From Hemileia vastatrix (Eukaryota > Basidiomycota > Pucciniomycetes > Pucciniales > Zaghouaniaceae), in NCBI GenBank assembly GCA_030280995.1, contig JASXTE010000001.1:10387001-10451000 (forward strand): a stretch of 64,000 nt of DNA, in the 5' to 3' direction. The first letter of the stretch is position 1; the number at the start of each line of letters is the position of its first letter. Below, in pieces: positions 1 to 64,000 of the stretch. The position numbers and the translations under genes are program-made. The notes under the pieces are model-generated. The model was not told the origin of the DNA, did not search any database, and saw nothing but the letters and a program-made list of their open reading frames with translations.

Positions 1-771
1 ATTCTTTTTTTGAGATTAGTTTAACTTTTCTCTACTCAATTTACTTATAGCTTCTTCTATCTAAATCTGGTTTCACTTTATCTCATTTCAGATTGTATTT
101 TCTTACCCTTATTAGATATATTGTGTCTCTCATGAGAATTTTGTAAGCACGTAGTGTGTGAAGCTAATATGGATTTATAATCAAATTATCCTGAGTTTTA
201 CTGGAGAAGATGCAGTTACCATAGGCTTGGGACACTTCTTGGTACACAGAATCCAATCTAGAGGGGGTCTGAAAGCCAGATATTAGGGTCTTTGGAACTA
301 GAAATCTCTAATGCATCATGGGGTATGGGAAGAAGGATTTTACTATATATATGGCTTATTTCCTGTCTTTTATAACCATATTTTATTTAAAATTATAACT
401 TTCAAGTATTCAATAACTTTAAATACCTGCAGTAAGAAATGTGCCACCTCTTTGATATAAAGTGAGTTATATTATTTGAACTTGTTATTTACATTATTGC
501 CTGCTATAAGATATTATTTTTGTGAGTATTGGGTAAAGTCCATCACACTCTTTAAGTGTTGATTTTTTTTTTAGTCTATGTATCAAATTACTTGTGCAAT
601 AATTTTGACTTGAAGATATTTTAAATATGCTATATGAGCATACGTGATCCATGCACAGCATGGGTTTTTAGTGGAATCAGATCTAATGGGATATTTCTCT
701 AGAATCATAATATTTGTGCAATTGTATTAAGAGTTGAGAAAGAGATGAGAGGAAAATGGCTGTGATATTAT
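1..771. other. AT-rich DNA with no recognised gene
   Basis: No reading frame of useful length and no recognisable repeat end was found before the inverted-repeat element at 772. The stretch is probably old transposon debris, but nothing in it identifies a family. Confidence 0.5.
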
Positions 772-1021
772 CACTACGCAATATAGGGGGTGGACTTGCT
801 AGCAAGTCCCCAACCTGAACTCAGATGGAACTCAGACTGAACTCATATTAAACCCATACTGAACTCTACTTGAACACCCACCTAAAACTGTTCTGCTGAG
901 TGGTGTTCATCCCTGATTGTATGGTTCCTATGTCAATAGCTCAATGTGTGTTCAATCTGTGGTGAGTTTGGGTCCAAGGTTGCGGACTCGCTAGCAAGTC
1001 CGCCCCCCATATTGTGTGGTG
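772..1021. mobile_element. 250-bp non-autonomous inverted-repeat element (MITE)
   Basis: The left end reads CACTACGCAATAT, then a G-run, then the 18-bp perfect palindrome GGACTTGCTAGCAAGTCC. The right end carries the same elements inverted (GGACTCGCTAGCAAGTCC, C-run, ATATTGTGTGGTG), giving a terminal inverted repeat of about 38 bp. A 3-bp direct duplication TAT flanks it (769-771 and 1022-1024). There is no coding capacity. Near-identical copies lie at 46347-46596 and 55723-55983. CACT-type ends with a 3-bp duplication fit the CACTA (En/Spm) superfamily; that assignment is inference. Confidence 0.85.
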
Positions 1022-1282
1022 TATGATCACATTTTTTTTCTGAAATTCATCTATCATTTTTGCTCATCCATCACATAAATTACACATTAACCTCAAGCAC
1101 TTCAGTATGTACAACATATTATAAGTTTAATATTGATGATAAATCATTCATCATCAAATAGACATTAGTTCTATTTTTACACATGAGACCAGTTGTGGGA
1201 TGTTTCTAAATATTAGAATTCCATGATGAGAATAAAGAAGAAAATGAGGAGATTTATCATGATTGTTGAAGATGAAGATGAG

Positions 1283-1352
1283 TATGGCTTGGTAATAATT
1301 ATTATGTATAGGTGTATTATGATGGCTTGGTAAGCATTATTATGTATAGATG
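1283..1352. repeat. Short tandem duplication, about 32 bp twice
   Basis: Two imperfect copies of a unit containing ATGGCTTGGTAA and ATTATTATGTATAG lie at 1283-1314 and 1321-1352, with a weaker third similarity near 1480-1510. It sits in non-coding DNA between two inverted-repeat elements. Confidence 0.5.
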
Positions 1353-1536
1353 ATTTGTGAAATTTGATGCTATATGGTAAGAATGATGATTGATAATCAC
1401 CAAATAATTTTAATTAATATTATATAATAGATAATAGATGATAACATAATATATATTTTTTTCTATTGTGATGATGATGAGAATGGTAACTACTATCATG
1501 TATAGGTGATGTAGAATTAAAGATAGTTGTGTATTT

Positions 1537-3422
1537 CACCACGCAATAGGGGGGGCGGACTTGCTAGCAAGTCCACAACTTGAAGTCAGATGGAAATCAG
1601 ATGGAACTCAGACTGAAGTAATACTGAACTTTCACTTGAAGTATCACAAAAATAATAATGGATATATATTGAAAACATAGTGAAAGTGTGAGGATAACTG
1701 AATGGAAGCCAGAAAAAATCATTCCATGAGTCTACTCAATGCAAAGTATTTTTTGAAGCAACTTATTTAAATAATACTTTATTAAATTAAGTTGATCAAT
1801 AAAATTGATTGACAATATTGCAATTCTTAAATACAATAATTTTATTAAAAAATTTCAGATTACATATAAAAAAAATCAGTGACTTTTTCTATTACTTACA
1901 ACTGTTTTTACAGAATTGAAAACTATGTTTCAGCTAATATTTTATGGAAGTGAACTCTGTTCTTTGCCCAAAGAACAGAGTTCATCCTCATATTTTCACA
2001 CTCTGTTTGCACCAATCTCCATCCCTTTCAATTCTATCAACACATGCTTGTCTTTCCTCCCCATGCCTTTTGCTATCCTCCCAGCCCCATTGTATGCCAT
2101 CCTCTTTTGATCCCCATTTCACCCCTCTCAACCTCTCCCAGACCCATTTCTTCATTTAAAATGCCTTGGAACCCTTAATCTTCCCTTCCAACTCTTTCCC
2201 AACCTTTTCGCTACCCCATATACCCTTCCTCACCCCTCTCTCCAGCCTTTCCAACCCTTGTAGCCCCATTCCTCCCCTTTACCTTGCCTCCACAATCCTT
2301 GAACCCCAATTTCCTCCCTTTCAACCCAGTCCCTATTTCTGTATATAAAAATAAAGTGTTAGGGAGAAATGGGGAGGTAAGCGAACTGGAAGGAGAGGAG
2401 AGGAGAGGGGTAGAGAGGCGTGGAGAGGGAGAGGAAAGTGTGGATAGGGGTTGAAAATGATGACAAAGGGAGTGAAAAGGTTTGGGAGAAGGATGAGGTG
2501 AGGATAAAGAAATATTTCAAAGGGAAAAGAGTGGGTATTTTTGAGAGGGAGTAAAAAAAGACAATAAAAGAAGATAGTAATACAAAATAAATATACAAAA
2601 AATATAAAATATATAAAATATGTTACAAAGAGTGGGCACAGAAATTCCTTGAATCCTAAAAATCCACAACTCCTATACTGTTATTCTCTTCATTTACTTA
2701 AATCTAATAAAAATCTACATTTTAATAATTTGAAAATTTTGAAGAAGAGGGGAAATAAATTATAATAAATATTATTATAAATTTTTTATTTATTCAATAG
2801 TGAAATATAGTATGTCAATTGAATTTGAAAATTATATGTCTAAGTAAAGTCTTTGTAACATCATTTTTAAGATTTTTCCACCTTCTTTAGATATTTTAAT
2901 GATTTATAATATTCAATATTATCTAGTCATAAAATAAGTATATAATTTTTTCAATTCTTGAAAATAATACAATTAATAATATAAATGCACAAAATAACCT
3001 TTCATGAACAAATTGACATATTTCAAATTGTAGTTTCTCCATGTATTTCTGGCCAAAGAAACTTATATAATAATGTCAGATGGTATCTTGCCGGATCTAT
3101 ACATTGGTGTTCTTTTTTTTTAAATTGCAAATAAACTGCTTAAATAGTTTAAAATATGTATTTTTCAGATTAATTTGAGTGTGATCTGCACTGTATTAAA
3201 ATTTCTATAAAAAAATCTCATTCTTCATATCTCAAGATTTGTTGAAAGTATTATTTCCTATGCTTCATTAAATGTTCAAGTTATATTCATATTGAGTTCA
3301 CCAGAATTTCAATATTTTTTCTTGGTGGTTTCATCACTAATTCAATGTGGGCTCAAAAAGATATGAATTAGGGTTCAAGGTTGCGGACTTGCTAGCAAGT
3401 CCACCCCCCATATTGTGTGGTG
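1537..3422. mobile_element. 1.9-kb non-autonomous element, same end family as the 250-bp MITEs
   Basis: The left end (CACCACGCAATA, G-run, palindrome GGACTTGCTAGCAAGTCC) and inverted right end (ending ATATTGTGTGGTG) match the MITE ends. TTT flanks both sides (1534-1536, 3423-3425). Subterminal sequence such as ACTTGAAGTCAGATGGAA is shared with the 4.7-kb element at 48432-53174, which lies in the opposite orientation. The interior has no credible gene. It has a pyrimidine-rich block (about 1980-2345) followed directly by a purine-rich block (about 2350-2560), which produces spurious Pro/Ser/Phe-rich reading frames. Confidence 0.8.
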
Positions 3423-3750
3423 TTTATGTTAAAAATGTAGATTAGGGGGTCTCAAACCTTACCAAGTACACTGCATAAATACACCACAAAAAAAAGTACC
3501 AAACCTTCCATCAAAAAATGAAATACACCTTCCTTGAACAGGTGTATTCTGACAGCATATTTTTCCCCAAAAATGTCTTTTTTGGGTCAAACAAGTCATC
3601 AAACCACTTCCCTTCTTTATAATTATTAGTCAGAACTAGGTACAGAGGTTCCAACACCCAATACTTAAGAAAATATTCATAAGAGCAATTTATATGACTT
3701 ACCAGAAATTAATCAATCCCTTAATCTCTATCACTGATCACTAACATAAA

Positions 3751-4985
3751 ATGCCAATTTTAGTCTTCTGTCAACTTGAGATCACTGCTACAGCTCTAGA
3801 GCTTGATCTTATGATTAATTCTGATACCAACTCTGATGCTGAACCTGAATTAGCTTTAATATGTGGCATGTTGGAGAACTGCTACTAATTTCCTAGAACA
3901 CCTTACATATGAAAACAACCTCAATATCACCTTAAGGTTTTTGCCAACATTCCTGAAGCTAGCTTTCAACAGATTTTTTGTAAATACTTTCCTGGTTTTC
4001 TTAGTCAACTTGAATTGATTCAAGATTGCTCCATTTTCAGAAATAATTCTCATTTTCTTCAAACAGATCCAGCTATTCAAATCTCTGTGGCAATTTTCTG
4101 TTTTGGCTCAAATGGTAATGGTGCATCATTAAACCATCTTGAAAAACTCTTCCAAATTAGTCAGAGAAAAGCTCACCTTACTCTTTCTCTTAAATCTTAA
4201 CCTCTGACATGGCCCAATAAAGAAGAATTTTTGGAAAATTCTCAGGTGATACAAACAGAAGGTTTTCCTGGCTACATTGGCTTTGCTGATGGTACCACCA
4301 TACCTTTGAGTAAAAAGCCTTCAAGAGATGGAAATAACTATTTTTATTTTTAAGAAGATGATGATTTTTTCTTAGATAATTTAAAATAAATCTCATTTTA
4401 ATCTTTTCCTTTTTTTCTTTTGGGTACTCAATTTCTCTACAATTGGTTTTTGATATAAACAAGAAACTCATTGCTTTTCATGCTGGATTCCCTGGTGCTC
4501 ACCATGATTCTTCTGTATTTCATTAAATTAATATTTCTCAACACTCTCAATATTTTTTCAATGAAAATCAATACCTTATAGAAGAATCTGATTATTCAAA
4601 TGGTATTTATGTCATCCCTGACTTATGTGGGAATGGTGATGAAGAAAGTGAAAAATCTAGATTCAATACTCATCTAGCACAATCTTGTGTTTGGATTGAG
4701 CATGCATAAGGGATACTGAAAGGCCAATTTGCTTCTCTACTAGAAATGAGGACTTCACTCCTTAATGAGAAATAAATAAGGTTTTCTGCAAACTGGGTTA
4801 ATACTTGTCTTCCATTTCACAATCTTTTTGCTAACTTAAAAGATGGATGGAACAAACTTTATGAAGATGAAACTCCTGATCCACCTCCACCACTAGAATC
4901 AAGAAGTACTGCATCATCTCAAACCGGTTCCATGTGTTCTAAAATACTACCAATCACCCTTTCTCATTTTGAGCTCCTATATTAA
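3751..4985 (+). pseudogene. PIF/Harbinger (DDE_Tnp_4) transposase, decayed
   Basis: The family encodes the nuclease that cuts and moves PIF/Harbinger elements. From ATG 3751 one frame reads an acidic SDTNSDAEPE segment, then a helix-rich region with FRNNSHFLQTDPAIQISVA and NGNGASLNHLEKLF, then GFPGYIGFADGTTIPLSKKP, which holds the first catalytic Asp. After a frame change (from about 4425) come FHAGFPGAHHDSSVF (second Asp region) and WIEHA, then ILKGQFASL (catalytic Glu region). The order and spacing match the family. In-frame stops (near 3876, 3906, 4198, 4708 and 4773) and the frame change, possibly a decayed intron at 4350-4424, make it non-functional. A related N-terminal fragment lies at 38403-38720. 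Confidence 0.85.
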
Positions 4986-5604
4986 CTGATTTACAATTTT
5001 GTTTTTTGTGTAATAAGTTTTTGCAATTAAATTCATCAGTTTCTCAGTCTCATTTGTTTAGGTTCAGCTTCCAGACTTGAAATTGCATAAAATTTGCAAA
5101 TGCATAACAGTTTAAAGTTTCTGTTCCACTATGATATCTAATCTTCTTTTCTCTCACTTGCATCAATTATTGTTGGTTCTGATAATTCTCACTTCACAGC
5201 TCTCAAGGTAAGTCACTTACTCATTTTTTGTAATTTAATTGCTGATGGAAATGTTGTTTTTTTTCTCTTTTTTTGCTTCCTTTTTTACCATCTTTTTTGT
5301 TTTTATTTCTTACTTATTTGTTCTTTTTTCCTTTTTTTTCTTTTTTTTCTTGTTATCTATCTTTTTTATTCTTGATTTATTGACTTTTTGGTGTTATTTG
5401 GTCATTTTTAGGTTTTTTCACTTTTTTGGGCATTTTTATTTGCTAAATTGATTGGAAACATTTTCCAAAATATTTCCACTTGTTTTTAGGTACTTTGGTT
5501 TTTTTTATGTTAAAAAAAATTCAGAAACAGTTTCTGAGGATTTCCAAGTGAATTTTACATGTTTTTGGGTAAACTTTTGGTCTTTTTTTCACTAAATCAG
5601 TTTG
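4986..5604. other. T-rich non-coding spacer inside H1
   Basis: Very T-rich sequence between the transposase remnant and the insertion point of retrotransposon A. The reading frame over 5239-5451 is almost all Phe and Leu and reflects base composition. No gene was seen. Confidence 0.5.
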
Positions 5605-5609
5605 GAATC
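5605..5609. repeat. Target duplication GAATC of retrotransposon A, left copy
   Basis: GAATC directly precedes the LTR end TGTCAC at 5610 and recurs directly after the other LTR at 14034-14038. This 5-bp duplication fixes the limits of the insertion. Confidence 0.9.
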
Positions 5610-6411
5610 TGTCACCGGACAACCTACGCACAAGGTCGAGGGTGTTCCTGGAAGTGAGATGAGAAGTTTAGAGACTTCTTCAAAGCACAGAGGAATTGTT
5701 CGAGGAAGTGTTTCAAAGATGACTTGAAGGAAGAGATACTGCTTCAAGTTATATTTGAGAAGAATCTTAATATATCTTATGGTAATACTAATATTCTTAA
5801 AATCTCATAAAGGGTTGTAACACTCAACAATAAAGGATTTAAATTTAGAGATGATTATTGAGGTAAAAAGGAAATGTACAATAACAATGATTTAACTTGC
5901 AGTTTTACCACTATTTACTATAAATATGTTTTATAATTTAATTCTAAAGAAACATTGAACCAAAATCCAACCCCTTTTATATCTATTACTCCTCCTCGCA
6001 TTGACCTCATACCCATCCATCATTCCGCACACCACAGACTACCAAAATTACACCTGTTACACCTGGACCCTCCTCACTAACATCCGTTAACCCCTTAATC
6101 CTCCACTAATAATTCCGCCCATACTCACTACCCCTTTTTAATAACCCACATATATTTAATAAAACCTTTAGCTGAATATTTCATTGACTATTGCGCTGTG
6201 CGTCGCTTATCGAAGAAACGTCTAAGAACACTTTTGAGAATTGACTAATTTAGATTTAAAGTTTAGATCAGCCCAGTTGAATAGTGAGTACACAAAGGGA
6301 AGTCGCCGTGGCAAGGTAGAATCGCTTTCTGTGCTTCGAGTATGGATTTAGACCTCTATTTTATTGATTTAATGAGCTGCTTTTGCCTCAAGTGTCACGT
6401 GGCGCGTGAAA
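5610..6411 (-). repeat. 3' LTR of retrotransposon A
   Basis: Direct copy of the LTR at 13232-14033, same length (802 bp). Its inner end reads GTGAAA where the partner has GTGACA. No polypurine tract abuts it on the element side. Confidence 0.92.
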
Positions 6412-6421
6412 GATGCCTGGG

Positions 6422-6428
6422 TATAAAT
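6422..6428 (+). promoter_or_regulatory. TATA box of the antisense gene in copy A
   Basis: TATAAAT on the plus strand lies 11 bp inside the 3' LTR boundary and 80 bp before the ATG at 6508. The equivalent place in copy B has TATAAG (36533-36538, minus strand) in the shared context GGGTATAA. This suggests the antisense gene has its own promoter. Confidence 0.5.
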
Positions 6429-6507
6429 TGCGAGCTCCGTTGAGCGTGAGACATATACTTCCCACACTATTTTCCCTTTATTGAATTCTTGGTTATTTTT
6501 AATTATT

Positions 6508-7522
6508 ATGTCAGCTTTCCCCACTCCAACTCCCACGCCTCCTCACCCCAAAGCGGATGGTGGGATCATTACCTGACAGTACTCCCAAGCATGCACGGCT
6601 TGTGAGTCGATGGAATACTTCTGTGTTGAAAGCACGGCTACTCGAGGTCCTTGCCAGAAATGCAAGTTTTTCTGATGGAGACGGGTGACGTGCAATGCTT
6701 TATCTAAAAACTCGGAAATCGAACGAAGGTTTACCAAGACCAAATATTGGGTAATACCAAAGAACAAAGAGGTGGTCAAAGATATATGGGACGTGTCAAT
6801 TGGGGATGATCAATCAGAAGCAGTTGAGGAGGAAGTTGAGGGTACGGTGGCAACCTGGGTAACTCAAGCCACGGGTAAAAAAAGAAGGGTAGAAGAGGAG
6901 GTGGAGGAATTGGTGGAGGAAGATGAGGAGGAAGTCCCCATCTCAAGGCAGATGGTCATCAAAGATGATGAAGAAGAAAAAGAAGTGACAGTAGAAGTCA
7001 CATCGAAGTTATTTCTAGAGGCTGATCCGGTGTTCGAAGTAAGTTTGCTTTTTATTTTATTTTTATTTTTTTTTCCAAAGAAAAAATTTTACTGATGACC
7101 GTATGTTTTAGAATTCAGATGTCATTGCGGAAGCCCCTATGGTGGAAGCCTCAAGTGTGGAAGCTCCTATTGTGGAAACCACTTCTGTGGAAGTGGCCGT
7201 TGTGGAAGTGGCGCCATCGATCCCTACTGAAGAACATTTACCAGTGATTGCCTCGACGGAGGATAATGAAGAAACTCTTGACCAGGTATGGTCAAAAAAA
7301 CCTCTCCAGGGTCGACAAACTAGGTTCATTGAAGAGTTAAGTGGCGATGTCGACAAGATTATCAATGCTGCCTCCTTCGACGTGGCTGAAAAATTGCAGG
7401 AGATTGGGGAAGTGGTACTGGTAGGAGAGGGGGAGGTTTTTGAGAAATGTAGGAAGGAAATAAGGGTGATTTTGGAGAAGATGAAGAAATTGGTTTGAGA
7501 GAAAATACAGGAAAAAATTTAA
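6508..7522 (+). pseudogene. Antisense two-exon accessory gene of retrotransposon A, disabled copy
   Basis: Runs opposite to gag-pol, between pol and the 3' LTR. Exon 1 is 6508-7038, the intron 7039-7111 (GTAAGT, branch-like CTGAT, TTTTAG) and exon 2 7112-7522; both exons join in phase 0. The predicted protein aligns along its length with the intact copy in B (35474-36442). It keeps the cysteine array apart from one position, where the fifth Cys is Phe. It then has the conserved stretch FTKTKYWVIP, an acidic Glu/Val-rich middle and VEAS-type repeats at the start of exon 2. Three TGA codons disable it: 6574-6576, 6673-6675 and 7496-7498, the last replacing a Trp codon of copy B. Function unknown. 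Confidence 0.75.
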
Positions 7523-8337
7523 AAGGGAAGAAAAAAAAAGAGAGAAAGAGGAAAAGAAAAGTAGAAACAATTTGTATATTTATTTATTTTATTTTTTTGT
7601 TTTAATTAAAATTTTAATATTTATTTTATAAGATTTTGAGAGAAAAAGAAAGAAAGAATATTTAAATTTTGTTTTGAAATTTTGAAAGGAAAAATATTTA
7701 ATTGAGAAAAAATTTTAGTTTTAAGTTTTGAAAAGAAAGAAAAAATAAATTTTAAGTAAGAAGAAGAAGAGAAAAAAAATATAGTTGATTGAGAACAAAT
7801 TTTGAAATGATAATTTAATGAGAAAAAAAAATTTTTATTTGTGGAATTTTATTTATTGAAGTTTTTGGTTATTTGAAAAGAAAGAAAGAAAGAAAAGAAG
7901 AGAAGAAATAATTTTTTTTTTAAAAAAAAAAAAGGAATTTGAAAGAAAGAAGTAATTGTTTGAAGAAATTTTAAGAGAGAGATTGAGAGGTTGAGGTGAA
8001 GTTCGAGAACTATTGTCGTGTTGCATTCGTGAAAAATTTTGATAGTTTGAAGAAAAGAATTTTTTAAGGAAAAATGTATATAGAAAATTGAAAAGAAAAG
8101 AAAAGAAATTTTAAAAGGTTTTTATAAATTTTTTATTTGTTTTATTTGAATTTTATTTATTTTAATTTTAATTTTATTTTTAGTTTAATTTTAATTTTAA
8201 TTTATTTATTTTAAAGAGGGTTGAAAAAATTTTGAAAGAAAAAAGAAAAAGAAAACAAAAATAAGGAATTTTTTAGAGGTAAAGATGTTTTAGATTTAAA
8301 GAGAAGAAAGAAAAAAAAAGAAAAAAAAAAGAGAGTT
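7523..8337. other. Purine-rich low-complexity spacer in retrotransposon A
   Basis: A/G-rich on the plus strand, with GAAA and TTTTAATTT runs. It lies between the convergent 3' ends of pol (minus strand) and the antisense gene (plus strand). No reading frame. Copy B has the matching spacer at 34700-35473. Confidence 0.6.
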
Positions 8338-11300
8338 TTAAGGTTTTGGTTTTATAGGATATTTAAGATGAAAAGATTTTAGAAGTTCAGGGGCGTTAGA
8401 AACATTGATGGCTGGTTCCCAGGATGTTTTGTCTGAATCATCGAGGAAGCCTTCCCATTCCACAAGGTATTGAAGTTTCCCCTTGCGCATTCTTGAATCA
8501 AGGATCCAAATTACTTCCCACTCTAGATGGTCTTCTACTTCGACCGGTTCCGGAGGAGGTTGGTTCTTGCCCGGGTATGTTTCTTGAGCTAGTTCCAAGA
8601 GAGATACGTCGAAAACAGGGTGAATAGCTTTCCATTTAGGAGGTAGCTTGAGTCGAAATGCAGTTTTAGAGACTTCAGAGTCAATTTCAAATGGTCCCAA
8701 GCGCCTTTTGGCTAGTTTCTTTGATGGTCGAGTTGTTCAAATGTTTCGTGCGTCGAGCCATACTTTGTCGCCTGGTTTAAAGAGAGGAGCAGATTGTCAA
8801 TGTTTATTGGCCTGTTCCTTGTACCTTCAAGTGGCTAATTCCAAATTTGATTTAAGTTCTTCTTGGAGTTGTGATATGGTTTGAAGATAATGTTCCACAG
8901 GATGATTAGTTCCTACATGGATTGAGTTGAATCAAGGATGCCTTCCATAAACAGTTTTGAAAGGAGATTGTCGTGTCAAAGAATGAGTCGAGTTATTATA
9001 AGCAAATTCGGCCAATGGTAACCTTGTGGTCCAATTGTCTTGTTGGTAACTGACATACATTCAAAGGTATTGTTCGAGGATTTGGTTGACCCTTTCTGTT
9101 TTCCCAACTGTTTCAGGATGATAGGCCCTGGAGAGATTCCTTGTGATATTGAGTTGTCAACACAGTTGAGTCCAGAATGTGGATACAAACAACGAGCTCT
9201 ATCTGAAATAATATCATTAGGTTAGCCATGTTTGGAAAATACATATTCTAGAAACAATTTTGACAAATCTTCTGCTGTAGCAGTAGTAGTGGTTTTAATG
9301 AAAATAGACATTTTTGAAAATCTATCTACTATTACTAATATAGCATCAAAATTATTAGAAAGGGGAAGTTGAGAAATGAAATCCATCAATAAAGATTCCC
9401 AAGGTTTAGAGGGAATAGGAAGTGGTTGAAGCAACCCTTGCTTCTGGTGACAGGGAGCCTTATTCCTATTACATTCGTAAAAAGCTCTTATGTAGGCTTT
9501 GATTTCTCTGGTCATTCCTGGCCAGAAGAAATCCCTTGCTATTAACTGGTAGGTTTTATCAACCCCAAAATGACCAGCTAATGGAGAATCATGTCGACTA
9601 TTGAAAATCCATAATTTTATTTCATTGTTGTTGGGTATGACTACTCTACCTTTGAAGACTAATAGGCCTGATTCAATACTAAATCTTTTGGCCCCTTGCT
9701 TTGAGAGTATTTTGTCTTTTAACCCTAAACAATAATTGTCCTTCAACTGAGCTTCGAGGATGTTGGATAGTGTATTTTGAAAAGATTGAATTGTCATCAA
9801 ATTAAGTTGATGCATCATTAACATTGATTTGTTGAAAATTGATTTCACATTTGCTGGGTTCTTGTCAGCAAATGTGTCCCCCCGCTGTGGGTAAACGTTG
9901 ACCCGACGTGACAAGATATCTGGGACAATGCAGTTCTTACCTGGGCAATAGTAAATAGAAAAAGGAAATTCAGACAGAAATTCAGCCCACCTGGCTTGAA
10001 GCCTGGTTAACACTTTGGAAGACATAAAGTATTTCAAAGCATTATGGTCTGTTAGAATTTTAAAAGGACTATCTAAGCTGAGAAGAAAAGAGCGCCATTT
10101 TTTAAGACAATGAATAATTGCTAAAATCTCTTTGTCATGAATTTCATTATTTAATTCTGCTGCAATGAGTTTGCATGACTCAAAAGCAACAGGATGAAAC
10201 AATTTTGTTTCAGGATTTAATTGAGAAATGACCCCTGCGATAGCATAATTGCTTGCATCTGTCTCAACTATTGTAGAAGCAGAAGGATCAAAGTGTCAAA
10301 GAATTGGAGCTGTGGTGAACGCAGTCTTCAACGCTTTGAATTCCTTTTGTGCTGTAGAAGTAAAAACAAAAGGAATATCTTTTCTAAGAAGAGAAGTAAG
10401 ATTGGAAATAGTTTTAGAGTAATCTTTAAAAAATCTTCTATAGAAATTTGAAAAACCCAAAAATCCTTGTAGGTATTTAATGGTTTTGGACTCAGGCCAT
10501 TCTAGGACTTTTTGGACCTTTTTGTTGTCCATGACTAAACCATCAGTGGATAATGTAAACCCCAAAAAATCAATTGATTTAAGATGGAATTTGCATTTAT
10601 TGTGCTTGGTGTAGAGACCGTGATCTCAAAGTCAATTTAGAACCTGTCGAACATGATGAATATGTTCATCTAGTGTCTTCGAGAAAATTAAAATATTATC
10701 TAAATAGATGACAACAAATTTTTTGACAACATCTTGAAAGATGACATTGAAAAAAGTTTGAAAAGTCAATGGTGCATTACACAATCCAAAAGGCATAACT
10801 AAATATTCAAAACTACCAAATCTAGTGCGCATTGCAGTCAGTGGTTCATGACCTTCTGCAATGCGAATAAGATTGTAAGCGCCTCTTAGATCAATTTTAG
10901 AAAAGAAATTAGCACCATTGAAAAGGGTAAGAAGCAATGACATAGGAGGAACAGGATATGCATTTTTCTTAGTGACTGTGTTGAGCTTTCTATAGTCAAC
11001 ACACAACCTAAGGCTACCATCCTTTTTCTTTACAAAAAGAACAGGGGAGCCGGTTGGAGATTTACTGGCTCTGATAAAATCTTTGGCTACATTCTCTGCA
11101 ATGTAGTCTTGAAGAAATTGAGATTTGTCCTTTGACAAAGAATAGACAGGACCTGCCGGAGGTACTGGACCTATTAACTCTATTTGATGGTTGTAGGGTT
11201 GATGAGATGGTAACTTATCGGCCTTGCGGATTGAGAAAACATCGAGGAAATCATGATAGATTTCTGGTAGAGTTGACTTAATGGCTTCAACGTTGATTTT

Positions 11301-11993
11301 GTCATCCTTATCATCTTTGAGAGAATCCATCAAGGGAAGACCATAATTGAGAGAGAATAATTCAATTACTTTGAGGCAATTTAAATCCTCTTTGAGTGAA
11401 GTCATTGAGCTAGAAGGGTTAGCCAATTGCTCATTTAGAGAAAGATCAGATGCTTGCAAGTCATCTGGCAGAGATTTTCCCTCTAGCAGGACATTGTCAG
11501 GCGGGTTGTTTAACTCCCTATTGACCTGCATTGAAGAATCAGAGATATACTTAGTGCGTGGGGTGATCAATCCCTGTGTCCAATCAATTTCAGGATTCCA
11601 ATGCGTTAAAGAGTCATGGCCAAGAATGGTATTGTCCATCCTTGGGGTGTCCAAGACTGATAATTCCCACTCAAAGGAGGGAAAGTTCGGAAAGTTGAAA
11701 ACCCATAAAACTTTCTTACTTACCCAATATTTGGGTTCCTCTGATTCGATCAAATAAATTGGAGTTCGATCAACATTTGTAAATGTCAGTTTTAACTTAT
11801 TGGCAAAAGATAAACTGACAAAAGAAATTGAAGCTCCAGAGTCTATAAGGCAACTGAAGGGGATATCCTCCTTAAAAAGAGTGAATCTCAAGCGGTTTAA
11901 GGCAACTCCAGTCCTTAAGACATGAAGGTTCTGTGCACTGGGAGAGATAAGATAGTTTGCTTTGCACACAAGTAAACTATCTACTAGTTTTTT
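8338..11993 (-). pseudogene. pol of retrotransposon A: protease, RT, RNase H, integrase, chromodomain
   Basis: Domains in order: protease CLIDSGASISFV, reverse transcriptase (MPFGLCNAPLTF, then YLDNILIFSK, where copy B has YLDD), RNase H, integrase HHCC zinc finger, integrase core MDFISQLP, and a C-terminal chromodomain (about 8345-8540; LQYLVEWEGFLDDSDKTSWEP). The usual role is cDNA synthesis and integration guided to chromatin. In-frame stops at 10632-10634, 10296-10298 (both TGA) and 9222-9224 (TAA), a further TGA near 10620 and a net one-base loss between about 9220 and 8700 break it. No ATG opens the frame; it begins at the shift site overlapping the end of gag. The YLDN change in the polymerase motif would itself be damaging. 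Confidence 0.9.
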
Positions 11994-13156
11994 GACTTCG
12001 AACTAGTACCTTCTCTTTCCTTCAACTTTACACAATCTTCCAGCTTGTGCTTACCCCCACAATACATACATAACCCATTATCTCCTCGTCTCTTCCTCTC
12101 AGCTTCTTTAAGTTCCCCTTTAGGATACAGTACTTTACTGATATTGCCTGGGGTTGAGCTTTTTGGTTGAGGTTTTTCATTTCCCTTATTTGATTTGGAT
12201 TGAGTTGGCTGTGGATGTGAAGAAGGTCCTGATTTAAAATTTAGGCCTTGAGATTTGTTGGCTTATCGACGATGTTGTAGCTGTCCTTGGTAAACACCTT
12301 CAAGTTTGAGGGTTCAATCCATTAAATCTGTTAAAGTAGTCATCTTCTGACTGCAAAGATTTAATTGATCCAGAATCCTCAAAGGAAGTCCCTTTTTGAA
12401 ATGATACTTGAGGGTAGCATCATTCCAACCTACTTGAGTTTGAAGTTCTCTGAAGTTCGAGATGTATTCTGAAGCTTTTCCATTATCACTCATGCAAAGG
12501 AAGTCCAGTTCAATTTCCACATTGTCAGTTTCATTAGGGTCACCAAACAACGTAAAAAGTTGGTCTTCTAATTTTTCCCAATTATTTATGAGTAAGTGGG
12601 TCTCTGTCGAAGAGAGCATGAGAAGATAAGGTTCGAACCACCTTGCTGCCTTTCTGGCTAGGAATGAAGAAGCGTAAACAACCTTCGATCGGTTGTTATT
12701 AAAGGTTTGAGGGTCATTATGGAACAGAAGTTTGCATTTTTGCAAGAAAGGTCACAATCTGTCTGGATGTTCTCCATCGAATTTATCAGGAGATTTCATG
12801 GAAGGAGTTTTGAATTTTGATCCCTCTGAAGACATTGGATTTGATAGGGTCTTCATGAAAAGTCTCATGAAATCTTCCAGAGAATTAGATGGTCCAGGTT
12901 CCGAAGGTTGACCAGAAGGGTGTGTAGCAGGGACAGATGGTGCCTCATGCATTGTATCCTCTCCTTCTTCATCATCACTAGAATCATCAAAATCTTGTGG
13001 GATGTCTTCTACAGATTGGACTGAATGTTGCCGTTCCCTAAGGTCAATAGGTTCCAGGGAGTGAGTGCGGGAAACAGGCCGTGTGGCTGTTGGCCTGCCT
13101 CTGGTGTGAGCTCTAGTAGTAGCGCCCGTAGGAGTAGTGCGTTGAACAGGTGCCAT
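11984..13156 (-). pseudogene. gag of retrotransposon A
   Basis: Begins MAPVQRTTP as in copy B and would encode about 390 residues: an Arg/Thr/Pro-rich N-terminus, an acidic DDSSDDEEGED patch, a capsid region and a CX2CX3HX4C zinc knuckle near the C-terminus. It is broken by TGA at 12752-12754, TGA at 12314-12316 and TAA at 12263-12265. Both TGA codons stand where copy B has CGA. The natural end is TAG 11984-11986, directly after the frameshift heptamer. Confidence 0.88.
11987..11993 (-). promoter_or_regulatory. Candidate -1 frameshift heptamer A AAA AAC, copy A
   Basis: In gag frame the codons are TCA AAA AAC TAG, so the heptamer A AAA AAC ends directly at the gag stop. The pol frame is -1 relative to gag. 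Copy B has the same arrangement at 31043-31049. Confidence 0.7.
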
Positions 13157-13216
13157 TTTAAGAATTTAGAAAACACCTGAAAAAGGATGTAGTAGTGCAA
13201 AGAATGAGAACTACAG

Positions 13217-13230
13217 AGAATTAAATTATA
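13217..13230 (-). promoter_or_regulatory. Self-complementary primer binding site of retrotransposon A
   Basis: On the minus strand the 14 nt TATAATTTAATTCT lie one base inside the 5' LTR. They are the exact reverse complement of AGAATTAAATTATA (13554-13567, minus strand), just downstream of the LTR TATA box (13597-13603). No tRNA-type TGG start is present. This fits self-priming of reverse transcription as known for Tf1/sushi elements. Confidence 0.75.
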
Positions 13231-13231
13231 C

Positions 13232-14033
13232 TGTCACCAGACAGCCTACGCACAAGGTTGAGGGTGCTCCTGGAAGTGAGATGAGAAGTTTAGAGACTTC
13301 TTCAAAGCACAGAGGAATTGTTTGAGGAAGTGTTTCAAAGATGACTTGAAGGAAGAGATACTGCTTCAAGTTATATTCGAGAAGAATCTTAATATATCTT
13401 ATGGTAATACTAATATTCTTAAAATCTCACAAAGGGCTGTAACACTCAAAAATCAAGGATTTAAATTTAGAGATGATTATTGAGGGAAAAAGGAAATGTA
13501 CAATAACAATGATTTAACTTGCAGTTTTACCACTATTTACTATAAATATGTTTTATAATTTAATTCTAAAGAAACATTGAACCAAAATCCAACCCCTTTT
13601 ATATCTATTACTCCTCCTCGCATTGACCTCATACCCATCCATCATTCCGCACACCACAGACTACCAAAATTACACCCGTTACACCTGGACCCTCCTCACT
13701 AACATCTGTCAACCCCTTAATCCTCCACTAATCATTCTGTCCATACTCACTACCCCTTTTTAATAACCCACATATATTTAATAAAACCTTTAGCGGAATA
13801 TTGCATTGACTATTGTGCTGTGCGTCGCTTATCGAAGGAAAGTCTAAGAACACTTTTGAGAATTGACTAATTTAGATTTAAAGTTTAGATCAGCACAGTT
13901 GAATAGTGAGTACACAAAGGGAAGTCACCGTGGCGAGGTAGAATCGCTTTCTGCGCTTCAAGTATGGATTTAGACCTCTATTATATTGATTTAATGAGCT
14001 GCTTTTGCCTCGAGTGTCACGTGGCGCGTGACA
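13232..14033 (-). repeat. 5' LTR of retrotransposon A
   Basis: 802 bp, starting TGTCAC and ending GTGACA on the plus strand, followed by the target duplication GAATC. A minus-strand TATAAAA at 13597-13603 is the likely promoter. Confidence 0.93.
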
Positions 14034-14440
14034 GAATCCTTTGGAAACCTTTAGAAACAATTTGGAAACATACTTAAAGAAAATTAAAGTGTTTTTCTTG
14101 TCATTTTACATTAATTCTTGGACACTTTTTGCCACTTTTCTGGGAACCTTTTGGCACTTTTTTGGTAAAATTTAGGGAGATTTTAGGGGACTTTTGGGAC
14201 ACTTTTTTTTGGAATCTTTTGGGGAGTTTTTAATGAGCTTTTGGGAAACTTTTCTGGAAAATTTTGGGACACTTTTTTGAAACTTTTGGGAGACTTTTTT
14301 CTTAACTTTTGCAAACCTTTTGTGACACTCTTTGGGACTATTTATCTCAGGTAGTTTGAGGAGAGCTTTTTAGGTAAGTTTTTTAAATTTTTATTATTTT
14401 TTTCAATTAGATTGATTTTTTTTCTTTTTTTTTTTAGAAA
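14034..14440 (+). repeat. Degenerate short-period repeat in H1, upstream of the TET/JBP-like gene
   Basis: Starts with the second GAATC copy of retrotransposon A. It is built of variants of GGGACACTTTTTTGGAA and CTTTTGGGA, seen about ten times up to 14340. A GTAAGT to TTTTTAG interval (14373-14432) may be an intron in the 5' leader of the following gene. Confidence 0.5.
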
Positions 14441-14443
14441 AAA

Positions 14444-15777
14444 ATGCCTGAGAATCTAGACTCATCTAAGAATAAAGAAATGTCTTCCTCAAATTCATCC
14501 CTTTCTTCACTTACTGCAATATCTTCATCTTCCTTTTCTTCACTTTCTTCAATATCATCTCTTTCAAAATCAGGTAAAAGTAGAAATTACATAAGACAAA
14601 AAAAAATTTGGCTTAAAATTTATTGGCAGTTCAACTGGCTTTAGTTACTTCAAAACTATACTCTTTCAAAAAAAAAGTTATCTGAAAAAATTACCTGAAA
14701 ATACAAAGTTTTTTTCCTGAGCCTGTAACCAATAAAAAAATTAAGACAAGAAAAATTGAAGAAGATAAGACTAGAAACAAAAAAAAAATTGTTGTTGTTT
14801 CTAATTCTTTCAAACCTAAATTTATCTTAAATATTCACTCTTTTGAAGAAAATATTAATTAAACTTTTCAAAATTTATCAGTTCTTATATCTACTTTGTA
14901 TCAAATGGCCTTAGCTTTTCAACCTTTATCAAATAAAAATATTCTCGGAGGTTTCATGTTTGGGATTGGTTGGAGACCAGGATTTGTTAAATTTTTTTCA
15001 ATTGGTAAGCTTTTTTTATAAATAATTGAGTTTAAAAAAAATATTCTTATTTTTTCTACAGGAATTTATTCTTTACTCAGAGATCTTACTACCAAAGAGA
15101 TGAAGCAAGATCAAAGACGATGGAATTCCTTGTCTGCTTTCAATCATTTTTCAGCTCAAAAAGTAAAGAATCTATGTCAAAATGCTTTTAAATCAAATTA
15201 AGATTTGGAAAAAGGCTTTAGAATACCTAATTAGATGGATTCAGAATGTCTTAAACTTGGTGATGATAATATTTTTGCTTCTAATGTGACAGTAACCTTT
15301 GGTGGATCTTAATAATAAAATTCATATGAATAAAAATGATCTCAACACTCTCACATTTGAAATATTCTCAGATATTGATCCAAAAACTGGTCTCCTATCC
15401 TCTCACCCTCCTCTTCTACTAAAGGCCATGGTCTAAACTTTCCAGAACATTGATGCATAATCAACTTTGGAACAAGAAATGGAATTATTGAAACAATTTA
15501 GTATTCCAATCTTAAAAATCACCAAATGACTAATGCTCCACCTGGGTAAGAATCATGTGAAGAATTAACTCACTTTGAATGCTCTGTTCAAATCAATAAA
15601 AATTTGGTGAAATAGGATTGATAAGATAAGAAAAGAAGCTAATGTAAAAAATAAAAAATTAGTGAGAAAAAAAAGTATGGGGTGTAATATAGGTTGTCAA
15701 ATTTGATTTTTATTTCATGAATTAACATTTTAAAAGTCATATATAATACTCTACTTACTTAAATTAATGAGCCATCA
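14444..15777 (+). pseudogene. TET/JBP-like 2OG-Fe(II) dioxygenase gene, decayed, cut by retrotransposon C
   Basis: Exon 1 from ATG 14444 is Ser-rich (a low-complexity N-terminus) and ends at a GTAAAAG donor. A second exon begins after TTGGCAG near 14627, carries a Lys-rich stretch, then ALAFQPLSNKNILGG and FGIGWRPGF. An intron at 15005-15061 (GTAAGC to CTACAG) joins it to IYSLLRDLTTKE. Later come ASNVTVTFGGS and NKIHMNKNDLNTLTFEIF, which sit where this family has its HxD iron-binding segment. I recognise this order from the expanded TET/JBP-like proteins of rusts and other basidiomycetes, enzymes that oxidise methylated bases in DNA; this is from memory, not a search. Several stops and the retrotransposon insertion make it inactive. 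The second His region probably continues at 25506. Confidence 0.5.
15773..15777. repeat. Target duplication CATCA of retrotransposon C, left copy
   Basis: CATCA precedes the LTR at 15778 and recurs at 25501-25505 directly after the other LTR. Confidence 0.9.
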
Positions 15778-17279
15778 TGTCAGCCTGTATATCTCCAGGA
15801 CTGAGTAAAAAGTACTTATAAGTTATGTTAAACACATGAACTATACATGGGAATAATAAATAAGAGTACACAAATAGTATACATAAGTAAAATTATGATA
15901 ATACACAAAAAATGCCATTATAACACCTTATATACACGCATATATCCACCTTTTATAGGTCTTATGTACTTAATATTAAGTTGGGATATGTTAGGGTAAT
16001 CTTAAGAACCTTAAGTATAAGGCTGCATAATTTTTAAGTACACTTAAAGCTGTTATATTCATTGTTTTATGCAAAAAACAAGAAATGCGCTTTATTTCAC
16101 TTAAAAGTTGACTATATGCGCTATAAAATTGAGAATATCAAAATTGCGCTTTGACAGATCAATTGGGCTCATTTAGAACTATTGATTTGGCTATTTAAAT
16201 GCATAAAAATAACACTTTTCAAATTTGGTGTTTTTTATGCCAGAAATGGCTTCTGTGTACTGGCCACATACTGCCTGCTTTTTTCCCGTGTGAATAGCTT
16301 CATTTTTAGCAAAGTTAGCTTTTTTCACACTATAATTACCCCACATTCTACGCCCACTGTGGGGAAACACACTAAAATAGGCGACAGGCGCTTATTTAGT
16401 GTCCTAGCTTAATTAATAATGCATTGACCCTGTTTATATGCACTAATTTCATTAATAACCTCACTCTTGGCACTTTATTTCATCACCACGCTTAAACTCG
16501 CCTAATTTTAGTCAAGGATTTACCCATGCAAGCGCCTGCCAAGAACTGCATGTAGTTACCCCACATCTCACGCTCTTTTTTAAGTTTTTGGGTGGTTTCT
16601 CAGTCAATTTTGGTTATTTTTGAATGGGAATTTCACGTAGTATAATGTCAGGATTAGCCCCATTATTTCTACAGTAAATCCCCCTTATTATTAAGCTATT
16701 ATTAACCTTAAAAAGTCTCCTTTAGTCCTTAATATTATTGTTTTATACGCATATACTCTCTTTTTGTCTTTTTCTTTAATTTTGATGGATTTCCCTTGTT
16801 ATTTCAGGATTTTGACGGTTATTACTCTTATAATTATGTCATGGGTCACTGGGAATGTTGATGGGAATGTCTATTAGTTGTTTAGAGGCGTGATTAACTG
16901 TGTATTGGGTGGTACATCAAGGGAATCATTGGGGAACTCAGTGTGTATAAAAGGAGGAGGTTTTTGGGTTGTATTTCTTCATTCTTTATTATTACAATTC
17001 AACCAATATAACCAAACCAATTACAATACATATCAATTAGTACTTTTATAAGACTTTTGAATAGTATCTGAATTTATATAATCTATTTTTCTACCAACTA
17101 TAAAGATTGTAAGCCATATATAAGAATAGTGAGAATTATATTACTGAGACCTTTATATTTGATTATATTTTACAACTTAGTGGATTAAATCTACAGTATT
17201 CATATAGGACCATTTAAAACTTCTAGACAACTGACTATCCAAGCTAGTTCACGTCTTTGTACTTGACCTTAGCCTGACA
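15778..17279 (+). repeat. 5' LTR of retrotransposon C
   Basis: Starts TGTCAG and ends CTGACA. TATAAAA at 16946-16952 is the likely promoter core, leaving about 300 bp of downstream LTR for R and U5. Confidence 0.93.
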
Positions 17280-17280
17280 A

Positions 17281-17294
17281 TTGGGGGCCTTTCC
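17281..17294 (+). promoter_or_regulatory. Primer binding site of retrotransposon C
   Basis: TTGGGGGCCTTTCC lies two bases after the LTR. The relative D has TTGGGAGCCTTTCC at the same place (46804-46817). A TGG start suggests tRNA priming, unlike family A/B. Which tRNA matches cannot be told here. Confidence 0.55.
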
Positions 17295-17462
17295 TCAAGA
17301 ATTCTGTTATAATCCTGGTAAGTGAAATTTTCAAGAGAAGGTGCACGTAAATAATATCCCTATAAAAATATTTGGATAATTACAACAGGTTGGGGTCACT
17401 TATATAGTGATTTTAGAAAAAGAAGCCCTGTTATATTATAAAATTGTGATATTGAATCAACA

Positions 17463-17626
17463 ATTTTACCACTAATTTAACTTATAATTGTTATTAGTGG
17501 GTCTGTTAATAGACCAATTAAATTTGAGATCTTTGCAGATAAAATTTTTACCACTAATTTAACATATAATTGTTCTTAGTGGGAGTCTGTCAATAGACCA
17601 ATTAAATTTGTGATCTTTGCAGATAA
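17463..17626 (+). repeat. Tandem duplication of about 82 bp in the leader of retrotransposon C
   Basis: Two copies (17463-17542 and 17544-17626) share TTTTACCACTAATTTAAC, TTAGTGGG, AATAGACCAATTAAATTTG and GATCTTTGCAGAT. The unit lies in the untranslated leader between primer site and gag. A CCACTAAT/TTAGTGG inverted pair inside each unit could fold. Confidence 0.75.
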
Positions 17627-17944
17627 TAAACCAATTAAACTGATTAATTTTTTTCTTTTAACAGGACTCTTAATCTTTTCTTTTATTGGTTTGTAGAATT
17701 CTTTAAATATTTAGAAAGAATCATACTGACAGTTGTTTTCTTTGAAATATAAAAACACGGCTACATATTGTAGACCAGTTAAAGTGACCACATAAAAGCA
17801 TATTTGACTTTTGGCACTTAAATATTCACTTAATACCAATAAGTAAGCAATAAGATTGTCTTCAGTGGTATTGTTAAATACTGATAAAACTCCTTCTTGA
17901 AGTTTTATATCTAAATTCTCAAAATTCTTTAAATTCCAAGTGAA

Positions 17945-20900
17945 ATGTGTGACAACAATGACATTGTAAGTAATAAGGCAAAACCTTATAACTTAAGACC
18001 TAGAGCTGAAAGACCTGTTACAGGACATTCAAATGGAGGGCCAGGACTCTCCCATAATAAACAACACTCTGTCAATGTCTCTGGAGGAAAGGGAAAAGCT
18101 TCTAAAGCAGGTTTCAATAAAGAAATCAAAAAATACATTACAAGAACAAGTTCACTCCCTATCCACCCTAATGAACACCTTGACAGTAAGAGTCAACAAT
18201 ATAGTGGACCAGATCAACAATCTGGAAAAGAGAGCAGCTCAAGGTTTCATAGAAGTCAACCAAGCTCTAGTGGACATAAATACTCAACCACCAACAGTAG
18301 CAACCAACAATTCCATAGCAACACCTCCAGCCCAAGAGGAGGACCAAAAAATTACAGTAAGCAAATGGAAATGGGATTGGTACGCCCAAAACTACAACAA
18401 TCCTCAACAGCAGGGCTCCAGCAGTCACCCTTACAGGGGAAAGGCAAGGAGAGGCAGAGGAAGTGGGATAAGACCTTGGTAAGTCATCCAACTTCTTATG
18501 ATCAATTATATCAACCTGACAATAAATTACTTATAGGTAATGAGATTGATAAGGAAATATTGGATATTATTGATAAGGATTTAAAGGATTATTCATTTGA
18601 ACAGAATATGTTAAACTTGTCTTTACATGAGGACAATGTAAATAGTTTTATGGATCACCAGGAAAATACTATTAATATAAAAATTGAATCAAATGAATTA
18701 AATCTTGACCCTGAAAATGAGTCTTCTGAATTGGACACGGAAAAAATAGAATATTTTTTAAAAGAGAATCCAATGGAATCAAAAATAATAAGTAAATTAT
18801 TATTGAGAATTGAAAAATTGGAAGAGTTTTCAAAAGAGTCAAACATTAATACAGAAAATGTATTATTACAGCTAACACAATCATTGAGTACCACAGCCAA
18901 TAGATTAAAAATTATTGAAAATTCAAATAATGAATTAATCAATGAGAATAAAAGATTAAAATCTGAGATTAGAAATTTAGAAAGTAAATTAGAACACTCT
19001 CAGAATATTATGGCTACCATAGAGGGACGTGTAAAATTGTCTTTTTCAAATGTAAATGATACTTTGACTCAAGTACCTGTAATAAAAGATAGGTTACAAA
19101 GGGTAGAAATTGAAGTAGCTAACATTTTGAAAAATACTGAAACAATAAAGGATAATACCTCTTATGTAGAAAGAGTACCAGGTTTTATGAAACACTCTGA
19201 GGATAAACCAATGATAGAACATGAACATAGTGTCATGGGCTCTGAGAATATAAAATCAGTAAAAGATGAAATAAATGATCATCTTTCTAAAGTAAGTGAA
19301 TTACTCAATATTCCTCAGGTTATGGAAGCAAAAACTAGCCAAAAGAACTGGCCTAAGTTAGATCAGTACCCTTCTTTTGACGGGGATTCAAAATCTGATT
19401 GGCAACAATTCATACAAAGAATTGATAACCTAAAATTTTCATACAAATTACCTGATGAAGAAATTACTTCAAAGTTAATATCTTTATTTACAGATGTGGC
19501 CTTATTATGGTTTGAATCTGTATTGAGTGAGGGAATTAATTACTCCTGGAATGAATGGAAGGCACTAATTGAAAGGCAATTTGGTGGCCCAAAATTTAGA
19601 ATCACTCAACAAAGACTGTATGAAAGGGCCAGATATAATCCAAATGCTGGAGATAAACCCATGGTCTTCTTAATGAATTTAATAAAAATCATGAAAGCTA
19701 TGGATCCAAAAATGGATTATGAAGAGTGGAAAGAAAAAATAATATACAAGTTGCCTATATCAGTTAGAGACATTATTGTAGCTAGAACTGAAACTGTCAG
19801 AGACACCTCTGGATTCATTAATATATGCAATGAGATATTATTAAACCACAAATATGAAACCAAGTATAGTAATTACAGACAAAGTGTTGAAGTGGTAAAA
19901 CCTACTACAAGTAAGTTACCAGTGGAAAAGAAAAAACCTTCAGCTCCCCTTGTCCCTAAGAGACAAGAAAATAACACTTGTTACAAATGTAATGAACCTT
20001 GGGTTAAAGGTCACACGTGTAAGAAAAGAATAAATGTTATTGAAACCTCACAAAATTCTGAACCTAGTAATCATGAAGATGAGAATGTGGAATCCAGTGA
20101 GGATTGCAAGAGTAACATATCTTACAGTGATGATGAAAATGAGATATTTGTATTAGAACAGGATATAATGTTCCTGAATGATGCTATACCTCATACAGAC
20201 ACATCTTTAACTTCCATAGAGGAAGCTGAAATAATTAAAGATGTATCTCATGATACTTACAAAATAACACCTATCAGAGCACCTGTTATCATATGTGGAA
20301 AAGAAATGAATGCCATTCTTGACACTGGGGCTGCAGGTAGTGTAGTTTCACTTAATGCATTAATGAAACTTGATAGTAAGTACCAGGAAAAACTAGAACC
20401 TGTTCAGACAAAGAACTGGAGGGGTTTTGGTTCAGTATTAAATCCAATTGGCAAATACAAAACTGCTGTATTCTTTAAATATAATAATGGATATGTTAGA
20501 GCAGTTTGTGAATTTGTAGTAATGGATAATAATAATTGTAGTGATTGGTTTATTATTGGCAATGATTTATTGACAAAATTTGGCATTAAACTAGATCCTG
20601 CAAACAGTTGTTTCACCATAGGGGTGAATGGTAAAAGGAAATTCAAAATATGTTCTGAAAATTCAGTATATGCCATTTCTCCTAGAGAAGAACAACTGCA
20701 AGGTGGAAGAACCACCAATGAAGTGGGTGAATTGGAAAATGAAATCCAAAAAGCCTCTTTCAGTCCTCAACTCTCAAATATTGAACAAGAAGATATTTTG
20801 AGATTGATTAAATCATATCCTATGGCATTTGCTCATGGCTCAAATGAACTAGGATTGGTCAAAGACCATGAGATGAAAATCTCTTTAAGCTGTGATTTGG

Positions 20901-20968
20901 ATAATATTCCTGGCAGCTTAAAAAAGAAACCTTACCCAGCATCTCCTGCAAAAAGGAAAGATATTTAA
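17945..20968 (+). CDS. gag-protease part of the gag-pol frame of retrotransposon C
   Basis: 1007 residues. The N-terminus (MCDNNDIVSNKAKPYNLRPR) is followed by a low-complexity Ser/Gln/Lys region of about 170 residues that overlaps another frame (18033-18482). Then come an acidic and coiled-coil segment (about 270-400), a capsid domain (about 470-640, with YPSFDGDSKSDWQQFI and LWFESVL), a zinc knuckle (about 677-692, CX2CX7HXC) and the aspartic protease motif AILDTGAAGS (Asp at about 793). It stops at TAA 20966-20968, in frame with the reverse transcriptase part that follows. Relative D has a Glu codon (GAG) at the matching place, so the TAA is most simply a recent nonsense change. Programmed stop readthrough is the alternative. 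Confidence 0.93.
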   Translation: MCDNNDIVSNKAKPYNLRPRAERPVTGHSNGGPGLSHNKQHSVNVSGGKGKASKAGFNKEIKKYITRTSSLPIHPNEHLDSKSQQYSGPDQQSGKESSSRFHRSQPSSSGHKYSTTNSSNQQFHSNTSSPRGGPKNYSKQMEMGLVRPKLQQSSTAGLQQSPLQGKGKERQRKWDKTLVSHPTSYDQLYQPDNKLLIGNEIDKEILDIIDKDLKDYSFEQNMLNLSLHEDNVNSFMDHQENTINIKIESNELNLDPENESSELDTEKIEYFLKENPMESKIISKLLLRIEKLEEFSKESNINTENVLLQLTQSLSTTANRLKIIENSNNELINENKRLKSEIRNLESKLEHSQNIMATIEGRVKLSFSNVNDTLTQVPVIKDRLQRVEIEVANILKNTETIKDNTSYVERVPGFMKHSEDKPMIEHEHSVMGSENIKSVKDEINDHLSKVSELLNIPQVMEAKTSQKNWPKLDQYPSFDGDSKSDWQQFIQRIDNLKFSYKLPDEEITSKLISLFTDVALLWFESVLSEGINYSWNEWKALIERQFGGPKFRITQQRLYERARYNPNAGDKPMVFLMNLIKIMKAMDPKMDYEEWKEKIIYKLPISVRDIIVARTETVRDTSGFINICNEILLNHKYETKYSNYRQSVEVVKPTTSKLPVEKKKPSAPLVPKRQENNTCYKCNEPWVKGHTCKKRINVIETSQNSEPSNHEDENVESSEDCKSNISYSDDENEIFVLEQDIMFLNDAIPHTDTSLTSIEEAEIIKDVSHDTYKITPIRAPVIICGKEMNAILDTGAAGSVVSLNALMKLDSKYQEKLEPVQTKNWRGFGSVLNPIGKYKTAVFFKYNNGYVRAVCEFVVMDNNNCSDWFIIGNDLLTKFGIKLDPANSCFTIGVNGKRKFKICSENSVYAISPREEQLQGGRTTNEVGELENEIQKASFSPQLSNIEQEDILRLIKSYPMAFAHGSNELGLVKDHEMKISLSCDLDNIPGSLKKKPYPASPAKRKDI
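18033..18482 (+). CDS. Overlapping small ORF within gag of retrotransposon C
   Basis: 149 residues from ATG 18033, in the +1 frame relative to gag and fully inside it. The protein has a heptad-like coiled-coil stretch (about residues 25-75), a Pro/Gln linker, the motif VSKWKWDW (about residue 110) and a basic Arg/Gly tail ending RPW. The relative D has a frame in the same offset (47905-48387) with a coiled coil, VSKWQWDW and a basic tail ending KPW. Shared motifs in both elements argue for a real overlapping gene or an exon. The stop sits in GGTAAGT, which is also a good splice donor, so the ORF could instead be an exon spliced elsewhere. Function unknown; a structural or nucleic-acid-binding role is a guess from the basic tail. 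Confidence 0.55.
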   Translation: MEGQDSPIINNTLSMSLEEREKLLKQVSIKKSKNTLQEQVHSLSTLMNTLTVRVNNIVDQINNLEKRAAQGFIEVNQALVDINTQPPTVATNNSIATPPAQEEDQKITVSKWKWDWYAQNYNNPQQQGSSSHPYRGKARRGRGSGIRPW

Positions 20969-23818
20969 GACAATATAAAAGTGTTGTTGGAAATGGGTAT
21001 TGTTGAAAAAGTGGACACAACACCTAAGTATTGTGTCATTTCACCAGTATTAATCTCTTATGAAAAAGATAAGGCAAGATTATGTGGTGATTATAGAGCT
21101 CTGAATACATATACAGTAGATGATATTTACCCTCTACCAAGGATAGCTTCTATCCATGCTACCTTACAAGGAGCAAAATATATTTCCTGTCTGGATGGGA
21201 ACAAGGGTTACCACCAGATTCCTGTGGAAAGAGATTCTCAAAATTACTTATTAATAACCACACATATGGGTATATATAAGTATGTGAGAATGCCATTTGG
21301 CCCAAAGAATGCCCCTTCAGTCTTCCAAAAATTGATGGATAGTGTTTTTCATCAGGAAATGGTTGAAGGATGGCTATTGGTCTATATTGATGACATCATA
21401 GTGTTTTCAAAAACATATGATGAACATTTAAATCACCTGAAAAGAGTCTTTCAAAAAATGGATGAAATTAATATGACTATTGCATTAAAGAAATGTAAGT
21501 TTGGATTTCATTCCTTGAAAGTACTTGGACATGTTGTATCTGGATTACAAATTTGTGTTGACCAGAATAAAGTGGCAGCAATTAAAAACATTGGGATACC
21601 TAAAAATGTAAAAGAGGTTCAAAGTTTTTTGGGTATGTGTGGATATTATAGACAATATATTAAAAATTACCAATCCATTGCAGCCCCTTTAACAACATTA
21701 ATCAGGAAGAATGAAGCTTTCCTTTGGAATAATGAAAGACAGCACGCCTTTAACAAATTAAAGGAATGTTTAATGTCAGCTCCAATATTGGGACTGCCAG
21801 ATTTCACCCTACCTTTTATCTTGTACACTGATGCAAGTTTCATAGGTTTGGGTGCTGCTTTACAGCAAAAACAGATAATAAATGGAAAATTATCTGAAGT
21901 AGTTATCTGTTATATATCCAGAACCTTAAGAAAGACAGAATTAAGGTATGGTGCCACACAGCTAGAATGTTTAGCCGTGGTGTGGGCTTTGGAGAAACTT
22001 CATTACTATCTGGAAGACCAGAAGTTTGAACTTATAACAGATTGCAGTGCAGTAAAATCATTACTAAACATGAAAACACCTAATAGGCACATGTTTAGAT
22101 GGCAACTAGCTGTACAAGAGTACAGAGGAAGAATGACAATCACTCATAGACCAGGAACATTGCATTCAAATGTGGATTTATTATCCAGAAGTCCTTTGCC
22201 AAATGATGCTGACAACCCAGCTTATGTACCTGAAAATGAGGTTATACATATATTTGGGATTTATATAGTGGATTTAGAAGAAGAGTTTATGCAAACTATA
22301 TTGGAAAATTATTCATCTGATAAAGATTTGTCTAAACTATCTACCATTCTTAATGATCCAACAAATGCCTCCATGAGTGCATTAATTAAAACCTTGCCTC
22401 CAAAGTATAAAAATGCGTTGGAAAAAGGTAAACTATCAATTGAAGATGGATATATATATTACAGGAAAAAGTTAAGCAATGTAATAGTAATACCACCTTC
22501 TATGAAAGAGTTAATGTTGAGTACTTGTCATGATGACATTTTAGCTGGTCATTTTGACTTTAACAAAACATTAACAAGGGTTAAAAATACAGCCTGGTGG
22601 ATAAACATGAAAGAGGATGTACAAAAATACATTGACACATGTGACTCTTGTCAGAAATCTAAAAGATTAACTGGGAAGAGAGCTGGGTTGTTACAACAAA
22701 TAGAGCAGCCAAAAGCTCCATGGGAAATTATAAACATGGATTTTGTAACTGGCTTGCCATTAGCAGGAAAAGAAAGTTTCAATTCTTGCTGGGTAATAGT
22801 GGATAGATTAACAAAAATGTGTAAGTTTATCCCTACCCATAAGGAGGTATCTGCAAAAGACTTGGCATTACTATGGTGGACTCAGATGATGAATACTGCT
22901 GGGTTCCCCAAAGCCATAATCTCTGACAGAGACCCTAAATTTACTTCAGAGTTCTGGACATCTTTGATGGAAGTATCAGGTTGTCAATTAAAATTGTCTA
23001 CAGCACACCATCCACAAACTGATGGGCTGGCTGAGAGGATGATACAAACTCTTGAAGACATGATCAGAAGATATTGTGCCTTTGGATTAGAATACAAAGA
23101 CAATGAGAAATTCACACATGACTGGGTAACATTAATTCCTGGCCTTGAATTTGCTTATAACAGCACAACTCATTCTGTAACAGAGAAGAAACCATTTGAA
23201 CTCTGGCTGGGATATGTACCAAATACCCCAGTAAATCTTTTAAATAAGCTACCAAGGTTGGATATACACCCTGGCACTAAATCCTTTATTCATATGCAAC
23301 AAATGTGTAGGAAGCATGCAGAGGAATGCATCCAAAAAGCATTTGAATATGAAAAGAAAAGGTGGGACAAATCTCATAAAGAATTTGAATTTAAAAAAGG
23401 AGATGAGGTCCTCATATCAACACTACATTTTAACTTACAAGGTAATGTTAAATTAAAGGATCCCTTTGTAGGACCTTTTGTAGTAAATAAAATGGTTGGG
23501 AATAATGCAGTGGAAGTCATATTATATGCTCCATATGATAGGAAACATCCAGTTTTCCCTATCTCATTATTGAAACCTTACCATGCAAATGATCCTGACT
23601 TATTTCCAAAAAGAAGGGGAAGGCCTAAAAAGCAACCTGAAGAAATTGTGGAAAAAGCAGAGATTGAAAAAATACTCAAGAAAAGAATCCTTACTAAAGA
23701 AAAAGGAACTGAGTATTTACTAAGATTTAAAGGGAAATCAAATGAATTTGATAAATGGATACCTGAAAAAGAAATTTCTAATTTATCCACCCTTCTTAAA
23801 AAATTTAAACAGAAATAA
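20969..23818 (+). CDS. RT, RNase H, integrase and chromodomain part of gag-pol, retrotransposon C
   Basis: 949 residues after the TAA at 20966-20968. Reverse transcriptase with MPFGPKNAPSVFQ and catalytic YIDD (about residue 139), RNase H with LYTDAS (about 287), integrase HHCC finger (about 520-565), integrase core with MDFVTG, SDRDPKFTS and HHPQTDGLAERM (Asp, Asp, Glu at about 590, 652, 688), a GPF-type C-terminal module, and a chromodomain at about 897-937 (EYLLRFKGKSNEFDKWIPEKE). No internal stop was seen. It has no natural start of its own; it was made as part of gag-pol before the stop arose, or by readthrough. The chromodomain places it among chromoviruses, which target integration to marked chromatin. 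Confidence 0.95.
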   Translation, partial: DNIKVLLEMGIVEKVDTTPKYCVISPVLISYEKDKARLCGDYRALNTYTVDDIYPLPRIASIHATLQGAKYISCLDGNKGYHQIPVERDSQNYLLITTHMGIYKYVRMPFGPKNAPSVFQKLMDSVFHQEMVEGWLLVYIDDIIVFSKTYDEHLNHLKRVFQKMDEINMTIALKKCKFGFHSLKVLGHVVSGLQICVDQNKVAAIKNIGIPKNVKEVQSFLGMCGYYRQYIKNYQSIAAPLTTLIRKNEAFLWNNERQHAFNKLKECLMSAPILGLPDFTLPFILYTDASFIGLGAALQQKQIINGKLSEVVICYISRTLRKTELRYGATQLECLAVVWALEKLHYYLEDQKFELITDCSAVKSLLNMKTPNRHMFRWQLAVQEYRGRMTITHRPGTLHSNVDLLSRSPLPNDADNPAYVPENEVIHIFGIYIVDLEEEFMQTILENYSSDKDLSKLSTILNDPTNASMSALIKTLPPKYKNALEKGKLSIEDGYIYYRKKLSNVIVIPPSMKELMLSTCHDDILAGHFDFNKTLTRVKNTAWWINMKEDVQKYIDTCDSCQKSKRLTGKRAGLLQQIEQPKAPWEIINMDFVTGLPLAGKESFNSCWVIVDRLTKMCKFIPTHKEVSAKDLALLWWTQMMNTAGFPKAIISDRDPKFTSEFWTSLMEVSGCQLKLSTAHHPQTDGLAERMIQTLEDMIRRYCAFGLEYKDNEKFTHDWVTLIPGLEFAYNSTTHSVTEKKPFELWLGYVPNTPVNLLNKLPRLDIHPGTKSFIHMQQMCRKHAEECIQKAFEYEKKRWDKSHKEFEFKKGDEVLISTLHFNLQGNVKLKDPFVGPFVVNKMVGNNAVEVILYAPYDRKHPVFPISLLKPYHANDPDLFPKRRGRPKKQPEEIVEKAEIEKILKKRILTKEKGTEYLLRFKGKSNEFDKWIPEKEISNLSTLLKKFKQK

Positions 23819-23999
23819 ATTTCTGTTCAACCAGCTGAGGGGTTAAAAAACCAGTACTCATAATATTTTATTATGTTTTATTTCTTTAAAGTTGAATCTT
23901 TAATGCTACAGATTTATTCTGAATACCTGAAAATTACAAATTAAATAAAATAAAATGTATAACTTATCATTTTTTTTATTGTTTTTTTGGGTGGGCGAG

Positions 24000-25500
24000 T
24001 GTCAGCCTGTATATCTCCAGGACTGATTAAAAAGTACTTATAAGTTATGTTAAACACATGAACTATACATGGGAATAATAAATAAGAGTACACAAATAGT
24101 ATACATAAGTAAAATTATGATAATACACAAAAAATGCCATTATAACACCTTATATACACGCATATATCCACCTTTTATAGGTCTTATGTACTTAATATTA
24201 AGTTGGGATATGTTAGGGTAATCTTAAGAACCTTAAGTATAAGGCTGCATAATTTTTAAGTACACTTAAAGCTGTTATATTCATTGTTTTATGCAAAAAA
24301 CAAGAAATGCGCTTTATTTCACTTAAAAGTTGACTATATGCGCTATAAAATTGAGAATATCAAAATTGCGCTTTGACAGATCAATTGGGCTCATTTAGAA
24401 CTATTGATTTGGCTATTTAAATGCATAAAAATAACACTTTTCAAATTTGGTGTTTTTTATGCCAGAAATGGCTTCTGTGTACTGGCCACATACTGCCTGC
24501 TTTTTTCCCGTGTGAATAGCTTCATTTTTAGCAAAGTTAGCTTTTTCACACTATAATTACCCCACATTCTACGCCCACTGTGGGGAAACACACTAAAATA
24601 GGCGACAGGCGCTTATTTAGTGTCCTAGCTTAATTAATAATGCATTGACCCTGTTTATATGCACTAATTTCATTAATAACCTCACTCTTGGCACTTTATT
24701 TCATCACCACGCTTAAACTCGCCTAATTTTAGTCAAGGATTTACCCATGCAAGCGCCTGCCAAGAACTGCATGTAGTTACCCCACATCTCACGCTCTTTT
24801 TTAAGTTTTTGGGTGGTTTCTCAGTCAATTTTGGTTATTTTTGAATGGGAATTTCACGTAGTATAATGTCAGGATTAGCCCCATTATTTCTACAGTAAAT
24901 CCCCCTTATTATTAAGCTATTATTAACCTTAAAAAGTCTCCTTTAGTCCTTAATATTATTGTTTTATACGCATATACTCTCTTTTTGTCTTTTTCTTTAA
25001 TTTTGATGGATTTCCCTTGTTATTTCAGGATTTTGACGGTTATTACTCTTATAATTATGTCATGGGTCACTGGGAATGTTGATGGGAATGTCTATTAGTT
25101 GTTTAGAGGCGTGATTAACTGTGTATTGGGTGGTACATCAAGGGAATCATTGGGGAACTCAGTGTGTATAAAAGGAGGAGGTTTTTGGGTTGTATTTCTT
25201 CATTCTTTATTATTACAATTCAACCAATATAACCAAACCAATTACAATACATATCAATTAGTACTTTTATAAGACTTTTGAATAGTATCTGAATTTATAT
25301 AATCTATTTTTCTACCAACTATAAAGATTGTAAGCCATATATAAGAATAGTGAGAATTATATTACTGAGACCTTTATATTTGATTATATTTTACAACTTA
25401 GTGGATTAAATCTACAGTATTCATATAGGACCATTTAAACCTTCTAGACAACTGACTATCCAAGCTAGTTCACGTCTTTGTACTTGACCTTAGCCTGACA
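24000..25500 (+). repeat. 3' LTR of retrotransposon C
   Basis: 1501 bp, almost identical to 15778-17279. The preceding GGGTGGGCGAG could act as polypurine tract. CATCA follows at 25501. Confidence 0.93.
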
Positions 25501-25505
25501 CATCA

Positions 25506-25600
25506 GGTCATGTGTTGTATGAGGGACATCATGGGGACATTTGTTTTCCTCATGAGGTTCATGTATACACTTAAGTTTGATTTGATTAACTTTGGTCATA
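25506..25600 (+). pseudogene. C-terminal fragment of the TET/JBP-like gene, resumed after retrotransposon C
   Basis: Directly after the target duplication one frame reads HVLYEGHHGDICFPHEVHVYT, placing a His-rich segment where this family has its second iron ligand. A similar stretch (LFHGVHLTYT) occurs in H2 near 40450. The fragment is short and assigned mainly by position. Confidence 0.3.
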
Positions 25601-26064
25601 GATAATTTCCACTCCCATTTTCACTTATATTTTCATTAATTTAGCTTTTTTCAGTTATCTTATATACCTTGTTTACATTTTAATTTATGCAATGAACTTA
25701 AAATTTGGCAATCTATTTCACTACTTACAATAAAACACAGGGGAAGGTATTGCCTTTTTTTTTTTTGCCAAAATAATTTTTTTGACTTAGAAAAAAAAAA
25801 TGGTGATCCCCAAGCCATGCTATGGTAAAAAGCAGGGCAGAGTATTTCCAAAAAAAAAAAAAAAAAAAAAAAAAATTCATAAATTTTTTTTGACTTAGAA
25901 AAAATATGGTGATCTTTACCCCATTATATAATAAAGTGAAAATTAAGCTATTGCCAAAATAAACTTGCATACTTTGTTTCCATAAATACTCTTATTCTAC
26001 CTAGATCCATTCTCTCTAACAACCAAGTAATAATTCAAGTTTTGTTTTCTCAAGAATATTTTAA

Positions 26065-26330
26065 ATGAGTACCTCATCTTGTATTGAAAAGTATTCTAAC
26101 AAGGGTTATCAGCTCACATATCAATACTTTAGAAATTTCACACAATGAAAAAAATCTAATCACTATTGTGTTTAAAATTCAGTACCTCAAGCAAGATTTG
26201 AAACATGTCAAAGCTGCCATTGGTTTCATCTAAAATGTGATGCTCTTGAACTTAATCCTGAAATGAAATCTCAATTCACAAACTTAAGCTTTTGGTCTCA
26301 CCAGGATAAAAGAGAGATTTTGTAAGAGTA
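26065..26330 (+). pseudogene. Cys/His-finger gene fragment in H1
   Basis: From ATG 26065 (MSTSSCIEKYSNKGYQLTYQ) one frame, interrupted by TGA and TAA, reaches RFETCQSCHWFHLKCD, a CX2C-HX2C pattern like half of a PHD-type finger. It may be an additional H1 gene or another exon of a neighbouring one. The family could not be identified. Confidence 0.3.
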
Positions 26331-26604
26331 ATTGATTATATTTCATTATTAAAATAGATAAGCAAGACAAAGATTTTTTTAAATAAAATATAGTAGGGAA
26401 CAGAAGATAATTGAAAAAAAAAATCTCAAACTAGAAAAGAAATTGTTTCTGATGAAGAGAAAGAATCATATAAAACTTATTCCTCAGGTGGAAAATCCAG
26501 TGAGTCTGGAGAAATACTTTACAAATATAAATTTGAGACTCAATAAAACACCAAAAATTTTAGTTAGAAAGCAATAATGGGAAATTCATGCTTCATGTAG
26601 TAGA

Positions 26605-26865
26605 TTGAATAAAAATAGCAAAAGAAAGGAATCTTTGTATGATGATAGTATGTGGGAACAGATAAAAGAAAGTGATAATTCAAAGACAAAAGAAAAATTC
26701 ATAAACATAATTGATAGAAAGATAGAAAGTATGATTGAGGGAGTAGGATATAGATTATTAGATATCAGTTTTTTTGTTAGACAAAAAAATGTTGAAGAGC
26801 TTAAAAATCTAAGCAAGAAGATACAAGAATTGTTGGAGGAATTTCATGTTGATATTAAAGAATAA
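26605..26865 (+). CDS. Small charged hypothetical ORF in H1
   Basis: 86 residues, no recognised domain, rich in Lys and Glu with a predicted helical C-terminal half (NVEELKNLSKKIQELLEEF). It follows the Cys/His fragment on the same strand and may be a later exon of it. It could also be chance, since the region is A-rich. Confidence 0.25.
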   Translation: MNKNSKRKESLYDDSMWEQIKESDNSKTKEKFINIIDRKIESMIEGVGYRLLDISFFVRQKNVEELKNLSKKIQELLEEFHVDIKE

Positions 26866-26889
26866 ATTCAGAAAGAAATGTATAAATAT

Positions 26890-28169
26890 TTTCTTTTATT
26901 TAGCCAAGTAAAGAAAGCAACTCTTTAATATCAGCATTTGACATATTTGCTTTAACACAGGCAAGTAAAAGAGCTTGATTTCTTTTTTTTCAGCATTAAG
27001 GTGCTTCATTTTTAATTTAGAAACTTGTAATTGAATTTTGGAATTTTCCAATTGAAATCAGTTATTTTTTAATTATTTTCAATGTCCTCTCTTTAAGTCA
27101 TAAATTTCTCCCTTTCCAAATCTAAACAATCTTTCTCAATTTCTAAATAGACTTTCTTCCTTTGATTTCAAATGAATCTACTCTTTTTCCTTAAAAAAAG
27201 TAGTTGATGATCTGCAGTTTTTTCATAAGACTCTAACTTCATGATTTCAATGTGTGCTTGTTCTTTTTCTAAAAAAGTTTAAATTTTAAAAATAAGAGAA
27301 ATAAATCAAGAAAAATTCTTTATTAAAATACAAAATGAAAAATATAACCTAGTTCATGCTCATTAACAATCTCTCCATAAGCAGAAAAAATAGCCATTGC
27401 TGTAGATTGAGTTGTCTCAAAACTAGCAGAAGTTCTCCACTTGAATCTGTTGCCAACAGGGGTTGATTCTTTATCTTCTAATCTTTCATCTTCAATTACT
27501 TCCTTACAAATTTCTAGATTTTATGAACCATGGTTCTGGTTGATACATGGGGACTTAATTAGAAAAACAAAAGTAAAAAAATAGCAAAAGTAGATTAGGC
27601 TTACTACCATGGGCTCATCAAGCTCAATTTCATAATACATAGGTGATTCTCTTAGTTCAGGAGAGTCAATTAAAGCATCTAAAGGAAAATCTTGACTATT
27701 TGTAAGAGAGTCAGAAATTCTTGGACCTTGATTCAAGTGCAAGGTGTTGACATTGGATCTTTTTCCAAAGAGTTCATCCATTTGATCATAAAGAGCACAT
27801 ATAGAGTTCAGTTTTTCAGAAAAAGATGTGATTCCATGTTTCTCATCATCTTTGGTAACTCCAAACCCAGTTGAAGTAGATGCCAAACTTTGCCTTTTTG
27901 TATTTTTTATTTTTAATTTTTCTTGAATCTTTCTCTCCTTTGCTTTATTTTCAAATCCATCTTACCTCTAGTTTTTGATTTCAGCCCCACTTCTATTTTA
28001 TGAAAGCCGCTCAATTTTAAGGCAGGAAAACAATCAACTTGAGTGGACTTTGCACAGCCAAAAAAAAGGCATCAAAATTAGAATTAATTTTCATCCAGTT
28101 TACTACAATCTGAAGGTCAGATGTTTTCCATTGAGTAAATTGTTGAGAAGTAGATTTTGGGTGAGGCAT
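26890..28169 (-). pseudogene. PIF/Harbinger-associated DNA-binding-type accessory gene, decayed
   Basis: Minus strand near the right end of H1, the usual place for the second gene of PIF/Harbinger elements, which supplies a Myb/SANT-like DNA-binding partner of the transposase. From ATG 28169 (MPHPKSTSQQ) it reads WKTSDLQIVVNWM, a SANT-like helix start. After frame changes come ASTSTGFGVTKDDEKHG and LNSICALYDQMDELFG, then an acidic region to about 27600 with a GTAAGC donor. Toward 26890 there is a charged coiled-coil C-terminus (HIEIMKLESYEKTADHQ). The GFG...LN.....Y..MD.L pattern recurs in H2 (40892-41212). Frameshifts and stops disable it. The family call is by overall pattern. Confidence 0.5.
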
Positions 28170-28593
28170 GATAAATGAACACTAAACAAAGAAATTAGTG
28201 AAAAAAGAAAATTTGGTTGAAGAAAAGGAAAAACTAATAAATATTTTAGATATTTATGATGCCCTAGGTAAAAATAAGAAGCTGTGAGGATAGAAATTCG
28301 AGCAGGAAAATTTGATAAAGAAAGGAATAAAAAATTAATAGACTTACTATGGTGTGAAGGGGAAAAATCTGATTTGGAAAAGAAATGGTAGAGAGGAGAT
28401 GTGATGTTGAGTATATGGGTTATGATGGAAGGATGGATATTTGCAGCTTATTGGAAGGAGGAGGATATTGGTAGGCTGAATTGTGTTTGAGAAAATTGTA
28501 CAAAAGTAGGATGTATTTGACCCCATGTTGGAGACCCCAAGTACCAAATCAGCCATGTTTCATGGTTTGTTTGGTAAGGTTTGAGATCCCTTA

Positions 28594-28984
28594 TTAATTT
28601 ATATAGGTGATCATCATAAATTTATTTTAAATTAAATTAATAATTATTTATCTATTTATGTAAAGAAAATGAAGATGGTGTAAAAATGATGAAGATATTT
28701 GAAAACATAAAAGAGATAATGTGAAATGATGAAAAAGAGGAAGAAGAAGAAGAGGAGAAGGAAAGACATACCTTTCAAGGGTTTCAAAAAACATTTTAAT
28801 AAGGTAGGCAAGAGGAAGTCATAGTGGGAGGAGGCGAGAATAAGGTATGAAAGTGGGAGAGGGGGTAGAATCTGAGTCAGAGAGGGGGAGGTGGAAGTGA
28901 GAAAGTGGAAGAGGAAGAGGGAGAGGTATGCAAGTGGCAGTGGAAGTGGGAAGTAAGTGAGGGGGTGTTGTCAAAATAGGAGAG
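28594..28984. other. Purine-rich low-complexity DNA between H1 and retrotransposon B
   Basis: From about 28660 to 28984 the plus strand is nearly all A and G (GGAAGTGG, GAGGAAGAGG runs). The same character continues after retrotransposon B at 37352, showing the element landed inside this tract. No gene. Confidence 0.6.
28980..28984. repeat. Target duplication GAGAG of retrotransposon B, left copy
   Basis: GAGAG precedes the LTR at 28985 and recurs at 37352-37356. The flanks are purine-rich, so a chance match is more likely than for A or C, but the position is exact. Confidence 0.75.
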
Positions 28985-29787
28985 TGTCACACGCCACGTG
29001 ACACTCGAGGCAAAAGTAGCTCATTAAATCAATACTAAAGGGTTCAAATCCATACTTGAAGCGCAGAAAGCAACTCTCCATAGCAACTGCGACTTTCCTT
29101 TGTGTACTTGCTATTCAATCGCGCTAGCCTAAAACTCTAAATCTAAATTAGTCAATCTCTCAATAGTGTGTCTTAGTCTTTTTCCCAATAAGCAACGCGC
29201 AGCGCAATAGTTAATATAATAGTACATTAAAAGGTTTATGAAATGTCTGTGGGTTATTAAGGGGTAGTGAGCATGGACGGAATGGTTAGTGAAGGATTAA
29301 GGGGTTAACGGATGTTAGTGAGGAGGGTCCAGGTGTAACGGATATATTTTAAATGGTTTGTGGTGTGCAGAATAGTGGATGAGTATGAGGTCAATGCAAG
29401 GAGGAGTAAATGATATAAAAGGGGCTGGGTTTTTGGTTCAACATTCCTTAGAATTAAATTATAAAACAAATTTATAGTTAATAGTGATACAACTCTAAGT
29501 GAAAATTATTATTATTGTATCTTTCTTTATTTTCTCAATAATCATATCTAAATCCTAAATCTTTTATTGTTGAGTTTCCAACCCTTCGTGAGATCTTAAG
29601 AATTTTAATATTACCATTCAATTATATTAGAATCCTTCTCGAACATAACTCGAAGCAGTAGTTCTTCCTTTGAGTCATCTTCCAATCACTTCCTCGAACT
29701 ATCCCTCTGTGCTTTGAAGAAGTATCTGAACCTTTTATCTCACTTGCAGGAATATCCTCAACCTTGTGCATAGGTCATCCGGTGACA
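28985..29787 (+). repeat. 5' LTR of retrotransposon B
   Basis: 803 bp. The first 19 bases contain TGTCAC and GTGACA as an inverted pair (stem with a 7-nt loop), repeating at one end of the LTR the inverted pair that also closes it. TATAAAA lies at 29414-29420. Confidence 0.93.
29414..29420 (+). promoter_or_regulatory. TATA box of the 5' LTR, retrotransposon B
   Basis: TATAAAA in the context GATATAAAAGGGGC. Transcription would start about 25-35 bases downstream, at or just before 29450, where the segment complementary to the primer site begins. Confidence 0.6.
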
Positions 29788-29788
29788 G

Positions 29789-29802
29789 TATAATTTAATT
29801 CT
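29789..29802 (+). promoter_or_regulatory. Self-complementary primer binding site, retrotransposon B
   Basis: TATAATTTAATTCT, one base after the LTR, is the exact reverse complement of AGAATTAAATTATA at 29450-29463. The latter lies 30 bases after the TATA box, near the expected 5' end of the RNA. Copy A has the same pair. This fits a Tf1/sushi-type self-primed mechanism rather than tRNA priming. Confidence 0.78.
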
Positions 29803-29864
29803 CTGTAGTTCTCATTGTTTGCACTACTATGTCCCTTTTCAGGTGTTTTCTCTAAATTCTTAAA

Positions 29865-31052
29865 ATGGCACCTGTTCAGAGCACTCCTCCTACAGGCGCT
29901 ACTACTAGAGCTCGCGCCAGAGGCAGGCCAACAGCCACTAGGCCTGTTTCCGGCACTCACTCCTTGGAGCCACTCAACCTTAGGGAACAGCAACATTTAG
30001 TCCAATTGGTAGAAGACATCCCACAAGATTTTGATGATTCTAGTGATGATGAAGAAGGAGAGGATACAATGCACGAGGCACAATCCGCCCCTGCTAACCA
30101 CCCTTCTGGTCAACCTTCAGAACCTGGACCATCCAATTCTCTGGAAGATTTCATGAGACTTTTCATGAAGACCCTTTCAAATTCAACGTCTTCAGAGGGA
30201 TCTAAATTCAAAACTCCTTCTATGAAATCTCCTGATAAATTCGATGGAGAACATCCAGACAGATTGCGACCCTTCTTGCAAACCTGCAAGCTCCTGTTCC
30301 ATAATGACCCTCGAACCTTCAATAACGACCAATCGAAAGTTGTTTATGCTTCTTCATTCCTGGCCGGAAAAGCAGCAAGATGGTTCAAACCTTATCTTCT
30401 CATGCTCTCTTCAACCGAAACCCACTTACTTATTAATAACTGGGAAAATTTCAAAGACCAACTCTTCACGTTGTTTGGTGACCCTAATGAAACTGACAAC
30501 GCAGAAATTGAACTTGATTTACTTTGCATGAGTGATAATGGGAAAGCCTCTGAATATATCTCGAACTTCAGAGCGCTTCAAACTCGAGTAGGTTGGAATG
30601 ATGCTGCCCTTAAGTATCATTTCAAAAAAGGACTTCCTTCGAGGATTCTGGATCAATTAAATCTTCATGGTCAGAAGATGACTACTTTAACAGATTTAAT
30701 GGATCGAACCCTCGAACTTGACGGCGTTTACCAAGGACAACTTCAACATCGTCGATACACCAACAAATTTCAAGGCTTAAATTTCAAATCGGGACCTTCT
30801 TCACACCCACGAACAACTCACTCCTCCTTGACTCAATCCAAACCTATTAAGGGAAAGGACAAACCTCGACTGAAAAGCTCGACCCCAGGCAATATCAGTA
30901 AAGTACTGGATCCTAAAGGGGAACTTAAAGAAGCTGAGAGGAAGAGGCAAGCAGATAATGGGTTATGTATGTATTGTGGGGGTAAGCACAAGCTGGAAGA
31001 TTGTGTAAAATTGAAGGAAAGAGAAGGTACTAGTTTGAAGCCAAAAAACTAG
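29865..31052 (+). CDS. gag polyprotein of retrotransposon B
   Basis: 395 residues, open throughout, starting MAPVQSTPPTGATTRARARG. After a basic, Pro/Thr-rich N-terminus comes an acidic patch DDSSDDEEGED (about 58-68), then a capsid domain (about 125-290, with KFDGEHPDRLRPFLQ, FLAGKAARWFKPYL, NWENFKDQLFTLFGDP). Near the end is a zinc knuckle GLCMYCGGKHKLEDC (CX2CX3HX4C, one residue shorter than the usual retroviral spacing). The protein packages the RNA into virus-like particles. It ends at TAG 31050-31052 directly after the heptamer A AAA AAC. The start is the first ATG of the frame, 77 bases after the LTR. Confidence 0.92.
   Translation: MAPVQSTPPTGATTRARARGRPTATRPVSGTHSLEPLNLREQQHLVQLVEDIPQDFDDSSDDEEGEDTMHEAQSAPANHPSGQPSEPGPSNSLEDFMRLFMKTLSNSTSSEGSKFKTPSMKSPDKFDGEHPDRLRPFLQTCKLLFHNDPRTFNNDQSKVVYASSFLAGKAARWFKPYLLMLSSTETHLLINNWENFKDQLFTLFGDPNETDNAEIELDLLCMSDNGKASEYISNFRALQTRVGWNDAALKYHFKKGLPSRILDQLNLHGQKMTTLTDLMDRTLELDGVYQGQLQHRRYTNKFQGLNFKSGPSSHPRTTHSSLTQSKPIKGKDKPRLKSSTPGNISKVLDPKGELKEAERKRQADNGLCMYCGGKHKLEDCVKLKEREGTSLKPKN
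31043..31049 (+). promoter_or_regulatory. Candidate -1 frameshift heptamer A AAA AAC, copy B
   Basis: Codons in gag frame are CCA AAA AAC TAG. The pol frame is open from 31034 to beyond the gag stop in the -1 frame and contains no ATG before the protease, so a -1 slip here would fuse gag to pol. Conserved in copy A at 11987-11993. Confidence 0.72.
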
Positions 31053-34000
31053 TAGATAGTTTACTTGTGTGCAAAGCAAACTATCTTATCTCTCCCAGTG
31101 CACAGAACCTTCATGTCTTAAGGACTGGAGTTGCCTTAAACCGCTTGAGATTCATTCTTTTCAAGGAGGATATCCCCTTCAGTTGTCTTATAGACTCTGG
31201 AGCTTCAATTTCTTTTGTCAGTTTATCTTTTGCCAAGAAGTTACAGCTGACATTTACAGATATTGATCAAACTCCAATTTACTTGGTCGAATCAGAGGAA
31301 CCCAAATATTGGGTCAGTAAGAAAGTTTTATGGGTTTTCAACTTTCCGAATTTTCCCCCCTTCAAGTGGGAACTAACAGTCTTGGACGCCCCAAGGATGG
31401 ACGATACCATTCTTGGCCATGACTTTTTAACGCATTGGAATCCTGAAATTGATTGAACACGGGGATTGATCACCCCATGGACTGAGTATATTTCTGATTC
31501 TTCAATGCATGTCAATAGGGAATTAAACAACCCGCCTGACAATGTCCTGCTAGAGGACAAATCTCTGCCAGATGACTTGCAAGCATCTGATCTTTCTTTA
31601 AATGAGAAATTGGCTAACCCTTCTAGCTCGATGACTTCACTTGAAGAGGATTTAAATTGCCTCGAAGTAATCGAATTATGCTCTCTCAATTCTGGTCTTC
31701 CCTCAACAGATTTTCTCGAAGATGATGAGGATGACCAAATTGACGTTGAAGCCATTAAATCGACTCTACCAGAAATCTATCATGATTTCCCTGATGTTTT
31801 TTCAATCCGCAAGGCCGATAAGTTACCACCTCATTGACCCTACGACCATCAGATAGAGTTAATAGGTCCAGTACCCCCGGCAGGTCCTGTCTATTCTTTG
31901 TCAAAGGACGAATCTCAAGTTCTTTGAGACTACATTGCAGAGAATGTAGCCAAAGGTTTCATCAAAGCCAGTAAATCTCCAACCGGCTCCCCTTTCCTCT
32001 TTGTAAAAAAGAAGGATGGTAGACTTAGGTTGTGTGTTGACTATAGAAAGCTCAACACAGTCACTAAGAAGAATGCATATCCTGTTCCTCCTATGTCATT
32101 GCTTCTTACCCTTTTTAATGGTGCTAATTTCTTTTCTAAAATTGATCTTAGAGGAGCTTACAATCTTATTCGCATTGCGGAAGGTCATGAACCACTGACT
32201 GCAATGCGCACTAGATTTGGTAGTTTTGAATATTTAGTTATGCCTTTTGGATTGTGTAACGCACCATCTACTTTTCAAACTTTTGTCAATGACATCTTTC
32301 AAGATGTTGTCGAACAATTTTTTGTCGTCTATTTAGATGATATTTTAATATTCTCGAAGACACTGGATGAACATATTCATCATGTTCGACAGGTTTTAAA
32401 TCGACTTCAAGGTCATGGACTCTACTCCAAGCATAATAAATGTGAATTCCATCTTAAATCTATTGATTTTCTGGGTTTTAAATTATCCACTGATAGTTTA
32501 GTCATGGACGACAAAAAGGTTCAAAAGGTCCTGGAATGGCCTGAGCCCAAATCTGTTAAATCCCTCCAAGGATTTTTGGGTTTTGCAAATTTCTATAGAA
32601 GATTTATTAAAGATTACTCTAAAACTATTTCCAATCTTACTTCTCTTCTTAGAAAAGATATTCCTTTTGTTTTTACTTCTACAGCACAAAAGGAATTTGA
32701 AGCATTGAAGACGGCGTTCACCACAGCTCCAATTCTTCGACACTTTGATCCTACTGCTTCAACAATAGTCAAGACAGATGCGAGCGATTATGCTATCGCA
32801 GGGGTCATTTCTCAATTGAATCCGGAAACAAAACTGTTTCATCCTGTTGCTTTTGAGTCACTCAAACTCATTGCAGCAGAATTAAATTATGAAATTCATG
32901 ACAAAGAGCTTTTAGCTATTATTCATTGTCTTAAAAAATGGCACTCTTTTCTTCTCAGCCTAGATAGTCCTTTTCAAATTTTAACAGACCATAATGCTTT
33001 GAAATACTTTATGTCTTCCAAAGTATTAACCAGGCGTCAAGCCAGGTGGGCTGAATTTCTGTCTGAATTTCCCTTTTCTATTTCCTATTGCCCAGGTAAG
33101 AACTGCATTGTCCCAGATATCTTGTCACGTCGGGACGACGCTTACCCACAACGGGGGGACGCATTTGCTGACAAAAATCCAGCAAATGTGAAATCAATCT
33201 TCAACGAATCAATGTTAATGACTCATCAACTTAATTCGATGACAATTCAATCATTTAAAAATCCACTATCCAACATCCTCGAAGCTCAGTCAAAGGACAA
33301 TTATTGTTTAGGGTTAAAAGACAAAATACTCTCGAAGCAAGGGGCCAAAAGATTTAGTATTAAATCAGGTCTATTAGTCTTTGAAGTTAGAGTAGTCATA
33401 CCCAACAACAATGAGATAAAATTATGTATTTTCAACAGTCGACATGATTCTCCATTAGCTGGTCATTTTGGGGTTGATAAAACCTACCAGTTAATAGCGA
33501 GGGATTTTTTCTGGCCAGGTATGACCAGGGAAATCAAGGCCTATATAAAATCTTGTTACAAATGTAATAGGAATAAGGCTCCCCGTCACTGGAAGTATGG
33601 GTTGCTTCAACCACTTCCTATTCCCTCTAAACCTTGGGAATCTTTATCGATGGATTTTATTTCTCAACTTCCTCTTTCTAATAATTTTGATGCTATATTA
33701 GTAATAGTAGATAGATTCTCAAAAATGTCTATTTTCATTAAAACCACTACTACTGCTACTGCAGAAGATCTGTCAAAATTGTTTCTAGAATATGTATTTT
33801 CCAAACACGGCTTACCTAATGATATTACTTCAGATAGAGGCTCATTGTTTGTATCCACATTCTGGACTCAACTGTGTCGACAACTCAATATCACAAGGAA
33901 CCTCTCCACAGCCTATCATCCCAAAACCGATGGGCAAACAGAAAGGGTCAACCAAATCCTCGAACAATACCTTCAAATGTATGTCAGTTACCAACAAGAC

Positions 34001-34699
34001 GATTGGACCACATGGCTACCATTGGCCGAATTTGCTTATAATAACTCGACTCATTCTTCGACACAACAATCTCCTTTTGGAACTGTTTATGGAAGACATC
34101 CTCGATTCAATTCAATCCATGTAGGAACTAATCATCCTGCGGAACATTATCTTTGAACCATATCACGACTCCAAGAGGAACTTAAATCAAATCTGGAATT
34201 AGCGGTTCGAAGGTACAAGGAACAGGCTGACAAACATTGACAAACTGCTCCTCCTTTTAAACCAGGCGACAAAGTATGGCTCGACACACGGAACATTTGA
34301 ATGACTCGACCATAAAAGAAACTGGCTGAAAAACGCTTGGGGCCATTCGAAATTGACTCTGAAGTCTCTAAAACTGCATTTCGACTCAAGCTACCTCCTA
34401 AATGGCAGGCTATTAACCCTGTTTTTCACGTATCTCTCCTGGAACTGGCTTGAGAAACATACCCGGGCAAGAACCAACCTCCTCTGGAACCGGTCAAAGT
34501 AGAAGACCATCTAGAGTGGGAAGTAAGCCGTATCCTTGATTCAAGAATGCGCAAGGGGAAACTTCAATACCTCGTGGAATGGGAAGGCTTCCTCGATGAC
34601 TCAGACAAAATATCCTGGGAACCAGCCATCAATGTTTCTAACGCCCCTGAACTCCTAAAATCTTTTCATCTTAAATACCCTTTAAAACCAAAACCTTAA
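31043..34699 (+). pseudogene. pol of retrotransposon B, eight in-frame stops
   Basis: About 1210 codons in one frame. Protease LIDSGAS, reverse transcriptase with MPFGLCNAPSTFQ and YLDD (about 420), RNase H KTDASDYA (about 570), integrase HHCC finger (near 800-845), core with MDFISQLP, TSDRGSLF and HPKTDGQTERVN, GPF-type module, and C-terminal chromodomain (KLQYLVEWEGFLDDSDKISWEP). Stops: TGA 31454-31456, 31835-31837, 31925-31927, 34154-34156, 34238-34240, 34298-34300, TAA 34313-34315, TGA 34451-34453. Unlike copy A it has no net frameshift, and YLDD is kept. Several stops stand where the ancestral codon was probably CGA. The central RT to integrase block (32030-34156) is open. The protein cannot be made whole. 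Confidence 0.93.
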
Positions 34700-35473
34700 A
34701 ACTCTTTTTTTCTTTTCTCTGTTTTTTTTTCTTTCTTTTAAAATCTAAAACATTTTTATTTCTAAAAATTTCTTTTGTTTTCTTCTTTATTCTTTTTCTT
34801 TTCAAAATGTTTCAACCTTCTTTAAAAAAAAAAAAAATTAAATTAAAATAAAATAAAATAAAAGTAAAATAAAATAAAAATAAAATAAAAAAAAAAAAAA
34901 CAAATAAAAAAAAAAATTTCTTCTCAATTTTCTATATACATTTTTTAAAAAAAATTTACTTTCCTCGAACTATCAAAAATTCTTCACAAACATTACACAA
35001 CCATCTTTCTTGAACTTCATTTTAACTTCTAAATCACTTTTTTTTTAATTTTTTGAAACAAATTACTTCTTCAAAATCCTCTTAAAATTTTTATTTCATC
35101 TCTTCTTTTCTTTCTTTTCTTTTTTCAAATAACTAAAATCCCTCAAATCTTCAATTAACAAACTTAAATAACAATTTTTTTTTCTCTTTTCATTAAATTT
35201 TTCATTACAACAAATTTTTTTCAATCAACTATATATTTTTTTTATATTTTCATCGTCTTTCTTCTCTCATTCAGATATCTTCTTTCAAAATTTAAAAAAA
35301 AAAAAAAAATCTGTTTAAATCTTTTGTTTCTTCTCTGTCTTTTCTTAGTTCTTATTTCTCTCAAAATCTTATAAAAAAAATATATATTAAAATTCTAAAT
35401 AAAATAACAAAATAAAATAATGAAATACAAATTGTTTCTACATTTTTTTTTCTTTCTTTTTTCTCTTTTTATT
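34700..35473. other. Pyrimidine-rich spacer between converging pol and antisense gene
   Basis: T/C-rich on the plus strand with A-runs at 34830-34920 and 35290-35310. It separates the end of pol from the end of the antisense gene, which point toward each other. No reading frame. Confidence 0.6.
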
Positions 35474-36442
35474 TTAAATTTTCTCTTTTATCTTCTCCCA
35501 AACCAATCCCTTCATCTTCTCCAAAATTTCCCTTATCTCCTTTCTACATTTTTCAAAGTTCTCCCCCTCTCCTACCGGAATCAATTCCCCAAGTTCAAGT
35601 AACTCCTCGGCTATGTCAAAGGAAGCGGCATTGACAATTTTATCAATCTCACTGCTCAAGTCTTCAATATATTTTGCTTTTCGAACCTGACAAGGTTTCT
35701 TCGACCATACTTGATCGAGGGTTTCTTCGTTTTCCTCCCTCGAGGTAACAGTTGGTAATCTATCCTCCACCGACACTGCCACTTCCACAGCAGTGGGTCC
35801 CACAAGGATCGCTTCCACATTTGAAGCTTCCGTTGTAGGGACCTCGATGATGACATCTGAATTCTAAAACAGAATCATCAGTAATTAAATTTATAAATTA
35901 TAAAAAGGTGAACTTACTTCGAAGATTGGGTCAGGCTCCAAAAATAATCTAGGAGTGAACTTCTCTGCCACCTCCCTTTCCTCTTCGTCATCTTTGATGA
36001 TCACCCGTCGTTTTTTCAGGGTTTTCCTCGAGATGGGAATTTCTTCTTCCTCCTCTATGACCCCCCTCTTGTTCGCAGCCGTAGTCACCCAGATGTTCAC
36101 ATCATCCTCAACTTCTTCCTCATTTCCCCCCACCGATTGATTGTCTCCAATGGACACATCCCAGATGTCCTCAACTACTTCCTTCCTTTTAGGGATCACC
36201 CAATACTTCGTCTTAGTAAACCAACTCTCAATGTCGGCATTCTTTGCTAAGGCGTCACATGCCACTCTTCTCCATCGGCAAAACTCGCACTTCTGGCGAG
36301 GCCCTCGTGTCGCCGTGCTCTCCACGCAAAAATACTCCATCAACTCGCAAGCCGTGCAAGTCTTCGAAAATTGCCGTGTGACAACACCCCCATCCGCTTT
36401 AGGGTGTGGAGGCATGGGAGTCGGTGTAGGGAAATCCGTCAT
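35474..36442 (-). CDS. Antisense spliced accessory gene of retrotransposon B; Zn2Cys6-like cysteine array
   Basis: Exon 1 36442-35918, intron 35917-35864 (54 bp, GTAAGT, CTGAT, TTTTAG), exon 2 35863-35474; phase-0 join, 304 residues, no stop. It begins MTDFPTPTPMPPHPKADGG. Six cysteines (about residues 31-63) are spaced CX2CX6CX12CX2CX6C, the spacing of fungal Zn(II)2Cys6 clusters, although the first half lacks the usual basic residues (ELMEYF between Cys 2 and 3) while the second half has RWRRVA. Then follow WFTKTKYWVIPKRKEVV, an acidic middle with IPISRK and KKRRVIIKDDEEE, and in exon 2 a helical C-terminus (about 230-300) rich in Glu and Lys. A DNA-binding or regulatory role is inference. 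It lies opposite to pol, starts 106 bp inside the 3' LTR, and has its own TATA box. Confidence 0.75.
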
Positions 36443-36532
36443 AGTGATTTAAAGTAATAAAAATAATAATTAAGTAAAGAGGAAGGAAAATTAGTGTGGG
36501 AAATATGTTTTACGCTCAACGGAGCTTGCGTT

Positions 36533-36538
36533 CTTATA
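36533..36538 (-). promoter_or_regulatory. TATA box of the antisense gene, copy B
   Basis: TATAAG on the minus strand in GGGTATAAGAACGC, 91 bases before the ATG at 36442 and 11 bases from the 3' LTR. Copy A has TATAAAT at the same distance. Confidence 0.5.
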
Positions 36539-36548
36539 CCCGGGCATC

Positions 36549-37351
36549 TGTCACGCGCCACATGACACTCGAGGCAAAAGTAGCTCATTAAATCAATACT
36601 AAAGGGTTCAAATCCATACTTGAAGCGCAGAAAGCAACTCTCCATAGCAACTGCGACTTTCCTTTGTGTACATTCTATTCAATTGCGCTAGCCTAAAACT
36701 CTAAATCTAAATTTGTCAATCTCTCAATAGTGTGTCTTAGTCTTTTTCCCAATAAGCGACGCACAGTGCAATAGTTAATATAATAGTACATTAAAAGTTT
36801 TATGAAATGTCTGTGGGTTATTAAGGGGTAGTGAGCATGGACGGAATGGTTAGTGAAGGATTAAGGGGTTAACGGATGTTAGTGAGGAGGGTCCAGGTGT
36901 AACGGATATATTTTAAATGGTTTGTGATGTGCGGAATAGTGGATGAGTATGAGGTCAATGCAAGGAGGAGTAAAGGATATAAAAGGGGCTGGGTTTTTGG
37001 TTTGACATTCCTTAGAATTAAATTATAAAACGTATTTATAGTTAATAGTGATACAACTCTAAGTGAAAATCATTATTATTGTATCTTTCTTTATTTTCTC
37101 AATAATCATATCTAAATCCTAAATCTTTAATTGTTGAGTTTCCAACCCTTTGTGAGATCTTAAGAATTTAAATATTACCGTTCAATTATATTAGAATCCT
37201 TCTCAAACATAACTCGAAGCAGAAGTTCTTCCTTTGAGTCATCTTCGAATCACTTCCTCGAACTATCCCTCTGTGCTTCGAAGAAGTATCTGAACCTTTT
37301 ATCTCACTTGCAGGAACATCCTCGACCTTGTGCATAGGTTGTCTGGTGACA
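36549..37351 (+). repeat. 3' LTR of retrotransposon B
   Basis: 803 bp, differing from the 5' LTR at scattered bases (for example TGTCACGC against TGTCACAC at the start), so older than retrotransposon C. No purine tract abuts it: the preceding bases read ATACCCGGGCATC. Confidence 0.92.
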
Positions 37352-38119
37352 GAGAGGGAGGTAGGCAAGAGGGTGGAATGGGCAGGTGGAAAATGTGTGC
37401 AAGAGGGTGGGTGAGGTGGGTGGTAAGGGTTAATAAATAGAAGTAAAAAATAGAAATAAAGAAAGTAAAAATAAATAAACATACCAAATGTTTACCAGAG
37501 AGGATGGAAGAGTGGGAGGAAAATCAAGGGTAAGGTGAGGTGGGGTAGGTGGTCATGTGGATTAATATAAAATAAAAAATAAAAGATGAATAATAAGAAT
37601 AATAAAAATAAAATAATAGATAATTAAGATGAAAAACATACCAACTGTGAGCCTATAAAGAGGGTAGGAGTGGGGGTAAAGTGCTTAAATAGTATAAATT
37701 TATATTTTGTGAGGTGGAGTTGGAGGTGGGTGGGGCAAATATATATATATATATTCATGAAATTGGGAGGAGTAAGCAATGCGGGCAAGGTGGGCAAGAG
37801 GTGATAGTTGGGTGGTTGAGTAGATCAAAATATATATATATATAATAAATTAAAATAAAAAATTACATACAAATGTGGGAGTATTTGAAGCAATTAAGAT
37901 GTATGGGTGAGTTGGTGGGCGAGGGATAAATAAAAAAATCAAAGAAAGAAAATGAAAATAAAGAAAAAAAACATACTAAATTTGTGACAAAAGAGAGGGC
38001 AAGAGGGGGGTAAGTGCTTGTGGGATGGGGTAATTAGGGTCAGTTAGGGAAGGGGCACAAATATCATAAATTAGAAAGTTAGGGTACAGGAAATTATTCA
38101 TTATATAGATACAGCTATA
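37352..38119. repeat. G-rich degenerate repeats flanking retrotransposon B
   Basis: Purine-rich tract with imperfect direct repeats around AACATACCAAATG/AACATACCAACTGTG/AACATACTAAATTTGTG followed by AGAGAGGG-type runs (near 37478, 37636, 37968), plus (AT)n at 37740-37755 and 37831-37844. 37405-37429 holds four GGG runs with loops of 1, 6 and 6 bases, a possible G-quadruplex. No gene. Confidence 0.5.
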
Positions 38120-38402
38120 TTAGGGTGTTTCATTTCTGGAAAATCCACACTTACAAATCTGCACTTATTTAAGTGAGGATTTTCCAAACACAATAGCCCC
38201 AACACTAGTGGATTTCAAAATGAAATAAGTCACTTATTTCATTTGAATCCACACTTTCTCAACCAAAAGTGCTGGTTTCACCATAACGTCCCATTTCACT
38301 GATTTTTCAGCATCATCCCATTCATACACAGCACTCTGAGGCATAACACTTCATAACTAAAAACATGGTACATCATTTACATCTTAATACTGTATAAGAG
38401 TC

Positions 38403-38720
38403 ATGCCTTCCTCACTCTCAAATTGTGATAAGCTACATCAAGAAATGAATTTCATAGCTCTTGATCTCCTCTTGGACTCTGATTGTGATTCTGATTCTGA
38501 ACTTGAAGAAGATTTTTGTTTTTTATCAAAAATGGCCAGGAAATGTTACCTTCTTCCAAGAAAGATTCAAGTACTTCATACCCCCAAGTATACCATCATA
38601 ACACTTCCTAACCTATCTGTACCCAGTTTTAGACAGTTTTTCAGGACCTCTCAGGAATTTTTCCTTAGAATGGTTATTCTTATTTGCATATTGACTTTGA
38701 TTTTGGATTTTCTGTTATAG
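38403..38720 (+). pseudogene. N-terminal fragment of PIF/Harbinger-type transposase in H2
   Basis: 105 residues starting MPSSLSNCDKLHQEMNFIAL. The acidic block LLLDSDCDSDSELEED, then MARKCYLLPRKIQ and VPSFRQFFRTS, line up with the start of the H1 transposase remnant (LELDLMINSDTNSDAEPE, then the FANIPEASFQQIF region). FRQFFRTS is typical of the region just before the nuclease domain. All catalytic parts are missing. Confidence 0.5.
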
Positions 38721-39420
38721 TATCTTTTTTTTCAGTTATCTTTGTTTTCCTTCATCAACTCAACATGAAGTCACATACTTTCTGAAATTGCATAATTTTT
38801 AAGTCATTCTTTTTTTCTTTCATCACTCATATCCATTTCATCTTCTCGTCTGTCATCCCTCAAATAATTTGAAGTCAATTTTTTTCTCAACTCATCTCTC
38901 CAGGTACCTCATTTCTTCATTTTTACTTATATGTTTGCTAATTAATTTTTTTTTGTATCTAAATTTTATTAGTAAGTGTTTATTTTTTTATTTTAAAGGT
39001 AAAATTAACCTTTTCCCCTCTCTCACTCTTTTCTTAATTTTTATAGCTCCATCTTCTTACTCTTCATCCCTCCATGGCTTGGTCATTATTCCCCCTTTCC
39101 CCCATTTCACTTTTTTTTGGTTCCATGTCATTGAAACACATACATTGCACATTCTTTAAGGATTTAACTTGCTCCATATTCAATTCCCCCCAAATTCCAA
39201 CTTCACCCTTTCTTGTTCTATTTTTCCTACCTTTCAATCAAGGTAAGTTCCATCTCTTTTTTTCATGTCTATATGATATCTCTTTCTTTCTATGAAAATT
39301 TTATACTCAAATATATGTAGGACTCATATCTGGATAAAAGTGGACTCATTCAACTCCTCATGTTTCCATTTTTATTATCACTTTTCAAGTTTTTATAAAA
39401 TTTTGAAAATCAGACTCGGA

Positions 39421-40060
39421 ATTAGGGTTAGGTTTATTCAAATCTAATATACTTCTAGCTGAAGATTCTCCTGAAATATATCTTTTATTTACCACCAACA
39501 TATTTGAATTTGGTTCAGTGTTTTCTGAGATATTGACCTTTAAAGTTGAGCCATTTTTTCTCAATTTGACTTTTTTTATTTCATTTTTTATATAAAAAAT
39601 TAGGGTTGGGTTTATTTTAATCACTTGTGTTTTAACTGAAGATTCTCCTGAAGCCTATCTTTTATTTCCCACAAATAGGTTTTAATTAGGCTCAGTGGTT
39701 GCTGAGATTTTGATCTTTGAATTTGAGCCTCTTTTTCCAAATTTCACTTATCTTATATCATGTTTTTATATTGCATAATTAGAGAATAAGGATTCTGAAA
39801 CTCTTATCTGATGATTATCTAGGCTTTTATCTCTCACTTTTTGGAATTTTCATCATCAATTTTTAAGTTTTTGTGCAATTTTGAAAAGTAGAGTCAGAAT
39901 TAGGGTTAATTTTATTCAAATCTACTGTCCTTTTAGCTGAAGATACTTCTGAAGCCTATCTTTCATTTCCATAAAACCAATTAGAATTTGGTTCAGTGGT
40001 TTCTGAGATACTGACCTTTAAAGTTGAGCCTTTTTCTCCCAATTTCACATTAATTTATTT
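39421..40060 (+). repeat. Three degenerate repeats of about 170 bp in H2
   Basis: Units begin at about 39421, 39600 and 39900. They share TTAGGGTT, TTTATTCAAATCTA, GCTGAAGATTCTCCTGAAG, CCTATCTTTTATTT, TTGGTTCAGTGGTTTCTGAG, and GACCTTTAAAGTTGAGCC. An unrelated stretch separates the second and third. They replace the coding part of the transposase in this deleted element. Confidence 0.65.
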
Positions 40061-40444
40061 CATAATGCATAACATATTGTTAACATTATGCATTTATCCT
40101 TCCAGATTCCTCAAACTACCTTTCATTTTACTTATTATTCTGCACTTACATCAAGGTGTGTGTTTTTTTCTTTTTCTTACCATTTTTATATGTCTAACCC
40201 TTCAATCATTTTTGCTTCTCTTATCAGATCAGTCACAAGTTAGTCCAACAAATCAACAAGGTAAAATTAATAAATTTACAAACCTTTAGGTAGATAAAAA
40301 AAGTTTGGGGATATGTAAAGTCATTGAATATTTTTTATTCTTTTATAAATTTTAAATAAATAGATCTGATATTTCAATTTACTAAACTAAAGTAATGATC
40401 CAACAACCTTGTGTTGTATAAATGGTAATCATGTTAACATTAAA

Positions 40445-40560
40445 TTGTTTCATGGGGTTCATCTCACCTATACCTGTGGAAAGTCCCAAAACTTAGTTTC
40501 TAGACTTGATCTGCATTTTGGCTTGAGGAACTGTCATTACTTAAAAACTAGTGAATTTGA
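40445..40560 (+). pseudogene. TET/JBP-like C-terminal scrap in H2
   Basis: One frame reads LFHGVHLTYTCGKSQNLVSR. HGVH-type residues match the placement of the second His ligand region in the H1 remnant (25506-25600). Too short for a firm call. Confidence 0.25.
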
Positions 40561-40891
40561 ATAATCTTATTTATTTATTTATTAATTTATTTATGGAATT
40601 ATTCTAAATTTTGGTGACTTTCACCCCTTACTTCAATAAAATGCAGGGGAGGGTATTTCCAAATTTTTCAAACAGATATAGAATTTTGTTGACTTAGCTT
40701 TATTTAGAAATTCAAATTGGTGGTGAGGTGATAAAATTATGTTGGTGATGAGGATTTCTGCACAGGTGTCAGTATTACTTTACTATCTGAAATTCCAAAA
40801 GCGCAATATTTTAGAGTTCAGTAATGAAAAATGGTGTTATCAGAATCTCATGATATAACTATTTTTGATAAGATTAAAAGTAACTATTAAA

Positions 40892-41212
40892 TCAAGAACC
40901 AGAAAGAATATCCATTCCCTCATAGAGAAGATACATGACATTGAGCTTTTTGGAAACAGTAGTAATTCCATTCTCCAAATCATAATCATCAATACCAAAG
41001 CCAGTGGAAGTGGAAGTGGAAGTGGAAGTGGAAGTGAAATGAGCCTTTTTATATTTTGATTGATAGCTTTTGAACCTCTCCTTCATTTTCTTAGATTTGA
41101 TGTTGATTCTCCCCCTTTTTTTTTTTTTTTTTACTTCATTTGCTATCAACAAAAAGCAATTTACCTTTGATGAAGGTGAACATCTGATTTGGGGAGGTTG
41201 AAAACATAACAA
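40892..41212 (-). pseudogene. Accessory-gene fragment of H2
   Basis: Minus-strand frame with KKMKERFKSYQSKYKKAHF, a Ser/Thr repeat from a GGAAGT microsatellite (41000-41038), then STGFGIDDYDLENG and KLNVMYLLYEGMDIL. This matches the central part of the H1 accessory gene. Only the central third remains. Confidence 0.5.
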
Positions 41213-41648
41213 AAGAAGGAAAAAAACATGCCTGGTTAGAATTTCACAATAAAATGTTTCAAATCTCAGTGAGGGGTGTGTGCCAATGATTGATGGGTAG
41301 GGAGGGAGGTCAGTGTGTCACATGTGGTTGTGAAAAAAAAAAATGGGAAAAAAGTGCTGATTTGAGGTCATAACTGACACCCATTTTTGAAATAAGTGAC
41401 TTTTTTTGCAAAATTTAAGTGCTGATTTGGTTAAGTTAAGTGCGGAATTGCCAGAACTGACACCCCCTAATATGACTAAAAAAACTATAAGTAAATGTCA
41501 TACATACAAAGCAAGACAAAGAAAAAAAAAAAGAATCTGCTTTATCTTGATGATTGGAACTAGATTCTTCTTGCCCTGAAGCGGCTGAGTCACGTGTGCT
41601 GCATGGCATTTTTGGCCGCTGCTTGCGTGTGTTTTTTGGGCGCTCCTC

Positions 41649-42791
41649 ATGGCACTCAATTGCTCCATTCTAACTCCTGACAATAACCCTGTTCCTTTGC
41701 CACGTAGGGACCATTGACGTCTTCATCTCTTTTCTTCCAATCTTATCCTTCCTTGTCTTCTCTTGTCCCATATACTCTTTCACTCATTCTCTTTCTCTAA
41801 CCTCCAGGTGAAAAAATATTTCTCCAGGTACCTCATGTTTCTCTTCTATTGACACCCACCGTTCCCGGACAAGGAACTGCGTCTACTCCTCCTGTTTCCC
41901 CCAGAGTCTCAAAAGGAAAATCTGCCGCCACTGGACTTTTCGCTTCCGTCACTTCCCCCCGTCAAAATCAAGGCACAATCTACGTTACAAATCAACGATT
42001 GATATTTGTTGTCTCAAATGCCTCTTCTCTTCCTCCACCTCCTAGTCATTCTACTGGTGATTTATACCAGCCCGAAGTCTTAGATTCTACTACTATCCGT
42101 ACCCTTACCATTCCTTTAACCCACTCTCTTGATGGCCGATTTGTTCAACCGTGGCTTTCTGCAAACTATCATCTTTCAACTGTTCTCCCTGTTGCAGGAG
42201 GAGGGTTAGAGAATTATATGTGTGGACCTGGAGGATCATTCACTCTCAAAGTCACCTTTCATGAGGGCCACGGTTTTGAGTTCCATGAGGCTTTGGAAGA
42301 GGTCAAACGACTTGTGTTTGATTCGGGTGATAGGGAAGCCGAAGTGGAAGCTTTACGTTGGTTTACTTACTTAATGAATTGAATTTTCTTTTTCCTTCAT
42401 CCATTCTTAACTAACTATATAATCCTTCCTCCTCCTCCTCCTCCTCCTCCTCCCTCTCCTACTGTACTTTTTTTTTTTTTTTTTTAATGTAGCCACTTAT
42501 TCTCCCCCTACCTCTGTATCTCCTCCGTTGCTTGATGTGGGGCCCTCTTCACCCCCATCGGATGAATATTTGTCGGAGAGATTAATAAATGGAGGCTCAC
42601 GAAGAGGTACTATGCCGCCTGATGATCTAATTGAAGCTGCGCAAGTCGCTCGGGCAGCAGAACAAAGTGAGGTACCACTTATTTCTCAAGTAGCTCCAAG
42701 TGATGGCCACAGTGTGGTACAACCAAGCGATAGAATTTCGGAATTCGACTTGCAAGTCGAAAGGGGTGCTCCCCCAGGTTACCAGCCTTAA
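41649..42791 (+). CDS. WBP2-like GRAM-domain protein with C-terminal PPxY motif
   Basis: Host-type gene, 300 residues from three exons: 41649-41703, 41808-42356, 42493-42791. Introns 41704-41807 (GTAGGG to CTCCAG) and 42357-42492 (GTTGGT, CTAAC branch site, T-rich tract, TAG). All three exons join in frame. It starts MALNCSILTPDNNPVPLP, as WBP2-family proteins start. A GRAM domain follows (about 30-200): HVSLLLTPTVPGQGT, NQGTIYVTNQRLIFVVS, WLSANYHLSTVLPV, FTLKVTFHEGHGFEFHEAL. The last exon is Ser/Pro-rich and ends GAPPGYQP, a PPxY ligand for WW domains. Relatives act as WW-domain adaptors linked to ubiquitin ligases and transcription. GC is higher than in the surroundings. The exon limits are inferred by eye. 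Confidence 0.8.
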
Positions 42792-43459
42792 ATCTGATTT
42801 TGAATTTTAAAAGATTCCATCTATTATTTGTATTAGCCAATGACTCAACCAATAATACGTTTCGACTGGGAAATGTTTTTTTTTTTTCTTTTTTCATTTT
42901 TATGTTGTATGATGGCTAGGTATTATATTACATAAACTCCGATCCCTATTATTAAGGACACATAAGTATTCTCATAGGAATTTGAGCATGTGCACGAAAC
43001 GGGGAACGTGAATATTTTTCTTCCACTTTTTCTGTCATTTTTGTAGCATCAATCGATGAAGTGATGTTTATGTCACTAACAATCTGTTGCGTACAATAGT
43101 TTTGCTAATTGCATATTGTTTGGTAATTTGTTTAAATAATAATAAACACTAATTTCTCTACAAATCTTTAACCTCATTATGTGTAGTAGAATTCTTGGGA
43201 GATAATACTTGAGGTAAGAATAGTTTCCAGAAATAAAAATCCAGTACTTAAAAGAACAATTACACATAATGGTAGTAATGCGTTGGAAGATAGGGGCCGG
43301 GTTGTTCAATAAAGCATCAAAACGCTAGGTTGACGAAGATTGGATTGATCAAATGAACATTGAGTTTTTTGATTTATAGAGAAACGGGGAACGTGAAATG
43401 ACAAAAAATTTTAAGATGATGATGATGATGATGGAAAAAAAAAAAAAAAAAAAAAGCTA
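42792..43459. other. Intergenic DNA downstream of the WBP2-like gene
   Basis: AT-rich with no recognised gene. AAACGGGGAACGTGAA occurs twice (near 42998 and 43383). (GAT)n and an A-run lie at 43418-43455. Confidence 0.4.
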
Positions 43460-43737
43460 TTATTGTGGATATTGTTGCGTAGTATGATTATGAAGACTAA
43501 GATGCTCTTGATCTGGTTTTGGGACAGAAATCATTTCAGGTTGAGGAAGTGGAGGTTGAGAAGAAGAAGAAGAAGAAAGATGAATGAGAGTAGAAGGAGG
43601 AGGAGATGGAGGAATTCCTTTCTGAGTTTGTTCGAATGCATATTGATCTTCTTCACTATCGAGAGGATTATTTCGACAACACATTGGACAACATGATGAA
43701 CATCCTTGTTGTGTGATCCCAGTCGTACATCGGTTTT
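43460..43737 (-). CDS. Possible last exon of an unidentified Cys- and Pro-rich protein
   Basis: After an acceptor-like CTAATCAG (minus strand) one frame reads RCTTGITQQGCSSCCPMCC, then NNPLDSEEDQYAFEQTQKG and a Pro/Ser-rich tail to a stop at 43460. The Cys cluster followed by an acidic, then Pro-rich tail looks like a real C-terminus, and base composition is higher in GC than the flanks. Upstream exons were not resolved; a candidate start (MERVCTELC) lies near 44450 on the same strand. The family is not recognised. Confidence 0.3.
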
Positions 43738-43848
43738 CTGATTAGATATGTGTAAGTTTATTGATACGTAGATAGATTAAGATATATATATATAGTGATA
43801 TGAAAATGTTAGCAAAAGTGAGGGAGAACCATCAAGTACACATTTAAA

Positions 43849-43849
<1 letters not shown>

Positions 43850-43895
<46 letters not shown>
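43850..43895. repeat. (AAT)n microsatellite
   Basis: About 15 uninterrupted trinucleotide copies in intergenic DNA. Confidence 0.95.
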
Positions 43896-43896
<1 letters not shown>

Positions 43897-44207
43897 CAAA
43901 AAAATAAGCGTGTATAAGGAAAAATCAAGTCATATAAACAGACAAAATAAATCAATCCATTCAAACCAAAGTTTATATATATATATATATATTTAGTATC
44001 ACCATTTTTTTATGTTGCGATGGTTCAAATAAATCCAAAGAATATATATATATATAGAAGAAGAAGATGATGAGTAGTATATCAGTAAAATAAATAAATA
44101 AAATTTAGGAAAAGAAAAGTTGACTGACGGGTTGAACAAAATGGTGAAAGAACCGATTGGAAACAGAAAAGACAACATCCACCGCACAATAAACTATTAA
44201 CCATGCA

Positions 44208-44216
44208 CCCCCCCCC

Positions 44217-44263
<47 letters not shown>
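44208..44263. repeat. Compound microsatellite C-run, (CA)n, (TA)n
   Basis: A run of C passes directly into CA and then TA repeats. Confidence 0.95.
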
Positions 44264-44266
<3 letters not shown>

Positions 44267-44720
44267 TAAAGACAAAAAAAAAAAGTAAGAAAAAAAAATA
44301 TGATTAAGTATTATGGAACGAAAATAGTCAGTAAAAATAAAGAAATAAAAGATAATCGTTATCAAAACAGGACCAGAAAAATTATATATATATATATATA
44401 TAGAGAGTAAAAACGACTTGCCTACATAGTTCGGTACAAACTCTTTCCATCGTAGTGAAATTGCCAAAAAAAAAAAAAAAAAAAAGAACCCAAAGGAGGG
44501 AAGTAAGAACGTAAACGAAAACGAGAAAGGTGAGTAACAGGAGGAAGAAATGGGTGTAGGTGGGGGTGGGGACGTGGGTGGAAAAGTAAAGTAAAGTAAA
44601 GTAAAGTAAAGATGGGCAAGCGAACTGGAAGATAATGCAACGTTAAAATGTAAAAATTCAGAAGGTGAAAAAAAAAAAAGAAAGAAAGAAAGAAAAAAGA
44701 AAAAAAAGAAAAAGAAAAAG

Positions 44721-44752
<32 letters not shown>

Positions 44753-46346
44753 CAAGCCTAAGAATATCAAAGGAACCGTTGATGAGCGTAGATTGGAATC
44801 ACAACAACTAACTAAAACTATCAATCTAACTATCTATCTATATGGAGAGAGTGTCTGGTGATCTTTGATTCATTTATCTTGAGACATCTGGAAAAATCGC
44901 AGAGTTCTCTAGTAGTTGCTTATAATGTCATGACAAGCTTTTAAAGATTCATAATGAAATAACGCAGGTAAGGATAGCAACTGCGTGATTAAATAACTCA
45001 ATATGATATGCACTTACATTAATTTTTATATTTTAAATGAAAAATCACCCCCTTTGACAATTCATAATACTCACGCAAAATATCATCAACTTTTTTGCTT
45101 ACCACAAAAGTATAAAATAATAATCATTAAGAAAATCAAAAACCACAAAAATACAACTAGTGCAAAAATGGTAAAAAAGTCGTTTGTGTAACATGAAAGA
45201 TGAACGAAAAAATTGACGACATTGGATTTGGGATTTGGTATTTCAAGCCACCAAAAAAGAAAAGAAATATATATATATATATATGTGTAATATAATATTA
45301 AAAAAACCTGGCACCTGCTAGCAGGTGCCAACCTTTTTTTTTTTCATGGTTAGTTTTATTTTTTATTTTTTACAATCTTATTCAAAGAGGAACAAGAAGA
45401 AGGCAAAGTATTATATGTGTGTACTAGGTTGAAGACAAAGAGGGGAGGATGAATATGGTTATCTAAAAGAAGTGACAAGAGTGTAGTAGCTAAAAGGAGA
45501 GGGGGAGATTGTTAAAGAATCTCATGGTTTTAACAAAGTATAAGCGGCGACTAAAGAAAAAACAGGGGAGAGAAGACCTGGAAAACGGGTTTTTATGTTT
45601 ATGGACCGATTTTTTGAGAGCCGCTCGTTTAGATGAATACGTAAAACAGACAAGTAGGACATATTTAGGGGTGTCTATTAAAGTAAGAGTTTTATACATG
45701 ATGCAGGTTATAGATTTTATATCAAAATAATTAATTTCTTCAGGGGGAGATGAGTTGCCTGAATGACATTAGAATAAAGCTATTGCACTTTTTCCGCCTA
45801 ATAGTAGCCCCATCATGTATGTAGTCCTTGCATGTTTCTCCTTCACTTCATGCTCCTTGTCGGGCGAGATTGAAAGAAATAAAAAAAAATAAAAAAAAAG
45901 TAAAGATAAAGCTATGATGGTATGCGCTCAAGGGTGAAGAGAGAGAAGGGATATGAGGTATATTATATTAGCCCTTGAAGCAGACTGTCAACCAATTCAT
46001 TTTCTGAGATGCAAGAAAATAGCCTGTGCACCAACAGACTCTTGAGCTGAAGGGAAGGGTTTGCAAGATGGGAGTGGGTGAAAAGTGAGAATAATGAACA
46101 AAATTAAAGAAACATTAGTGTTAGTGTTTTAGAGATGGAGTAGGTAGAAGGGAAGTGTAGTAGCGCGTCAGTGACAGAACTCCGAGAAGAATCAGAGTTA
46201 GTTAGACACACTCACTGCAGTCTATATACAACATATCACGTGATAGCTAAGTACATACATCTGTGTCTAAGTACATAACAGCCCCCCACTTCGCTATCAC
46301 TGTAAGAGCATCCACACTCGCAGGTCAAATCAGCTTTGGTATGCAT
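44264..46346. other. Microsatellite-rich intergenic DNA
   Basis: Contains (TA)n at 44384-44402, (AAAGT)n at 44584-44611, a long A-rich run (44670-44750) and (TA)n at 45268-45284. The frame at 45509-45730 (RREDLENGF-like, 73 residues) has no recognised domain. The last 170 bp (from about 46170) have higher complexity, with a C-run in AACAGCCCCCCACTTCGC, and may be an LTR or host promoter fragment. Confidence 0.4.
45309..45330. repeat. Perfect 22-bp palindrome flanked by A- and T-runs
   Basis: TGGCACCTGCT followed directly by its exact reverse complement, between an A-run and a T-run. Its centre TGCTAGCA is the same as that of the hairpin in the inverted-repeat element ends. Confidence 0.9.
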
Positions 46347-46596
46347 CACTACGCAATATAAGGGGTGGGCTTGCTAGCAAGTCCCCAACCTGAACTCAGA
46401 TGGAACTCAGACTGAACTCATATTAAACCCATACTGAACTCTACTTGAACACCCACCCAAAACTGTTCTGCTGAGTGGTGTTCATCCCTGATGGTATGGT
46501 TCCTTTATCAATAGCTCAGTGTGTGTTCAATCTGTCTTGAGTTTGGGTCCAAGGTTGTGGACTCGCTAGCAAGTCTGCCGCCCATATTGTGTGGTG
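46347..46596. mobile_element. 250-bp inverted-repeat element (MITE), second copy
   Basis: Almost identical to 772-1021, with ends CACTACGCAATAT and ATATTGTGTGGTG. Flanking triplets CAT and ATT do not match, so the duplication has changed or the insertion was followed by rearrangement. Confidence 0.85.
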
Positions 46597-46803
46597 ATTA
46601 CTACTATTGTTGCTTTAGTACTTACAATTGTGTAATTCTAAACCATCTAAGTAATAATAATAATATTTTTTACCTTTTATTTGAGTAACTAAATCATAAA
46701 GATAAAAATCTACTTAACTTTACTTTGAAATCCTTGAGTATCCACCTTTCACTGCCATTGGACCTCTGTTAAAATCTTCTAGACCATTAGGACCCCTTGA
46801 CAG

Positions 46804-46817
46804 TTGGGAGCCTTTCC
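46804..46817 (+). promoter_or_regulatory. Primer binding site of D
   Basis: TTGGGAGCCTTTCC directly after the LTR end, differing at one base from the site in retrotransposon C. Confidence 0.5.
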
Positions 46818-47156
46818 AAATCGTTGTTGACACACTGTTATTCTGACACCAGCGGCCATGGGACATTTGACTAGGAGGACCAATAAGGACTGGTGGATGA
46901 CTGAAAATGATGAATGTCATCAAGCACATGACTTACCTTTTTTGCTGTGACTGAGAATCAAACCTCGCTCCAAATCTAAGGCTTATATAGTGGAAAGTGT
47001 CCTATATACTTGTGGTGACTATACTGGTTACTATCTGTAGGTCTCACTCTGCATATTTCATAGTTCATGTATATCTTTTTTACTCAGCACTCTGTAGTGG
47101 CATTAATTTTCTCCCATTACAGGGGGAGGTTTCTGGAATATAATAATTTTTTTTTC

Positions 47157-47660
47157 CTAGTTGACCAAGATAGAGCAATATTGCTCTTAGTCCTAGAAGT
47201 AATAATTTTTTTTTAAAATTATATTATTTTTTTTAATTATATCAGTTGACATTTTGTCCTGATAATTAAAATATTATTTTATTGTTTCAGTTGACAATTT
47301 GTCCTGGAAGTAAAGTAATAAATATATAAATTAATTAAATTAATTTTATTGAATTATATCAGTTGACATTAAGTCCTGATAATTAAAAATTTCAGTTGAC
47401 TCTTAGTCCTGATAATTATATATTAATATATATCTATTAGTAATTCATTGAGAATTGTGTTAATTATTCCAGTTGACTCTTTGTCCTGATAATTAATAAA
47501 TAATTTTATTATTTCAGTTGAATTAATTTAAATCCTGGTAATAAAAGATAAATATCTTAATTAATTTATTAAATAATTGTAATAATTTTCATTTGATTTT
47601 TGTCCTGACAAATATAATTTTTTCATTATTTCAGTTGATTAAAAATCCTGACAATTGATC
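47157..47660 (+). repeat. Eight to nine hairpin-forming repeats in the leader of D
   Basis: Units of the form TTCAGTTGAC, 3-8 bases, GTCCTGATAATTA recur at about 47158, 47238, 47283, 47355, 47388, 47466, 47511, 47586 and 47630. Each pairs TCAG with CTGA and GAC with GTC, making a small stem-loop. They lie between primer site and gag. Confidence 0.75.
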
Positions 47661-47768
47661 ATATACTTGAAATATTTTTTATTTTATCTCTTATTTTTTT
47701 CAACAAGTTAAATAATAACTGATTAAATATTAATATTTCTATTGTTCTCAGTTTAAGTTGTATAAACA

Positions 47769-48401
47769 ATGACTGATCAAAGTGCTTCTGCTGCCCGTGA
47801 ATAGGAACTGGACTTAATTGATTATGATGAGACTTTTGTAAGTTCTCCTTTGACTGCAAAAATTGCTCAAATTAATTGATTGTTAGACCAAACAGGATTT
47901 GGAGATGCAAGAAGTAGAAATAAAAGTGGAAAAGACCGCTCTGGATCCAAATCCCCCAGTAAACCCCCCAGAAGAGCTTCCAAGAGGCTTCAAAAAAAAG
48001 ATACCCGTGCAGAAGCAAGTCAACAACCACTCAACTCACATCAAGGAGTTGAAAAAAGAAAACCTCAAATTAAAATCAAAGGTAGAAATCCTAGAGGAAA
48101 AGGTAAGAAATGTAGAAACCGTTCTTCAAGAGAAGAGGAAACCTCCTCCAGCAGTAAAAACCCTTCCACAGTTGGCTCCTCAACCACTGGAAAAAGTGGA
48201 AGTCTCAAAATGGCAGTGGGACTGGCTCAAAACTCAGTGGGACTCGCTCCAAGCTCAACAGATGCAGCAAGCAACTCAGGCAGGCCCCTCCAGACCCCAA
48301 AAATTCGATCCAACCCCTCCTCATTCCTACCAAGGAGGAAGGAAAAGGAAAAACAATCAACTCCAATTTTTTCCAAAGCCATGGTAAGCTCATCTATTTA
48401 A
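47769..48401 (+). pseudogene. gag N-terminus of D
   Basis: From ATG 47769 (MTDQSASAARE) with stops near 47802 and 47877, then open to 48401. This is the frame corresponding to gag of retrotransposon C. The protein is Lys/Ser-rich with weak similarity to the C version (SKAMVSS against DKTLVSH at the end). Confidence 0.5.
47905..48387 (+). CDS. Overlapping small ORF of D, counterpart of 18033-18482
   Basis: 160 residues from ATG 47905, +1 relative to the gag frame as in retrotransposon C. It contains a coiled coil (about 45-80; THIKELKKENLKLKSKVEIL), a Pro-rich linker, VSKWQWDW (about 105), and a basic tail ending FFPKPW. The stop lies in GGTAAGC, matching GGTAAGT in C. It has stayed open although the surrounding gag has several stops. 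Confidence 0.5.
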   Translation: MQEVEIKVEKTALDPNPPVNPPEELPRGFKKKIPVQKQVNNHSTHIKELKKENLKLKSKVEILEEKVRNVETVLQEKRKPPPAVKTLPQLAPQPLEKVEVSKWQWDWLKTQWDSLQAQQMQQATQAGPSRPQKFDPTPPHSYQGGRKRKNNQLQFFPKPW

Positions 48402-48431
48402 TCTCAAGTACCCTTTCTTGTTACTGATTCA

Positions 48432-51400
48432 CACCACGCAATATGGGGGGGGCGGACTTGCTAGCAAGTCCACAAGCTTCAACCCTAATTCATATCTAAT
48501 TGAGCATAAATTGAGGTAGTGATGAAACAATAAACAACAAAGGTTGAAACTACTTTGAGAATACACTGAAAAATACTTGAATATTGATTGGAGAAGCAGC
48601 TGAACATTATTACAAAAAATCTTGATATCTGACTTACAGGAAGTTTTCAAGAAATATTGAAATAAGGGTATCTCACAGCCTAAAAATGGCTGGAAAATGG
48701 TTAAGACTTTAAAAAATCATATTTTTTTTTTTAGTTATTGATAAACAGTAAAAATCTCATATGAGCTGAAGTAAAATCTGTTTTAAATAAATATGTACAT
48801 TTTTTTATACCTTTCAATAGGGGGTATCAAAGTTAGAAATCTTCAATTTTACAATACCTCTTTTTTCAACCAAATCAACCATGATTATTTTTTAAAATAT
48901 GCCATATTGTGCCCCCAAAACACCTTTTTACTAAGGATTAATATCAAGTTTGTGGCTCTCTTTTTGTGTTGTGAAATACCTTTTAAATAATTACACATAT
49001 CTAACTTTGATACCCCCTAACATATAGGTCAACCACCTAATATCATAAAAAAAATTTAAGGAAAAATACTTAGTGAATAGATATAGTTTATTGCATTTTA
49101 TCTATAAAATTTTCAAAAAAATAAATATTTATTCAAATTTTATGACTGCATATAATTAAATATCATCAAGTCATAAGATATATGTGTAAGGCACATTACT
49201 ATTCTAAATGATTTCAACATAAATTTGAATGCAGGTATTATTTATGTAATTAATATAGATAAATTCTTTTTAAAATTAAGTAAGAATTTTTTTAGAAAGA
49301 TTATTTAAAAAAACAACTCAATTATATCTTCAACATATCAAAATAATAAAGGAGAAATTTTAATGATAATAAAACAAATGGCCAATGAATAGTGCACTAT
49401 TTTAGTGGTTTTTTTGTTTCAGGCTGTTAACTGTTCCTTGTCATTTAATATTATATATATATATATGTATATACATACATTTTTTATTTAGTTTAACAAC
49501 ACATCTTCCTTCTCATTCTCTACTCTCTCATAGATCTTATTCTTCTTGCCTCTCACATCTCCTTGCTCCCTTACCATTTATTATCTTATCCCATGTTCTA
49601 TCCCCTCTTTATTGCTTGTAATTTTTCCTCTAAACCCCTTTTTATCCTCTCTCAATCAAAAAAACTATTTTTTCTCCCCTTCTCACCCCTTTTTCTCAAT
49701 AGAAAGTGAGTGGGGTGAGATAGAAGTTAAAATGGGTGGTGTGGAAAGTGAAAAGGATATATTTTTGTGAAGAGCAAAAGGGGTGGTATTCATAGAAGCA
49801 GGAGTGGAATCAGGAGATAATGAGATAGGGTAAGTTAGAGAGTTTAGTAAGTGGTGTGGGTGAGATGGGTAAATGTTTCAATAAAGAACAATGATTTGAG
49901 ACAGGGAGAGATGATAAAGGGGTTAGATTTAGTAATAAGGGTGGTGAGAGGAGTTGGGTGGGGTGAAAATTGACAAGCAAGATGTAGGGAGGTAGAATAA
50001 ACAAGTGAAAAAGGGTGAAGAGTTTGGAAAACTAGGCTGGGAGAATTTGCAAGTGCAGAAAAATTGGAGGGATTGTGAGCAAAATGGGATGAGAGAAAAT
50101 AGTAGCAAAGAATGTGGAAACAAATCAAAAAATTTTCAGAGAAGTGGAGAGTGGATACAGTGAGGCAGTAAAAAACTGAAGGTGAAACCTATTTTTTGGC
50201 CAAAAGATAGCCTTCACCCTGTCAGTTTACACAAAATTTCCTCTACTATAACAAATAATTGAAAAATTTTGTGTATGTCTATGTGTAAACCTAAATACAT
50301 AAAACATACATCATGATTGACTGTTTTTAATAAATAATGATATTTATATCAGAAAAATAATTAAAAAATAAAGAGTAACCATAAAAAATTAGTAATTATT
50401 TATACAAATAATTTCACAAAACTCTTTTAATAATTATAAATCAGATAAAGAAAAAAAATAAGTAAAATTTACAAAAAAGTTGTAACAAGAACCAAAAATA
50501 TATTAATATTTTAAGCTATTATTTTCATGTTATTTATTAGGTAATTTTAATTAGATTTTAGTTTAATGTTAAATACTTTTTGTGGGATTCAAAATAGCTG
50601 CTACCAGAATTAAAGAATTTAAACAAAGGTTTAACATAAAATACATTATTATATTTACAATTTTATCTTTATTTATTGTTTTATAATAGCTATACATACA
50701 TGAATAGCCACTTGTAATAAATAAAATTTTTGGAAGATTAAACAAGATATCTGTCACAATATATTTACTATAGTATATTCAGTAACAGAAGAATGTTTCT
50801 TGAGTCCTTTCATTGCTTAAAATATTTTGCACCAATGAATATAAACATTTTTTCAAAATTATATATCTTAGATTTTATGGAATTTGGATTGAACTTCTAA
50901 TGACATCCTGTCCTGACTGTAGCTCAATATGACTTAATCCATGAGAATTTATTTTATTTTTCTTGAATTTTAATATTAAATTTTTCAATATATGTACAGT
51001 TATATTCTTTTATTGAACAGATTTATGACAAGTATTACAAAATTCTTAAAATAAATGTATTTTGAGGATTTTTTTAAATTAATTTTAAATACAAAAATCT
51101 TCAATTTTTGTTTTATCATATTTGTATGTTCATTTTTTTACATTTGGTGTAGAACCAACTGTTCTAAACTTATTTTTTCAACCTAATACATACAAAAAAA
51201 AGACATGCAATTTTGTTGTTATGCTTAAAATACTTTAAAAGAAGAATTTTTTGTTGTTAATAAAAAATATCTAGCACATTCCAAGTATAAAATTCTTTTT
51301 TTTAGCTTCTCCTTTCTAAGTCTATACAAAGCCTCAAGTGCCTAATTTTGATAATTTAAAAATAATAATAAAATCATTGATTCAAATTTTAATAGAATTC

Positions 51401-53174
51401 AAACTTACAAACTTAATATTTCTTTTTAATATTTTCTGTAAAGTTAAAATGTAGTCTTTTGGATTGAAATGTCAAGAAAATAAATTCATTAAAGCATAGA
51501 TTTTTTTATAAGGGAACCAAAAAGATCTACTTAGCCTTATTTTTTCACAAAATTAAAAATTAATTTTCTGTTTTAGGTTTAATAATTTAATGACACATTA
51601 TATATATATATATATTTACAATTGATGTGAGAAGTATAATGATAATATGGAATGTATAAATCATTAATATGTGTTTTTTCACTTGTGAATAATTTGTGCA
51701 CTGTGAGTTGCCAATCAAAATGGTCAACACACTTGATCAGGAAAAACAGATTGTGCACCTGCACTATTTCATTTAATTTACTACTCAAGACCAAGAAATG
51801 AAATATTTTTTCTTTCTACTTATAATATTTTTGTAATTTCAGATTAATTAAAAACCAATTATCACAATATTAACTTGTTTAATCAATATAATTATACATA
51901 CATTGTATCTTACTTCACAATAAAATCCCTCACATTATAATCTCTATGAACATAAAAATAGGATGATAGAAAAAAGTCCACTTTAATCTATCATTAAAGT
52001 CCCTCAAAAATAACAAAAATTAAACTTTAAAAAATAAAAATAAGAATAAGAATTTGTATAATCTGTTGGGTACCCTCAGGTAAACACTTTTGTTATCCTT
52101 AATGATTTAATTCATGCAAAATAAAGCATTCAGTTTAAACTTTTAAAGGATATTTGGTCATTTATATAGTTTTTACCTTTGAAATTTCAGATTTTTTTCA
52201 ATCATTTTTCTTTCAAAACATAAACTCACTGAGTAGCATTGAATTTTTACAACTCTTTTGAATCCCTGAGCCAAATTAAAATAGGCTTACTGAATACTGG
52301 CTGATTGAATGAATAGTGCTTCAGAATTTCAAGTTAGTATTTTACTTCTAAAATATATCTTATACAATGATTATGTATTTAATTACTTATTTTAATCTTT
52401 AAAATATAGATATTAATTTTGTCACTGCTTTTATCCTTTTTATGCATTTATAACATTTATAAGGAAGATAGGACACTGATACTAGAAGAATTAACCTTTA
52501 TTTAAGATACATAATCACATTCTCTTAATTTTTAATTAATTAACAAAAGGAGAAGTGAAAGTGCCTCATTGAGTCAATTTTTTTTTAAAATTGCTATGTT
52601 TTATTTTTATGGTTTTGTGTATTTAATACAGTATGCTAAATTATAATATTTGAGAGGAAGTATTTATATTTTTTTTAGAAATATAATTAATTTAAATAGA
52701 AAATAAATTCATGCACCAGCTAAAAATTCCTGTAATACATCTAAGAAAACTTCATTTTGTATGGTATCATCAATAAGATTGAAGATGTGGATTCTGAAAA
52801 AATGGATTATTAATCAAGAATTCACTGGTGTTTTTTAATGTTCTCAGTAATATTAACTAAATTTATTAAAAAATTTAAAAGTAGTTCTCATGAAAGATAT
52901 AAATAATTTTATTTCTTCTTCTTCTTCAACTTTAGTTCAAAAAGATGATCTAATTATATTTCATCAAAAAGGTATTGTTGATTGAGAATATTGTTATTAT
53001 TTCCTTATTCTGATTTAAATTGAGCTTTAAATACACTTTCATAATGCTTTCTATAAAGACTTATCCATCCTTGGTCAATATTTCAAGATGAGTTCTAAGT
53101 AAAGCTCAGTCTGAGTTCCATCTGACTTCAAGTTGAGGACTTTCTAGCAAGTCCCTCCCAAATATTGCGTGGTG
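48432..53174. mobile_element. 4.7-kb inverted-repeat element without genes, inserted in gag of D
   Basis: Ends CACCACGCAATAT and ATATTGCGTGGTG with the GGACTTGCTAGCAAGTCC palindrome (one base changed on the right), and duplication TCA (48429-48431, 53175-53177). The first and last 60 bp match the 1.9-kb element at 1537-3422 in reverse. No credible reading frame in 4.7 kb. A pyrimidine-rich block (49500-49690) is followed by a purine-rich block (49690-50180). The rest is AT-rich with (AT)n tracts. Confidence 0.8.
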
Positions 53175-55722
53175 TCAGTTCCTTCAGGTAATTCTGGACA
53201 GGGAAATGATACCTTGAGACCAGTAAAGGCTGGTTATAGTAGGAATATTACTCAATATTCTAATGTAATTCTCCTTTAATATTAATTGATACTTCAATGA
53301 TCAACCCTTATATGTACATTATAGATGAAACAATTGATCCTGAAGTTTATGAGAGTCTGGAAAACTATTCTGTTTCTCTATTGAGAATTAATCCTGATGT
53401 AGCTACTATTAATGATGAATATTTGAGAGATATTATTACCAAACAAAATCATATAATGAATAGTCTCCAATTGACTCAAAAATTTAATAGTTTGTTAACT
53501 GAACAAGGTTACCAATAAGTGAGAAGTGAATTGAAGAGGGTTTTTAATGATTTATATAATTACAAAGTAACTCATGAGAAAAAAATTTCTTTGTGGCAAA
53601 ATATCAAGAATGATTTTATCAAGTTACAAGACACTGTGTCTATCTTTTGCCAGGAACTAGAGGGACATAAGCTGAACTTGAAAAGACTAAGTGACCATTA
53701 CTCAACTCTGAAAAGCAAGAATCAATTATCTTTTGCAACTATCAATGAGACATTATCCAGTATTCCAAGAGTGAAAACTAGACTAACAAACATTGAAGAG
53801 CAGTTTAAATCATTTTTAAATAACCATTAGTATTCTGCCACTTATTTGAAAGAACCTTTTGAGAAAGATACTCCAATTGCACCTGTTCCTTGTTCATCTA
53901 AAGTAAAATTAGTGCAAGAAATGCCTGTAGATATTCCTGAGTTTCCATTAAATAGTGATGATGCACCTGGTTTATCTACAGAAGGGTTAAAAAATGAGAT
54001 TAATGCCCAATTAGAAAAAATTACACATTCTTCTTATGCAGAAACAAGTTTTTAACAAGGAGATTTCCTAAAACTAAAAGAATTGGCCAAAACTTGACCA
54101 ATACCCTACAGTTGATGGTGATTCTTCCTCTGATTGGCAACAATTTATTTGCAGAATTGATAACCTTAAGAATTCTTAAAAACTTCCAGATGAAGAAATT
54201 GTGTCTATATTAATCTCTTTATTTTCAAATTTTGCCTTGATGTGGTATGAATCTGTCCTTTTAGATAAAAATGATTACTCCTGGGAGGATTGGAAGAAAT
54301 TGATTAAAGCACAGTTTGTTGATTCAAAGTTTAGGTTAGCCCAACAAAGGCAGTATGAGGAAGCTAGGAATAGCTCTTCTTCTACATAAAAACCTATTGA
54401 GTTCCTGATGAAACTTGTAAAAATCCTGAGAGAAATTGACCCTAGCATGGATTTTGAATAATGGAAGGACAGGATCCTCTATAAATTGCCTATGTCTTTG
54501 AGAGACTTAATAGTTGCTAGGACTGAGTTCTCAAGAGAACCTTCTTCTTTTATTAATACTTACAATGAGATCCTTTTAAATAAAAAGTATGATTCTATAA
54601 GGTTCATTCCTAGATCCTCATTGGAGAAGACCTCCAATTACCTATAGAAACCTCCTGAAAAAGTTGGTAAACCTTCTTCCCCTTTTGCACCAAAAAAGTA
54701 TGCAACAAACACTTGCTTTAAATGCGGCAAGCCTTGGTAGAACGGCAATGTTTGAGACAAGAAAATAAATCTTGTTGAACAGAGGAACATGCTGATGATA
54801 CAGTTGTAATGGATGATACAACAAGTGATTGTGCCAGAAATATTTCTTATGAATCTCACCAGAAAATTTTAATGCTGGAAGAAGATATTCATTATTTGAA
54901 TAATATTGACATTGAGAATGATGATTTATCTACAGTAGAAGATTCTTAGATCATAAGAAACCTTGAAGACAGCTTAATAATTATTGCTCCCCTCATGGCA
55001 CCAGTCTTGTTAAATGGAAAGAACATTGAGCTTATTATAGATTCTGGAGCTGGAGGAAGTGTAGTATCTGAAAAATAACTTACTTCAGTGGACAGGATTA
55101 TCAATGAAATCTTATACCTATTATTTATGATAATTGGAGAGGTTATGGCTCTGTTTTGTCCCTCATTGGTAAATACAAAGCTAAAGTATTTTTTAAATAC
55201 AGCCATGGATTAGTAAGAGCTATGTGTGACTTTGTAGTTATGAAAAATGATAGATTAAGTAGTTGGTTCATTGTGGGAAAAAACATTTTAACCAAATATG
55301 GCATTAAATTGGATACGTCAAACCAATGCTTCACCATGGGGTTGAATGGGAAGGTAAAATTTAAAATTTCTTCTCCCAAAAAATTATTAACACCAGGATT
55401 GAACACATGTCATTCTGTAGTTAAATATAAAGGAAGATCTACAAAAGAAATTCCTGCCCTTTGGTCTGAAATTGACAATGCTTCTTTTTGAGAACAACTT
55501 TCTGGTGAAGAAAAAGATTCCATAATTCAGTTTATAAAATATTTTCTATGGCCTTTTCTCATAGGGTTACATGAATAAGGATTGGTAAAATAAGAAAAAA
55601 AGCTCTCATTATCTTGCCCATTAACTGAAATACCACCTAGTTTAAAGAAGAAGCCTTATCCTGCTTCTCCCACAAAGAGAAAAGATATTGAGGACAATAA
55701 CTCTACCCTTTTGAAAATGAAT
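53175..55722 (+). pseudogene. gag and protease of D, decayed
   Basis: Pieces in order: acidic and coiled-coil region (53297-54055, with SFATINETLSSIPRVKTRL), capsid (from about 54100; ALMWYESVLLDKNDYSWEDW), zinc knuckle (about 54710; NTCFKCGKPW, then its His and last Cys changed), protease (about 55030; LIIDSGAGGSVVS), and SSWFIVGKNILTKYGIKLD (55258-55314). Each matches retrotransposon C. Stops and frame changes throughout. At 55690 D has GAG where C has its TAA. Confidence 0.8.
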
Positions 55723-55983
55723 CACTATGCAATATAGGGGGTGAACTTGCTAGCAAGTCCCCAATCTGAACTCAGATGGAAATCAGATGGAACTCAGACT
55801 GAACTCATACTGAACCCATACTGAACTCTACTTGAACATCCACCTAAAACTGTTTCTCTGAGTGGTGTTCATCCCTGATTGTATGGTTCCTTTATCAATA
55901 GCTCAATGTGTGTTCAATCTGTGGTGAGTTTGGGTCCAAGGTTGCGGACTCACTAGCAAGTCCGCCCCCCATATTGTGGGGAG
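55723..55983. mobile_element. 261-bp inverted-repeat element (MITE), third copy, in pol of D
   Basis: Ends CACTATGCAATAT and ATATTGTGGGGAG, with duplication AAT (55720-55722, 55984-55986). It splits the pol frame of D between protease and reverse transcriptase. Confidence 0.88.
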
Positions 55984-55986
55984 AAT

Positions 55987-56405
55987 ATTATTGAAAAGGT
56001 AGTTGGAATACCTAAACATTGTGTTATCTCACCTGTGTTATTTTCTTATGAGAAAGATAAATCCAGGTTATGTGGAAATTATAGAGCATTGAATACTTAT
56101 AGTTTATATGATATTTATCCTTTACCCAGAATTAGTTCTATACATGCTACCTTACAAGGTGCTAAATATATCAGCTGCTTAGATTTTAATAAAGGATATC
56201 ACCAGGTACCTGTTGAGAAGAATTGAAAGAATTTTATTATGATTGCTACTCATATGGGTATTTATAAGTACGTTAGGATGCCATTTGGCCCCAAAAGTGC
56301 CCCTTCAGTTTCTCAAAAGGTTATGGATAACAAAATCCATCAAGAAATAATTGAAGGATGGCTGATGGTTTAAATTGATGATATCATCATATCCTCTAAA
56401 ACAGG
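55987..56405 (+). pseudogene. Reverse transcriptase start of D, truncated
   Basis: Reads IEKVVGIPKHCVISPVLFSY, GAKYISCLDFNKGYHQVP, MGIYKYVRMPFGPKSAPS and IDDIIISSK with stops before and within the YIDD region. It ends abruptly at about 56405, where the next transposon begins. Confidence 0.8.
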
Positions 56406-56817
56406 CTAGGGTGTGGGCACTGTGACCAAACCATTGATAAACTTGGATACAACTAAGGGAAAAAAAAATTGAATAGTTTTATTTTACAATATATCTTAGT
56501 CTGCACAAGATATTGCATTGTTGTCCCTAACTATACCAATATTGTTACGTTTCAAAAGTTATAGGACTACTAAGTTGATAAAATATTATTATGAATCACC
56601 CAATGAAATACCTTAAGCAACATTAAAAATTATTAAAATATTAATATTCAATTTGAGATTTGGATTAGCTAATTTTTCACAACTTACCACAGTTTTGATT
56701 AATATAATAAAACTTGAAAAAAATTGTTGAGATAAACTAGAAATGGGTGCAAGAAAATGATGAAAAATATGACTTGAAACTTAACTCATACACTATTGAT
56801 AAACTTCATGGATCCTG

Positions 56818-58753
56818 ATTAATTTCTATCAAAATTAATTTTGAGACTGGCATATTGAATTTTAGCTATGACCAAGTACTGTAAGTGCCATGGTTTGTAT
56901 TCAATATATTGGTGTTGAAATTAATTTTGATAGGAATTAACAAGTATCATATGGAACCATGCATAAAACCATGACAGAAACCACCAAATTTATGAGGCAA
57001 TGAACCTCATAATTTTGATTGAAATTAATGTAGACCCCTGCATATTGAATACAAGCCATTTCAAATGGACTACACAGACATAGATAAAATTCAACATGCA
57101 TGGCTTAAAATTAATTTTTATCAAAATTAACCAAGGCATTAAAACATCAATTTTTATATGGTGTACTTGATCAAACCAGTTAATTTAACTGCTTAGCTTA
57201 CCTATACTTATTGGAATTTTATGCATAGTCCATGTCCATATTAATTCCGATCAAAATTAATGTTGACTAATACATAATGAATACATGCTATGCCACTTAC
57301 ACTTGCCAGGCATAGCTACCATTAAATATGCCAGTATCAAAAATTAATTTCGATCGAAATTAATGAGCATGATAATCATGAATTTCTGGAGTCAACTGCT
57401 TATTTTTATGCATGGTGCCTTGCCAACATTAATTTTGATCGAAATTACTTTTGATACTGGCATATTGCATGTAGCTATGCCTGGAAAGTGTAAGTGGCAT
57501 AGTGTGTATTAATTATGTATTGCTCAACATTAATTTTGATCAAATTTAATATTGAAATTTGCATATTGAACCCAAGCCAGAAAACAACCCAAAAGATTCT
57601 TCATAAAACTGCCCATTAATTTTGATCGAAATTAAGGCTGACCATATACATATTGAATGGTAGTTATATCTGGTCTGAGTAAGCAGAGATTACTTATATT
57701 CAATATGTATTGGTCAACATTAATTTTGATCAAAATTAATGAGCATTTTGATCATGAACTTTTTTAGTCAGTTAGTTGTTTCAATGCATAATGGCATGCC
57801 AACATTAATTTTGATAAAAATTAATGTTGAAATGATATAATGCTTTTTTGCATGACATGTAAAGGACAGAAAGTATTTTTAAGTATTGAAATTTACTATA
57901 CATGTTGAGGGTAAATATGAAATTTACATATCCATATTAATTTCTATAAAAATTAATGTTGACCAATACATAATAAATAGTAAATATGCCTGGCTAGTGT
58001 AAGTGGCATAGCTTTTTTTCAATCTGCACTTGGAAACATTAATTTTGATTGAAATTAAGGTTCATGATTATCATCAATTTATGCAGTCAGTTGCTTACTG
58101 TTATGCATGGTAACATGTCAACATTAATTTTAATAAAAATTGAATTTGACATGCCACCAAGCATTTTTCTGTAAGATGAAAAGTAGGGCCCTCTATTCTT
58201 AAGTAAACACATTACAATGCATATTGAGCATGTATATATCATTTACACATTAATATTAATTTCAATCAAAATTAATGTTGACCAATACACATTGAACACA
58301 AGCTTTACAGCTTACACACACCAGATATAACTACCATTCAATATGTATATGGTCAACCCTAATTTCAATTGAAATTAATGAGCAGTTTTATGAAGAATTT
58401 TTTGGGTTTTTTGCTGGTTTGGGTTCAATATGCAAATGTCAATATTAAATTCTATTGAAATTAATGTTGACCAATACATAATGAATACACACTATGCCAC
58501 TTACACTTTCCAGGAATAGACACCATGCAATATGCCAGTATCAAAATAAATTTTGATTGAAATTAATGTTTGAAGGGCACCATGCATTAAAATATGCAGT
58601 TGACTCCTGTAATTCATGATTAACATGCTCATTGATTTTGATCAAAAATAATTTTGATACTGGCATATTTAATGGTAGCTATGCCTGGAAAGTGTAAGTG
58701 GCATAGCGTGTATTCACTATGTATTGGTCAACATTAAATTCAATTGAAATTAA
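56818..58753. repeat. Array of about 20 AT-rich palindromes
   Basis: About every 100 bp there is a 22-bp palindrome of the form ATTAATTTTGA plus its reverse complement, with variants. Perfect copies are at 57343-57364 and 57719-57740. Spacers also recur, often inverted: CCTGGAAAGTGTAAGTGGCA at 57480 and 58684 and its complement at 58495-58514. Likely subterminal binding sites of the transposon. Confidence 0.88.
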
Positions 58754-58968
58754 TATGGATACATAAATGTGACATACAGAGGTATGGACCATCAATTTGT
58801 TGAAAATACAATTTTATATCTCATACATTATTTGTTTTTCTTAAAAAAATGTTACTCTCTCTCAATATCACCTTATAACATTTACCAAGCTGCTTTGAAA
58901 AAAAACAGAATACATAAAATTCAATATAAGATAGCTATATTACACAGAAGATCACCGTTATACCTAAG

Positions 58969-60634
58969 TTATGATGATGTTGATGCTCTATTAATTGATT
59001 CCCGAATCTTTACCAGATCAATATCAGCTCCAACCCCAAGTGACTCACGTTCATTCACAGATAATCCTTGCAAAAATGTTGCTGAATAGCAATTCTTGGG
59101 GAGGTCTTTGGGAAAATTGAATACACCATTTTGTGCAACTGTGCTTTCTGATGACTGTGCATATGTTTTTAATGCTGATTTTCTTTGAGCTGGTGTATGG
59201 GTTAAGTCCTTTGTCATCTTATCCATTTTTTTAAACAAATCATTGAGTTCAGGATTTCGCCATCCAGGAATAGCTCGGATAGGTGCAGTTGGGGCTGGTG
59301 CTGGGCCTTCCTCAATATCAGAGATGCACCTAGTATCATAAAAAAGCACAACAAAACCTGGCACATCACTGCAGAGATCTCTTGCTAACTTGTAGCATGC
59401 ACTAGCAATCTGAATTCCAAATAAATCAGCTTCATAATAACAAAAAGCAAAGTAAAATAAAAAACTTACCTTGTTCCGATAATGTTTTACTTGTGCCCTT
59501 GCCCTCTTTTCAATCTTTTCTCTTGCTACCCTTTCCTCTTCTTGCCCAAAAAACCTTATCATCTCCTTCCCCTTATTAACTACCCATTTCTCAATAACAC
59601 ATTGAGTGAACTGAAACTTTGACTGATTGATTGTATTCAAGGTGGTGATCCACCTGGTACAGTGGTCGCATACTATGCTTCCCATGACTTGATTCCAAGT
59701 TGATTCCGAAAAATCACGGAAAGTCCAATCAAAGGCAAATTTCCGAAAACCTTTTTCTTGAAATTCACGCTCTAAGTTTCTTTTGACAGAAAGTGGGATC
59801 GGTGCTCCTCCTTTTAGTCCTCAAGGCTCAGGTGCTGGAAAAAATTCGGGTAGTCAAATTTTGGATTGCAAGAAGGCTATAGAATTGGTTATCAGAAATT
59901 GTTGATCAGCTGCAGAATTGGCACGTTTAGAAGATTGGACTTGGGTTAGGACAGTTTGAATGGTTTTCAGTTTGAATTGGTTCCAAGCTTTCCAATTTTC
60001 AATCTCCAAAGGTGTTGGGCTCGCAGGATATTTTGTTATTTGTGTTGGTCCCCCAAGACAATACTTCAGAAAGTGGTAAATATTTCTTTTTAGACTGTCC
60101 AAGCTCCTGGGAACATCATTCCTTCTAACTAAGCCTCTTACAGCCCTTAACCCCCGTTCTCCTTCATGAGACTCTGCTGAATTGAGTCTGTGGTAATCAC
60201 TGATACCCATAATGATTGAGGGATTCACTAACAATTCAAATAAGTTAATTAAATTGTTTATTTTTCAATAAAAGAATACACTACAAATTTGACTTACCAG
60301 CTCCACTTGTGCTTGCTCCTTGGTTAGGCTGAGCAGATGATGATTTGTCTCCAAAAAATTCCCTCAATACTTCACTAGCCCAATCTCTTCCTAGCTGATC
60401 AGCACTTTCAGGAGCAGAAGGATGATTGAGATTAAAGTTTCTCGGTTCTGAATGAGACTCTTGGCCTGTATTGGGATTAGGTGGTGGGTTAGGATTAGGC
60501 GGTACAGATTGAGATGCATCTGGAGGTGGATCAGCAGTGGGTGGTGGAGGAGTATTTCCAGTATTAGTATGTTGAGGTGGAAAACAATCAGAATCGGTTG
60601 GGTCAACAGACATCCCTTCAAAATTATCATCCAT
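58969..60634 (-). pseudogene. Second gene of the Tnp2-like element, unknown function
   Basis: Exon 1 60634-60298 (MDDNFEGMSVDPTDSDC, then a Pro/Asn-rich stretch), intron 60297-60228 (GTAAGT to TTAG), exon 2 from 60227 on, intron 59469-59410 (GTAAGT to TTCAG, in phase), last exon to 58969. Recognisable parts are a CX2C stretch (IVCDHCTRWI), GWRNPELNDLFKKMD, and DLPKNCYSATFLQGLSVNER near the end. I recall similar C-termini in transposon-linked basidiomycete proteins. Two TGA codons at about 59854 and 59818, both at likely CGA sites, disable it. It lies downstream of the transposase on the same strand. Its role is not known to me. Confidence 0.55.
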
Positions 60635-61060
60635 AATGAACTGTAATAAAATAAAATAAAATAAAAATAATCAGTTGTTAAAATTTATACCTATCAAAGC
60701 TAAAGTAAAAAAAGATACTATGTATATAGTCTTGTTAATGTGTATGTTCTCTTGTCAAAAAATAAAGTGAATAATATATAGCTATCAGCTAAAGTTGGAA
60801 GGTCAAACTATTTATAGTAGATGAATGAGCAAGAAGATCATTCATTAAGTAACAATTTTATCATATTTCTCATTATCATGATTTTCTTTCTTTCATTCTT
60901 ACATTTAAGATAAAAATGACTCATTGAAAGCATGGGTTCTCTTGCAATAAAAGCAACCAAAGTAATTGTTCACTGATTTATGATAAGGTAAGTTGGATGC
61001 ATTGCATTTTTTAATCGAGCATTGAATTATTTCTTTCACCATTTAAAAACATCACCAATC
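60635..61060. other. Spacer between the two genes of the Tnp2-like element
   Basis: AT-rich, no reading frame. An (AAAAT)n-like run at 60641-60668 lies just upstream of the second gene. If the two remnants are one gene, this is a long intron (GTGAGT at about 61131, CAG at about 60647). Confidence 0.4.
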
Positions 61061-64000
61061 CTACAAATTTCCCCAATCCCAAATTAACACAATGATGTTA
61101 GTCAACAGAAAATAAATTTGATTAATTTTTTCACTCACTACTGTCTGCAGTCCAATGGCAGTGACAACCTTGTCTTTGATTCCAAACATTCCTTTTTTGT
61201 GCTCAACAGTAGCTGCATGTCCAATTATTGCATCTTTCTTAATCACAATTTGAGTTGCTTTGGCTACTCTTACTAACCGACAATGCACTTGTGGGAAAAG
61301 CTCATAGGGATCCTTTGATGTTTCTTCTGGGCGGAGCTCCTTGAAAGGACTTACTATTAAATATATTTGATCATTCTCTTCCTTTGACCTGAAAAGATCA
61401 TCAATTTGCCCAAACTCGCTATCTTTTCCATAGTAGAATTCAATTGTTGAATTAGCAATGTGTTGATGGTAACTAGTAAACCTCTTTCCATGTATCAATA
61501 TGCTTGCTACACTTTCAACTACCTGATCCCCACTTTTCTCCGATGGTTTCAAAGCCCGTCTTGAAGTTTCTTTTCCCATTCGTGCCCTTACCCATTTAGT
61601 AAATAATGCCATACTTAGATGGATCCATTTGTTTTGTTTATCAAGATCAACATGGATTTTTTTAGTCTCAAATTGATCATTATCTTCAGCTTCACCAAGA
61701 TCTAATACCCTAGACTTCCAATACCAATGTTTGAGCATTGTTAGCGGTATCTCTCCTGTGGTAAATATTAATAAATTAGCACAGCTGAGTTTTTAAATCA
61801 TTGCTTACAAACATTACATACGTGGATGGTGATTGTTTGGAATTTCAGATAATGTATGATTCACCTGCTCTCCAGACCAAGTAGCTGTATCTGATGGTGG
61901 ACCAAGACGCTTTATCATTTCAGGATAATGTTGAGTGATATGCAGATTTGGCTTTGAATTAATATTCTTCCAACCCTCTTCCAGGCACTCACGATACTCT
62001 AACAGAAATTGATCTAGATCTTTAAGCTCATTAGTCTGTATATTTTTTAATGTCAAAAAATTGGTGATCGAGCATAATGTTACAAGTGACTTGAGAAGAT
62101 AATATTCTCTTGGCTTTTCAGCTGAGGAAGCTGAAGATTCAGATTCTTTAAATTTTTCAAACCAAAGGGGTATAAGTGACAAAGGGAAGTAGAGAGTATA
62201 CAGCATGTGCCATTCTGCTGCCTTGAGGGATCCTGCCTTTTTAGATCCTACTGATTTTGGAACTCATGTTAGCCAGGAAGTTCTTCTTACTTGATCAATC
62301 ATCTTCCATACAACCTGTAGCTCTTCTGCCGTGATTCATGGATTACTACTACCTTCATTTTCTTACTCCTTACCTTTCCTTTTATTTTCTTCATCTCTAG
62401 CTGTCTCATTTGATGAGTGAGATCCTTCACTTTGTGATATGCTAATGCTCCTTTGCCTTAAGTTATACAATGAATTCCTACTGTCACTGCTGTGAGACTG
62501 TATTGAGGCCAAGCACTATATGGAGGAATAAATTTGGAGCTGGATGACCTACTCTGGCTTCTTGATTGATTTGTTCCCAATCCTTCATTATCTAGTCCAT
62601 GATAACTTGATGAATGTCTTGAACTCATAAGTCTTTGCCGCTTGTGCTGTCTTGTGTGTCCTGTATCATCATCATCATTATTCGTGGTGCTTAAGCTACT
62701 TCTACGTTTTTTCGAATGTTTGTGCAGTGAAGTATCAGAAAAGAAATCATCATCTTCTTCTCTTACATGCCAATTTTTATCCTTTTCCAGCTTTCTTTCT
62801 AGATCTTTTGCTGAATTTTGGATTTGAAAATAGCTTAGACTGTGATCTTTTAGGTTGCCAAGCATATGTGAATGCATAACATCAATTGAGCAATATTCAG
62901 TTGGACGCCAATATTCAAGGTTATTCAGCTCACTCCATCGTACCCCATGATTTTGAACAATTGATACACGCTCCCAATGTGACTTAGAATTTTTCCACTT
63001 TGTTGTCCAGCACATATGATCCTCATGATTCCGTAATGAAAAATTTCCCACATTCTTTTCACTAATTTCATCTTTAGAGATATTACAGAAAGAGCAGAAC
63101 ATTTTTGCAGAGTGACTCGAAAAGCCAGCCAATTTTCGTATTGCAGGAATGTCACCTATCAAAGAGAACAATGCAACTCTTAATTTCCGGCCTTGTGGAT
63201 AAAGATGCGTCTTTTCAATCAATATACCATCCCATAGAGTTTGTAGATCATTAACCAGTAGTTTTAGAAGTTGATTAAGCTGTTCACTTGTGGGTTCTGT
63301 TGGTCCAGGTATAATAGCATACAAAAAAGATTTTCCATTTTGTATCTATCTTCTTGAGGTAGGTTCATACACACCATCATAATATTTCCTAGAGACTTCT
63401 GATGACCTCCAATCCTATTGCCACCAGGCCTAAACCAGTCGACATATAAAGTAAACATTAAGTTGCCTGAAGTTATCGTATATTCATCATCATTGCTATC
63501 CAGAGCTGGAGTGGTAATGGGAAAGTTTTTCCAAATTGAACCATCGCAAACATCCTTCATCAAATCACACTCTACATGTTCTGCAACAGGGGTTTTCTTC
63601 TCAATCAGAAGCTTGAATTTGAACAGTTTAATCTTTTCCTTAAGCCAGTCGATAAAAGAATGGTGATGAAATGTTTTAAGAGATAAGTATTTTACATATT
63701 CTTGATGTTCCTCCATCAAATACAGCCTTTCATCACATTTAACTGCAATTTTTCCTGCTCCAAACATTTTTAAATAGTGCTTTGATGATGAAAGAAAAGG
63801 TTGATTGCAACATAGTATAGATGGTTGAGATTCAGATTTATACTCATAAAGAGCAAAGAATTTAGGAAAGCATGTTTTAGTGAAAAATGATTGATTGAGC
63901 TTTAATAGACTAAAAACTGTATCTATCGAGCGTGGGATCAGGCGGACAATGCTATCAGAATCCAGTATTCCACTATCACCTAGAAGTTTGAGCTTCTTAA
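61061..64000 (-). pseudogene. Tnp2-like transposase, 5' end outside the window
   Basis: Open from the window edge with IPRSIDTVFSLLKLNQSFF and FALYEYKSESQPS, then DWLKEKIKLFKFK, LMFTLYVDWFRPGGNRIGG (a catalytic-type Asp), NLPQEDRYKMENLF, IIPGPTEPTSEQLNQLL, SSHSAKMFCSFCNISKDEI and EYCSIDVMHSHMLGNLKDHS, the hallmark order of Tnp2-family transposases. Then a Ser/Arg-rich insert, VPKSVGSKKAGSLKAAEWHM, and a C-terminal domain (61755-61061) after an intron at 61821-61756 (GTATGT to CACAG). Defects are a one-base loss in a T-run near 63335, a frame change near 62490, a TGA near 62263 and further stops near 62320-62370. The protein would cut and move the element. Confidence 0.75.

What the first reader, a model, noticed from the sequence alone, without database searches (positions are those of the whole stretch)
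35474..36548. Spliced gene on the opposite strand of a chromovirus, with Zn2Cys6 cysteine spacing
Seen: in copy B two exons (36442-35918, 35863-35474) join in phase across a 54-bp GTAAGT...CTGAT...TTTTAG intron to give an uninterrupted 304-residue frame opposite to pol. Copy A has the same exons and intron (6508-7522). The cysteines are spaced CX2CX6CX12CX2CX6C. Known: that spacing defines fungal Zn(II)2Cys6 DNA-binding clusters; most Ty3/gypsy elements have no antisense gene, though some carry extra ORFs. Inference: a retrotransposon-encoded regulator, perhaps of its own LTR or of host silencing.
Basis: partly seen in the sequence, partly recalled or inferred. Interest (0 to 1): 0.88.

Follow-up and report, generated by a model that had tools for sequence, protein, structure and literature searches.

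The report
Spliced antisense gene in fungal retrotransposon
A fungal jumping gene carries, on its opposite strand, a small intron-containing gene whose protein sequence has been kept by natural selection; it is a new fungal example of a rare layout known from a few plant and fungal elements, and what the protein does is still open.

Summary
In copy B two exons (36442-35918, 35863-35474, minus strand) join across a 54-bp GT..AG intron into a 304-residue frame between pol and the 3' LTR. Copy A has the same layout, but a 73-bp intron, three in-frame stops and one Cys lost. The gene is real: A/B changes fall at codon positions 36/20/91 (exon 1) and 26/20/54 (exon 2), pN/pS 0.17 and 0.31, and no other frame open in B shows this. 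A decayed relative lies outside both elements at about 26066-26865. The six-Cys spacing is exact, but Pfam's zinc-cluster cut-off is not reached (8.6 and 13.4 bits, cut-off 21): 'Zn2Cys6 regulator' stays inference. New: the gene's silent sites are near saturation in exon 1 while gag and pol differ at 2-17% of fourfold sites, so the cassette has a separate history. Antisense genes in this place are known (Boty, Grande, Retand): a new variant of a known kind. The genome-wide search did not complete (21 tries), and there are no RNA data.

The parts
28985..29787 (+). 5' LTR of element B (TGTCAC...GTGACA), 5-bp target duplication GAGAG outside
   Evidence: self-alignment and flanks
36549..37351 (+). 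3' LTR of element B, 96.1% identical to the 5' LTR
29789..29802 (+). primer-binding site: 14 bp complementary to the element's own 3' LTR (37014-37027), Tf1/sushi-type self-priming; the same in A (13217-13230 with 5932-5945)
   Evidence: (both pairs)
29865..31052 (+). gag (395 aa)
   Evidence: PF03732 E 2.2e-10
31928..34156 (+). pol, RT-RNaseH-integrase part, in pieces (other open pieces 31034-31456, 31457-31837)
   Evidence: PF00078, PF17917, PF17921, PF00665 on 32030-34156; ORFs
36534..36538 (-). TATA box (GGGTATAAG) of the antisense gene, starting at the 11th internal base from the 3' LTR edge; conserved in A at 6422-6426
   Evidence: promoter function inferred
35918..36442 (-). antisense gene exon 1 (175 aa)
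   Evidence: open frame; codon-position changes 36/20/91 against A
36257..36358 (-). six-cysteine module CX2CX6CX12CX2CX6C (residues 29-62)
35864..35917 (-). intron, 54 bp, GTAAGT..TTTTAG, branch-like CTGATGA also in A
35474..35863 (-). antisense gene exon 2 (129 aa and stop), C-terminal part predicted helical
   Evidence: codon-position changes 26/20/54 against A; model helices 58-93 and 100-127 of the exon-2 piece, mean pLDDT 57.7
6508..7522 (+). same gene in element A (element on minus strand): exon 1 6508-7038, intron 7039-7111 (73 bp), exon 2 7112-7522; three in-frame stops, one Cys lost
5610..6411 (-). 3' LTR of element A
13232..14033 (-). 5' LTR of element A, target duplication GATTC
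8338..8736 (-). element A: SH3_Tf2-1 and chromodomain end of pol
   Evidence: PF24626 E 1.2e-13, PF00385 E 1.3e-11
26066..26865 (+). copy C: decayed relative of the antisense gene outside A and B; keeps the second CX2CX6C (TCQSCHWFHLKC)
   Evidence: tblastn E 1.9e-7 over residues 18-90; the C-terminal part (26578-26865) is an alignment at 21% identity only

Best explanation
The element carries its own accessory gene on the strand opposite to gag-pol, next to the 3' LTR. Shown by sequence: intact spliced frame in B, the same exon/intron plan in A, strong selection on the protein in that frame, conserved TATA-like and splice signals. Inferred: a promoter at the 3' LTR/internal junction (TATA just inside the junction, upstream elements in the LTR edge) makes an antisense mRNA; its intron is removed there but stays in the sense genomic RNA, so the intron survives retrotransposition. 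The protein is most likely a small nuclear zinc-binding factor (six-Cys module, acidic middle, helical C-terminus) that acts on the element's own expression, probably damping or timing sense transcription from the 5' LTR, in the manner of the antisense HBZ protein of HTLV-1.
For: Codon-position changes 36/20/91 and 26/20/54 (chi-square p 5e-13 and 5e-5); pN/pS 0.17 and 0.31; the only comparable frame is the mirror frame sharing third positions (0.31 and 0.38), which has stops in both copies. Control: downstream non-coding 34750-35473 gives 61/61/70. Exon lengths differ by 6 and 21 bp and nucleotide-alignment gaps inside the exons are 9, 3 and 21 columns, while the intron differs by 19 bp. TATA and the neighbouring ~60 bp conserved, 0.86-0.90 identity against 0.41-0.75 in exon 1. 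Cys spacing beyond chance. A third relative keeps the second half of the module.
Against: No expression data. No family or structure match above threshold supports DNA binding. Only two element copies could be compared and A is dead. In decayed copy C the first Cys pair is absent, the basic residues of the second half are not kept, and its best sub-threshold Pfam line is not Zn_clus but a TOPLESS zinc finger (E 0.013, 15.5 bits, cut-off 27). The exon-1 model is uninformative (mean pLDDT 34.3).
Confidence: 0.5

Rival explanations
1. Captured host gene carried as a passenger: A and B obtained the cassette from a host gene family or from another element; the protein constraint reflects selection on the host paralogues, not a role in the element. 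Copy C would be a relic of that host family.
For: Fourfold sites differ at 27/42 in exon 1 against 30/262 in the main pol piece and 25/145 in gag, so the cassette looks much older than the A/B pol split; copy C lies outside any element seen here (no gag, pol or LTR match beside it).
Against: Same insertion point, same promoter edge and same intron position in A and B; copy C is itself decayed like a transposon relic; no match in a protein database that holds rust proteins, though that search reaches close relatives only.
Confidence: 0.2
2. Zinc-binding accessory protein with another task: anti-silencing, RNA chaperone or integration-complex factor, not a transcription factor.
For: Module does not meet Zn_clus; the core shared by B and C, CX2CxWX4CDALX2N with FT...W after it (A reads CNAL and has lost one Cys), differs from Gal4-type clusters as recalled; copy C's segment leans to other zinc-finger models.
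Against: Exact Zn2Cys6 spacing; some plant counterparts are nuclear or predicted to bind DNA (PMC7264820, PMC11963269, passages read).
Confidence: 0.22
3. The product that matters is the antisense RNA: it pairs with genomic RNA and makes double-stranded RNA; the frame is incidental.
For: The antisense transcript would lie wholly inside the sense genomic RNA; PMC7264820 raises this possibility for plant elements (passage read).
Against: Codon-level constraint with near-saturated silent sites is the opposite of RNA-level conservation.
Confidence: 0.06
4. Chance open frame without function.
For: Copy A is broken; no homologue outside the window found.
Against: Low pN/pS in this frame (0.17, 0.31), exon length differences in whole codons, splice and branch-like signals kept in otherwise poorly alignable introns.
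Confidence: 0.02

Closest known systems
brtn, antisense gene of Boty-like Ty3/gypsy elements of Botrytis cinerea (Zhao et al. 2011; not read, seen only as cited in passages of PMC7264820, PMC4227169, PMC8365987, PMC5987419)
   Same: Fungal Ty3/gypsy element whose gag-pol has a chromodomain (PMC4227169 passage); additional gene antisense to gag-pol; PMC7264820 lists Boty among elements with antisense ORFs between pol and 3' LTR
   Different: The BRTN sequence was not at hand, so homology was not tested directly; whether brtn is spliced or has cysteines I do not know
Plant antisense ORFs between pol and 3' LTR: maize Grande gene23, rice RIRE2, Silene Retand/TRP28 (PMC7264820, PMC11963269, passages read)
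   Same: Position and strand, presence in most copies, own upstream promoter reported for Grande, proposed nuclear regulatory role
   Different: No TRP28 (PF04195) line here; the word 'intron' does not occur in either paper's main text; Retand elements are not chromoviruses
HTLV-1 HBZ (splicing and bZIP nature recalled; nuclear localisation in a PMC11963269 passage, antisense promoter in the 3' LTR of HTLV in a PMC7264820 passage)
   Same: Antisense gene at the 3' LTR, spliced, nuclear regulator: a working analogy
   Different: HBZ is a bZIP protein whose promoter lies inside the 3' LTR; no homology claimed
Fungal Zn(II)2Cys6 cluster proteins (Pfam PF00172)
   Same: CX2CX6CX12CX2CX6C spacing
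   Different: 8.6 bits for the exon-1 ORF and 13.4 for the 51-aa segment against a cut-off of 21; the part matched is the second half of the module aligned to profile positions 3-15 of 39

Membership tests
LTR retrotransposons with an antisense ORF between pol and 3' LTR (aORF-3R) | Gene antisense to gag-pol, between pol and 3' LTR | tested here: met
LTR retrotransposons with an antisense ORF between pol and 3' LTR (aORF-3R) | Present and constrained in more than one copy of the family | tested here: met
   2 of 2 copies in the window carry it, one broken; pN/pS 0.17/0.31; other genomic copies not seen
LTR retrotransposons with an antisense ORF between pol and 3' LTR (aORF-3R) | Own promoter and antisense transcript | tested here: inconclusive
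   conserved TATA-like box and neighbouring stretch; no RNA data
Retand TRP28 proteins | PF04195 domain | tested here: not met
   no such line for the joined protein or the exon-1 ORF with max E 10 (the filters drop most matches above about 0.1)
Boty brtn | Sequence homology to BRTN | not tested
   sequence not at hand; general protein searches found no relative
Zn(II)2Cys6 (PF00172) | CX2CX6CX5-12CX2CX6-8C spacing (recalled) | tested here: met
   residues 29-62 of B; 0 of 200,000 shuffles
Zn(II)2Cys6 (PF00172) | Score above Pfam gathering cut-off | tested here: not met
   8.6 bits (exon-1 ORF) and 13.4 bits (51-aa segment), cut-off 21; the joined protein gave no Zn_clus line
Zn(II)2Cys6 (PF00172) | Basic residues in the first CX2CX6C half (recalled) | tested here: not met
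   first half CTACELMEYFC; basic run RWRR is in the second half
Tf1/sushi-type chromovirus | Self-priming PBS | tested here: met
   14 bp next to the 5' LTR complementary to the LTR itself, in B and in A
Tf1/sushi-type chromovirus | Chromodomain after integrase | tested here: met
   A only: PF00385 E 1.3e-11; B's stretch not scanned
Tf1/sushi-type chromovirus | Purine-rich tract before the 3' LTR (general LTR-element feature) | tested here: not met
   B TTATACCCGGGCATC, A TTTATACCCAGGCATC directly before the LTR

The most novel reading that the evidence does not exclude
A retrotransposon-encoded, spliced, antisense zinc-cluster factor that controls its own LTR, carried in an exchangeable cassette that changes its DNA while keeping its protein. 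The near-saturated silent sites, set between LTRs and gag-pol that differ by only 2-20% per 150-column window, could mean that subfamilies swap this module by template switching, or that the stretch covered by both sense and antisense RNA is driven to diverge at silent sites so that small RNAs made against one subfamily do not silence the next.
Probability: 0.2. Interest if true: 0.8.

Novelty: new variant of a known kind. Interest (0 to 1): 0.52.

Why it matters
Antisense genes beside the 3' LTR have been reported in some plant elements, in Boty and in HTLV, and the review whose passages were read here says that in the retrotransposons their function is unknown. A fungal example with a conserved intron, codon-level evidence of selection and a metal-binding-like module gives a compact system in which that question can be asked. 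The intron is informative in itself: it can persist through retrotransposition only because the gene is read from the strand opposite to the genomic RNA (inference). The uneven divergence makes it testable whether the accessory gene is exchanged between element lineages.

Tried and rejected
Homologue searches that found nothing: joined protein in 5.8 billion proteins (2262 candidates, none E<=10); alignment A1 of exon-1 pieces (only the 7990 candidates sharing most words were scored, none E<=10); PDB by sequence (4 weak matches, E 0.36 or worse, none a zinc protein by name; none); viral contigs (42 pattern matches, no relative) and prokaryote genome contigs (103 pattern matches, no relative). 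Structure models: exon-1 part uninformative (mean pLDDT 34.3), exon-2 part a low-confidence helical pair (57.7), so no fold search was run. Whether copy C lies in another element: no LTR match better than blastn E 0.042 and no tblastx match to B's gag or 31928-34742 within 14037-15777 and 25501-28984, no long direct repeat there. Rfam: nothing in the window. Papers: ten searches; the Pucciniales transposon paper PMC12210899 has no 'antisense' in its main text. Host: not identified; among the 120 listed pol relatives (of 7876), 20 rows name an organism and 12 of those are Austropuccinia psidii (52-59% identity in the 11 rows of at least 87% coverage, one at 46% over 73%); the best hit is an unnamed contig at 65%. 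A rust fungus is likely but unproven.

Chance frame and RNA-only explanations were set aside on the codon evidence.

Full report
1. What is there. The window holds two related Ty3/gypsy elements. Element B (plus strand) has LTRs at 28985-29787 and 36549-37351 (96.1% identical) and a 5-bp duplication GAGAG; element A (minus strand) has LTRs at 13232-14033 and 5610-6411 (96.3%) and duplication GATTC. Next to the 5' LTR both have 14 bp complementary to their own LTR (B 29789-29802 with 37014-37027; A 13217-13230 with 5932-5945), the self-priming arrangement that PMC6317226 (passages read) reports for Tf1/sushi chromoviruses. Pfam finds gag, RT, RNase H and integrase in B and the SH3_Tf2-1 and chromodomain end in A. 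Both look like damaged copies: B's pol is open only in pieces, A's gag and pol as well.

2. The antisense gene. In B the minus strand of 36442-35474 encodes 175 codons, a 54-bp intron (GTAAGT..TTTTAG) and 130 codons including the stop, a 304-residue protein. A has the same plan at 6508-7522 with a 73-bp intron, but with two stops in exon 1, one internal stop in exon 2 and the fifth Cys position changed. The introns align poorly except for the GTAAGTT start and the TTTTAG end; both also hold a branch-like CTGATGA.

3. It is under selection. Codon alignment of A with B (166 and 128 codons compared; codons with a gap, and 2 with a stop per exon, left out) gives differences at positions 36/20/91 and 26/20/54; pS 0.85 and pN 0.147 for exon 1, pS 0.57 and pN 0.175 for exon 2. 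Of all six frames only this one is open in B throughout and has a low pN/pS (0.17, 0.31); the mirror frame that shares third positions has 0.31 and 0.38 but carries stops (3 in A and 1 in B for exon 1, 1 and 3 for exon 2), and the other four lie at 0.9 to 2.7. The non-coding stretch downstream shows little periodicity (61/61/70). Because that codon alignment was made through the protein, its gaps are whole codons by construction; independently, exon lengths differ by 6 and 21 bp, and gaps in the nucleotide alignment inside the exons are 9, 3 and 21 columns, whereas the intron differs by 19 bp.

4. Promoter. A TATA box (GGGTATAAG in B at 36538-36534, GGGTATAAA in A at 6422-6426) starts at the 11th internal base from the LTR edge, 96 and 86 nt before the ATG. 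Identity around it is 0.86-0.90, falls to 0.67 (11 gaps) around the ATG and stays at 0.41-0.75 through exon 1. The box is in the internal region at the 3' end only, so only that end can drive the gene. Promoter activity is inferred.

5. A separate history. Fourfold sites that encode the same residue differ at 27 of 42 in exon 1 and 10 of 30 in exon 2, against 25 of 145 in gag, 30 of 262 in the main pol piece and 1 of 46 in a smaller one (Fisher p 8e-13 for exon 1 against the main pol piece, 0.003 for exon 2, and 0.016 between the two exons). Twofold sites in exon 1 differ at 28 of 53, about what full randomisation would give. Per 150-column window the LTRs are 80-88% identical and pol 88-98%. 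Identity drops just past the end of pol and recovers near the TATA box. The simplest reading is that the cassette was exchanged between element lineages, or captured more than once; faster silent change in the stretch that can form double-stranded RNA is a bolder reading. With two copies these cannot be told apart, and the difference between the exons shows that the cassette is not uniform.

6. A third relative. tblastn of the protein against the window finds, besides A and B, a decayed copy C at 26104-26322 (26% over 73 residues, E 1.9e-7; stops in frame), followed downstream by a C-terminal-like open frame at 26578-26865 (21% identity in an alignment, significance not tested). It keeps CX2CX6C of the second half, and CDAL..N and FT...W after it; the first two Cys positions are lost. 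No gag or pol match and no convincing LTR match lies beside it.

7. Is it a zinc cluster? The spacing fits Zn(II)2Cys6 exactly, with 0 of 200,000 shuffles matching. Pfam's Zn_clus is the only line for the exon-1 ORF and for the 51-aa module, but at 8.6 and 13.4 bits against a cut-off of 21, and it aligns the second half of the module with the start of the profile. The joined protein as a whole gave no Zn_clus line, and copy C's segment gave other weak zinc-finger lines instead (TOPLESS E 0.013, PHD E 0.086, both below cut-off). Membership is therefore not claimed; zinc binding is likely, DNA binding open.

8. How it may work. The layout allows antisense mRNA to be spliced and translated while the sense genomic RNA keeps the intron in reverse and passes it on. 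The protein is acidic (64 D/E, 44 K/R), with the Cys module near its N-terminus and a predicted helical C-terminus (low confidence). The proposal that it controls sense expression rests on analogy with HBZ and with the plant antisense ORF proteins described as nuclear or probably DNA-binding in PMC7264820 and PMC11963269 (passages read).

9. What is known. [quoted passage not shown] it states that their function is not known. No paper describing a zinc-cluster-like or spliced antisense gene in a basidiomycete retrotransposon stood out in the listings of ten searches (not all aimed at this, and long listings were capped at 20) of an open-access library that lacks most subscription journals. Hence: new variant of a known kind.

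10. Limits.

Noticed in passing
36534-36548 and 6412-6426: Neither A nor B has a purine-rich tract directly before the 3' LTR; the antisense TATA box sits there instead. The other gypsy element in the window has GGGTGGGCGAG in that place.
   Followed up: partly
17997-18482 and 47887-48387 (+): Two related ORFs (28% over 93 aa, E 8e-8 in a two-sequence comparison, shared VSKWxWDW); the first overlaps the gag frame 17933-20968 of another gypsy element in a different frame: a possible overlapping accessory gene.
   Followed up: partly
15778-25500: A young gypsy element with 99.8% identical LTRs (15778-17279, 24000-25500), chromodomain and long open gag and pol frames.
   Followed up: no
27521-27961 and 40892-41317 (-): Two related ORFs sharing STSTGFGxxxxDxExGITxxSxKLN (39% over 67 aa), the first next to copy C; no Pfam match above cut-off.
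   Followed up: partly
57235-58759: Cluster of long inverted and direct repeats (arms 75-92% complementary).
   Followed up: no
62458-63345 (-): Piece of a tnp2-type transposase (PF02992, E 1.4e-8).
   Followed up: no
770-1021, 46345-46596, 55732-55983: Three copies of a 252-bp repeat (95% and 82% ungapped identity to the first copy).
   Followed up: no
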